Shown: one piece after another, positions 1 through 37,101 of the stretch
How positions within the stretch are numbered: position 1 is the first letter of the stretch
How the letters are laid out: every line of letters starts with the position of its first letter
Assembly: GCF_012184385.1 (NCBI RefSeq)
Contig: NZ_VSRL01000070.1
Coordinates: forward strand, 1 to 37,101
Reading direction: 5' to 3'
Length of the DNA stretch: 37,101 nucleotides
DNA from: Lentzea indica
Lineage (GTDB): Bacteria > Actinomycetota > Actinomycetes > Mycobacteriales > Pseudonocardiaceae
Notes under the pieces: generated by a model
The model's database searches: none
What the model was told of the DNA's origin: nothing
The model's input: the letters and a program-made list of their open reading frames with translations, nothing else
Position numbers and translations under genes: made by a program

Positions 1-114
1 GGCTGGTGTCTGTGTCGCCGCCGGGTCGTAGCCGGCCACGGGGGAACCCGATGCCGCCAGCGCTTGCGCGTAGAGGGCACCTGCTTCACCCAAGCCGAGA
101 ACACCGATCCGCAT
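1..114 (-). CDS. NAD(P)-dependent oxidoreductase, 6-phosphogluconate/3-hydroxyisobutyrate dehydrogenase type (partial, N-terminus only)
   Basis: Read on the minus strand from an ATG at 114, the frame stays open to the window edge (38 codons). It gives an N-terminal Rossmann fold: MRIGVLGLGEAGALYAQAL, then a second strand ending in GYDP. The glycine pattern G-x-G-x-x-G (residues 7-12) right at the N-terminus, with an acidic residue after the second strand, is typical of the 6PGDH/HIBADH NAD(P)-binding domain. A GGAG lies just upstream of the ATG. Everything beyond the first beta-alpha-beta unit is outside the window, so substrate and cofactor preference cannot be judged. Confidence 0.7.
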   Translation of the reverse strand, partial: MRIGVLGLGEAGALYAQALAASGSPVAGYDPAATQTPA

Positions 115-131
115 GACTCCACGATGCGGAT
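107..131. promoter_or_regulatory. Inverted repeat over the start of the left-end dehydrogenase
   Basis: Half-sites ATCCGCAT (107-114) and ATGCGGAT (124-131) are perfectly complementary across a 9-nt spacer. They overlap the ATG of the partial dehydrogenase. It could be an operator or an mRNA hairpin hiding the start. Seen only as a repeat; function is inferred. Confidence 0.3.
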
Positions 132-169
132 TGTCGATGAAATTGTCAACAATCTGGAAGTTCGACGGG

Positions 170-400
170 TCACTGCCCATGTCTTCGGCGATCTTGTGAC
201 CCGATTTCGGCCATCGGGCACGTACGTCCCACTGGAGAGCAGGGGGTCTGACTTGCAGTCTGCCCCCGAACGTGAGCGAACTGGCTCAGTCGCGTGATCT
301 CGACGAGATCGAGCGAAACCTCGGTCACCACGCCGGCCTCATCAACCAGCAGGCACAGCACCCGGCATCCCCGCCGCACCTGCATGTTGCTGAGCATCAC
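170..400 (-). CDS. Small hypothetical protein, doubtful
   Basis: This is a 76-codon frame on the minus strand, starting at GTG 400 (or ATG 397) and divergent from the arsR-arsC fusion gene. The first ~45 residues (VMLSNMQVRRGCRVLCLLVD, then a stretch containing VEITRLSQFA) have protein-like composition and G/C-rich third positions. The last ~30 residues do not. I recognise no family. It may be a real small gene, a 3'-truncated relic, or chance. Otherwise the 115-444 interval holds only short inverted repeats, for example CGGGTCAC at 166-173 against GTGACCCG at 196-203. Confidence 0.25.
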   Translation of the reverse strand: MMLSNMQVRRGCRVLCLLVDEAGVVTEVSLDLVEITRLSQFAHVRGQTASQTPCSPVGRTCPMAEIGSQDRRRHGQ

Positions 401-435
401 GCCGGAGCTTGACTCCGCGCGATAGCTCAGTGAGT

Positions 436-455
436 ATTGAGTCAATGAACGTTGA
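436..455 (+). promoter_or_regulatory. Candidate ArsR operator overlapping the arsR-arsC start
   Basis: ATTGA-G-TCAAT (436-446) is an 11-bp palindrome. TCAA (442-445) and TTGA (452-455) form an overlapping inverted repeat with a 6-nt spacer. TCAA/TTGA half-sites are common in ArsR/SmtB-family operators. The element sits on the ATG at 445, so the regulator may occlude its own start, or translation may begin at the in-frame GTG at 472. Function is inferred. Confidence 0.4.
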
Positions 456-1134
456 GTGGTCTTCATCAGTGGTGTCGCGGGCGCGGCTGCATGCGGTGCT
501 CGGTGAGCCCGCACGGCTGGCGATCGTGGACCGCCTGCTGCTCGGTGACGCCTCGCCCGGCGAGATCGGCAAGGAGCTGGGCTTGCCGAGCAACCTGCTG
601 GCGCACCACGTGAAGCTGCTCGAGCAGGCCGGTGTCGTCGATCGGACTCGGTCAGAGGGCGATCATCGGCGCAGTTACCTGCGGTTGCGTCCGGACACGT
701 TGACCGGACTGGTGCCCGCGGGTGCATTGCGGGCGCCTCGGGTGGTGTTCGTGTGCACGCACAACTCGGCTCGCTCCCAGTTGGCCGCCGCGCTGTGGAA
801 ACGGCGCAGCTCCGTGCCGTCGGCCTGTGCCGGTACCCAACCCGCGCAGCGCGTTCACCCGCTGGCCGTCGCGACGGCCAAGGCCCATGGCGTGTCGCTC
901 GCTCGTGCTCGCACCGCGCACGTCAGCGACGTGGTGCAGCCGGATGATCTCGTTGTCGCGGTGTGCGACAACGCTCACGAAGAGCTCGCCAGGCAAGAAC
1001 GGTTGCACTGGTCGGTGCCCGATCCGTCACGGGTTGGCACCGATGACGCTTTCGACACCGCGTTCCGTGATCTCGCCGACCGGGTCGACCGGCTGGCGTC
1101 CGCCGTCCATCTCCCCGGAGAGAGCGATGCCTGA
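445..1134 (+). CDS. ArsR-ArsC fusion: ArsR-family regulator with C-terminal arsenate reductase domain
   Basis: Two domains lie in one 229-aa chain. Residues ~10-95 form an ArsR-type winged helix: LHAVLGEPARLAIVDRLLLG, then a recognition region with LAHHVKLLEQAGVV. From ~100 on is a low-molecular-weight phosphatase/arsenate reductase fold with the P-loop VCTHNSARS (C-x5-R) and a late WSVPDP that supplies the catalytic Asp. Such fusions are known in actinobacteria and would combine arsenic sensing with As(V) reduction. I do not see a clear ArsR-type CxC metal site in the helical part. ATG 445 is chosen because it precedes the helix-turn-helix closely; GTG 472 is an alternative. The stop overlaps the start of the next arsC by 8 nt, so the genes are co-translated. 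Confidence 0.85.
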   Translation: MNVEWSSSVVSRARLHAVLGEPARLAIVDRLLLGDASPGEIGKELGLPSNLLAHHVKLLEQAGVVDRTRSEGDHRRSYLRLRPDTLTGLVPAGALRAPRVVFVCTHNSARSQLAAALWKRRSSVPSACAGTQPAQRVHPLAVATAKAHGVSLARARTAHVSDVVQPDDLVVAVCDNAHEELARQERLHWSVPDPSRVGTDDAFDTAFRDLADRVDRLASAVHLPGESDA

Positions 1135-1783
1135 ATCCCACGACCTCGCCAGCATGCCCATCGACCAGCAGCTCGCCCTGCGCACCGCCGCGACCCGCCT
1201 GCAGGCGAAGTTCGACGGCGTGTTCGCCCAGGAGACCATCGAACGGTTCCTGCACACCAGCTACGACCAGTTCGCGTCCCACAGCACCGTGCCCAACTTC
1301 CTGCCGCTGCTCGCCGAGCGGTTCGCCGGCCAGCGGCTGCAGGCGCTGGCCAAGGTCGAGGGCCACGTCAACGACGACAAACCGATCGTGCTGTTCCTCT
1401 GTGTGCACAACGCCGGCCGTAGTCAGATGGCGCTCGGGTTCTTCAACCACCTCGCCGAGGATCGGGCGGTTGCGTGGTCGGGCGGCTCGGAGCCTGGCTA
1501 CGAGATCAACCCGGCCGCGGTCGAGGCCATGCACGAGCGCGGCGTCGACATCTCCCGCGAGTTCCCCAAGCCCTGGACCGACGAGATCGTCCGCGCCGCC
1601 GACGTCGTGATCACCATGGGCTGCGGCGACGCCTGCCCGGTCTTCCCCGGCAAGCGGTACCTCGACTGGACGCTCGAGGACCCCGCTGGTCAGGGCGTTG
1701 ACGCGGTGCGGCCGATCCGCGACGAGATCGAACGCAGGGTCCGCGGTCTGCTGGACGAGCTCGGCGTCGAAGCTCGCGTCTGA
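1127..1783 (+). CDS. arsC: Arsenate reductase ArsC (LMW phosphatase type, with N-terminal helical domain)
   Basis: A 218-aa cytosolic enzyme that reduces arsenate to arsenite. Residues ~1-80 form the extra helical domain of actinobacterial ArsC proteins (LQAKFDGVFAQETIERFL). The catalytic domain begins at VLFLCVHNAGRSQMALGFF, with the P-loop C-x5-R. It carries the resolving pair in MGCGDACPVFPG and the general-acid Asp in LEDPAG. The C-x3-C pair fits a thiol-disulfide relay, through thioredoxin or mycothiol/mycoredoxin; which one cannot be told from sequence. The start is ATG 1127 with GGAG at 1117-1120, overlapping the preceding stop. The aquaporin gene follows 22 nt downstream, so the three genes form one arsenic-resistance operon. 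Confidence 0.9.
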   Translation: MPESHDLASMPIDQQLALRTAATRLQAKFDGVFAQETIERFLHTSYDQFASHSTVPNFLPLLAERFAGQRLQALAKVEGHVNDDKPIVLFLCVHNAGRSQMALGFFNHLAEDRAVAWSGGSEPGYEINPAAVEAMHERGVDISREFPKPWTDEIVRAADVVITMGCGDACPVFPGKRYLDWTLEDPAGQGVDAVRPIRDEIERRVRGLLDELGVEARV

Positions 1784-1805
1784 AAGTGTCTACAAAGGAG
1801 TGTCG

Positions 1806-2513
1806 ATGGGGTTGACCCGCAAGCTGCTGGCCGAGTTCCTCGGCAGTGCGCTGCTGGCCGCGCTGGTGATCGGGTCCGGCATCGCGGCCCAGCGGCTCTC
1901 GCCGAACGACGTCGGGCTGCAGCTGCTGGAGAACGCGGCGGCGACCGCGGCCGGTCTCTACGCGATCATTCTCATCTTCGGACCGATCAGCGGCGCTCAC
2001 TTCAACCCCGTCGTCTCCTTCGCCGACGCGGCGTTCGGCGGCCTGCCGTGGCGGCACGCCGTGGCCTACCTGCCCGCCCAGGTCCTCGGCTGCATCACCG
2101 GTGCGGTGCTCGCCAACGTCATGTTCGCCGCGCCGGTGGTCAGCGTCAGCACCACCGACCGCGCGACGTTCGCACACGGGGTCGCCGAGGTCGTCGCCAC
2201 CGTCGGCCTGCTCCTGGTGATCTTCTCGCTGGCCAGGTCCGGCCGGGCTTCGACGGCTCCTGCGGCGGTCGGCGCCTACATCGGTGCCGCCTACTTCTTC
2301 ACCAGCTCAACGAGTTTCGCCAACCCCGCCATCACCGTCGGCCGCATGTTCAGCGACACGTTCGCCGGCATCGCGCCGACTTCCGTGCCGTCGTATCTGC
2401 TTGCACAGGTGGTCGGTGGCGTGCTGGCCGTGTTGCTGCTGCGCACGCTCTACCCGACGATGCCCGCTGAGGCAGCGAAAGAGGTCGTGGTGCCGCACCC
2501 GACCGCTCCGTGA
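1806..2513 (+). CDS. MIP-family channel (aquaglyceroporin-like), probable arsenite efflux channel
   Basis: A 235-aa, six-helix major intrinsic protein. The first pore loop reads SGAHFNPVVS, an NPV variant instead of NPA. The second is canonical, FANPAITVGRM, with the Arg of the selectivity filter. The start is ATG 1806, behind AAAGGAG at 1794-1800. In arsenic operons such channels (AqpS of Sinorhizobium is the studied example) let As(III) made by ArsC diffuse out. No ArsB or Acr3 pump gene is adjacent here, so this channel may be the only exit. A general water/glycerol role is the alternative. A strong terminator follows at once. Confidence 0.88.
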   Translation: MGLTRKLLAEFLGSALLAALVIGSGIAAQRLSPNDVGLQLLENAAATAAGLYAIILIFGPISGAHFNPVVSFADAAFGGLPWRHAVAYLPAQVLGCITGAVLANVMFAAPVVSVSTTDRATFAHGVAEVVATVGLLLVIFSLARSGRASTAPAAVGAYIGAAYFFTSSTSFANPAITVGRMFSDTFAGIAPTSVPSYLLAQVVGGVLAVLLLRTLYPTMPAEAAKEVVVPHPTAP

Positions 2514-2515
2514 AG

Positions 2516-2550
2516 CGCCGTGCGGGCCCCGTACCGGGACCCGCACGGCG
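2516..2550. terminator. Bidirectional terminator between aquaporin and aztD-like genes
   Basis: An 11-bp perfect stem, CGCCGTGCGGG (2516-2526) with CCCGCACGGCG (2540-2550), continues inward through one mismatch to CCCG/CGGG around a TAC loop. It lies between two convergent stop codons at 2513 and 2566, so it probably serves both operons. Confidence 0.7.
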
Positions 2551-2565
2551 TCACGATCACGGCGC

Positions 2566-3729
2566 TCAGGCCGTGACGCCGCTGAGCTCGTTCTGCTTCT
2601 GCGCCAACGACGCCGTCGCCGTGATGGTGCCGGCGGCGAGGTCGATCCGGTGCAGCTGCTGCTTGTTCGGATCCGACACGTAGACGGTGCCGCCCCTGAC
2701 GAAGATCGCAGGCCTCGGCTGCTGCCACTCCAGCGGTTCCTGCCAGCTGTCGGTGACCGGGATGGTGCGGGTGACCTCGGCCTTGGCGGGGTCGATCACG
2801 TGGATCTTGCCGTCGGTGCCGAGCACCAGCGCTTCACCCTGTGGGCCGCGCGCCAGCGAGCGGAAGGTGTAGCTGGCGCCGATGTCGACGAGCTTCAGGG
2901 TGCCGGTGGTGGTGTCGATCAGCGAGATCTGCGTCGGGCGTTCGAGCTCGGCGTCGGCGTCCTGCTTGTAGTCGCCGAGGACGATCGGGGAGTGGTCGCT
3001 GCCGGCCTGGTTGCCGATCCTGCCGTACTCCGTGGGGCTCTTCACCTTGGTGATCGCGCCGTTGCGGTAGATCAGCACCCCGTTCTGGCAGCCGATGACC
3101 ACGACCTCGTCCTTCGCGGTCGCCTCACCGTGAACGCCGGGGCAGTCCTCGTTGCGGGTGATCTCCTTGCGGTTCTTGTCGAGGACCGCGATCCCGACGC
3201 GCTTGTCCTTGTTGCCGATGGTGACGATCAGTTCGCCGTTGGCCAGCTCGATCGCCACGCCGTGGTGAGGTTCGGCGGTCTTGTAGGTCTCGACCTTGCG
3301 CTCCGCACTGTCCATTGTGGCCTGATCGAGGATCCGGACCTCGCCGGTCGCGTCGGTGAACAGCACGGTGCGCCCGGCGTGCCGGACGACGTGGCCCGGC
3401 TCGGCGCCGGGGAACTCGACGTCGGTCAGCTTGCCGCCTGCGGCGTCGAGCATCCGGAACCCGTTCGGCGTCGACACCATCACGTGCTTGTCGTCGCCCG
3501 CAGGGTTGAGCCGGTTGAAGCCTGCCAGCTTGACGTCTGCCTTGACCTCGAGCGTCTTGCCGTCCAGCACGTAGATTCCGCCGTCATAGGTGACGGCGAC
3601 CGGTTCGGCCACGGAGCCGGCGCCCGAAGCGGCTTGCGGCGCCTTCTCCGCACCGCAACCGGCAAGGACCAGCGTCGAGGCCACTGTGGACACCACGGCC
3701 GTGGTCCACGTTCGCGACCAGCTTTTCAT
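2566..3729 (-). CDS. Lipoprotein, AztD-like zinc metallochaperone/beta-propeller
   Basis: A 387-aa lipoprotein. The signal peptide ends in the lipobox LVLAGC, with the lipidated Cys at residue 25. The rest is a run of short beta-strand repeats (YDGGIYVLDGKTL, GEVRILDQAT, GKIHVIDPAK) of the YncE/AztD propeller kind. It has His-rich spots such as EPHHG and CPGVHGEA, and a later IGC. In the aztABCD systems of Paracoccus, AztD passes zinc to the binding protein AztC; the neighbouring AztC-type gene supports that role here. ATG 3729 is chosen because it gives a normal signal peptide behind GAGG/GAGAAG. ATG 3771 would add 14 acidic residues and overlap the upstream stop. The family name is inferred from context and layout. 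Confidence 0.7.
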   Translation of the reverse strand: MKSWSRTWTTAVVSTVASTLVLAGCGAEKAPQAASGAGSVAEPVAVTYDGGIYVLDGKTLEVKADVKLAGFNRLNPAGDDKHVMVSTPNGFRMLDAAGGKLTDVEFPGAEPGHVVRHAGRTVLFTDATGEVRILDQATMDSAERKVETYKTAEPHHGVAIELANGELIVTIGNKDKRVGIAVLDKNRKEITRNEDCPGVHGEATAKDEVVVIGCQNGVLIYRNGAITKVKSPTEYGRIGNQAGSDHSPIVLGDYKQDADAELERPTQISLIDTTTGTLKLVDIGASYTFRSLARGPQGEALVLGTDGKIHVIDPAKAEVTRTIPVTDSWQEPLEWQQPRPAIFVRGGTVYVSDPNKQQLHRIDLAAGTITATASLAQKQNELSGVTA

Positions 3730-3763
3730 CTGCTTCTCAACTTCCTCTTCAACAGGTATCGGG

Positions 3764-4672
3764 TCAGTCATCTGCGAGGCCGCGCACGATGGCCTCGGTG
3801 TTGGCGCGCGTCATCTCCAGGTAGGTCGCCGCTCCGCCACCCGCCGCGGTCAGCGACTCCGAGTACAGGGGGATGACCTTGACGTGCACGCCCGCCTGTT
3901 CGGCGAGCACGCGGGCCAGGCGGTCCGGTTGCGAGGAGTCGGCGAAGATCGCTCCGACGCCCGCAGCGCGAACGGCCTCCGCGAGCGCGGCCAGGTCGGA
4001 CGCGCTGGGCGAGGCGAGCGTCGTCCCGCTGGGGATCACAGCCCCGACGAGCTGGAAGTCGAAACGCTGTGCCAGGTAGCCGAAGACGTGGTGGTTGGTG
4101 ACCAGCTTGCGGCGCTGCGCCGGGATGGCCGCGAACCGCTCACCCGTCCAGCTGTCGAGCTTGTCGATCTCGCCGAGGTAGCGCGCGGTGTTGGCCCTGA
4201 CCGCGTCGGCGTCGATGCCGTCGACGTGCTCGATGACGCGCTCGCTGATCACTTCGACCGCTTTGCGCACGCGTTTCGGGTCGGTCCAGAAGTGAGGATC
4301 TGGCTTTCCTGCAGCGTCTTCGGTGGTGTAGCTGATCGGGTCGATCTGGTCGCCCACCGACAGGGCAGGGACGTCGGCCTGCTCGGCCGCGCGGACGTGC
4401 CGGAGCACACCTTCCTCCAGCCCGAGTCCGTTGTAGACGATGAGCGCGGCGCTCTCCAGCCGTGCCGCCTCCTGCGCCGAGATCGCGAACGAGTGGGGGT
4501 CGGCGTTCGGCTTCATCAGCACGGTGACCGGTGCCGCGTCACCGACGATGTTGCGAGTGATGTCGCCGAGGATGTTGGTGGTGACCACGATGCCGTTGCG
4601 CTGCCCGTGTCCGCTGCCGCATCCGGCGAGCACCAGCAGGAGGGCGCAGGCCAACGCGAGGAGTCGCTTCAT
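3764..4672 (-). CDS. Zinc ABC transporter substrate-binding lipoprotein, AztC/ZnuA type
   Basis: A 302-aa cluster A-I (metal-binding) solute-binding protein. The N-terminus MKRLLALACALLLVLAGCG has a lipobox with Cys18. The mature part starts VVTTNILGDITRNIVGD. Metal ligands are recognisable as His in ADPHSF, His in DPHFWTDP and His in VTNHHVFGY, and the acidic ligand in IFADSSQ. It lacks the long His/Asp-rich loop of ZnuA, which fits AztC-like proteins that rely on a separate chaperone. Its ATG overlaps the stop of the permease gene by 4 nt (ATGA) and its end lies 35 nt before the aztD-like start, giving one operon. Zinc is most likely; manganese is the alternative. Confidence 0.85.
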   Translation of the reverse strand: MKRLLALACALLLVLAGCGSGHGQRNGIVVTTNILGDITRNIVGDAAPVTVLMKPNADPHSFAISAQEAARLESAALIVYNGLGLEEGVLRHVRAAEQADVPALSVGDQIDPISYTTEDAAGKPDPHFWTDPKRVRKAVEVISERVIEHVDGIDADAVRANTARYLGEIDKLDSWTGERFAAIPAQRRKLVTNHHVFGYLAQRFDFQLVGAVIPSGTTLASPSASDLAALAEAVRAAGVGAIFADSSQPDRLARVLAEQAGVHVKVIPLYSESLTAAGGGAATYLEMTRANTEAIVRGLADD

Positions 4673-6663
4673 CGTCCGGTCTCCACCATGTGCGCCGGCT
4701 CGATCTCCAACCGGATCGTCCTGGCGACTCGCAGGTTGTCGTTGTAGTCGATCTCGTGGACGGCCCGCGCAGCAGCGTCGTTGACGTAGGCGCGGTTCGG
4801 GTCGACCTCGATCACCGGCGTCGCACTGCCCTCGGTGACGGGCGCGGAGAGCACCTGGCGTTGCGCGATCTGCTTGCCGGACTTGGTGTCGTAACCGTGC
4901 AGCACACCGTCCGCGGTCAGCGTCAGCAGCGGCCCTCCCTCGCCGACCGCGTTCACGGCGATGACGGGCCCGGTCTCCAGCAGCGTCCACTTCTTCGCCC
5001 GCACGTCCAGCGACCAGACGCCGAGGTGTCCCGCATTGGCGGCGAGCATCGTGCTGCCGGGCCGGTGGCGGAACTCGACGGCACGTTCGGCCTCGGACAC
5101 GGCACGCGGATACGGGATCTTCTCGCCCGCGAAGGATCCGTCCTTCCCTGTCACCACAAGGGCCCCGTCGGCGCAGCCGAAGACGACGCCCCGCCGGGTC
5201 ACCGCCTGGCCCCGCGGGCTCTGGCACGCCTGCCCGATCGTCGTCACGTCCTTGCCGTCCCTGGTCTTGACCGCCACCCGATCGGAACCCGCCACCAGCA
5301 GGTGTTCGGCGTACGGCAGCGCGACCCCGCCCTTGAGCTCACCGCGTGCGGTCACCGTGCCGCCGTCGAGGCCCTGCCGGTCGAGCAGACTCGTGTCACC
5401 GCGGCCGAACGCCACGGCCGTGAGGGTGGGATCGCTGTCCGCGTTCACCACTCCGTCTCCCGCGACGGAACCGACGTCCCTGGCCTTGGCGCGGTAGTAG
5501 TGCACGTGGTCGCCGTGATCGACCATCCAGGCACCGCTGTCGACGATCCGCACCGAGCCCTTGCCGGTCAGGTACGCGAAACGGCCGTCGCCGGTGATCG
5601 CCTGGACACCGTCCACCCTGCCGACGTCGGTCACTTCCTCGGTGATCAGATCGACGACCCGCACCGCACCGGTGTGCGCATCGGCCACGACCAGCCGGGA
5701 CTGCGCCTCCGCGGTCTCCTCCGCGCCCTCGACGTAGCCGTGTGGCACTTCCTCCTTGGCGGGCTCCGTGCCACAACCGGCCAGCGGCAACACCAGGACC
5801 AGCGCGGCGATCAGCACCGCGTGCTGCCCGCCCGCGCCGGAGATCCGCACCCGGTCACGGACCTGGGCACCCAGCGCCGCCAGGAAGAACAGCGCGACGG
5901 CGATCAGCGCGATGGTCGCGCCCGCAGCCGTGCCCGCGTGCCACGAGACGAGCAGGCCGGCGACGGTCGCGATCACACCCAGCACCGCCGCGCCGAGCAT
6001 GATCGTCGGGATGCGGCTCGCCCAGTACGTCGCGGCGGCCGGTGGGGCGATGAGCAGACCGAACACGAGCAACGTGCCGACCACCTGGAACGACGCCACG
6101 ATCGCCAGAGTCACCAGACCGAGCAGCACCGCGTGCGCCAGCCGCGGGCGCATGCCCAGCGTCTGCGCCTTCCGCGGATCGAAGGTCAAGGCCACGAACG
6201 CGCGATGCCCCCACAGCGCCACCGGCGCGGCCACGGCCAGCGCCACGGCGAGGTGGCCGAGGTCCCGCCCGCGCACCGCCAGCACATCGCCGAAGAGGAA
6301 CGCGGTCAGGTCCACCGCGAACGACTCGGAGTGCGACACGAGGATCACGCCCAGCGCCAGCATGCCCACGAACAACAGGCCGATGCTCGTGTCCTGGGAG
6401 AACCGTCTGGTACGTCCCAATGCCGTCACGCCGAACGCCATCGCGCCGGCGCTCGCCGCGGCACCGACGAACAGGTTGCCGCCCAACAAGGACGCGATCG
6501 CAACGCCGGGCAGCATCCCGTGCGACATCGCGTCACCGAGGAACGCCATGCCGCGCAACACGACCCACGTCCCGGCGAGCGCACATAAGCACGAGACGAG
6601 CACACCGGCCCACAACGCCCGCTGTACGAACGACACCTCGAACGGGGCAAGTAACCACTCCAC
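4669..6663 (-). CDS. Zinc ABC transporter permease fused to AztD-like lipoprotein domain
   Basis: One uninterrupted 664-aa frame. Residues ~1-270 are a ZnuB/AztB-type permease (VEWLLAPFEVSFVQRALWAG, GTWVVLRGMAFLGDAMSHG, SQDTSIGLLF, FGLLIAPPAAATYWASR). Then come a short basic stretch, a hydrophobic run and a perfect lipobox LPLAGC with Cys297 (codon 5773-5775). After this a ~365-residue beta-repeat domain has a metal-ligand-like motif VDHGDHVHYY, and C-x5-G plus FGCADG elements that parallel the separate lipoprotein at 2566-3729. GTG 6663 is preferred: homologous permeases begin at this point, and a TATCGT -10-like element ends at 6672, so the mRNA may be leaderless. ATG 6696 is possible but lies inside the operator. 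An internal GTG start near 5850 could also make the lipoprotein alone. Confidence 0.8.
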   Translation of the reverse strand: MEWLLAPFEVSFVQRALWAGVLVSCLCALAGTWVVLRGMAFLGDAMSHGMLPGVAIASLLGGNLFVGAAASAGAMAFGVTALGRTRRFSQDTSIGLLFVGMLALGVILVSHSESFAVDLTAFLFGDVLAVRGRDLGHLAVALAVAAPVALWGHRAFVALTFDPRKAQTLGMRPRLAHAVLLGLVTLAIVASFQVVGTLLVFGLLIAPPAAATYWASRIPTIMLGAAVLGVIATVAGLLVSWHAGTAAGATIALIAVALFFLAALGAQVRDRVRISGAGGQHAVLIAALVLVLPLAGCGTEPAKEEVPHGYVEGAEETAEAQSRLVVADAHTGAVRVVDLITEEVTDVGRVDGVQAITGDGRFAYLTGKGSVRIVDSGAWMVDHGDHVHYYRAKARDVGSVAGDGVVNADSDPTLTAVAFGRGDTSLLDRQGLDGGTVTARGELKGGVALPYAEHLLVAGSDRVAVKTRDGKDVTTIGQACQSPRGQAVTRRGVVFGCADGALVVTGKDGSFAGEKIPYPRAVSEAERAVEFRHRPGSTMLAANAGHLGVWSLDVRAKKWTLLETGPVIAVNAVGEGGPLLTLTADGVLHGYDTKSGKQIAQRQVLSAPVTEGSATPVIEVDPNRAYVNDAAARAVHEIDYNDNLRVARTIRLEIEPAHMVETGR

Positions 6664-6681
6664 GCCGGGGAACGATAGATT

Positions 6682-6700
6682 GAGAATGAAAATCATTACA
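6682..6700. promoter_or_regulatory. Fur/Zur-type box between divergent zinc-transport operons
   Basis: GAGAATGAAAATCATTACA matches 15 of 19 positions of the classical Fur consensus GATAATGATAATCATTATC. Its core is the inverted repeat AATGA-AAA-TCATT (6685-6697). It is an AT-rich island in GC-rich DNA, placed 18 bp before the ATPase GTG and 19 bp before the permease GTG. Zur is the natural regulator for zinc uptake genes; the assignment to Zur rather than another Fur-family member is inferred from the genes. Confidence 0.75.
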
Positions 6701-6717
6701 GGGAGTTGGAGGGTGTC

Positions 6718-7416
6718 GTGACACACACTTCGGACAAGTCCGCGGTGCGGCTTCGCGGCCTGTCTGCCGGCTACGCCCGGCACACCGTGCTGCACGAGGT
6801 GACCGTGGAGGTCCCGCGCGCCAAGGTGACGGCGGTCGTGGGTCCCAACGGCTCCGGTAAGTCCACGCTGCTCGGCGTGCTCGCCGGCGTCATCACTCCT
6901 GCCGCGGGTGTCGTGGAGATCGGGACGCGGCGCCCCGCCTTCGTGGTGCAGCACTGCGCGGTCCCGACGGGGCTGCCGATCACCGTGTGGGAAACGGTCG
7001 CCATGGGCAGATGGGCGCACCGCGGCGCATGGCAACGACTGTCCAAAGAGGACAAGGCGCTGGTCGGTGCCGCCTTGGAGCGGACGGGGATCACCGATCT
7101 CGCCTCGCGCCGGCTCAGCTCGCTGTCCGGAGGGCAACGCCAGCGCGCCCTCCTGGCGCAGGCGTTCGCACAGGAGTCCGACCTGCTGCTGCTCGACGAA
7201 CCGGACGCCGGTCTCGACTCACAATCCCGGCGCGACATCGCCGCCGCGATATCCCACGCTCAGGCCAACGGCGTGACGGTCATCCACGTCACGCACGACC
7301 TGGGCGAGGCATCGCGGGCGGACCACTGCCTGCTGCTCCAGAACGGGCGGCTGGCAGCCGAAGGTGACCCGCAGACCGTCCTTCAGCACCTTCGGGCGGA
7401 GCGGATGCCGGCATGA
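6718..7416 (+). CDS. Zinc ABC transporter ATP-binding protein, AztA/ZnuC type
   Basis: A 232-aa ABC ATPase with Walker A GPNGSGKST, Q-loop in VVQHCAVP, signature LSSLSGGQRQRALLAQAF, Walker B LLLLDEPDAGLD and H-loop HVTHD. The motif order and short length fit ZnuC/MntB-type metal importers. GTG 6718 is chosen because GGAGG at 6708-6712 lies 5 nt upstream; the in-frame TTG 6706 would put the Shine-Dalgarno inside the gene. It is transcribed divergently from the permease/binding-protein operon and shares the Fur/Zur-like box with it, so the four gene products should form one zinc importer. Confidence 0.9.
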   Translation: MTHTSDKSAVRLRGLSAGYARHTVLHEVTVEVPRAKVTAVVGPNGSGKSTLLGVLAGVITPAAGVVEIGTRRPAFVVQHCAVPTGLPITVWETVAMGRWAHRGAWQRLSKEDKALVGAALERTGITDLASRRLSSLSGGQRQRALLAQAFAQESDLLLLDEPDAGLDSQSRRDIAAAISHAQANGVTVIHVTHDLGEASRADHCLLLQNGRLAAEGDPQTVLQHLRAERMPA

Positions 7417-7423
7417 GGTGATC

Positions 7424-7633
7424 ATGTCGGCCACGTCCACAATGGACACCGCGGGCGCCGGGCTTCCGAAGCCACCGCAAGTGGCCGATCGTCTGAAACA
7501 TCGGGCTACCTGGCCGGAGCATCGTCCACCAGTAGGGGTTCACCCGTACTACCAAGGTCTACCACCGGCTCAGACCACGGGTCGATGCGCGTGCTGTGCC
7601 CGTTCCGGTGAACTGTTCGCCAGGAAGGCGTGA
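7424..7633 (+). CDS. Small hypothetical protein with C-terminal Cys cluster
   Basis: A 69-aa frame starting 8 nt after the ATPase stop, with GAGG just upstream. It is Pro-rich in the middle (WPEHRPPVGVHPYYQGLPPA) and ends with a CACC cysteine cluster before GELFARKA. Three cysteines in four residues and a few His could bind a metal, and its position after a zinc ATPase makes that attractive, but I recognise no family. It may simply be a non-coding tail. Confidence 0.4.
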   Translation: MSATSTMDTAGAGLPKPPQVADRLKHRATWPEHRPPVGVHPYYQGLPPAQTTGRCACCARSGELFARKA

Positions 7634-7693
7634 TCGCGGTGGCACCCGTACGCCGTCCCACCGCCGAGACCACGTTTCTACTGGGGAGAGTCC

Positions 7694-8338
7694 ATGGCCT
7701 TCTTGACCGATGCCCTCGAAGGGCTGGCCGGTCTGCCGCAGCCCGCCGTGCTGGCGGTGACGGGTGCGTTGACGCTGGCGGAGTGCACGCTCGGCGTGGG
7801 CTTCCTCGCGCCGGGGGAGAGCGCCCTTCTGCTGGCCTCGACGACGGTGACGAGCGTACCCAGGTTCCTGGTCATGTGGCTGGTGGTCTCGGTGTGCGCG
7901 GTGGCCGGCGACAGCATCGGGTACTACCTCGGCCGTCGTTTCGGTGACCGGCTGCGCGACAGCAAGGTGGTCCGCAAGGTGGGCCGGCAGCACTGGGACA
8001 AGGCGACCGATCTGCTGCGCCGCCGCGGGGCGTGGGCGGTGTTCTTCGCCAGGTTCATGCCTGTCGTGCGGACCCTGGTCCCGGCGTCGGCGGGTGCGTC
8101 GAAACTGGAGTACCGCCGGTTCCTGCCCGCCTCGATCGCGGGCGCGGTGTCCTGGTCGGCGCTGCACATCGGCATCGGCTCGGCCGCGGGTGCTTCGGCG
8201 AAGTACATCGAGTCCGTCTTCAACGGAGCGATGTGGGTCCTGCTGGCCGTCGCGGTGGTGATCGGCGTGGTCGTCGTGCTGCGCCGCCGCAAGCAGGCCG
8301 CCGCGGCAGAACCCAGGGAACTGGAGGAAGTCGCCTGA
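7694..8338 (+). CDS. DedA-family integral membrane protein
   Basis: A 214-aa membrane protein of the DedA/SNARE-associated family. It has the conserved early acidic stretch (LTLAECTLGVGFLAPGESAL), the re-entrant loop region AGDSIGYYLGRRFGDRL, and the family signature with arginines and prolines FFARFMPVVRTLVPASAG. Family members are undecaprenyl-phosphate or phospholipid flippases/transporters needed for envelope homeostasis; the substrate here is not deducible. The tail is charged (VLRRRKQAAAAEPRELEEVA). GGGGAGAG precedes the ATG. It stands alone, ending at a terminator hairpin. Confidence 0.85.
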   Translation: MAFLTDALEGLAGLPQPAVLAVTGALTLAECTLGVGFLAPGESALLLASTTVTSVPRFLVMWLVVSVCAVAGDSIGYYLGRRFGDRLRDSKVVRKVGRQHWDKATDLLRRRGAWAVFFARFMPVVRTLVPASAGASKLEYRRFLPASIAGAVSWSALHIGIGSAAGASAKYIESVFNGAMWVLLAVAVVIGVVVVLRRRKQAAAAEPRELEEVA

Positions 8339-8378
8339 AACGGCTGTCCCGTCTCGCGGTGACACGAAGCCTCACCCG

Positions 8379-8405
8379 TGCGCTCGCGCATTCAACGCGA
8401 GCGCA
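8379..8405. terminator. Bidirectional terminator hairpin
   Basis: A perfect 10-bp stem, TGCGCTCGCG (8379-8388) and CGCGAGCGCA (8396-8405), closes a 7-nt loop CATTCAA. It lies between the convergent DedA gene (stop 8338) and DUF1269 gene (stop 8429), with no T-run, as is usual in actinomycetes. Confidence 0.7.
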
Positions 8406-8428
8406 TCGGCAGGGACGAACCCCGTGCG

Positions 8429-8944
8429 TCAGGCAGACGGTTCGCTGACGGTTGCGGGCTGCGGGCTGAGGGTCGTGCGCAGGCGCAGTTCGTCTGCGGC
8501 GGACAGCGAGGTGTGCAGGACGTCGCCGCCGAAGTGGGCGATGCGGGGGAGCGCCTTGTCCTCGGTGGCGGCGATGACCAGGGCGATGACGGCGGCGCTG
8601 CCGGGTTCCAGGCGGTGGCCGAGCTGGGTGATGAAGGAGGTTTCGTCATCGTCGTCCTTGGACACCACGGCGGTGATGCCTCCGGCGGCCGCGCCGATCG
8701 CGGCGCCCAGCAGCGGCTGCAGCAGCAGTAGCCCGATCAGGCCGCCCCAGAGCGCGCCTTCTGCGGCCCCGGACACCACGGCGTCGGTCCCGGAATCGAT
8801 CGTGACCTTGCCTTCCTCGTCGCGGACGACCAGGAGCGCGTCTGCCAGGTGCAGCGAGTGCTCGGTGTTGAGGCTCCGCAGTTCGGTCAGAACCTGCTTG
8901 GCGGTGGCCTCGTCGCGGTAGGCCACGGCGATCATGTCCGTCAT
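8429..8944 (-). CDS. DUF1269 domain protein
   Basis: A 171-aa protein starting MTDMIAVAYRDEATAKQVL, with a central glycine-zipper-like hydrophobic segment (GALWGGLIGLLLLQPLLGAA) and a C-terminal alpha/beta part (AAVIALVIAATEDKALP). This is the DUF1269 layout; the molecular function is unknown. It is probably membrane-associated. The start has an excellent GGAGGAATTTC Shine-Dalgarno. It is divergent from a TetR gene, and the first of two identical operators lies 65 bp upstream, so it is the likely regulatory target. Confidence 0.8.
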   Translation of the reverse strand: MTDMIAVAYRDEATAKQVLTELRSLNTEHSLHLADALLVVRDEEGKVTIDSGTDAVVSGAAEGALWGGLIGLLLLQPLLGAAIGAAAGGITAVVSKDDDDETSFITQLGHRLEPGSAAVIALVIAATEDKALPRIAHFGGDVLHTSLSAADELRLRTTLSPQPATVSEPSA

Positions 8945-9008
8945 GAAATTCCTCCTGGTGCCAAGGGAAACGACTTCGGGCCGGTCTCGGTGACAGTGCC
9001 AACGCTAT

Positions 9009-9029
9009 AGTCGGTCGATCGACCAAGTC
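9009..9029. promoter_or_regulatory. TetR operator O1 (upstream of DUF1269 gene)
   Basis: A 21-bp element around the perfect 12-bp palindrome GGTCGATCGACC (9013-9024). It is identical to the site at 9085-9105. An extra inverted half-copy, ATCGACCGACT (9031-9041), pairs with AGTCGGTCGAT (9009-9019), so O1 may bind two dimers. Confidence 0.75.
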
Positions 9030-9084
9030 AATCGACCGACTTGTGATGTGGCCAACGCTGCGCCGGACAGGTGGGTCCGGGTAA

Positions 9085-9105
9085 AGTCGGTCGATCGACC
9101 AAGTC
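9085..9105. promoter_or_regulatory. TetR operator O2 (upstream of tetR)
   Basis: An exact repeat of O1 (21 of 21 bases), 26 bp before the TetR ATG at 9132. One identical site in front of each divergent gene is the classic layout for an autorepressor controlling its neighbour. Binding by this TetR is inferred. Confidence 0.75.
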
Positions 9106-9131
9106 TGGTTCACTGGTGTTGAGGAGGCCGA

Positions 9132-9758
9132 ATGGCCCACGTGCCCGCGGCTGTGCGCCGCAAGCAGATCATCGAGGCGGCTACCGCTGTCATCGCTCGC
9201 GAGGGCGTCGCGGGGGCCTCTACCCGTGCGATCGCCCGCGAGGCGGCAGTCCCTCTGGCGACCCTGCACTACGTCTTCGCCACCAAGGACGATGTGGTCG
9301 CCGGTGTCCTGGAAATGCTCCTCGACAAGGCGAAACTATCGATCGACCAGTGCGTGCAACGGGTCCTTGTCGCGTCTCCTGACGCAACGCGGGACCTGGC
9401 GCAGATCGTCGACCAACTGGTCCACGCCTACTGGGACGATATGCAGCAGGACCTGGGAAGCCAGCGTGTGCAGTACGAGCTCACCCTGCACGCCCTGCGC
9501 GCTCCGCAGGCCGGCAACGTGGGCCGTGCGCTGTACGAGTACTACCTCGACGCCACCGAGGGTCTCATCCGCGACGTCTGTGAGCGCACCGGCGAGACCG
9601 TCCATGCCTCAGTGCGAGACATCGCCCATCTGATCGTCTCCGGGATCGACGGAATCCTGTTGCAGAGCCTCATCGTCGCCGACCACGACCAGGCCCGCCG
9701 CAGCCTGGACAACCTCGTCGGGGCCGTGCTCGCCACGGCCACCCGGCCCCACGGCTGA
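9132..9758 (+). CDS. TetR/AcrR-family transcriptional regulator
   Basis: A 208-aa regulator. The N-terminal helix-turn-helix spans residues ~8-55 (RRKQIIEAATAVIAREGVAG, then STRAIAREAAVPLATLHYVF and TKDDVVAGVL). The C-terminal ligand domain contains QYELTLHALR, a stretch shared in style with the shortened TetR at 19089. GAGGAGG precedes the ATG. It most likely represses itself and the divergent DUF1269 gene through the two identical operators; it could also control the membrane protein 17 nt downstream. Confidence 0.9.
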   Translation: MAHVPAAVRRKQIIEAATAVIAREGVAGASTRAIAREAAVPLATLHYVFATKDDVVAGVLEMLLDKAKLSIDQCVQRVLVASPDATRDLAQIVDQLVHAYWDDMQQDLGSQRVQYELTLHALRAPQAGNVGRALYEYYLDATEGLIRDVCERTGETVHASVRDIAHLIVSGIDGILLQSLIVADHDQARRSLDNLVGAVLATATRPHG

Positions 9759-9774
9759 ACGGCAGGGTCACGAC

Positions 9775-10956
9775 ATGCCCGTCACCGCGTCGCGCGGCAT
9801 GGTGCGTCAGACCGAACGCTGGTTCGTCCGGCACGGCGTGCCCACCATGATCGAGGGGTACGGCTTCGTCGGGCACGTGCTGCCCAGGATGTTGCCGACG
9901 CTGGTCTTCGTGTCACTGGCGAGCGTGACCTGGCTCGGGGTGCTCAGGCCCGCGGGCGCGGAGCGTGGGGTGCTGCTGGGCGGCGTGGCCGTGGTGGCGG
10001 TGGTGGCGTGGGCGGCAGTCGGTCTGTTCGTCCGGCGGTTGCCCCGTTTCTCCGGCACGGGCACCGTCGCGATCCTGGTCGCCTACGCGGCAATGCCGGC
10101 CATCGTGCCGTTGATGCAGCTCGTGGTCGACGACGACGTGACACCGCTGGGACCACGTGGCTTCGGATGGTTCGGGTTCGTCCTGTTCTTCGGCGCCGTC
10201 TTCGTCGTCACGCTGCTGGCCACCACGTACGGCCTCGGCAGGCTGGTGCGCCAAGCGCTGCGGCACACGGTCTACGACCTGCGCAACAGCGTGCAGCTGC
10301 TGGGCAGGGCACTGCCCATGATGCTGTTCGTCACGCTCTTCCTGTTCTTCACCGGCGAGTTGTGGCAGGCCATGAACCGGCTCACCTGGCTACGGCTGGC
10401 CCTGGTGGTCGCGCTGTTCGGTGTGATCACCGTGCTCGCCGCGGCCGCTCGCCTGCGCGACGAGATCGGCAGGGTGGAACAGGACCTCAGCTCGCCCTTC
10501 CTGTCGGCGGCGTGCCTCGGCACCCCGCTGGCCAAGGTGCCGATCGACGAGGTGACGACCGACGGCCCGCTGCCTCCGGTGTCCCTGAACGGCCGTCAGT
10601 CCCGCAACCTGCTGCTCGTGCTCGCCACCCGCCAGCTCGTGCAGGCGATCGTGGTCGGTGTGGCGCTGTTCGCGTTCTTCGTCGCCCTGGGGTTGATCGT
10701 GGTGCTGCCGGCGACAGCGGAGCAGTGGATCGGCGAACCGGTGGTGTACTTGGAGTTGTTGCCGACGGTGCCGGTTTCCTTGGTGCGCAACGCCATCCTC
10801 TTCGCCGGGTTCGGCAGCATGTACTTCGCGGTGACCTCGATGAGCGACGCCGACCACCGGCGGCAGTTCTTCGCCCCGATCATCGACGAGGTCGAACGCA
10901 TACTCGCCGTCCGCGCGGTCTACCTGGCGGTGCGTGGCAACACCCGGTGTTCGTGA
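9775..10956 (+). CDS. Multi-pass membrane protein of unknown function
   Basis: A 393-aa protein with about seven to eight hydrophobic segments: TLVFVSLASVTWLGVL, VLLGGVAVVAVVAWAAVGLF, TVAILVAYAAMPAIVPL, GFVLFFGAVFVVTLL, LPMMLFVTLFLFFTGELW, LALVVALFGVITVLAAAAR, VVGVALFAFFVALGLIVV and a last one near NAILFAGFGSMYFAV. A soluble stretch at ~230-290 contains RLRDEIGRVEQDL. I do not recognise a transporter signature. It starts 17 nt after one TetR gene and ends 13 nt before another, so the three are probably co-transcribed. Confidence 0.8.
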   Translation: MPVTASRGMVRQTERWFVRHGVPTMIEGYGFVGHVLPRMLPTLVFVSLASVTWLGVLRPAGAERGVLLGGVAVVAVVAWAAVGLFVRRLPRFSGTGTVAILVAYAAMPAIVPLMQLVVDDDVTPLGPRGFGWFGFVLFFGAVFVVTLLATTYGLGRLVRQALRHTVYDLRNSVQLLGRALPMMLFVTLFLFFTGELWQAMNRLTWLRLALVVALFGVITVLAAAARLRDEIGRVEQDLSSPFLSAACLGTPLAKVPIDEVTTDGPLPPVSLNGRQSRNLLLVLATRQLVQAIVVGVALFAFFVALGLIVVLPATAEQWIGEPVVYLELLPTVPVSLVRNAILFAGFGSMYFAVTSMSDADHRRQFFAPIIDEVERILAVRAVYLAVRGNTRCS

Positions 10957-10968
10957 TTGACTGGGGCC

Positions 10969-11592
10969 GTGCGATCGGAAAGTGGTATCGGCGATCTGCC
11001 GACGCTCGCTCAAACGGAGAGCGGGGACCTGTTCCGGCAGCGGTTGCTGGACGGAATGGCGAAGGCGATCCGTGAACGAGGTTATGCCGACACGACGATC
11101 GCCGACATCGTCCGGCACGCCTACACGTCCCGGCGCACCTTCTACGAATATTTTCCCGGCAAGAAGGAGTGCTTTCTCGCGCTGCACCATCGGCAGAACG
11201 TCGAGACGGCTCGAGAGATCACGGCGGGTGTCGATCCCCATGCGGATCTGGCCACCCAGGTACGACAGGCGATCCAGATCTGGCTCTCCAGGATGGAGGC
11301 CAATCCCGCGGTCGAGCTGAGCTGGTTCCGCGAGGTTCCCCAGCTGGGTGAAGAAGGCCGCCGGTTGCACCGCCAGTACCAGGACGCCTTCGTCACCGTG
11401 ATCCGCAGGCTGACCGACACGGACGACCTCCGTGCGGCCGGTGTACAGCCGGCATCGCGGCAGACAGTGATCATGTTGCTGGGTGGACTGAACGAACTCG
11501 CCGCCGTCATGCTCGAGGACGGCGGCGACATCCGTGACATCACCGATGCCGCGGTCGACTGCACTCTGGCGCTGCTGGGCCCGCGGCACTAG
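10969..11592 (+). CDS. TetR/AcrR-family transcriptional regulator
   Basis: A 207-aa regulator. After a ~25-residue leader the helix-turn-helix reads RQRLLDGMAKAIRERGYADT, then TIADIVRHAYTSRRTFYEYF and PGKKECFLALH. The C-terminal domain contains WLSRMEANPAVELSWFREVPQLG. GTG 10969 is chosen over TTG 10957, with GGGG upstream. Its stop shares a CTAG with the stop of the convergent acyl-CoA ligase gene (4-bp overlap). By position it is a candidate regulator of the ligase/P450 operon and of the TGGTAC-type operators at 17.4-17.5 kb. Confidence 0.88.
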   Translation: MRSESGIGDLPTLAQTESGDLFRQRLLDGMAKAIRERGYADTTIADIVRHAYTSRRTFYEYFPGKKECFLALHHRQNVETAREITAGVDPHADLATQVRQAIQIWLSRMEANPAVELSWFREVPQLGEEGRRLHRQYQDAFVTVIRRLTDTDDLRAAGVQPASRQTVIMLLGGLNELAAVMLEDGGDIRDITDAAVDCTLALLGPRH

Positions 11593-13133
11593 GTGCGGAG
11601 TTCGCGCTTGAGGATCTTGCCGGTCGCGGTCATCGGCAGGGTGTCGCGGAACTCGACGAGGCGCGGGTACTTGTAACCGGCCATGGTCCGCTTGCACCAC
11701 TCGACCAGGTCGGCCTCGGTCACCTCCATTCCCGGCTTGCGGATGACGTACGCCTTGACTTCCTCGCCGTGGCGCTCGTGCGGCACGCCGAGCACCGCGA
11801 CGAGACTGACCGCGGGATGGGTGAGGAGCACCTCCTCCACCTCGCGCGGGTACACGTTGAACCCTCCGCGTACGACCATGTCCTTGGCGCGGTCGACGAT
11901 GTAGTAGTAGCCGTCGGGGTCGCGGCGGCCGATGTCGCCGGTGCGGAACCAGCCGTCGTTGATGGCCTCCTCGGTGGCTTCTGGCCGGCCGAGGTACCCC
12001 TTCATGACGTTGTGGCCGCGGATCGCGATCTCCCCGGCCTCGCCTTCGGGCACGTCGTTCCAGTTGTCGTCGATCAGCCTGACCCGCACGCCCCAGATCG
12101 GCTGGCCGATCGAACCCGGCTTGGCCGCCTGGCCGGGGTGGTTGAAGGTGGCGACGGGGCTGGTTTCCGAAAGCCCGTACCCTTCGCGGACCTCGACACC
12201 GAAAACCCTGTGGATCTGGACGAGGATCTCCACTGGAAGAGCGGCGCCGCCGGAGACCGCCATCCGCAGATTGCCCGCGATCTTGTCCACGTCGATGTTG
12301 TCGGCGGACACACCGAGCAGGCTCCAGTACATGGTCGGCACTCCGGCGAAGAACGTCACGTTCTCCCGGCTCATCAACGACAGTGCGGAGTTCGGGTCGA
12401 ACCTGGGCAGCAGCACGAGCGTGGCGCCGGTCCCGAAGCCGGCGTTCATCTGCACTGTCTGGCCGAAGGAGTGGAACAGCGGAAGGGTGACCAGGTGGAC
12501 GTCGTGGTCCACCACCCCGAACAGCCGGTGGCAGGTGAGCGCGTTGAGCACCATGTTGGCGTGCGACAGTTCCGCGCCTTTCGGCTCGCCGGTGGTGCCG
12601 CTGGTGTAGAGGATCACTGCGGTGTCGCCTGGCTCGGTGGCCACGGTGTCGAACTGTGGTGACGCGGCGGCCATCGACGCGCCGAGCGTGACGGCGTTCT
12701 TGATGGGTGACGGTGCTGCGGGGTCCGCGGTGATCAGGAAGAAGTGCTCGCAGGCGGCGACGCCCTCGCATCCGATCCACCCCTCGGCACCGAGTGGAAG
12801 CTCCGCACTGCCTTCGAAACAGAAGTACGCCTTCGCGCCGGAGTCGGCCAGGTGGTAGGCGATCTCTCTCGCCTTCAACAGCACGTTCAGCGGAACCACG
12901 ACCGCGCCAGCTTTGAGGATGCCGTAGTACACGATTGGGAAGTACGGCACGTTGGCGCACGACAGCGCGACGCGGTCGCCTGGCCGAATTCCGCGCTCTG
13001 TAAGAAGGTTTGCGACCTGGTTGGCTGCGGCGTTCACGGCGGCATAGGAAAGCTGAGTGTCACCAAGGACAACGGCATCACGCTCCGGCAGCCGTTGTGC
13101 GCTGTCCTCGAGCATCATCGCGAGATTGAGCAA
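11589..13133 (-). CDS. Long-chain acyl-CoA ligase (FadD-type, ANL superfamily)
   Basis: A 514-aa AMP-forming ligase that activates a carboxylic acid through an acyl-adenylate to the CoA thioester. Motifs: P-loop YTSGTTGEPKG (residues 176-186), GYGLSETSP, GWFRTGDIGRRD, hinge region VDRAKDMVVRGGFNVYP, and the catalytic Lys in TATGKILKREL (Lys506). Its length resembles the short FadD13-like ligases. TTG 13133 is preferred: AAGGAG lies upstream, and the sequence MLNLAMMLEDSAQRLPERDA is the usual family N-terminus. It is the last gene of the P450-hydrolase-SDR-MFS-FadD operon, 13 nt after the MFS stop, and would activate the acid released by the hydrolase. Confidence 0.9.
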   Translation of the reverse strand: MLNLAMMLEDSAQRLPERDAVVLGDTQLSYAAVNAAANQVANLLTERGIRPGDRVALSCANVPYFPIVYYGILKAGAVVVPLNVLLKAREIAYHLADSGAKAYFCFEGSAELPLGAEGWIGCEGVAACEHFFLITADPAAPSPIKNAVTLGASMAAASPQFDTVATEPGDTAVILYTSGTTGEPKGAELSHANMVLNALTCHRLFGVVDHDVHLVTLPLFHSFGQTVQMNAGFGTGATLVLLPRFDPNSALSLMSRENVTFFAGVPTMYWSLLGVSADNIDVDKIAGNLRMAVSGGAALPVEILVQIHRVFGVEVREGYGLSETSPVATFNHPGQAAKPGSIGQPIWGVRVRLIDDNWNDVPEGEAGEIAIRGHNVMKGYLGRPEATEEAINDGWFRTGDIGRRDPDGYYYIVDRAKDMVVRGGFNVYPREVEEVLLTHPAVSLVAVLGVPHERHGEEVKAYVIRKPGMEVTEADLVEWCKRTMAGYKYPRLVEFRDTLPMTATGKILKRELRT

Positions 13134-13146
13134 TGCGCTTTCTCCT

Positions 13147-14340
13147 TCAGGATTTGACGGCCATCACGGGTGCGCCGAGGCCGCGCAGCAATGGGATGCC
13201 GAGAAGTGCCACGCCCGCACAGATGAGGAACGCGGTCACGGGTGTGTCGACGAACAGCCCGACGATGGCCGGGACGAGCATGCCTCCGACGTTCCCGGCG
13301 CTCCAGACGAGGCCGGTGGCGGTGCCTTCGGCCTGGCCGGTATGACGCTCCAGGAGCTCGAGAATGATCGGAAGTGCCGGCATCAGGGCGAGGCCGATGA
13401 GTGTCAGGCCCAGAAAACCGGCGAACACCGACGGTGTCACCGCGAGCAGCAGACAGCCGGCGGACGTCACGACCAGCCCGGCGACCAGAGTCTGGCCTTC
13501 CACGCGATGGCGCGCTGTCAGTGGCGGAATGACCACACAGGCGATCGCACCGATGACCATGGTGAGCAGCAGCATGACGCTGGCGACGTTCGACGGCACT
13601 CCCGCTGGGTCCAGCAATGCCTGGGCGAACGTCGAGATCGCGTTGAAGATCCCGAACGGAACGAACACGACAAGACACAGCTGCCGGATGAGCGGGTCAG
13701 CGAAGGTGGCACGGATGGGAACGCGCTGTCTCACCGGCTTCCTGGCCACCGCCGGCGAGGGCTGCCAGAGCGCGATCAGCATCGCAACCGTTGCGGCACA
13801 GGCGATCCACGTGCCAATGCCGACGAACGTGGTGAGCTGTCCGGTGCCCGGCAGTACCGCACCGAGCACGAAGGCCGCGACCATGCCGGCGAACGTGCCC
13901 GCGCTCGAGATGGCGATACCGCTCGCGCGGTCTTTCACGGCGAGGTAGTGCCTGGCGACGCCGGGGATCGCGTTGAGCACCAACGGCTGGCCGATCGCGG
14001 CGACGATCTGTCCGGTCAGCGCCCACTCGTAGGAGTCGTCCACCAGCCTCAGCGCCGCCCCGGCCGCGGTGAGCAGCGCTCCTGCCGCGATCCCCGCCTT
14101 GAACCAGCGGTCCAGCAGGAGACCCGCTGGAATCGCCAGGAAGACGTACAACAGCGGGTTCACGTTGGCCAGCCAGCCGATCGCAGACTCCGGCACGCCG
14201 AAGTGAGCCGCGGCGGTGGTGGTGACGGGCGCGTAGTTCAACCAGATCAACTGAGTCGCCGCGGCGAGCACCGCGAAGATCGCCACGACCGTCCAGCGAC
14301 TTCGGTCGGGCGAACCGGTTGGGGGAGTGGATGTCGTCAT
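13147..14340 (-). CDS. MFS transporter
   Basis: A 397-aa transporter with 12 predicted helices. The first pair ends at PAGLLLDRWFKAG, the usual MFS loop 2-3 position. Later helices are clear (GIAISSAGTFAGMVAAFVLG, LVVFVPFGIFNAISTFA, GTATGLVWSAGNVGGMLVP). It begins 1 nt after the SDR stop and ends 13 nt before the FadD start, so it is co-translated with the pathway enzymes. It may import the pathway substrate or export a product; the direction cannot be read from sequence. Confidence 0.88.
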   Translation of the reverse strand: MTTSTPPTGSPDRSRWTVVAIFAVLAAATQLIWLNYAPVTTTAAAHFGVPESAIGWLANVNPLLYVFLAIPAGLLLDRWFKAGIAAGALLTAAGAALRLVDDSYEWALTGQIVAAIGQPLVLNAIPGVARHYLAVKDRASGIAISSAGTFAGMVAAFVLGAVLPGTGQLTTFVGIGTWIACAATVAMLIALWQPSPAVARKPVRQRVPIRATFADPLIRQLCLVVFVPFGIFNAISTFAQALLDPAGVPSNVASVMLLLTMVIGAIACVVIPPLTARHRVEGQTLVAGLVVTSAGCLLLAVTPSVFAGFLGLTLIGLALMPALPIILELLERHTGQAEGTATGLVWSAGNVGGMLVPAIVGLFVDTPVTAFLICAGVALLGIPLLRGLGAPVMAVKS

Positions 14341-14341
14341 G

Positions 14342-15184
14342 TCAGGTCCGGCTCTGCAGCAGGCGCTCGATCTTCGACACGACGGTGAAGTAGTGGGTCG
14401 GCGCGAGTCGGGTCACCGCGTCGAAGACGTAGGCGTCCGGCCCCACCAGGATTCGCGACTTCCCCGCCGCCAGGCCGCGGTGAATGATCTTGGCTGCCTT
14501 GTCCGGCGTCGTCATCGCCATGGCGTCGAACTCTTTGGCGAAGTCCTCCTGTGTGCGACCGAGTCCTTCGGGGTCCTGGTGAAAGCGTCCGTTGCGGGCG
14601 ATGTTGGTGCGGATGCCACCGGGATGGATGTTCACCGCGTCGACGCCGGTTCCGCGCAGTTCCTGGCGCAGAGCGTCGGTGAACCCGCGGACGGCGAACT
14701 TCGACGCGCAGTACGCGGTGTGGTGGGGCACGCCACCCAGCCCGTACACGCTCGACGTGTTGACGATCGTCCCCCTGCCCTGGTCGACGAGGATGGGGAG
14801 GAAGGCGCGTGTGCCGTGGACGACTCCGCCGAGGTTGATGCTCATCAGCCAGTCGTGGTCCTCGGCAGGCATGTCCAGGACCGTGCCGGCCGTCGCGACG
14901 CCGGCGTTGTTGAACACCGCGCCGAGATGACTCGGCATCCAGCTCTTCACCTCGATGGCGAACGCGGCCTGGGCCGCCGCGTCGCTGACGTCCAGAACGC
15001 GCGTGAGCACCGGCCCGAGGAGTGTCGCCTCGGTCTCCTTGAGCCCGTCCTGATCGATGTCCGTGATCGCGACAGGGCAACCGTGGGCGGACAAGCGCTG
15101 CGCCAGGGCGCGGCCGATGCCGGACGCGGCACCGCTGATGACAACCGTGCTTCCGTCGATCTTCCTACGCGGTGGCTTCGGCAT
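14342..15184 (-). CDS. Short-chain dehydrogenase/reductase (SDR)
   Basis: A 280-aa classical SDR. The cofactor motif is SGAASGIG (17-24) with an acidic pair in TDIDQDG, which favours NAD(H). NNAG is at 92-95. The active site has Ser at 144/145, Tyr158 and Lys162 in AYCASK. The C-terminal extension (VFDAVTRLAPTHYFTVVSKI) resembles the SadH-like SDRs of mycobacteria. AGGAG lies 7 nt before the ATG, inside the end of the hydrolase gene (20-bp overlap). A role in oxidising a secondary alcohol to a ketone fits its neighbours, a P450 and a Baeyer-Villiger-type enzyme. Confidence 0.9.
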   Translation of the reverse strand: MPKPPRRKIDGSTVVISGAASGIGRALAQRLSAHGCPVAITDIDQDGLKETEATLLGPVLTRVLDVSDAAAQAAFAIEVKSWMPSHLGAVFNNAGVATAGTVLDMPAEDHDWLMSINLGGVVHGTRAFLPILVDQGRGTIVNTSSVYGLGGVPHHTAYCASKFAVRGFTDALRQELRGTGVDAVNIHPGGIRTNIARNGRFHQDPEGLGRTQEDFAKEFDAMAMTTPDKAAKIIHRGLAAGKSRILVGPDAYVFDAVTRLAPTHYFTVVSKIERLLQSRT

Positions 15185-16094
15185 CGGTGCTCTCCTGCTC
15201 GGGAAGTGGTGGTGTCAGGGCACTGCGTGCGTTGGCGTCGATCAGATCGACGATTCGAGGCCACGCTCCCCGTGGCAGGTCGTGACCCATCCCGGTGATC
15301 GTTTCCAGCCGGGAGCCGGGGATCGCACTGGCCGTCGCGGTCCCGCCGGTGGGGTGCACCATCAGGTCCCGGTCGCCGTGGATGACGACGGTGGGTGCCG
15401 TGATGGCGGCGAGCTCGCGGCTCCGGTCGCCGCTGGCGAAGATCGCGGCCAGTTGCCGGTCCGCCCCGGCCGGTGCCGGATCCCGTTCCCAGGCCCGGCC
15501 GACGTACTCCCGGATCCATCGCTCGTCGAGGGGAAATCCGTGCGAACCGATGTGCCGGTACATCGTCAGCTCTCGGTCGATCGCTTCGCCGCACGTGTTC
15601 GGTGCCTGCCCGAACATGCGCAGCCACGTGCTCATCGCCGGACGACCGATCTTCGGCGCTCCGGTGGTGGACATGATCGACGCCAGCGATCGGACCCGCC
15701 AGGGAGCGTGTGCCGCGAGGGTCTGGGCGATCATCCCTCCCATGGACATGCCCGCGACGTGAGCCGAGTCGAGGCCGAGCGCGTCGAGCAACCCCATGAC
15801 ATCGCGCGCCATGTCGCCGAGGTGGTACTGGTGGGGCCCGAACCGCTTGAGGAACATCGCCATCGAATTGGGTGGCCGGTAGGGCATGTGCGTTGATCGG
15901 CCGGCGTCGCGGTTGTCGAACCTCACGACGGCGTAGCCGCGCTCGGCGAGGTCAGCGCAGAACTCGTCAGGCCACGCGTGCAGCTGCTGGCCCAGGCCGG
16001 CGACGAGCAGGATCGGTTCACCGGCAGGATCGCCGATCCGTTCGTAGCAAAGCGTGATACCGCGCCCGACGTCGGCGAAACGCTCGGAGGTCAC
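15165..16094 (-). CDS. Alpha/beta-fold hydrolase/esterase
   Basis: A 309-aa enzyme. The nucleophile elbow is GMSMGG with Ser117, the acid is Asp243 in HGDRDLMVHP, and the His is His271 in GMGHDLP. The oxyanion region is VAGLGQQLHAW. The sequence style is that of mycobacterial LipG-like hydrolases. The GTG start overlaps the P450 stop (GTGA), and the gene end overlaps the SDR start by 20 bp. As part of the operon it would hydrolyse the ester made by the divergent monooxygenase. The same reading frame remains open far upstream through the antisense of the P450 gene, but that part lacks any protein signature. Confidence 0.88.
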   Translation of the reverse strand: MTSERFADVGRGITLCYERIGDPAGEPILLVAGLGQQLHAWPDEFCADLAERGYAVVRFDNRDAGRSTHMPYRPPNSMAMFLKRFGPHQYHLGDMARDVMGLLDALGLDSAHVAGMSMGGMIAQTLAAHAPWRVRSLASIMSTTGAPKIGRPAMSTWLRMFGQAPNTCGEAIDRELTMYRHIGSHGFPLDERWIREYVGRAWERDPAPAGADRQLAAIFASGDRSRELAAITAPTVVIHGDRDLMVHPTGGTATASAIPGSRLETITGMGHDLPRGAWPRIVDLIDANARSALTPPLPEQESTDAEATA

Positions 16095-17419
16095 TGGATC
16101 GCTCGCTTCGGCGTCTTCCTGTGCGCGACCAGTCGCCCGTCGTCGCCGGGGGCGATCGCGATGCCGCGCCACTGTGCCCGCTCCGGCGGCGCGAACGTCG
16201 TACCCAACTCGAACTCCCGCAGAACTGTCCGCAGCACGACGTTCATTTCCATGGTCGCGAAGGCCGCGCCGACGCAGCGACGGGTTCCACCGCCGAACGG
16301 CACCCAGGAGTAGGTGTCCGGATTGACGCCGAGAAACCGATCCGGATCGAAGGACTCGGCATGGGGGAACACGGAGTCGGCATTGTGGGTGAGGTCGATG
16401 GAGGCCATGACCGTGTGCCCCTGGGGGATCACCCAGTCGCCGAGAGCGTAGAAAGGCGCCTTGACCTTGCGGTCCACGGCGTCGATGACCGGGCGGGTGC
16501 GCTGGACCTCCAAGATCGTCGCGTGGCGGAGCTCCGAGCCGCCGGCCTCCGCTTCCCCTGCCAGTCGATAAAGGACAGTGGGATGACGGCGAATCCGCTC
16601 GAACGCCCACGCCAGCGTCGTCGCCGTCGTTTCGTGCCCGGCAGCGAGCAGAGTGAGCAGTTCGTCGGCGATGTGCTGCCGTGTCATCGGTTTGCCGTCC
16701 TCGTACCGTGCCTGCAGCAGCAGCGAGAGAACGTCCTGGCGGTCTTCCAGGCTGGGTGCGGCCAACGCCTTCTTGATCAGTGAGTCGACGATGTCGTCGA
16801 AGCGCCGGCGATACGCCCGATACCGGCCACCGGGACTCCACGCCCCCAGGTTCATCCTGAATAGGGGAATGCCGGCGATCTTCGATCCGAGTTCCACCAA
16901 CGACGGAAGGAGTTTCCGGAGCTGGTCGAACTCGGTGCCCTCGGCACCGAAGACGGTGCGCAGGATGATGTTGAGAGTGATCCGCGTCATCGACGGCATG
17001 GACGCGAACTCGACTCCGCACGGCCACGTCGCGGTTTCGCGCAGCACCTCCTCTTCCACCACGGCCTCGTAGCCCTGCAGGCGCCGGCCGTGCAGGGGAG
17101 GGACGACGAGTTTGCGGCGCCGGTGATGCTCCGTGCCGTCCAGGCTGAACAGCGAACCGGACCCGAGTACGACACCCAGGTTGAAGTCGGAAAGACCGAC
17201 GATGTCGTTTTTCGTCTGAAAGAGCTGTTTGATCAGCGTTGGCTCACTTATCACGACTGTCCGGCCGTGCAGCGGTAGGTCGAGTGTGAAAGATGGTCCG
17301 TAGGCCCGCTGCAGCTGCTGCATCATCTGCTGGCGGCGCAGGACGAAGCCCAGCCCTTGCAGGACCTTCGGCAGTCGGGGGCCGGGCGGCAGGCAGACTC
17401 TCGTGCTCTGGTGGTTCAC
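16091..17419 (-). CDS. Cytochrome P450
   Basis: A 442-aa soluble P450. The I-helix oxygen-activation motif is AGHETT (260-265), the K-helix ExxR is EVQR (304-307) and the heme loop is FGGGTRRCVG with Cys382. A Pro-rich start (LPPGPRLPKVLQGLGFV) and the overall style suggest the CYP135/138-like bacterial group related to fatty-acid or alkane hydroxylases. The GTG start at 17419 lies 16 nt from an operator-like palindrome. It is first in the five-gene operon. No ferredoxin or reductase gene is nearby, so redox partners must come from elsewhere. Confidence 0.92.
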   Translation of the reverse strand: MNHQSTRVCLPPGPRLPKVLQGLGFVLRRQQMMQQLQRAYGPSFTLDLPLHGRTVVISEPTLIKQLFQTKNDIVGLSDFNLGVVLGSGSLFSLDGTEHHRRRKLVVPPLHGRRLQGYEAVVEEEVLRETATWPCGVEFASMPSMTRITLNIILRTVFGAEGTEFDQLRKLLPSLVELGSKIAGIPLFRMNLGAWSPGGRYRAYRRRFDDIVDSLIKKALAAPSLEDRQDVLSLLLQARYEDGKPMTRQHIADELLTLLAAGHETTATTLAWAFERIRRHPTVLYRLAGEAEAGGSELRHATILEVQRTRPVIDAVDRKVKAPFYALGDWVIPQGHTVMASIDLTHNADSVFPHAESFDPDRFLGVNPDTYSWVPFGGGTRRCVGAAFATMEMNVVLRTVLREFELGTTFAPPERAQWRGIAIAPGDDGRLVAHRKTPKRAIQ

Positions 17420-17435
17420 GGCTCACTACCCTTCG

Positions 17436-17457
17436 TTTGGTACCACGGCGTACCAAA
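17436..17457. promoter_or_regulatory. Operator-like palindrome A (P450 side)
   Basis: TTTGGTAC (17436-17443) and GTACCAAA (17450-17457) are perfect inverted repeats with a 6-nt spacer, ending 16 nt before the P450 start. The same core occurs at 17504-17521. Probably a TetR-type site; the regulator is unknown. Confidence 0.7.
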
Positions 17458-17503
17458 AACAATGCTACCCGCAACGTGTCTCGACTGACAAGGTTCAAAT
17501 GAT

Positions 17504-17521
17504 TGGTACGTTGCGGTACCA
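17504..17521. promoter_or_regulatory. Operator-like palindrome B (monooxygenase side)
   Basis: TGGTAC (17504-17509) and GTACCA (17516-17521) form an inverted repeat with a 6-nt spacer, the same architecture as site A. A further perfect palindrome, CGTTGCG-G-CGCAACG, lies at 17530-17544. Together they cover the divergent promoter region. Confidence 0.65.
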
Positions 17522-17574
17522 TTGCTGTTCGTTGCGGCGCAACGGTGCCGTACCTGGGAACAGGGGTGTGTTCA

Positions 17575-19071
17575 GTGATCGAACACCGTGACGTGATCAT
17601 CGTCGGCGCCGGCCTGTCGGGCATCGGGGCGGCCTGCCACTTTCGCCGGAAGTTTCCCGCCAGGTCCCTCGCGATCCTCGAGGGACGCGCCGCCATCGGC
17701 GGCACCTGGGACCTCTTCCGGTATCCGGGTGTGCGGTCCGACTCGGACATGTTCACGCTGGGCTATTCGTTCCGGCCGTGGGAGGGAGCGGAGGCCATCG
17801 CGGATGGACCGAGCATCCTGCGCTACATCGAGGACACCGCTCGCGAGTTCGCCATCGCCGGGGACATCCGCCTGAACCACAGGGTGACCACCGCGGCATG
17901 GGACAGCGAAACGGCACTGTGGACAGTCACGGCACGCAGGACCGACGTCGGCGAGGACGTGATCCTGACGGCCCGTTTCCTGTGGGTGTGCACCGGTTAC
18001 TACCGCTATGACGAAGGCTTCACCCCGCAGTTCCCGGGAGCCGAGGACTTCGAGGGCCGCATCGTTCATCCGCAGCACTGGCCGGAGGATCTCGACCACG
18101 CAGGCAAGCGGGTGGTCGTGATCGGCAGCGGCGCGACCGCGGTGACCCTGGTGCCGTCGATGGCCACGACCGCCGGCCACGTCACGATGCTTCAACGGTC
18201 TCCGTCCTACATCGCGGCGGCACCCAGGCGGGACCGGCTCGCCGACCTCCTTCACCGCGCGTTGCCCAAGTCCCTTGCGCACAACGCGATCAGGTGGCGG
18301 AACGTGGTGCTTGATCTCGCGATGTTCCAGCTGAGCAGGCGCCGGCCGAGTCTGGTCAAAGCGCTCATGCGACGGGAGACGGCGAAGCGGCTGCCCGCCG
18401 GGTACGACGTCGCGAAGCACTTCACGCCGAACTACAACCCTTGGGATCAGCGGGTTTGCTTGGCACCTGACGGAGATCTGTTCGCCGCGATCCGCGACGG
18501 CAAGGCATCGGTCGTCACCGACGTCGTCGACACCTTCACACCGGACGGGATCCGGCTGAAGTCAGGAGACGAGATCGCGGCCGACATCGTGGTCACGGCC
18601 ACCGGTCTGAACATGCTCGCACTCGGTGAGATGGAGGTGTCCGTCGACGGCAGCTCGATCGACATCGGCTCGACGGTGTCGTACAAGGGAATGATGCTGT
18701 CCGGGGTGCCGAACTTGTTCTTGACCCTCGGCTACACCAACGCGTCCTGGACCCTCAAGGCGGATCTCATTTCCCGGTACGCGTGCCGCTTGATCGACCA
18801 CATGGACAGCAACCACCACTCGTCGGTCACGCCGCTGCCGCCCGCGGACGGCGAGCTCGCTCCCCTGATGGATCTGACCTCCGGGTACGTCCGGCGTGGC
18901 ATCGACCAGTTCCCCAAGCAGGGCATCGTCGCGTCGTGGCGCCAGCACCAGAACTACCTTCGCGATCTGCGTTTGTTCACCCGAGGTCCGTTGGACGACC
19001 ACGTCCTGTTCGCGTCTGTCGCGATAGGACAGCGTCCTTCAGTTGGTCGATCGTCCAAGACGCTGCGTTAG
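17575..19071 (+). CDS. Flavin-dependent Baeyer-Villiger-type monooxygenase
   Basis: A 498-aa FAD/NADPH enzyme. The FAD Rossmann motif is GAGLSG (11-16) and a flavin-site motif is GGTWDLFRYPGVRSDSD (42-58). The Baeyer-Villiger fingerprint F-x-G-x3-H-x3-W-P is present as FEGRIVHPQHWP (159-170). The NADPH Rossmann motif is GSGATA (184-189). The nearest known style is EthA/MymA of mycobacteria. GTG 17575 is chosen, with AGGGG upstream. It is divergent from the P450 operon and shares its operator region. It would insert oxygen into a ketone to give an ester. The last residues run across a TetR-like operator, so the C-terminal ~12 residues may not be ancestral. Confidence 0.9.
   Translation: MIEHRDVIIVGAGLSGIGAACHFRRKFPARSLAILEGRAAIGGTWDLFRYPGVRSDSDMFTLGYSFRPWEGAEAIADGPSILRYIEDTAREFAIAGDIRLNHRVTTAAWDSETALWTVTARRTDVGEDVILTARFLWVCTGYYRYDEGFTPQFPGAEDFEGRIVHPQHWPEDLDHAGKRVVVIGSGATAVTLVPSMATTAGHVTMLQRSPSYIAAAPRRDRLADLLHRALPKSLAHNAIRWRNVVLDLAMFQLSRRRPSLVKALMRRETAKRLPAGYDVAKHFTPNYNPWDQRVCLAPDGDLFAAIRDGKASVVTDVVDTFTPDGIRLKSGDEIAADIVVTATGLNMLALGEMEVSVDGSSIDIGSTVSYKGMMLSGVPNLFLTLGYTNASWTLKADLISRYACRLIDHMDSNHHSSVTPLPPADGELAPLMDLTSGYVRRGIDQFPKQGIVASWRQHQNYLRDLRLFTRGPLDDHVLFASVAIGQRPSVGRSSKTLR
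19041..19061. promoter_or_regulatory. Operator-like site related to O1/O2, inside the monooxygenase 3' end
   Basis: This 21-bp stretch matches O1/O2 (9009-9029, 9085-9105) at 18 of 21 positions, keeping the GGTCGATCG core. It lies 27 bp upstream of the ATG of the truncated TetR at 19089, the same kind of distance as O2 to its tetR (26 bp). Confidence 0.6.
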
Positions 19072-19088
19072 GGTGGGGCCGCTCGGCA

Positions 19089-19613
19089 ATGGTGGAGGCC
19101 ATGACACGCGCGATCGTCAACGAAGCTGGAATGCCGCTGGGAGTCTTCCGCTACTGCTTCAAGTCGCGCGAGGAACTCCTGCAAGAGGTGATCAAGCGCC
19201 TCACGGAAAGCAGCGTGGCCGCGGCGCGGCAGGTGTTCGCGGCGGAGGGCGATCTCGGCTCGCGCATCGGCGACAGGCTGGACGCGTTCTGGCGGGGCGT
19301 CGAGGCCAGTCCTGGCGAGTACCTGGTGGGGTACGAGCTCACCCACTACGCGTTGCGCCAGGCCGGGTTCGAAGAACTGGCTCAGCGGCAGTACGCCCAC
19401 TACCTGGAAGTTCATCGGGACCTGCTCACGGAAGTGGCCGAGAGTGCCGGTGTCCGGTGGACCGTTCCGCTGCCCGTCCTGGCCCGCTATTTGAACTCCG
19501 TCCTCGATGGGGTCGCCCTGGTCTGGCTCATCGACCGCGACAGCGAGTCCAGCCGCGAGGTGCTCCGCCTCGCGGGCCGGCACCTCGAGACCCTCGCCGA
19601 GAAAGTGGAGTAG
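19089..19613 (+). CDS. TetR-family regulator lacking the first part of its DNA-binding domain
   Basis: A 174-aa frame. MTRAIVNEAGMPLGVFRYCF followed by KSREELLQEVI is the second half of a TetR helix-turn-helix. About 27-35 residues that should precede it (helix 1 and the start of helix 2) are absent, and the upstream bases do not encode them in any frame. The ligand domain is complete (GYELTHYALRQAGFEELAQRQ and on) and resembles the TetR at 9132. ATG 19089 or ATG 19101 could start it. It may be a 5'-deleted pseudogene or a non-DNA-binding partner of the related TetR. Confidence 0.65.
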   Translation: MVEAMTRAIVNEAGMPLGVFRYCFKSREELLQEVIKRLTESSVAAARQVFAAEGDLGSRIGDRLDAFWRGVEASPGEYLVGYELTHYALRQAGFEELAQRQYAHYLEVHRDLLTEVAESAGVRWTVPLPVLARYLNSVLDGVALVWLIDRDSESSREVLRLAGRHLETLAEKVE

Positions 19614-19760
19614 AGGGTCGGCCGCTCGGGTCGGTCGACCGGTTGCTTGAGGTCCTGGCCAGATCCCCTGATTGGCCGGGCAGCAGGTATGGATCTCCTG
19701 GGGCTAGCGGCTGCGGGGCCAGCTCACAGCCTTGGGACGGACCGACGACGTCAGCGGCAG

Positions 19761-20417
19761 TCAGATGAGGCGGCTGGTGTATCCGGCTGCGACGAGCCGC
19801 TGGTAGGCGGCGTCGACTTCGTCGGGCATGTCCTGCTCGATGGCGAATCCGCGTCGGGCGTACTCGGTGATGCGCTGGGTGTCGCCGACGAGCATGTTGA
19901 TCACCCGGTCGACGTCGCCGATGCTGGCGATGTACTCGTCGAGGGGCATCGGCCGGGAAGAGCACACGACGTCGGCTTCGGGCCACACCTTGCGGCAGGT
20001 GGCGTAGGCGCGTCGCTGCTGGTAGGGCCGGGAGATCAGCATGATCGACGCGGGCTGCAGGCCCGCGTCGGCGAGGACCTTGCGGCTGTTGGTGAGGTTC
20101 TGGCTGGTGTTGGTTGCCTGGGTCTCGATGGTGATCACCTCGGCGGGCACGCCGAGGGCGATTGCGTGTTCGCGGTAGTGCACGGCTTCGCCGCGGGGGA
20201 ACCGTTCGATCGTGGTGGGTGCGTTGGCGCCGGTGAACACGATGCGCGGGAACATGCCTTGGTGGTAGAGCTCGGCGGTGTGGGTGGCGACGCCGAGGTC
20301 GTGGCTGCCCAGGCCGATGCCGACGTCGCAGCGGCGCGGCTCGTGGCCCATGTCGTGGTAGGACCACAGGGTTTCGACATCGGCTCGCAAGTCCTGGGGA
20401 AGCGCCGTGGTCGCCAT
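19761..20417 (-). CDS. YdcF/SanA (DUF218) family protein
   Basis: A 218-aa alpha/beta protein. Family features: CDVGIGLGSHDLGVATHTAELY, FPRIVFTGANAPTTIERFPRG, EVITIETQATNTSQNLTNSR and SIMLISRPYQQRRAYATCRKV. The N-terminal GxGSHD and the central E-T-x-A-x-N-T-x-x-N motif are the DUF218 signature. It lacks the transmembrane anchor of ElyC/SanA-type members, so it is probably cytosolic. Family biochemistry is poorly known; ligand binding or a hydrolase/transferase role has been proposed. It starts 11 nt after the expected stop of the XRE regulator gene and is transcribed with it, opposite the radical SAM operon. Confidence 0.85.
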   Translation of the reverse strand: MATTALPQDLRADVETLWSYHDMGHEPRRCDVGIGLGSHDLGVATHTAELYHQGMFPRIVFTGANAPTTIERFPRGEAVHYREHAIALGVPAEVITIETQATNTSQNLTNSRKVLADAGLQPASIMLISRPYQQRRAYATCRKVWPEADVVCSSRPMPLDEYIASIGDVDRVINMLVGDTQRITEYARRGFAIEQDMPDEVDAAYQRLVAAGYTSRLI

Positions 20418-20428
20418 GCCCAGGCACC

Positions 20429-21663
20429 TTACGGCTGACGGGGTCGGTGCCTCGCACCCCCATCCTGGAGGCCAGTTCGACGGCGCGGGCGGCGGGGCGG
20501 GGCAGCCTGATCATCTCCCGCACGAGGATGCGAGACAGCCGGTGATACCGGACTTGTTCGGGCGCATCGTTTTCAGCGGCGAGCAGCACCGCGAGCGCGT
20601 CGTCGATGCGGTTCCATCGGACGTAGGCGCGGGCGGTTTCGATGGCGTGGCGGACGCGTCGTTCGGTGGGGAGGCCGCGGGTTTCGATGCGGGGACCGAG
20701 GTCAATGGCGACCTGGACGTCGCCGAGCTCCATCGCGGCGGTTACCCGGTGGATTTTCACGTTCGTCGGACCGAACGCGGTCCACAGGTAGTTCGCGTCG
20801 CTGCCGAGCCGGGTCGCGGCCTCGTCGGCTTCGGCGAGGAACGTGGTGGTGTCGGTGCGGTCGTCGCGGCGTGAGGAGGCGACCACGCCCACGAGGTGCA
20901 GCATCCCGTAGACCGACAGGTACTCCGGCGTGGCGGTGCCGAGGCCGGGCTCGAGATGGTCTGCGGCCGCGCGGGTGAGCGCGACGGCTTGCTCGAACTC
21001 GCCGATGGACAGCAGAGCGTGGGCGACCGACCGGTACAGCGATCCGATCATCAGGGGGTTGCCGGTGGTGTTGGCGGCGGTCAGGCCGCGGCTCGCGGAG
21101 ATCGCCGCGAGATCGGCTTCGCCGAGCTTGGTGAGCAACGCAGCGGCCAGTTGGTGAGCGCTGGCCGCGAGTTCGTGTGCGCGGAGTCCGTCGTCGCTCG
21201 TGGTGCCGTAGTGCTGGCAGGCGGCCTGGGCATCCGTGATCAGCAAGGGCAGGCGTTCGGTGAGCCGGGCGTAGCGGGAGTTCTGGTAGTCACTCCATTG
21301 CTTGTTGAGGTCGGCGACCAGCGTGGCCAAGCGGACCGGTTCTCCTGATTGCGGTCCGGTGAGGAACTGGCGGTGGTCCATGAGCGCCGCCCGAAGCGCG
21401 GGGACGGTCCGCCGGCCCGGCTCGTCGGCCCACGCCATCAGGACCGGCTCGCCGATCAGGTCGCCGAGAGCAACGTCGAGTGCCTTGGCAAAGCGGCGCA
21501 GCACGGAGAGCCGGTCCAGTGGGAGCACATCGTGCTCGACCTTGCGCAACCAGTCCTCCGTGCGACCCACGAGTCCCGCCAGGACCAGCTGAGTCAGGCC
21601 CCGCCGCTGCCGGTAGAAGGCGACGCGTTCTCCGATCGTCATGCCGTCGGTCATTCCCCGCAT
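20429..21663 (-). CDS. XRE-family regulator with helical repeat C-terminal domain (apparent frameshift near the end)
   Basis: An N-terminal XRE domain (MTIGERVAFYRQRRGLTQLV, LAGLVGRTEDWLRKVEHD, LSVLRRFAKALDVALGDLIG) is followed by a ~300-residue helical, TPR-like region (ISASRGLTAANTTGNPLMIG, SIGEFEQAVALTRAAADHL). The frame should end near ELASRMG, but as given it has no stop and runs to 19528 across the ydcF gene out of frame. Adding one base in the C5 tract at 20457-20461 moves the frame to a TAA at 20429-20431, 11 nt before the ydcF start, a normal operon layout. So there is a real 1-base deletion or a homopolymer error. The start is uncertain: ATG 21663 is preferred; 21654, 21642 and 21720 are possible. 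Confidence 0.7.
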
Positions 21664-21887
21664 GGCGTTCACCTTCGCATCCGCGCTGATGACGACCCCA
21701 GAGAAATCCTCCCGGTTCATACCGCCGGGCGTACCTAGCGTGATCACCTGCCGCGCTCGTGCCCTGACCGGCCAGCACTGCAGTTCCACCACCTCACAGG
21801 CACTCGGCTGCTCGGGCTTGCCGTCAGTGCTGACGAGTGCGCGGCAGCCATGACCTGATTCCGCGACGACTCCCGTGGAGGATCCTG

Positions 21888-24026
21888 ATGCGTGACTCGC
21901 GTCAGTCTGGCCGTGTTCGGCTCGTCGACACGATCGCACATGTCACCGGTATTGCCCCCACCGTGGGCGCCGGGCCGTGGACGGTTCCACTCGCCCAACC
22001 CGACCGTGTCCGGGACGCGATCGCCGAGTGCGTCGAGGGCCGGACGGTCGTGGTCACCGGCACGTTGGACCGGCGACTGGTTCTGATCGAACACGAGCCC
22101 GGTGGCACGTGGACCGCGGCCGACCTGTCCGGGCAGCCCCACAGCACCCGAACATGGCCAGCCTGGGCCGCCGACCACCTGCTGATCCATGATCCGGACG
22201 AGTGGCTGTCCCAGGCGGAGATCAGCGCCGAAGGCGTGCATCGGCTGTCGCGGCCCCGGTTGTTGCTGGCCGCGCTCTACCACCCCGAGTACTTCCCGCT
22301 GCCGAGGTTCCCGCTGGCGATCTCCGACCTCGCCCGCGCCGTGCGCACCACCTTGCTCGGACAGGTCGAGCTGTTGGACATGCAGCTCGGCGCGCAGCTG
22401 CACCACATCGTCGATCGCGTTGACTCAGGACAGGTCGACATCCTCGGGATCTCCGCGACCTTCGGCCAGCACGACCTCATGACGGAGCTGCTCGACGCGG
22501 TGACCACCACGGACACCCCGCCGATGCTCGTTGCCGGGGGCAGCCTCACCGCGCGCAACGAGTCCATGCTGCTGGACCGCTACCCGAACCTGATCATCAG
22601 CCGCGGTGCGGGCGAGCCCACCATCGCCGACGTTCTGTCGCACTGGCACAAGGACCTCACCATGGACCAGGTTCGCGGTGTCGGTTACATCGGCGCACCC
22701 CGCGGCACCGGGACGATGATGATTGCGCGTCGCCGCAACGCTGTTGTGCCCAATCTCGCGCAGGCCGACATCCTCCCGGAGCTCGACCTGCTCGACCTCA
22801 CGCTCACCTGCAACGGGGTCGCACAGCTGGAATTCAGCAGGGGCTGCACCAACTTCTGCTCCTTCTGCCCACGAGGCCACAAAGGACAGTGGTTCGGCGC
22901 TGCGCCGGAGTCACTGCGCTGGATGCTGCGCGAGATCGGCGCGGTCTTCGACAGACACCCGCACCGCAGCAGGACCGTGTACCTGGTCGACGAGGAGTTC
23001 ATCGGCCGCGGCGAGGACGCGGTGCCGCGGGCGTTCGCAGCCGCCGACATGCTCGCCGAGGAGGGCCTCGCCTGGGAGACGTCCTGCCGCGTGGACCAAG
23101 TCGTACGACCCGACCGCGACGAGACCTGGCACCGGGAGCGCGCAGAGATGTGGCGCGGCCTCGTCACCCGCGGGCTGCGGCGCTGCCTGTTCGGGGTGGA
23201 GTCCGGCGTCACCTCGATCCTCAAGCGGTTCAACAAGGAGACCACCGGCGAGCAGAACGCCCTGGCGATCCGCACGCTCACCGCACTGGGCGTGCCACCC
23301 CGGTTCACCTACATCACCTTCGACCAGCTCATGACCCCTGCGGAACTGCACGCGACCCATGCGTTCCAGGGCCGCACCGACCTGCTGGTCAAGCCGCAAC
23401 TGCACCTCACCGCAGAGGAGATCGTCGAAGGCGTGCGCGATGAGCAGTGGGTCGCCGAGCACACCACCGGCCGCCCCTTCTACTACGGCATCAGCTACAT
23501 GCTCGTCGGTATGGAGTGCCTGATCGGTGCCGCCTACACCCGCCAAGCCGAGAAGGAAGGCCTCACCGGCCGGCCCGACCCGTCGATGGGCCGCGTCGAG
23601 GCCCGCTACCAGGACTGGCGCATCGGCATTCTCGCCCGCTGGGCACAGTTGTGGATCGATCGGAACTTCCCGCTCGACTACACGCTCAAGAGCCTGGAGA
23701 AGATCCTCGACGGTCCCGCCTACGAGCGCGTGCGAGAGCTGCGCCGGGTGCTCAAAGACGCGGCCTACTTGCTGTTCGGCGGCATGCTCAACGCCATGGA
23801 CGCCACCGACGTGAACGCCACGGACCGGCAGGAGCTCGACGAGGTGTGCGCCGCAGTGGTCGAGGCGATGATCCGCGAACTGCGCGGCTCGCTGGAGCCT
23901 GTCGTCACCGCCGTGTGCGATGACCTTCCACAAGAGCACCGCGCCATCCTGGCGCGCGAGCACGATCGCTGGATGCTCAACTACGAGTGGACGCTCATCA
24001 ACGCCGGCGACCCGTGTGGCACCTGA
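21888..24026 (+). CDS. B12-binding-type radical SAM protein
   Basis: A 712-aa protein. Residues ~1-150 are of unknown type. ~170-290 look like a cobalamin-binding Rossmann-like domain (VDILGISATFGQHDLMTELL, PPMLVAGGSLTARNESML, LIISRGAGEPTIADV). The radical SAM core follows, with the [4Fe-4S] motif C-x3-C-x2-C at Cys320, Cys324 and Cys327 (GCTNFCSFCPRG), then YLVDEEFIGRGEDAV and CLFGVESGVTSILKRFNKET. A long C-terminal helical part is specific to this protein. GGAGG at 21877-21881 fixes the ATG. Members of this class do methylations, rearrangements and ring contractions; the substrate is unknown. It is first of a three-gene operon with an aldo/keto reductase and a CYTH protein. Confidence 0.88.
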   Translation: MRDSRQSGRVRLVDTIAHVTGIAPTVGAGPWTVPLAQPDRVRDAIAECVEGRTVVVTGTLDRRLVLIEHEPGGTWTAADLSGQPHSTRTWPAWAADHLLIHDPDEWLSQAEISAEGVHRLSRPRLLLAALYHPEYFPLPRFPLAISDLARAVRTTLLGQVELLDMQLGAQLHHIVDRVDSGQVDILGISATFGQHDLMTELLDAVTTTDTPPMLVAGGSLTARNESMLLDRYPNLIISRGAGEPTIADVLSHWHKDLTMDQVRGVGYIGAPRGTGTMMIARRRNAVVPNLAQADILPELDLLDLTLTCNGVAQLEFSRGCTNFCSFCPRGHKGQWFGAAPESLRWMLREIGAVFDRHPHRSRTVYLVDEEFIGRGEDAVPRAFAAADMLAEEGLAWETSCRVDQVVRPDRDETWHRERAEMWRGLVTRGLRRCLFGVESGVTSILKRFNKETTGEQNALAIRTLTALGVPPRFTYITFDQLMTPAELHATHAFQGRTDLLVKPQLHLTAEEIVEGVRDEQWVAEHTTGRPFYYGISYMLVGMECLIGAAYTRQAEKEGLTGRPDPSMGRVEARYQDWRIGILARWAQLWIDRNFPLDYTLKSLEKILDGPAYERVRELRRVLKDAAYLLFGGMLNAMDATDVNATDRQELDEVCAAVVEAMIRELRGSLEPVVTAVCDDLPQEHRAILAREHDRWMLNYEWTLINAGDPCGT

Positions 24027-24045
24027 CAAAGGGAGAGGTTGCACT

Positions 24046-25104
24046 GTGCCCACCTTGGAACGCCGGGTCCTTCCCGGCCTGGACAAGGAAGTTTCGGTGA
24101 TCGGCGCCGGCTGCTGGACCATCGGCGGCCCGGCAGCGAACAACGGTGTCCCGATCGGCTGGGACGACGTCGATCCGCACGAGGCCTTCGCCGCGCTGCT
24201 GAAGGCACACGAGCTTGGCGTGACCTTCTACGACACCGCCGACGTATACGGCCTCGGCCGGTCTGAACGCCTCCTCGGTCGCCTGGTCCGCGAGGTCGGC
24301 CGCGACGGGCTGATCATCTCCAGCAAGGTCGGCTACTTTGCCGGCACGGGCCCGCACCCGTACCACCCGGACCAGATGCGCCACCAACTCAACACGACGC
24401 TGGCCAACCTCAGCACCGACCACCTTGACGCCTATTTCTTCCACAGCAACGACTTCGGCGATGACGATCGGTATCTCGCCGACGCGATCAAGCTCATGCA
24501 CAAATGGCACGCCGACGGCATCATCGGCGCTATCGGCATACGCGCGCCGCACGTCTTCGCCCAGCAGTGGGCTGACGGAGACGGGCAGCACTCTGCGGAG
24601 TCGGCACGGTTTCTCAAGCTGTTCCAGGACATCGCACCCGATGTGGTGCAAGCGCGGTTCAACCTGCTCAGCCCGCTCTACGGCCCCGACGAGACCGACA
24701 TTTTCGCGTTCGCCCGCCTCCACGGTGTCGGCGTGCTGATCAAGCAGGCACTCGGCCAGGGCGTGCTCCTCGGCGGCTACGACCCCGACCGGCCACCTAC
24801 ATTCAGCCACACTGACCACCGCAGCACTGACCCGGCTTTCACCGCGGAGGCGTTGCGGGTCGCGTCGACCAAGCTGGCGCCGTTGCGCGACCGATTCGGG
24901 CATGACCCCGCGGCGCTGGTTCGCGTGGTGCTGCGCTACGTGCTGCAATCGGCACCCGACTCGATCGTGCTCACCGGGTTCCGCCACGCTGCACAGATCC
25001 ACACGAACGTCACGTGTCTCGGCAATCCGCTCACCGACGACGAGCTCGTCGAGATCCGGACTCTCCTGCACTCCACCACTCATGAGGAAGGCGACCTGAC
25101 GTGA
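24046..25104 (+). CDS. Aldo/keto reductase
   Basis: A 352-aa NADPH-dependent (beta/alpha)8 reductase. The catalytic tetrad is visible: Asp63 and Tyr68 in FYDTADVYGLGRSE, Lys94 in SSKVGYF and His133 in YFFHSNDF. The N-terminus VPTLERRVLPGLDKEVSVIG and the C-terminal segment DSIVLTGFRHAAQIHTNV are typical of the AKR superfamily, close to the YajO/Tas-like enzymes. GTG 24046 is chosen, with GGGAGAGG 7 nt upstream, 19 nt after the radical SAM stop. It presumably reduces a carbonyl of the radical SAM product, or the reverse. Confidence 0.88.
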   Translation: MPTLERRVLPGLDKEVSVIGAGCWTIGGPAANNGVPIGWDDVDPHEAFAALLKAHELGVTFYDTADVYGLGRSERLLGRLVREVGRDGLIISSKVGYFAGTGPHPYHPDQMRHQLNTTLANLSTDHLDAYFFHSNDFGDDDRYLADAIKLMHKWHADGIIGAIGIRAPHVFAQQWADGDGQHSAESARFLKLFQDIAPDVVQARFNLLSPLYGPDETDIFAFARLHGVGVLIKQALGQGVLLGGYDPDRPPTFSHTDHRSTDPAFTAEALRVASTKLAPLRDRFGHDPAALVRVVLRYVLQSAPDSIVLTGFRHAAQIHTNVTCLGNPLTDDELVEIRTLLHSTTHEEGDLT

Positions 25105-25652
25105 AGTACATCGAGGTCGAGAAGAAGTACGCCCTGTCCGACCCGGAGGCTCTGAAGGCAAGGCTGGTCGACCGGGGAGCCAAGGCCACCGACCCGACCA
25201 ATCAGGTCGACTCCTACTTCAACGCGCCGCACCGCGACTTCACCGAGCCCGAGGCGATCTCCGAGTGGCTGCGTGTGCGCACCGACAACGACGGCAACGC
25301 CTCCATCAACTACAAGCTCTGGCCCGCCGGCCGCCCGCACGCCGACGAGTTCGAGTCCTCGGTCGGCGATGTCGAAGCCATCCGCCGGATGCTCGAAGCC
25401 CTCGGCTTCCCGCCGCTGGTCACGGTGAACAAGACCCGCGAGGCCTGGACCCTCGATGACATCGAGATCGCCTTCGACCACGTCGAAGGCGCGGGCACGT
25501 TCGTCGAGTTCGAGTACAAGGCCGAAGCCGAGGCTCAGACCCCCGAAGACGCACTGACCTACCTCGACCAGTTCATCGCCGAGCTCAACGTCGAGCTCGG
25601 CGAGCAGATCAACCGCGGATATCCCCACATCCTGCTCGGTCGCCAGCGCTGA
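25101..25652 (+). CDS. CYTH-domain protein (class IV adenylate cyclase/thiamine triphosphatase-like)
   Basis: A 183-aa protein. It begins MKYIEVEKKYALSDP, containing the E-x-E-x-K signature of the CYTH triphosphate tunnel fold. Later strands carry alternating charged residues (EWLRVRTDNDGNASINYKLW, VNKTREAWTLDDIEIAFDHV, TFVEFEYKAEAE), as expected for tunnel walls that bind triphosphate and metal. The family includes CyaB-type cyclases, ThTPases and tripolyphosphatases; which reaction applies is not deducible. The GTG start overlaps the aldo/keto reductase stop by 4 nt (GTGA), showing tight coupling. A terminator follows 10 nt after the stop. Confidence 0.87.
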   Translation: MKYIEVEKKYALSDPEALKARLVDRGAKATDPTNQVDSYFNAPHRDFTEPEAISEWLRVRTDNDGNASINYKLWPAGRPHADEFESSVGDVEAIRRMLEALGFPPLVTVNKTREAWTLDDIEIAFDHVEGAGTFVEFEYKAEAEAQTPEDALTYLDQFIAELNVELGEQINRGYPHILLGRQR

Positions 25653-25661
25653 TCAACCGCA

Positions 25662-25713
25662 CCCTTCAGCCCCTGCCGCCGCTGCATGCGCGGCGGCGGC
25701 AGGGGCCGAAGGG
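25662..25713 (+). terminator. Strong terminator of the radical SAM operon
   Basis: A 13-bp perfect stem, CCCCTGCCGCCGC (25670-25682) with GCGGCGGCAGGGG (25693-25705), is extended past a 2x2 internal loop by CCCTTC (25662-25667) with GAAGGG (25708-25713). It starts 10 nt after the CYTH stop and also faces the convergent DUF397 gene. Confidence 0.8.
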
Positions 25714-25765
25714 CGTTGTACACAGGAAACAGGCCGAGCGAAGGCCACCGGGACGCAGCTGTGTC

Positions 25766-25978
25766 TCAGTGGCTTTCGTCGATCACCCAGGTCGTGAACT
25801 GAGACCAAGCACCTCCACGGATACCCAGGCGGCCTTCGTCAGGCGCCTTGGAATCGCGAACGCCGACTTGATCAGCTCCGAACCTGATCTCGACGCACGC
25901 GCTCTCACTCGGCTGGCTGTAGGAGGACTTGAACCAGGGCGTGAATCCGATATCGGACGTTGCTGATGGCTCGTTCAT
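25766..25978 (-). CDS. DUF397 domain protein
   Basis: A 70-aa small protein consisting almost entirely of a DUF397 domain: FTPWFKSSYSQPSESACVEI, then VGVRDSKAP and WSQFTTWV. DUF397 genes in actinomycetes sit next to XRE-DUF5753 regulators, as here, where the regulator gene ends 40 nt upstream. Such pairs act in developmental or antibiotic control and behave somewhat like toxin-antitoxin partners. ATG 25978 (MNEPSATSDIG) is the usual-looking start; a GTG at 26011 would add 11 residues. Confidence 0.8.
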   Translation of the reverse strand: MNEPSATSDIGFTPWFKSSYSQPSESACVEIRFGADQVGVRDSKAPDEGRLGIRGGAWSQFTTWVIDESH

Positions 25979-26017
25979 CTCGTAAGCCGATCCTTCCGCT
26001 GTTGCCGTCACCAACCG

Positions 26018-26878
26018 TTACGACGGCTGCGGTCCGCCTACGAACGCAAGGAAGTTCGCTGCTTGATCCGACCCAAGCGCGACCTTCTCCTGCGCCTCCC
26101 ACAGATCCAGGTACCTCTTGACGATCTTCGGCTCGTGCAGGACCGCCTGCTCGTCGTAACGCTCAACGTAGACGAGGTGCAGCGCGGGGTCAGCTGCATA
26201 TGTGGCGAGGTGGTAGTCGCTTTCCTGACCTGGGTAGAACCCGTGGCTGAACGGCACCCACTTGATGTGCACGTTGGGAAGCTTTGCGACCTCGGCCAGC
26301 CGCGTCAGCTGCCCGGCCCAAATGCCTGTGGTGTCTGAGATGAGACTCACCCGCGCGAGTGCGGCCTGGTCGATGATGAACTCGAACCGTTGGGCGGGGT
26401 TCAAGAGCGCTTCCTGGCGTCGAACGCGAAGGTTGATGAGCCGATCGATTTCTTCGACGGCGACTCCTGCGACCTCCATGAGGTAGCGCATCAACTCGAT
26501 CGTCTGGAGCATGCCGGGTAGCAGCATGCTTGCCTTGCAGCGAATCAACGTGGCTGTGCGCTCCATGTCGACCAGCTTGCGCATCGGCTCGGACTTGAAC
26601 TTCCACCGAAGATCAGCCTTCGGTACCGAGACGGATCCGACCTCGGCGTGCCAAGCGATCTGCGTCCAGGTCTCTGCGTCTCCACCAAGCGCAGCCTTGA
26701 GCTTCTCCAGGTTCTCTGCCGTGAAGAGCTTCTGACCGCGCTCCAGATCGACTTGAGTCGGCTGACTCCACCCGCACGCAGTCGCCACTTCACGCTGAGT
26801 GCGCTCATCGCGCAGCGCTTCGAGCAATCGACCGCACTGGATGTTGTGGATGAAGGCCGGCATCTCCACGGACGCCAT
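26018..26878 (-). CDS. XRE-family regulator with DUF5753 domain
   Basis: A 286-aa protein. The helix-turn-helix is at ~15-70 (LLEALRDERTQREVATACGW, SQPTQVDLERGQKLFTAENL). A DUF5753 domain follows (LIRCKASMLLPGMLQTIELM, RRQEALLNPAQRFEFIIDQA, LPNVHIKWVPFSHGFYPGQE). ATG 26878 is chosen because AGGAGG lies 7 nt upstream; the frame is open further, but the extension is only hydrophobic noise. Together with the DUF397 gene it forms a standard actinomycete regulator pair. The palindromes at 26961-26980 are its likely operator. Confidence 0.87.
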   Translation of the reverse strand: MASVEMPAFIHNIQCGRLLEALRDERTQREVATACGWSQPTQVDLERGQKLFTAENLEKLKAALGGDAETWTQIAWHAEVGSVSVPKADLRWKFKSEPMRKLVDMERTATLIRCKASMLLPGMLQTIELMRYLMEVAGVAVEEIDRLINLRVRRQEALLNPAQRFEFIIDQAALARVSLISDTTGIWAGQLTRLAEVAKLPNVHIKWVPFSHGFYPGQESDYHLATYAADPALHLVYVERYDEQAVLHEPKIVKRYLDLWEAQEKVALGSDQAANFLAFVGGPQPS

Positions 26879-26960
26879 GCGCGCACCTCCTGAACAGATC
26901 ACCGAACCCAAGGCAAACGCTACGGAGAGTAGCAGGACTGTGTTCACCAGAACGGGGCAT

Positions 26961-26980
26961 TATCAGACTCTGATATCAGA
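26961..26980. promoter_or_regulatory. Overlapping palindromes upstream of the XRE-DUF5753 gene
   Basis: TATCAGA (26961-26967), its inverse TCTGATA (26969-26975) and TATCAGA again (26974-26980) make two overlapping perfect palindromes in an AT-rich patch. It lies 83 bp before the XRE start and 57 bp before the gene at 27037. Probable operator; binding not shown. Confidence 0.5.
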
Positions 26981-27036
26981 CTATACGCTTCGTCTGTCAG
27001 TAGATCAGCTTGGGCCTATGACGTGGAGGGCGGGAA

Positions 27037-27498
27037 ATGATCACTGATATCGATGCAGATCGCACGGCTCTGCCGTTCGGTTTCCTGATCACGCCCTTCG
27101 AGAGCGTTCGTTGGCAGAGCGGTAGGTCGGGAGCTGGGTGTTTGTTGCTGGCACTCGTTCCGGACGTACGGCGTCACCGCTATCCGATCCCGGCGAACGG
27201 GGCACGCCACGGCACGGTCGACGCCGTACCAGGCCGTGGCGCTGCTTCTTCGATGAGGCCTGGCTTCGATGGCTACCGCCACCCAGTGAGGGTGGCGCTG
27301 GGTGGCCTTGGCGAGAAGGGGCGTGCACGTGGCACAGCCGAAGAGAACGGTTCGCGTTCGGGTCGTTGTGGAACTGGCTCTGCGGAAGTGCCCGGCCCAA
27401 GTCGTGGTCGATCAGCTGGAGGACCCGGCGGAACAGTCGCGTCGAGCGAGCTAGTCCAGGAGGGGATCGGCGATGGGCAACCTGGTCTTGTTCGCTGA
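27037..27498 (+). pseudogene. Hypothetical gene, apparently frame-shifted twice
   Basis: The frame starts well: MITDIDADRTALPFGFLITP, then VRWQSGRSGAGCLLLALVPD and VRRHRYPIPANGARHGTVDA up to about codon 68. After that its third-position G/C collapses. Coding-like sequence continues in a second frame (RCFFDEAWLRWLPPPSEGG, from ~27239) and in a third frame (VHVAQPKRTVRVRVVVELAL from 27323 to a TAG at 27454). One extra base near 27238 and one near 27300 would join all three into a protein of roughly 140 residues. I infer either a decayed gene or assembly errors; the third segment could also be its own small gene. No family recognised. Confidence 0.45.
27329..27454 (+). CDS. Small hypothetical protein or 3' part of the preceding broken gene
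   Basis: A 41-codon frame from GTG 27329 (AAGGGG 7 nt upstream; GTG 27302 and 27323 are alternatives) to TAG 27452-27454. It encodes VAQPKRTVRVRVVVELALRK and then CPAQVVVDQLEDPAEQ. Third-position G/C is high and hydrophobic residues alternate as in beta-strand then helix, so the segment looks genuinely coding. It is followed 18 nt later by the next gene. Whether it is translated alone or is the tail of the 27037 gene is open. Confidence 0.4.
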   Translation: MAQPKRTVRVRVVVELALRKCPAQVVVDQLEDPAEQSRRAS

Positions 27499-27820
27499 GC
27501 TGCGGCAGCGTCTCGATGATCACCTGGATCTCGTGTCGCGAGTCGCGGCTGAAGGCGACGCCGCATCCGCCTTGTCGATGATGCGTCGGGAAGTCCCAGG
27601 CTTGGTCGCAGCGGTGCATGCGCTTGTCGACGAACATCTCCCGGACGAGAACGGCTGCTGCAGAAAGTGTCGCAGCGGACCGTTCTGGCGCAGGATTCCT
27701 GCACCGTGCCGGATGCTGATCAAGGTTCACCTCGCCGTCGGAGCAGCTACGGCGACAACGCGGGACCGCACGTGCTGGAGCCCAAGGAGGCACAGGCTGC
27801 ACGAGTCCTCGGTGGACTGA
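27473..27820 (+). CDS. Small hypothetical protein with Cys-rich motif
   Basis: A 115-aa frame with a strong AGGAGGGG Shine-Dalgarno before ATG 27473. It is helical at the start (MGNLVLFAELRQRLDDHLDL, REVPGLVAAVHALVDEHLPD), then has a zinc-ribbon-like ENGCCRKCRSGPFW and APCR. Small proteins with this helical part plus Cys motif occur near XRE-DUF5753 genes in actinomycetes; their role is unknown. The last ~30 residues are low-complexity and basic and overlap the upstream region of the next gene, so the native end may be earlier. Confidence 0.55.
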   Translation: MGNLVLFAELRQRLDDHLDLVSRVAAEGDAASALSMMRREVPGLVAAVHALVDEHLPDENGCCRKCRSGPFWRRIPAPCRMLIKVHLAVGAATATTRDRTCWSPRRHRLHESSVD

Positions 27821-27864
27821 ACCGACCTCCTCTCAACCTTCTTATCAGCACAAGGAATTCGGAC

Positions 27865-28764
27865 ATGCCGAAGAGATTCTCCACCGCGCGCGGCCGCGAA
27901 TTCGGTGAGGGCATGCGAGCTGCTATCACGAACTCGGGGCTGAACGCCCGAGAGGTTGCCGACCTGTTGAGCTGGCAGGAGGCCAAAGTCTCGGACGTGC
28001 TGACCGGCAAGGGCGGTGTCAGCCGGCTCGAGGTCGCGCTACTGCTGGGTCTCTGCCGGGCCAAAGCCGATGAGCGTGACCATCTGCTCGAACTCTTTCC
28101 GGAGAGGGACTTGTCGGGATGGTGGCAGCTGCACGGCAAGTGCGCGCCGGTACGACCGCGGACCGCCCTCACCCACCTCGCCGCAGCCGAAACCTTGATC
28201 AGCTGGCACACGCACGCCGTGCCAGTTCTTCTCCGGACAGCTGAGTATGAGCGCGCCGTGTTGACCGCGTCCGCCACCGTGTCGGTCGACGAGTTGGACG
28301 AGCGGTTGCGTGTACTGCAGGAGATGCAGAAGCTGCTCAGCAACGGTCTGGACTGCACCTTCTACATCCACGAACTCGCGCTCGATCTTCAGATCGGTAC
28401 ACCAGAAGAGCACATCGGCCAGCTGCAGCACCTCGTGCTCATGGCGAACTGGAAGAAGATCAGGATCTTGGTCGTGCCTGCAGCAGCTGGTGCACATGCG
28501 GGCATAGCGGGGCCCTTCACTCAGCTGAAGTTCCCGAAGTACGAGCCGCTGGTGTGGACGGAGACTGAGAACTCCAGCCTCTTCGTCGAGACGAAGGAGG
28601 CTGTCGGAGGCTACGCGGATGTCATCCGGGCGCTCGACGAGGTCAGCCTGGACGAGGACGAATCGAGGGATCTGATCGTCCGCCGGTGCGTCCGCCTTCA
28701 GGAGGCCGGCGACGCAGACGGTGCGGTGCAACGGGATTCGGATGAGCCCTTTCCGTCGTTGTAG
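27865..28764 (+). CDS. XRE-family regulator with DUF5753 domain
   Basis: A 299-aa protein. The helix-turn-helix lies at ~12-70 (FGEGMRAAITNSGLNAREVA, DLLSWQEAKVSDVLTGKGGV). A DUF5753 domain contains ISWHTHAVPVLLRTAEYERA, LDCTFYIHELALDLQIGTPE, KIRILVVPAAAGAHAGIAGP and VGGYADVIRALDEVSLDEDE. ATG 27865 is chosen with AAGGA upstream; the open frame extends 66 codons further 5' without any domain content. It is a second regulator of the same class as 26018-26878, in opposite orientation, with the small genes between them. Confidence 0.87.
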   Translation: MPKRFSTARGREFGEGMRAAITNSGLNAREVADLLSWQEAKVSDVLTGKGGVSRLEVALLLGLCRAKADERDHLLELFPERDLSGWWQLHGKCAPVRPRTALTHLAAAETLISWHTHAVPVLLRTAEYERAVLTASATVSVDELDERLRVLQEMQKLLSNGLDCTFYIHELALDLQIGTPEEHIGQLQHLVLMANWKKIRILVVPAAAGAHAGIAGPFTQLKFPKYEPLVWTETENSSLFVETKEAVGGYADVIRALDEVSLDEDESRDLIVRRCVRLQEAGDADGAVQRDSDEPFPSL

Positions 28765-28823
28765 GCGGGGAAGCCTGTCCGGACGCCCCCGAACACGCAC
28801 TTCGCAGTATTCCGAGTACGAAA

Positions 28824-29165
28824 GTGAACCGAGCGATGACCGAGGTTGGAACACGCGTGTTGGAAGCCGCTGCCGTGAAGGCGGTGGCGGCGCAGCTGAG
28901 CGAGGCGATCGAGAAGGGACGCCGTCAAGACCGCGGCCTGTGGCGGGTGGTCCAGAACGAGGTCGACCGACGGACTGGCTTCGGACCGAGGTATCTGCCT
29001 TCGTCGTCGGCTCTTGTGATCCTCGCCGTGCTCGTGGGTGGTGGAACTGCCGGGTTTCTTTGGGCAGCCACGTCACGGAACTGGGTCGCGTGCGCTCTCT
29101 TCGTGGTGTTGATGACCCTTGGGATCTTCCTCCTAATTAGTGCGCGGCCATGCCGAGTTCAATGA
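28824..29165 (+). CDS. Small membrane protein
   Basis: A 113-codon frame (GTG 28824; ATG 28836 is the alternative). A charged helical N-terminal half (VKAVAAQLSEAIEKGRRQDR, LWRVVQNEVDRRTGFGP) is followed by two transmembrane helices (ALVILAVLVGGGTAGFLWAA, CALFVVLMTLGIFLLIS). No family recognised and no clear Shine-Dalgarno. Its 3' end overlaps the end of the convergent SMR remnant by 29 bp. Confidence 0.5.
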   Translation: MNRAMTEVGTRVLEAAAVKAVAAQLSEAIEKGRRQDRGLWRVVQNEVDRRTGFGPRYLPSSSALVILAVLVGGGTAGFLWAATSRNWVACALFVVLMTLGIFLLISARPCRVQ

Positions 29166-29418
29166 TCAGCACCTCTGCGGCGATGACCGCGATGCCGGCC
29201 CCCATGCGTTTGGTCAGCGCGTCTTTGAAGAACACCCGCGCCCCGCTCGCGGTCAGCCCAACACCGCAGGCCGCCCAGATGCCGTACGCGATGCCGACCG
29301 GCATGCCCTGCGCGAGAGCGACTGTCAGCAGTCCGAACGCGGCTGCGTAGGAGGCCGCGACAGGGGCGATCCACTGCTTTTTCTTCAGTCCTTCCGAAGC
29401 ACGCAGCGACAGAGTGGC
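29137..29418 (-). pseudogene. SMR efflux protein, second subunit, 5'-deleted remnant
   Basis: On the minus strand a frame ending in TAA 29137-29139 encodes ATLSLRASEGLKKKQWIAPV, then GMPVGIAYGIWAACGVGLTA and AGIAVIAAEVLIIELG: an SMR protein from about residue 16 to the end. No start codon or first half-helix precedes it, so the essential membrane Glu region (EmrE Glu14 equivalent) is missing. Immediately upstream, in another frame, is the C-terminus of the first SMR protein. A deletion that joined the two genes explains this. Confidence 0.7.
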
Positions 29419-29728
29419 CGGTCTCCACCAGGACGACCCCGGCGATCACGGTCGCGATCCCCAACCCGATCAGCAGCGTGAACGGCTCTGCGAACAGCAC
29501 AGCGCCGAAAACCGCTGTCAGGGCGACACCTGCGGCCGCCCAGATCCCGTAGACGACACCGATCGGGGCACCCATGCGCAGCAGTGCGGAAAGGGCCACG
29601 AACGGGCCGCCGTAACCCGCAACGGTCAGCACCGTCCACCAAGGGTTGTCGATCGCTGCCGCCCTCAGGGACAGCGTGGCCGCCACTTCCAAGACGATCG
29701 CGCCCACCAAGATCATCAGTTTTCTCAT
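29159..29728 (-). CDS. SMR-family multidrug/quaternary ammonium efflux protein with out-of-frame C-terminal extension
   Basis: ATG 29728 (GAGGAG upstream) starts MRKLMILVGAIVLEVAATLS, an SMR protein with Glu14 at the EmrE-equivalent position, then PIGVVYGIWAAAGVALTAVF and LIGLGIATVIAGVVLVETGH, the normal end at ~105 residues. Its stop is missing. Translation would continue ~85 residues in the wrong frame through the second SMR gene to 29159, giving an Arg-rich tail. SMR pairs act as heterodimers, so with the partner 5'-deleted the pump may be non-functional, or this subunit may work alone with a tail. Confidence 0.75.
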   Translation of the reverse strand: MRKLMILVGAIVLEVAATLSLRAAAIDNPWWTVLTVAGYGGPFVALSALLRMGAPIGVVYGIWAAAGVALTAVFGAVLFAEPFTLLIGLGIATVIAGVVLVETGHSVAACFGRTEEKAVDRPCRGLLRSRVRTADSRSRAGHAGRHRVRHLGGLRCWADRERGAGVLQRRADQTHGGRHRGHRRRGADH

Positions 29729-29904
29729 GGTGGCTCCTCGCTGCACTTGCTCCAGGGCCACGTCGTCGGGGCAGGCGTTCACGGATGGACCGCGAGACCC
29801 GGTGCTCCAACGCCACCCCGTCGCGGGCCGAGGAGGTCTACTGACCGGCGCCGAAGCGTGGCACCCTGGAAGCGGACGCATGTCGACGGCTGGGGGAGCT
29901 GAAC

Positions 29905-30789
29905 ATGGCTACGTTGCGGCGATACAGAACAGTGGTGTCCGACAGCGCGCTGTGGGTGGACTTCCCGTTCCGGGCCGGGGACGTGGTGCTCAGCCCGCCC
30001 GCGAAGTGCGGCACGACGTGGATGCAGATGCTGTGCGCGTTGCTGATCTTCGACACGGCCGAGTTCGACCGGCCGCTCACCGAGATCTCCCCGTGGCTGG
30101 ACGCGGTCACCTACGACACGGCCGCGACGCTGGCCACGCTCGAGAGCCAGCGGCACCGGCGGTTCATCAAGACCCACACGCCGCTCGACGGCCTGCCGTT
30201 CCACCAGGACGTGACCTACGTCTGCGTCGGGCGCGACCCGAGGGACGCCATGCTGTCCTTCGAGAACGCCGCGGCCAACATCCATCCGGACGCCATGTCC
30301 TCGCTCGACCCGCAGGTGGCCCAGCTCCCGGCGCCGGACCCGCTCGACCGGTTCTGGGTGTGGGCCGACGCGGACCTCGTCAACGACACGACCTCGTTCG
30401 GCGTCACCTTGGCCAACCTGGTCAACCACGTACGAACGTTCTGGGATCGCCGCGACGAGCCCCAGGTCGCACTGTTCCACTACGCGGACCTCAAGGCGGA
30501 CCTGCCCGGCCAACTACGGCGCCTGGCGCAGGTGCTGTCGATCGAGGTCAGCGAGCAACGCATCAACGAACTGGCCACAGCGGCGACGTTCGACCACATG
30601 CGCGGCCGTGCCGACGAGCTGGCACCAGGCGTCGACGCCAAACTGTGGCGCAGCAACGAGAACTTCTTCCGCTCGGGCACCAGCGGCCAGTGGCGTCGCC
30701 TGCTCGACTCCGCCGCACTCGACCGCTACCAGCGCCGCGTGGTCGAGCTGGCCCCACCCGACCTCGTCGAATGGCTCCACCGCCCGTAG
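29905..30789 (+). CDS. Sulfotransferase domain protein
   Basis: A 294-aa cytosolic sulfotransferase using PAPS. The 5'-phosphosulfate loop is PPAKCGTTW (31-39), the candidate catalytic His is in KTHTPLDGLP (His91), the 3'-phosphate site is VGRDPRDAMLS (108-118), and a C-terminal GTSGQWRR resembles the RKGxxGDW motif of cytosolic sulfotransferases. GGGGGAG lies before the ATG. It could sulfate a small-molecule alcohol or phenol; nothing nearby identifies the acceptor. It is followed 22 nt later by the DUF4265 gene. Confidence 0.87.
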   Translation: MATLRRYRTVVSDSALWVDFPFRAGDVVLSPPAKCGTTWMQMLCALLIFDTAEFDRPLTEISPWLDAVTYDTAATLATLESQRHRRFIKTHTPLDGLPFHQDVTYVCVGRDPRDAMLSFENAAANIHPDAMSSLDPQVAQLPAPDPLDRFWVWADADLVNDTTSFGVTLANLVNHVRTFWDRRDEPQVALFHYADLKADLPGQLRRLAQVLSIEVSEQRINELATAATFDHMRGRADELAPGVDAKLWRSNENFFRSGTSGQWRRLLDSAALDRYQRRVVELAPPDLVEWLHRP

Positions 30790-30811
30790 GCGGTGCGCAT
30801 GATGGGAAAAC

Positions 30812-31267
30812 ATGTCCAGCGCACGCACGGTGATCCTGATCGTGGCAGGTCACAAGACGAACGGCGAACCCTCGTTCGAGGAGCTGCTCGTCGATGATCT
30901 GACCGGAGGCCGCTATCACGTGGTGGCGGCCCCCGGCCTCGCGGGCGGCATCGCCAAAGGGGACGTGATCGCCTACGACGAGCGGGACGGCACCTACGAG
31001 GTGGTCGAGCGAGGGGGCAACCTCTGCATCCAGATCTACGGGGCGCACGAGGTGCCGGAAACGTTGGTGGCTGAGGTGAACCGGCTCGGTGGCACGTTCG
31101 ACGGCGCCACCGAGCTGAACTCGGTCTACTCGATTCCGGTGACCGCCACGTTCCCCGTGGTGGAGAAGCTGTTCAGGGACTTCGTGGCGGCGCATCCCGG
31201 CACGAACTGGTACTTCGGCAACGTGTACGACCCCGCCGACGACGAGACGCCGCTGAACTGGTGGTGA
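30812..31267 (+). CDS. DUF4265 domain protein
   Basis: A 151-aa protein. EPSFEELLVDDLTGGRYHVV, GIAKGDVIAYDERDGTYEVV and FPVVEKLFRDFVAAHPGTNW match the DUF4265 layout, and the C-terminus is NWYFGNVYDPADDETPLNWW. Function unknown; such proteins are small, soluble and often lie in variable regions. The start is close to the sulfotransferase stop, so the two may be co-transcribed. Confidence 0.75.
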   Translation: MSSARTVILIVAGHKTNGEPSFEELLVDDLTGGRYHVVAAPGLAGGIAKGDVIAYDERDGTYEVVERGGNLCIQIYGAHEVPETLVAEVNRLGGTFDGATELNSVYSIPVTATFPVVEKLFRDFVAAHPGTNWYFGNVYDPADDETPLNWW

Positions 31268-31274
31268 GGTGGGG

Positions 31275-31459
31275 TCAGCACGCCGCGAGAATGGTGGCGT
31301 GCAGCTCGGGTCCGGGATCGAGGCCGAGCTCCTCGGACAACAGCCTGCTCACGCCGCGGTATGTGGCGAGCGCGTCGGCCCGAGCGGTGCAGCGACTATC
31401 GGCTGGCACCAGAACTGGTCGCGCAGCGGGTGTTCCGCGGTCAGCGTTCGACGGCACCG
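31275..31459 (-). pseudogene. Relic of a SARP/AfsR-type regulator (end of BTAD domain)
   Basis: On the minus strand LTAEHPLRDQFWCQ is readable from ~31444, and then, in a different frame, ADALATYRGVSRLLSEELGL and DPGPELHATILAAC to the stop at 31275. These are consecutive parts of a bacterial transcriptional activator domain, separated by small deletions. No upstream DNA-binding part remains. The 150 bp between this relic and the sugar-binding protein gene hold no further feature I can see. Confidence 0.65.
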
Positions 31460-31610
31460 GGTACGTCACGCCTTCGCTTGATAGGCGCAACTTCACTTGT
31501 TAACGTTCACACTCGCTCGTGGCGCGGATCACACGTGGGCCGTGCTTTCGGCCCGCCCTGGGAACCGCGGCGATCGTCAACACCGATGTTGATCCGCGCG
31601 AGGAGCCAGC

Positions 31611-32705
31611 ATGAGATTGTCCAGATCAGTGGTGCCGGTGGTGGCGCTGCTGGTGACGGCGTGCGGCGCGCCGGCGGCCGGCCAGCAGGTCAAACCCGCC
31701 GAGGGTGCGCTCGTGGGCGTCACCATGCCGACGACCTCGTCGGAGCGCTGGATCCACGACGGCGAGAACATCAAGCGCGACCTGGAAAGGCTGGGACACC
31801 GGGTCGACCTGCGGTACGCCGAGAACGACGTTCCCAGCCAGGTGAAACAGATCGAGAGCCAGATCGCCGACGGCGCCAAGCTGCTGATCATCGCTTCGGT
31901 GGACGGCTCCGCGCTGACCCAGCCACTTCAGCGGGCCGCGGACGCCAGGGTCCCGGTGATCGCCTACGACCGGCTCCTGCGAGACAGCCCGTACGTCGAC
32001 TTCTACGCAACGTTCGAGAACTTCCGGGTCGGCGTCTACCAGGCCGAGTCACTGTTGGCCGGGCTCGGGCTTCGTGCCGCTGATGGCCGGCCCAGCTCCG
32101 CGAAAGGTCCGTTCAACGTCGAGCTGTTCGCCGGCTCGCCGGACGACAACAACGCGACATTTTTCTTCAACGGCGCCATGTCCGTGCTCAAGCCATACCT
32201 CGACAGCGGCACGCTGGTGGTGCGCAGCGGTCAGACGGACTTCCAGTCCGTTACGACCCCTCGGTGGGACGGCGAGACCGCCCGCAAGCGCATGGAGGAC
32301 ATCCTCGCCACGACATACCGCCGCACCAAGGTGAACGGCGTGCTCTCGCCTTACGACGGCATCTCCCTCGGCATCCTCGCCGCGCTGAAGAACAACGGCT
32401 ACGGCCCTGTCTTCCCGATCGTGACCGGCCAGGACGCCGAGCTCGCCTCCGTGAAGTCCATCATCGCCGACGAGCAGTACTCGACGATCTACAAGGACAC
32501 CCGCGAGCTGGCGACCGTCACGGCGATGATGGCGGACGCCGCGTTGAAGGGCCGGACGCCGCCGCAGCTGAACAACCTCAACGACTACGACAACGGCGTC
32601 AAGGTCGTCCCGGCCTTCCTGCTGAACCCCGTGAGCGTCAACAAGGCCAACTACCACAAGGTTCTCGTGGAGTCCGGGTACTACACCGACGACCAACTCC
32701 GCTAG
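31611..32705 (+). CDS. Sugar ABC transporter substrate-binding lipoprotein (ChvE/XylF type)
   Basis: A 364-aa periplasmic-binding-protein type 1 family lipoprotein. The lipobox is LLVTAC (Cys18). Characteristic segments are ALVGVTMPTTSSERWIHDGE, ADARVPVIAYDRLLRDSPYV, FNVELFAGSPDDNNATFFFN and YGPVFPIVTGQDAELASVKS, as in multiple-sugar binding ChvE/MmsA-system proteins. GAGGAG precedes the ATG. No ATPase or permease gene lies beside it, so it is an orphan here, either a remnant of a transporter operon or a feeder of a distant one. Confidence 0.87.
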   Translation: MRLSRSVVPVVALLVTACGAPAAGQQVKPAEGALVGVTMPTTSSERWIHDGENIKRDLERLGHRVDLRYAENDVPSQVKQIESQIADGAKLLIIASVDGSALTQPLQRAADARVPVIAYDRLLRDSPYVDFYATFENFRVGVYQAESLLAGLGLRAADGRPSSAKGPFNVELFAGSPDDNNATFFFNGAMSVLKPYLDSGTLVVRSGQTDFQSVTTPRWDGETARKRMEDILATTYRRTKVNGVLSPYDGISLGILAALKNNGYGPVFPIVTGQDAELASVKSIIADEQYSTIYKDTRELATVTAMMADAALKGRTPPQLNNLNDYDNGVKVVPAFLLNPVSVNKANYHKVLVESGYYTDDQLR

Positions 32706-32717
32706 CAGGCCGCTTGA

Positions 32718-33122
32718 TCAGGCCGGTTGCGGGCCGTGACCGTCGAGGAGTTTGGCCAGCAGTGCCTGCAGTTGGCGACGTTCCGCCGCGTCGAGCGCGC
32801 CCAGGAGCTCGTCCTGGACCAGCTCGGCGTGGTGCTGGATCTGTGCCAGGTAGCGGCGACCGTCGTCGGTCAGGGCGACGATGTTGCGGCGCCGATTGGC
32901 AGGATCGACCTCGCGCTGAACCCTGGCCGCGGCTTCGAGCCGGTTGAGGATGCCGTTGACGTCGTTGCGGTCCAGGCCGACACGGCGGCCGATGTCCGCC
33001 TGGCTCAGCGGCCCGTGGTCATCGAGGGCGGCCAGCACGGAGTAGTCGGCGCGGGCCCGCGTTGGCGCGAGCCCACTCCGCGCGGGCCTCGTCATCGGGC
33101 TGCGGCTCGTACCGGATGTCAC
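32718..33122 (-). CDS. MarR-family regulator, N-terminally replaced
   Basis: From about residue 23 (33053 downward) the frame encodes a MarR winged helix: ADYSVLAALDDHGPLSQADI, GRRVGLDRNDVNGILNRLEA, REVDPANRRRNIVALTDDGR, then a dimerisation helix to HGPQPA. The ~35 residues normally before this (helix 1 of the dimer interface) are missing. The first 22 codons are out-of-frame sequence of an adjacent NmrA-like fragment. The wing and recognition helix look intact, but dimerisation is probably impaired. Likely a pseudogene made by a deletion at about 33053-33070. Confidence 0.6.
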   Translation of the reverse strand: MTSGTSRSPMTRPARSGLAPTRARADYSVLAALDDHGPLSQADIGRRVGLDRNDVNGILNRLEAAARVQREVDPANRRRNIVALTDDGRRYLAQIQHHAELVQDELLGALDAAERRQLQALLAKLLDGHGPQPA

Positions 33123-33321
33123 GGCCGAGCACCTCGGCCAGGATCCGCACCCGGTCGCCCGGTCGCAACGCCTCGGGCCCGGTCACCGCGTACTCGCGGC
33201 CCTCATGATCCGCTGGCAGGAGCGCCTTCGCCGTGACAGCCGCGATATCGGCCGGATTGACAACCGCGGACGGCATGTCGGGCCACGGTGCACGGACCAC
33301 GCCCGTCTTGATCTGTTCCAC
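33019..33321 (-). pseudogene. NmrA-like NAD(P)-binding protein, internal fragment
   Basis: GVVRAPWPDMPSAVVNPADI, AAVTAKALLPADHEGREYAV, TGPEALRPGDRVRILAEVLG and RDIRYEPQP are the middle-to-late part of an NmrA/SDR-a5 oxidoreductase. The Rossmann N-terminus and the C-terminal ~50 residues are absent, and homology ends at about 33066, where the MarR part begins. The 33322-33544 interval upstream contains no recognisable coding segment on either strand. Confidence 0.6.
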
Positions 33322-33544
33322 GCCCTCTTCTCATGGCGATGGCCGAGCTGCCGAACGCTTCAGGCAAAGCGCACGCCCTGGCCGTCGAGACCAAGGCGTG
33401 GGTGCGCGAGAACACCGGCGATCTTGCTGATCAGCTGTCCATAGTGGATTCGACGGGCCCGCGCGTCAGGCACGCGGGCTCGGCGACGCCATGCTCACGG
33501 CAGCCCGCTGAGGAGCGTGAAGCGGCCCGGTGGACGGTTGATGA

Positions 33545-34816
33545 TCAGCTGGTGGGGCCGGTCCAGTCCGCGGTGATGTGGGCGATGCGGACGCGTTGCG
33601 GGTGGTCGCCGACGGGCACGGAGACGAGTTTCTGGCCGGTGGCGAAGTCGATCGCGGTGACCTGGTCGGTGCCGCTTTCGGAGATGACGCATGCCCGGCC
33701 GTCACCGCTGACGGTGGCCCAGTAGGGCTTGGAGGCCGTGACGAGCGGGCCCTCCTGCAGGCTGGCGCGGTCGACGATGGTGGCGTAGTCGTCCATCGTT
33801 CCGGCGACGCAAAGCTTGCTGCCGTCGGGGTTCATGGACAGGCCGTGGTGGCGCGAGTCGTTGACGAAGGTGGTGCGGTCGTCGCTGGTGCCCGAATTCT
33901 TCGGCAGCGTCTTCACCTTGGTGATCTTGTCGGTGGCGACGTCGTACTCCAGGAAACCGTTGAAGAACGACACCTGGAAGTACAGCTTCGAGAAGTCGGG
34001 GCTGAACACCGCGGGCCGCACGGAGTTGGACAAGTCGTTGCGGCCGAAGGCGTCCAGCCGGCTGCGCATGTCGATGGTCCTGACGACCTGGTAGGTGCTC
34101 GCGTCGACGACGGTGATGTGCCGGTCGCCCTTGAGGAAGTCCTGCCACGGCGCGTCGAAGTTGTTGTTGACCTCGCCGATCGACATGTTCCAGATGTACT
34201 TGCCGCCGTTGGTGAAGACGTTCTCGTGCGGCTTGTCACCGGTCTTGAAGGAGCCGAGCTGCTTGCCGGTGTTGATGTCCAGCACGTGCACGGTGTTGGA
34301 GGTCGACGCCGAGACCGCGACCTTGCCGCCGTCGGGGGAGACGGCCATGTGGTCGGAACGGAAGCCCGACACCGGGAACCGCCACTTGATCTTCCCGGTG
34401 GCGAGGTCCAGGGAGACGACGTCGGCGAAGCTGGGTCGTGAGACGACCATGGCCGTGCCGTCAGGGGTGGCGTACATGTCGTCGACGAACTGGTCGTGTC
34501 CTTCGCCCGGCCCCTGCCGGATGCCGAGGAAGAACGCCAGCTTGATCGGGTTGAGGTAGATCTCGGTCAGTCGCTGGGTCTTGTCGGGGATGACGTTGAG
34601 GCGGCCGATCTTGGCGAAGTCGCCGGTCGACTTGATGACGTCGGCGGTGCCGTCCCAGTTGTTGCCGACGAACATCACCTCGCGCAGCGGGGCCGCGGAG
34701 GCGGCCGGGGCGGTGACGCAGGCGGCGAGGGCTGTCGCCGCGGCGACAACGCGTGTCAGGCGCGTGAGAGCGCTTCCGTTGCGAGCTTTCCGTGCAGGGT
34801 CGGACGTAGCGTGCAT
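33545..34816 (-). CDS. Secreted beta-propeller (YncE/YVTN-type) protein
   Basis: A 423-aa exported protein. A long signal region (LTRLTRVVAAATALAACVTA) ends at PAASA-AP. The mature part consists of YncE-like blades: DVVSLDLATGKIKWRF, MAVSPDGGKVAVSASTSNTV, HVLDINTGKQLGSF, HITVVDASTYQVVRTID and VTAIDFATGQKLVSVPVG. GGAGAAG precedes ATG 34816; the 24 codons further upstream would overlap the palindrome region. It is divergent from a TetR gene across a 28-bp palindrome, so it is probably the regulated target. Ligand or enzymatic role unknown. Confidence 0.82.
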   Translation of the reverse strand: MHATSDPARKARNGSALTRLTRVVAAATALAACVTAPAASAAPLREVMFVGNNWDGTADVIKSTGDFAKIGRLNVIPDKTQRLTEIYLNPIKLAFFLGIRQGPGEGHDQFVDDMYATPDGTAMVVSRPSFADVVSLDLATGKIKWRFPVSGFRSDHMAVSPDGGKVAVSASTSNTVHVLDINTGKQLGSFKTGDKPHENVFTNGGKYIWNMSIGEVNNNFDAPWQDFLKGDRHITVVDASTYQVVRTIDMRSRLDAFGRNDLSNSVRPAVFSPDFSKLYFQVSFFNGFLEYDVATDKITKVKTLPKNSGTSDDRTTFVNDSRHHGLSMNPDGSKLCVAGTMDDYATIVDRASLQEGPLVTASKPYWATVSGDGRACVISESGTDQVTAIDFATGQKLVSVPVGDHPQRVRIAHITADWTGPTS

Positions 34817-34870
34817 CGCTGCTTCTCCGAGTGAAGTGGGCGCCCGCAAAGGAAGGCGCATGCCGCAGGG

Positions 34871-34898
34871 AGATCTGAACTTGGCCAAGTTCAGATCT
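34871..34898. promoter_or_regulatory. Perfect 28-bp palindrome between propeller gene and tetR
   Basis: AGATCTGAACTTGG (34871-34884) is followed directly by its exact reverse complement (34885-34898), with no spacer. It lies 54 bp upstream of the propeller gene start and 82 bp upstream of the TetR GTG. Both the symmetry and the place fit a TetR-family operator. Confidence 0.8.
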
Positions 34899-34980
34899 TG
34901 GCTACTGGATAGTAGGCTGACGTGATGCCGGCCACAAGAGCCAGTGGGGGAAACTGCCGCGCGGATCCGATGGAGGCACA

Positions 34981-35625
34981 GTGGCAGGCAGGATCACCCC
35001 GGCGGAGGGCCGCTACGGGGGCAAGGACGCGGCTGAGCGTCGTGCCGAGCGGCGCGGGCGGTTCCAGGAAGCGGGCCTGGAGGTGTTCGGCACCGGGCCG
35101 GGCTACCGGGGAACTCGCCTGGGTGACCTGTGCAAGGCTGCGGGGCTGTCGAGCCGCCAGTTCTACGAGGAGTACCGCACTCTGGAAGACCTGCTGGCCG
35201 ACCTGCACCTCCACGTCAACGACGTGGCGGCGAAGGCAGTCGCCGACGTGCTGCCCGATGCTGGGCACCTGACCTTGCCAGAGCTGCTGCCCCTGTTGGT
35301 GCACGCCTACGTGAAGGGCGCCTGTGCCGACCTGCGCCACGCCCGCATCGCCTACGTGGAGGTCGTCGGAGTCAGCCCGCGCATGGACCGCCAGCGCCTC
35401 GAACGCCGCGCCATCTGGGTCGAGATGATCAACCGGCTCGCGGCGGACGCCGTCACCCGTGGCGAGATCCCTCCTGGCAACTACCGCATCACCGCCGCGG
35501 CCATCATCGGCGCCGTCAACGGACTCATGCACGACTGGGTCGTCGGATGGGTCGACGCGACGCTGGACGAGATCGCCGACGAGCTGGCCCAGATGGTGCT
35601 CGGCAGGTACAAGATCGCCGGATGA
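34981..35625 (+). CDS. TetR/AcrR-family transcriptional regulator
   Basis: A 214-aa regulator starting at GTG 34981, with GGAGG upstream. The helix-turn-helix is at ~20-70 (ERRGRFQEAGLEVFGTGPGY, RGTRLGDLCKAAGLSSRQFY, EEYRTLEDLLADLHLHV). The C-terminal domain includes LPLLVHAYVKGACADLRHAR and IIGAVNGLMHDWVVGW. It probably represses itself and the divergent propeller gene through the 28-bp palindrome. Its stop codon abuts a relic of an aztD-like gene, so the native downstream neighbour has been replaced. Confidence 0.9.
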   Translation: MAGRITPAEGRYGGKDAAERRAERRGRFQEAGLEVFGTGPGYRGTRLGDLCKAAGLSSRQFYEEYRTLEDLLADLHLHVNDVAAKAVADVLPDAGHLTLPELLPLLVHAYVKGACADLRHARIAYVEVVGVSPRMDRQRLERRAIWVEMINRLAADAVTRGEIPPGNYRITAAAIIGAVNGLMHDWVVGWVDATLDEIADELAQMVLGRYKIAG

Positions 35626-35707
35626 TCGACGGGACCGAGCCGCCGGGACGATCACGGCGACGGCGTCGTTGTCCCAGAAGCCGAACGAAAGCGGCGTCGG
35701 TGCCTGA
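35625..35707 (+). pseudogene. 3'-end relic of an aztD-like lipoprotein gene
   Basis: In the frame ending at TGA 35705-35707 the sequence reads DRAAGTITATASLSQKPNES and GVGA. This is almost the same as the end of the lipoprotein at 2566-3729 (DLAAGTITATASLAQKQNEL and SGVTA). DNA identity begins at ATCGAC, right at the TetR stop codon, with one short insertion. Nothing else of the gene is left, and a terminator follows, as at the other copy. Confidence 0.65.
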
Positions 35708-35725
35708 GCGCGTGACCACATGCCC

Positions 35726-35756
35726 GGTGGACGCGGTCGAATCGGCCGCGTCCACC
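35726..35756. terminator. Terminator hairpin between relic/tetR and aldehyde dehydrogenase
   Basis: A perfect 11-bp stem, GGTGGACGCGG (35726-35736) and CCGCGTCCACC (35746-35756), with a 9-nt loop. It lies between convergent genes and could serve both. Confidence 0.7.
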
Positions 35757-35805
35757 TCGTGTTCGTGCTGTGGCGTCAGTCAGCAGCCACCACTCGCCGG
35801 CCGAG

Positions 35806-37101
35806 TCAGTTTCCCGTCGGGATGGCGATGTACTTGTACTCCAGGAATCCGTCCATCCCCGCCCGGCCACCTTCCCTGCCGAGACCGGACTGCTTGACAC
35901 CGCCGAACGGCGCGGCCGGGTTGGACACGAGGCCGGTGTTGAGACCGACCATGCCGCTCTCCAGCCGCTCGCTGACGCGCAGGGCGCGGTCGAGGTCGCG
36001 GGTGAACAGGTAGCTGACCAGGCCCCAGTCGGTGTCGTTGGCGGCGGCGACGACCTCGTCCTCGTCGTCGAAGGTGAGGATCGCGGCCACCGGGCCGAAG
36101 ATCTCCCTCTGGTTCACGGCGGCGTCGGCGGAGACACCGGTCAGCACGGTGGGCGGGTAGAAGCAGCCAGGTCCGTCCGGCAGCTCGCCGCCGGTGACGA
36201 GTTTGGCGCCGTGCCGCACGGCGTCGAGGACGAGCTCGTGGACCTTGCCGCGGCCCGCCTCGTCGATGAGCGGGCCGACGTCCGTGCCCGGTTCGGTGCC
36301 GGCGCCGACGGTGAGGGCCTCCATGCGGTCGGCCAGACGCGCGGCGAACTCCTCGGCGAGCGAGCTGTGGACGAAGATGCGGTTGGCCGCGGTGCAGGCC
36401 TCGCCCATGTTGCGCATCTTCGCGAGCATCGTGCCTTCGACCGCCGCGTCCAGGTCGGCGTCGTCGAAGACGATCACGGGGGCGTTGCCGCCCAGCTCCA
36501 TGGACGCCCGCACGACCGTGTCGGCGCACTGGGCCAGCAGGATCTTGCCGACCTGGGTGGAGCCGGTGAAGGAGAGCTTGCGGATCTGACCGCCGCGCAG
36601 CAGCGGTTCGACGACCCCGGCCGCGTCCGAGGTGACGACGACGTTGAGGACGCCGTCGGGAAGGCCCGCCTCGGTGAGGATGGCGGCGAGAGCGAGCGTG
36701 GAACAGCGGGTCTGCGGGGCCGGCTTGAGAACCATGGTGCACCCGGCGGCGACTGCGGGGCCGATCTTGCGGGTGCCCATGGCCAGCGGGAAGTTCCACG
36801 GGGTGATCAGCAGGCACGGGCCGACGGGCTGGCGCAGCACCATGATCCGGTTCTTGCCCTCGGGGGCCAGCGCCATCCCGCCGTCGACGCGGACCGCTTC
36901 CTCGGAGAACCAGCGGAAGAACTCCGCGGCGTAGGCGACCTCCCCGCGCGCCTGGTCGAGGGGCTTGCCCATTTCCAGGGTCATCAGCAGGGCGAGTTCC
37001 TCGGTGCGCGAGATGATGATGTCGTAGGCACGGCGGAGGATCTCACTGCGAACGCGGGGCGGGGTCGCGGCCCAGGCGGGCTGGGCGCGACCGCCGCTTC
37101 G
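35806..37101 (-). CDS. NAD(P)-dependent aldehyde (succinate-semialdehyde-type) dehydrogenase, N-terminus outside window
   Basis: The frame is open from the right edge (37101) to the stop at 35806, at least 431 codons. Motifs: SEILRRAYDIIISRTEELAL, MTLEMGKPLDQARGEVAYAA, LLITPWNFPLAMGTRK for cofactor binding, LSFTGSTQVGK, the catalytic Glu in MELGGNAP and the catalytic Cys in MGEACTAANR. The C-terminus FGGVKQSGLGREGGRAGMDG is standard. The GEACTAANR active site and the MTLEMGKPL region favour GabD-like succinate-semialdehyde dehydrogenases. An internal ATG at 36984 could be mistaken for the start, but conserved sequence continues upstream of it. Confidence 0.92.
   Translation of the reverse strand, partial: RSGGRAQPAWAATPPRVRSEILRRAYDIIISRTEELALLMTLEMGKPLDQARGEVAYAAEFFRWFSEEAVRVDGGMALAPEGKNRIMVLRQPVGPCLLITPWNFPLAMGTRKIGPAVAAGCTMVLKPAPQTRCSTLALAAILTEAGLPDGVLNVVVTSDAAGVVEPLLRGGQIRKLSFTGSTQVGKILLAQCADTVVRASMELGGNAPVIVFDDADLDAAVEGTMLAKMRNMGEACTAANRIFVHSSLAEEFAARLADRMEALTVGAGTEPGTDVGPLIDEAGRGKVHELVLDAVRHGAKLVTGGELPDGPGCFYPPTVLTGVSADAAVNQREIFGPVAAILTFDDEDEVVAAANDTDWGLVSYLFTRDLDRALRVSERLESGMVGLNTGLVSNPAAPFGGVKQSGLGREGGRAGMDGFLEYKYIAIPTGN

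Follow-up and report, generated by a model that had tools for sequence, protein, structure and literature searches.

Gene content of the locus

In the window, which is the whole stretch of 37,101 nucleotides analysed here, three genes follow one another on the plus strand. The first (21888-24026) encodes a 712-aa protein that, from its homology to OxsB, we assign to the cobalamin-dependent radical SAM enzymes (rSAM) of the OxsB/AlsB family. Its ORF (21837-24026) opens at a GTG at 21837, the likely start being the ATG at 21888 behind a GGAGG. After a gap of 19 nt comes the gene of an aldo/keto reductase (AKR) of 352 aa (24046-25104; PF00248, E 2.2e-41), which overlaps by the GTGA at 25101-25104 the gene of a 183-aa CYTH protein, or triphosphate tunnel metalloenzyme (25101-25652; PF01928, E 1.6e-27). 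The operon is followed on the same strand by a long GC-rich hairpin (25653-25725), the probable transcription end. A preliminary description of this DNA had spoken of a strong terminator. The fold is stable (-57.8 kcal/mol, z -9.2, 0 of 200 shuffles equally stable), but the T-run is absent and the terminator scan of the window did not list this hairpin.

Two minus-strand genes complete the locus: an XRE/HTH_31 regulator, divergent from the operon and weakly NsdA-like in its C-terminal part (about 20440-21666; Pfam), and a YdcF/DUF218 gene (19761-20417; PF02698, E 2.7e-17). All five genes that the preliminary description had named are present, with the families it gave them (Pfam, OxsB homology), and so is the GTGA junction that it had noticed between the last two of the three plus-strand genes.

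The radical SAM protein

Among the PDB structures, OxsB, the enzyme of oxetanocin A synthesis, was the only sequence match of the window rSAM (E 3.5e-79). With a profile the match reached 1.3e-127 and aligned positions 36-710 with OxsB 24-741. The three best Foldseek matches of the rSAM model (pLDDT 89.3) were also OxsB, with TM 0.73-0.76, and the next family reached 0.45; at TM 0.76 the alignment has 755 columns and covers the N-terminal, cobalamin, radical SAM and C-terminal helical domains. Since the Pfam scores stay below their cut-offs for both Radical_SAM (26.5 vs 29.5 bits) and B12-binding (24.8 vs 32.1 bits), the B12 type given by the preliminary description stands through the homology to OxsB and not through the domain scores. 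Two other assignments were rejected. The methyltransferase-type B12 radical SAM enzymes TokK, CysS and TsrM were far poorer structural matches than OxsB (Foldseek), and among the named NCBIfam equivalogs the best, BchE, reached 51 bits where the cut-off is 481.

The CX3CX2C cluster motif (C337, C341 and C344, numbered from 21837) is invariant in the 40 aligned sequences, window included. Thr208 occupies the position of OxsB Asn186, under the cobalt, in 40 of 40 sequences including the albucidin rSAM, a sample biased towards this residue because one of the two locus-search patterns required Thr208 (the pattern is present in 36 of the 40). As the albucidin rSAM has the Thr too, Asn186 sets OxsB apart from the albucidin side and does not exclude the family. 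The identity is about 30% to OxsB and 49% to the albucidin-locus rSAM (L066). Judged by both its sequence and its predicted fold, the window rSAM is a member of the OxsB/AlsB family. It is therefore not of an unknown kind, its nearest characterised relatives being ring-contracting enzymes of known nucleosides.

Conservation of the operon in related loci

Of the 73 rSAM loci compared, 66 were found by scanning with sequence patterns (101 stretches, 67 relatives), and others come from five plasmid records and one further genome; the scan patterns favour sequences like A1, that is, like the window rSAM. Several loci are contig ends or have broken frames, and some are near-duplicates (e.g. L034/L035). 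Presence or absence of a gene was decided by tblastn within the fetched stretch only, and the ORFs were taken from a simple custom gene caller.

An AKR was found in 61 of the 73 loci, one of which (L048) counts by a remote match only (25%), some 8 kb away. The distance to the rSAM gene is within 1.3 kb in 58 of these 61, and in about 33-34 of the 61 the two genes lie over 300 nt from each other or have a gene between them. CYTH was present in 19 loci and an Exo_endo_phos (EEP) enzyme in 39, and in none of the 73 were both together; the probability of this exclusion is 1.2e-8 assuming independent loci, which they are not. In 51 of the 57 loci that have an AKR and either CYTH or EEP, the two lie at most 300 nt apart. 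The order and strand rSAM-AKR-CYTH are kept in 18 of the 19 CYTH loci, so that the conserved order which the preliminary description had proposed to check holds for this part of the locus. The three-gene rSAM-AKR-CYTH operon is real and conserved. Furthermore, a close CYTH relative was found in 4 of the 298 genomes of the order, all of them among the 6 with the rSAM. A NUDIX enzyme follows the AKR in three Salinispora loci, and an AlsA-like gene is present in 4 of the 73 loci, in none of them together with an AKR.

Active-site residues are conserved as well. D63, Y68, K94 and H133 of the AKR, which we take to be the Asp-Tyr-Lys-His tetrad, are the same in all 13 aligned sequences. In CYTH the ExExK motif, W56-x-R58-x-R60, K111, R113, D126 and E136-x-E138 are invariant in all 19 members.

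Regarding the phylogenies, the rSAM trees (LG+G4) hold 60 of the 73 loci and 17 of the 19 CYTH loci. For counting CYTH/EEP changes the rSAM tree had 51 rows (ten of 61 omitted: OxsB, L010, L067, L068, L069, L053, L048, L051, L045 and L035) and the AKR tree 55 of the 61 AKR loci (omitted: L035, L043, L045, L048, L051 and L067). The AKR tree puts the 19 CYTH rows on one side and the 34 EEP rows on the other, which is a single change. The rSAM tree has four changes, and a single CYTH clade was rejected in it (p 8e-32). Between L032 and L062 the rSAM proteins are 76% identical and the AKRs 45%. Thus, by their sequences, the AKR and the third enzyme appear to behave as a swappable cassette. A single EEP protein was searched against the PDB and resembled exodeoxyribonucleases, so it is by position that EEP is taken as the equivalent of CYTH.

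The sister clusters also contain DegT aminotransferase, formyltransferase, methyltransferase and weakly matched phosphoribosyltransferase-like genes. A thymidylate-kinase-like gene, under the Pfam cut-off, was seen in some clusters.

Proposed pathway and alternatives

The three genes probably form a compact operon for the biosynthesis of a nucleoside or nucleotide with a contracted, oxetane-type ring, a reading built on sequence, models and analogy. In the OxsB chemistry described in section 9 of PMC13331322, the ring contraction gives an aldehyde whose reduction needs an outside, nonspecific dehydrogenase. By analogy, the window rSAM would act on a 2'-deoxynucleotide and contract its sugar ring with the help of SAM radicals and cobalamin, giving an exocyclic aldehyde, and the AKR would reduce this aldehyde to the alcohol, the step left to the nonspecific dehydrogenase in the oxetanocin pathway. 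CYTH would remove phosphate from the product or an intermediate, holding the place of OxsA in oxetanocin synthesis, a place that EEP or NUDIX would hold in the sister clusters. The aldehyde may have other fates in some clusters, because 11 of the 73 contain aminotransferase and formyltransferase genes.

Homology and fold, the kept gene order, the exclusion between third enzymes, the cassette exchange and the intact active-site residues support this pathway. The earlier idea of a small pathway acting on a phosphorylated, nucleotide-like substrate is therefore a likely one, given an rSAM of the OxsB/AlsB family in a conserved operon. Against the oxetane-type reading stand the 30% identity to OxsB, the Thr208 in place of Asn186 and the looser spacing of rSAM and AKR in many of the AKR loci. 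In addition, AlsB reportedly acts on dAMP and does without a phosphatase (PMC13331322, section 9), which by analogy fits a triphosphate-cleaving partner poorly.

CYTH may also, or instead, shield the producer from a toxic triphosphate. If CYTH, and EEP and NUDIX likewise, served self-protection against the triphosphate of the product and took no part in the pathway, the first two steps could stand as proposed. That the family of the third enzyme varies while the rSAM and AKR persist is in line with such a role, and NUDIX enzymes are known house-cleaning hydrolases. Nevertheless, a gene serving resistance alone would have no need to follow the AKR, and the AKR and the third enzyme appear to travel as one cassette, which suggests a shared intermediate; we regard pure self-protection as rather unlikely, although a serious candidate.

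It is still less probable that the rSAM has left nucleotides altogether and works on a sugar phosphate, a nucleotide sugar or another phosphorylated substrate, with the AKR and CYTH acting on its product. The low identity to OxsB would allow it, and the gene content of the sister clusters is wider than a two-step oxetane pathway. However, the albucidin rSAM belongs to the same family, the third-place enzymes scanned (CYTH, EEP and NUDIX) are all from phosphate-bond-cleaving families, and the thymidylate-kinase-like gene, even under its cut-off, points to nucleotides.

The XRE and YdcF genes

The preliminary description had proposed that the five genes form one system, with the XRE and YdcF genes as integral members, and this we find very improbable. 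The arrangement does recur in Saccharopolyspora indica (L021) and also in Actinoalloteichus spitiensis (L065), where further called ORFs separate XRE from the rSAM; the XRE relatives upstream of the rSAM in these two loci are 83% identical to that of the window, and the other XRE matches in the loci 27-32%. However, in the order-wide survey of 298 genomes a YdcF relative (E <= 1e-20) is present in 56 and the rSAM (E <= 1e-30) in 6, and only 5 of the 73 rSAM loci contain YdcF, so the co-occurrence looked for is not supported. Among 19 other YdcF loci (the best-scoring ones, 1.5 kb per side) an XRE relative adjoins YdcF in 8 and the rSAM in none; with the window included, XRE stands beside YdcF in 9 of the 20 loci examined. 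Three other rSAM genomes keep YdcF away from the rSAM, 2.8 Mb away in G083 and on other contigs in G112 and G118. A shared XRE/rSAM operator was sought by aligning three loci, and conservation was confined to the XRE side. The sequence ahead of the rSAM start is not conserved in this alignment, which is rough because one locus has 1.5 kb between XRE and rSAM. From these comparisons XRE and YdcF look like a widespread separate pair and bystanders of the operon.

The two genes adjoin, as had been noted, but the XRE stop placed at 11 nt from ydcF does not lie in frame here: the window XRE leaves the frame that L021 and L065 keep up to the stop, and its ORF continues to 19528. This may be a draft error or a real change. 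The NsdA-family match of XRE scored 45.2 bits, below the cut-off of 75. A known anti-phage system was also considered and rejected, PADLOC giving only a weak capH match of the DNA-binding part of XRE.

The CYTH protein

The CYTH model (pLDDT 91.5) has the tunnel fold, and its top Foldseek match by E-value is SaTTM. The WxRxR motif (W56 in 19 of 19) is as in the thiamine triphosphatases (ThTPase). Other CYTH matches in the order are 26-38% identical to the window protein, and in the eight checked position 56 is Phe (7) or Cys (1). We propose CYTH, on sequence grounds, as a candidate organic-triphosphate phosphohydrolase in the place of OxsA. Of the phosphates of ATP, SaTTM splits off the terminal one alone, and it favours inorganic triphosphate about 19-fold, which speaks against the scheme: acting by itself, CYTH would not release the nucleoside.

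A class IV adenylyl cyclase making a cyclic nucleotide signal, as the NCBIfam name cyaB would imply (75.6 bits, cut-off 57.95), can practically be dismissed: the Yersinia class IV cyclase has a TM about equal to that of SaTTM (0.77-0.80) and is the top sequence match (2fjt), but the three published markers (HFxxxxExExK, a small residue for the first Arg of xRxR and Ala for the second Glu of ExE; PMC8233210) fail in 19 of 19 members, where HF is not at the right place, the region upstream of the start being read too, and R58 and E138 are kept, and the structure that ranks first by E-value, a triphosphatase, reportedly forms no cyclic nucleotide.

Significance and comparison with known systems

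Natural oxetane nucleosides are given as only two, oxetanocin A and albucidin (PMC7074753, section 3.3; PMC13331322, section 9). The family compared here comprises several dozen clusters that carry a reductase and a phosphate-cleaving enzyme of their own. We found no description of the rSAM-AKR-CYTH gene set in the open-licence PMC literature, where the searches led to papers on albucidin, OxsB/AlsB, oxetanocin and BchE and to unrelated ones. As a tentative proposal, somewhat less secure than the operon reading itself, these clusters could be a third and larger oxetane-nucleotide branch, so far unseen in actinomycetes, in which an AKR+CYTH or AKR+EEP cassette is shuffled under an OxsB-like core. 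In that case the clusters would yield novel nucleosides with a contracted ring, or nucleotides that act as chain terminators inside the cell, and CYTH would represent a hydrolase class of its own with specificity for the triphosphate of a modified deoxynucleotide. It would then offer natural product synthesis a concrete example of a tunnel enzyme whose organic substrate is defined. The AKR-type and AlsA-type partners also allow the steering of OxsB-type products (aldehyde, alcohol, carbon loss) to be compared.

Within the CYTH superfamily, the window protein shares with SaTTM and ThTPase the ExExK motif, the paired arginines and the two-Glu ExE, and with ThTPase the WxRxR; unlike them, its subfamily is tied to an rSAM operon.

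With the oxetanocin A pathway of Bacillus megaterium (OxsB and OxsA) the operon has in common an rSAM matching over nearly the full chain, a phosphate-cleaving partner and the need for aldehyde reduction. It differs in having an AKR and in that CYTH stands where oxetanocin synthesis has the HD enzyme OxsA (no HD family was found among the 20 window proteins scanned, which are not every ORF), and its rSAM departs from OxsB in the residue under the cobalt and in overall identity.

The albucidin pathway of Streptomyces albus subsp. chlorinus (AlsA/AlbA and AlsB/AlbB) offers the closest characterised rSAM, with the same Thr facing the cobalt. According to section 9 of PMC13331322 it works with a further radical SAM enzyme, AlsA, and has no phosphohydrolase dedicated to it. 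The window operon has an AKR and CYTH where albucidin uses AlsA, and tblastn found no AlsA-like gene in the window or in the 19 CYTH loci. What is known is the ring-contracting rSAM core of OxsB and AlsB, and what looks to be added here, judging from the gene families, is an AKR of its own and an enzyme of a triphosphate-cleaving type.

The operon in the window

The operon comprises three plus-strand genes: a radical SAM gene (rSAM; ORF 21837-24026, likely start at 21888 with GGAGG ahead), an aldo/keto reductase gene (AKR; 24046-25104) and the gene of a CYTH protein, of the triphosphate tunnel metalloenzyme type (25101-25652), which overlaps the AKR gene by GTGA. The five genes that a preliminary description had joined into one system, namely these three and the divergent minus-strand XRE and ydcF genes, are all real, and the overlap is present. 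The strong terminator reported there is indeed a stable hairpin at the operon end (-57.8 kcal/mol, z -9.2), but it has no T-run and is absent from the list of the terminator scan. The window is a complete contig (C602, 37,101 bases) of a 9.97 Mb genome in 634 contigs.

Regarding the surroundings, two HTH_31-DUF5753 regulators lie directly past the operon (26018-26947, minus strand; 27667-28764, plus strand). The block adjoining it at 11589-19613 looks unrelated and holds an AMP-binding ligase, an MFS transporter, a short-chain dehydrogenase, a P450, a flavin monooxygenase and a TetR-type regulator.

Relationship of rSAM to OxsB and AlsB

All the matches of rSAM in Pfam and NCBIfam were below cut-off. 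Among all solved structures its single sequence match was the oxetanocin A enzyme OxsB (phmmer, E 3.5e-79), and a 40-member rSAM profile covered OxsB 24-741 (E 1.3e-127). Furthermore, the AlphaFold model (pLDDT 89.3) matched three OxsB entries along its length with TM 0.73-0.76, the families after OxsB reaching at most 0.45 (by query length). The match includes the N-terminal domain, which PMC13331322 describes as missing from TokK and TsrM. The genome scan also recovered the rSAM of Streptomyces albus subsp. chlorinus, a published albucidin producer, with an AlsA-like gene before it (L066); this protein is 49% identical to the window rSAM, and OxsB 30%. OxsB has Asn186 under the cobalt, whereas Thr stands there in 40/40 aligned rSAM sequences, the albucidin one included, although this sample is biased because the scan ran with two search patterns, of which one included that Thr and is carried by 36 of the 40.

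Partner genes across 73 loci

The scan of 84,980 species genomes gave 66 rSAM loci, and with five plasmid loci, locus L016 and the window we compared 73 by tblastn. AKR was found in 61 of them, CYTH in 19 and an Exo_endo_phos enzyme (EEP) in 39. CYTH and EEP never shared any of the 73 loci (hypergeometric 1.2e-8, valid only if the loci are independent). The rSAM-AKR distance was at most 300 nt in 27 and at most 1.3 kb in 58 of the 61 AKR loci, and AKR lay within 300 nt of its own CYTH or EEP in 51 of 57. The single-strand order rSAM-AKR-CYTH was kept in 18 of the 19 CYTH loci, the exception being L024, where rSAM is in two opposed pieces. The operon is both real and conserved. Split or broken rSAM genes were seen in the draft assemblies of L024, L070, L074 and L079.

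Three Salinispora loci carry a NUDIX hydrolase directly 3' of AKR (L034:13206-13661, L035:13137-13592 and L075:12293-12733; the Pfam scan covered L034 alone), so that a third phosphate-cleaving type occupies the CYTH/EEP slot there. A NUDIX-type match also adjoins AKR in L009, which has EEP too.

Four loci have an AlsA-like gene next to rSAM (L010, L066, L068 and L069), and AKR was not found in the fetched stretch of any of them. L010, L068 and L069 belong to Agrobacterium, Duganella and Herbaspirillum, and are possible albucidin-type clusters outside actinomycetes. Eight other loci were without AKR. Four of these (L053, L072, L078 and L080) are partial or are contig ends; the rSAM matches of L074, L079 and L082 are partial or broken, which leaves L073 without such an explanation.

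Apparent joint exchange of AKR and the third enzyme

In the AKR tree (55 rows), one fully supported branch separated the 19 CYTH-linked from the 34 EEP-linked rows, a single change, with two Salinispora rows on the CYTH side. Placed on the rSAM tree (51 rows; 17 CYTH, 32 EEP), these labels require four changes. The substitution model was LG+G4, and support is weak for certain inner branches of the rSAM tree. Forcing the CYTH rows together in the rSAM tree was rejected (AU test, delta lnL 337, p 8e-32), a test that presumes a group named before the tree, while ours was named by gene content after a first tree. Moreover, L032 and L062 are 76% identical in rSAM and 45% in AKR, and L023 and L028 71% and 45%. 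From the one change against four and from these identities, AKR and the third enzyme appear to have been exchanged jointly beneath a common rSAM core. In our reading, AKR+CYTH and AKR+EEP are alternative modules, each of which would finish one and the same type of product.

Larger EEP-type clusters

A larger cluster type was seen in L008, L009, L038, L040, L042, L047, L049, L052, L055 and L061, and partly in L067. It has an rSAM with a thymidylate-kinase-like part, a DegT aminotransferase, a formyltransferase, EEP, AKR and a 230-aa protein with no Pfam match. Aminotransferase and formyltransferase occur jointly in 11 of the 73 loci, and this cluster type suggests an amine-bearing, N-formylated product.

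A gene of about 210 aa adjoins rSAM, mostly on the opposite strand (L007:14105-14725, minus strand, and relatives). By tblastn it occurs in 27 of the 73 loci: 26 with EEP, none with CYTH, plus L048. Its only Pfam match has E 0.049, its GS...SDLDL motif is reminiscent of nucleotidyltransferases, and its role is possibly self-resistance or tailoring. Several EEP clusters have in common an upstream block (L007:6440-11816) with a protein weakly matching NAD-binding/SAH-hydrolase families, a methyltransferase, a weakly phosphoribosyltransferase-like protein and a HAD hydrolase.

XRE and YdcF

The inclusion of XRE and YdcF in the system was not borne out. Of 298 genomes of the order, 56 have a YdcF relative, as do 5 of the 73 rSAM loci. 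Within 1.5 kb on each side of the 20 best-scoring YdcF loci, an XRE relative adjoins YdcF in nine, the window included, and rSAM is near in the window only. Other HTH regulators near rSAM gave fourteen family memberships (F5 in nine CYTH loci, F17 in five), and the one checked has HTH and TPR domains. Therefore, a helical-repeat regulator may be a usual companion of rSAM, though not the XRE-YdcF pair.

The window XRE frame (19528-21939, minus strand) misses the stop kept in its relatives at L021 and L065. With that conserved stop out of frame here, the XRE reading frame continues across ydcF, in a frame different from that of ydcF; this is either a draft error or a real change.

The CYTH protein

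All 19 members have identical catalytic residues. By E-value the model (pLDDT 91.5) came nearest to SaTTM, an archaeal triphosphatase; by TM-score class IV cyclases matched about equally, and the best sequence match was a Yersinia class IV cyclase. NCBIfam labels the window protein a class IV adenylate cyclase. PMC8233210 gives three markers of true cyclases: an HF motif ahead of ExExK, a small residue where xRxR has its first Arg, and Ala instead of the second Glu in ExE. All three fail here, and extending the frame 5' of the start uncovers no HF in any of the 19. In the same paper, W/YxRxR is ascribed to enzymes that stack aromatic organic groups. All 19 operon proteins have W56, whereas eight remote CYTHs of the order carry Phe (7) or Cys (1) at this position. 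Since the three markers contradict it and WxRxR is kept, the cyclase name is probably wrong for this group. Close CYTH relatives (at least 61% identity) were found in 4 of the 298 sampled genomes, all within the six with rSAM; the remaining matches were 26-38% identical.

A putative pathway and its known relatives

According to PMC13331322 and PMC7074753, OxsB acts on a 2'-deoxyadenosine nucleotide and contracts its deoxyribose ring, the aldehyde intermediate is reduced by a nonspecific dehydrogenase and OxsA removes phosphate, while AlsB uses dAMP and acts with AlsA, which takes off a one-carbon unit. By analogy, the operon is most simply read as encoding an oxetanocin-like route, in which the built-in AKR would reduce the aldehyde, supplying the reductase that the oxetanocin route lacks, and CYTH would stand in place of OxsA. 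Against this last step, AlsB, which is the nearer relative, acts on a monophosphate, and cleavage by a CYTH enzyme is expected to reach only the outer phosphate; for these reasons CYTH may instead be a protective step. No counterpart of the rSAM-AKR-CYTH operon was described in the literature searched. The operon is probably a variant of the OxsB/AlsB pathways that brings its own reductase together with an enzyme of a phosphate-cleaving type.
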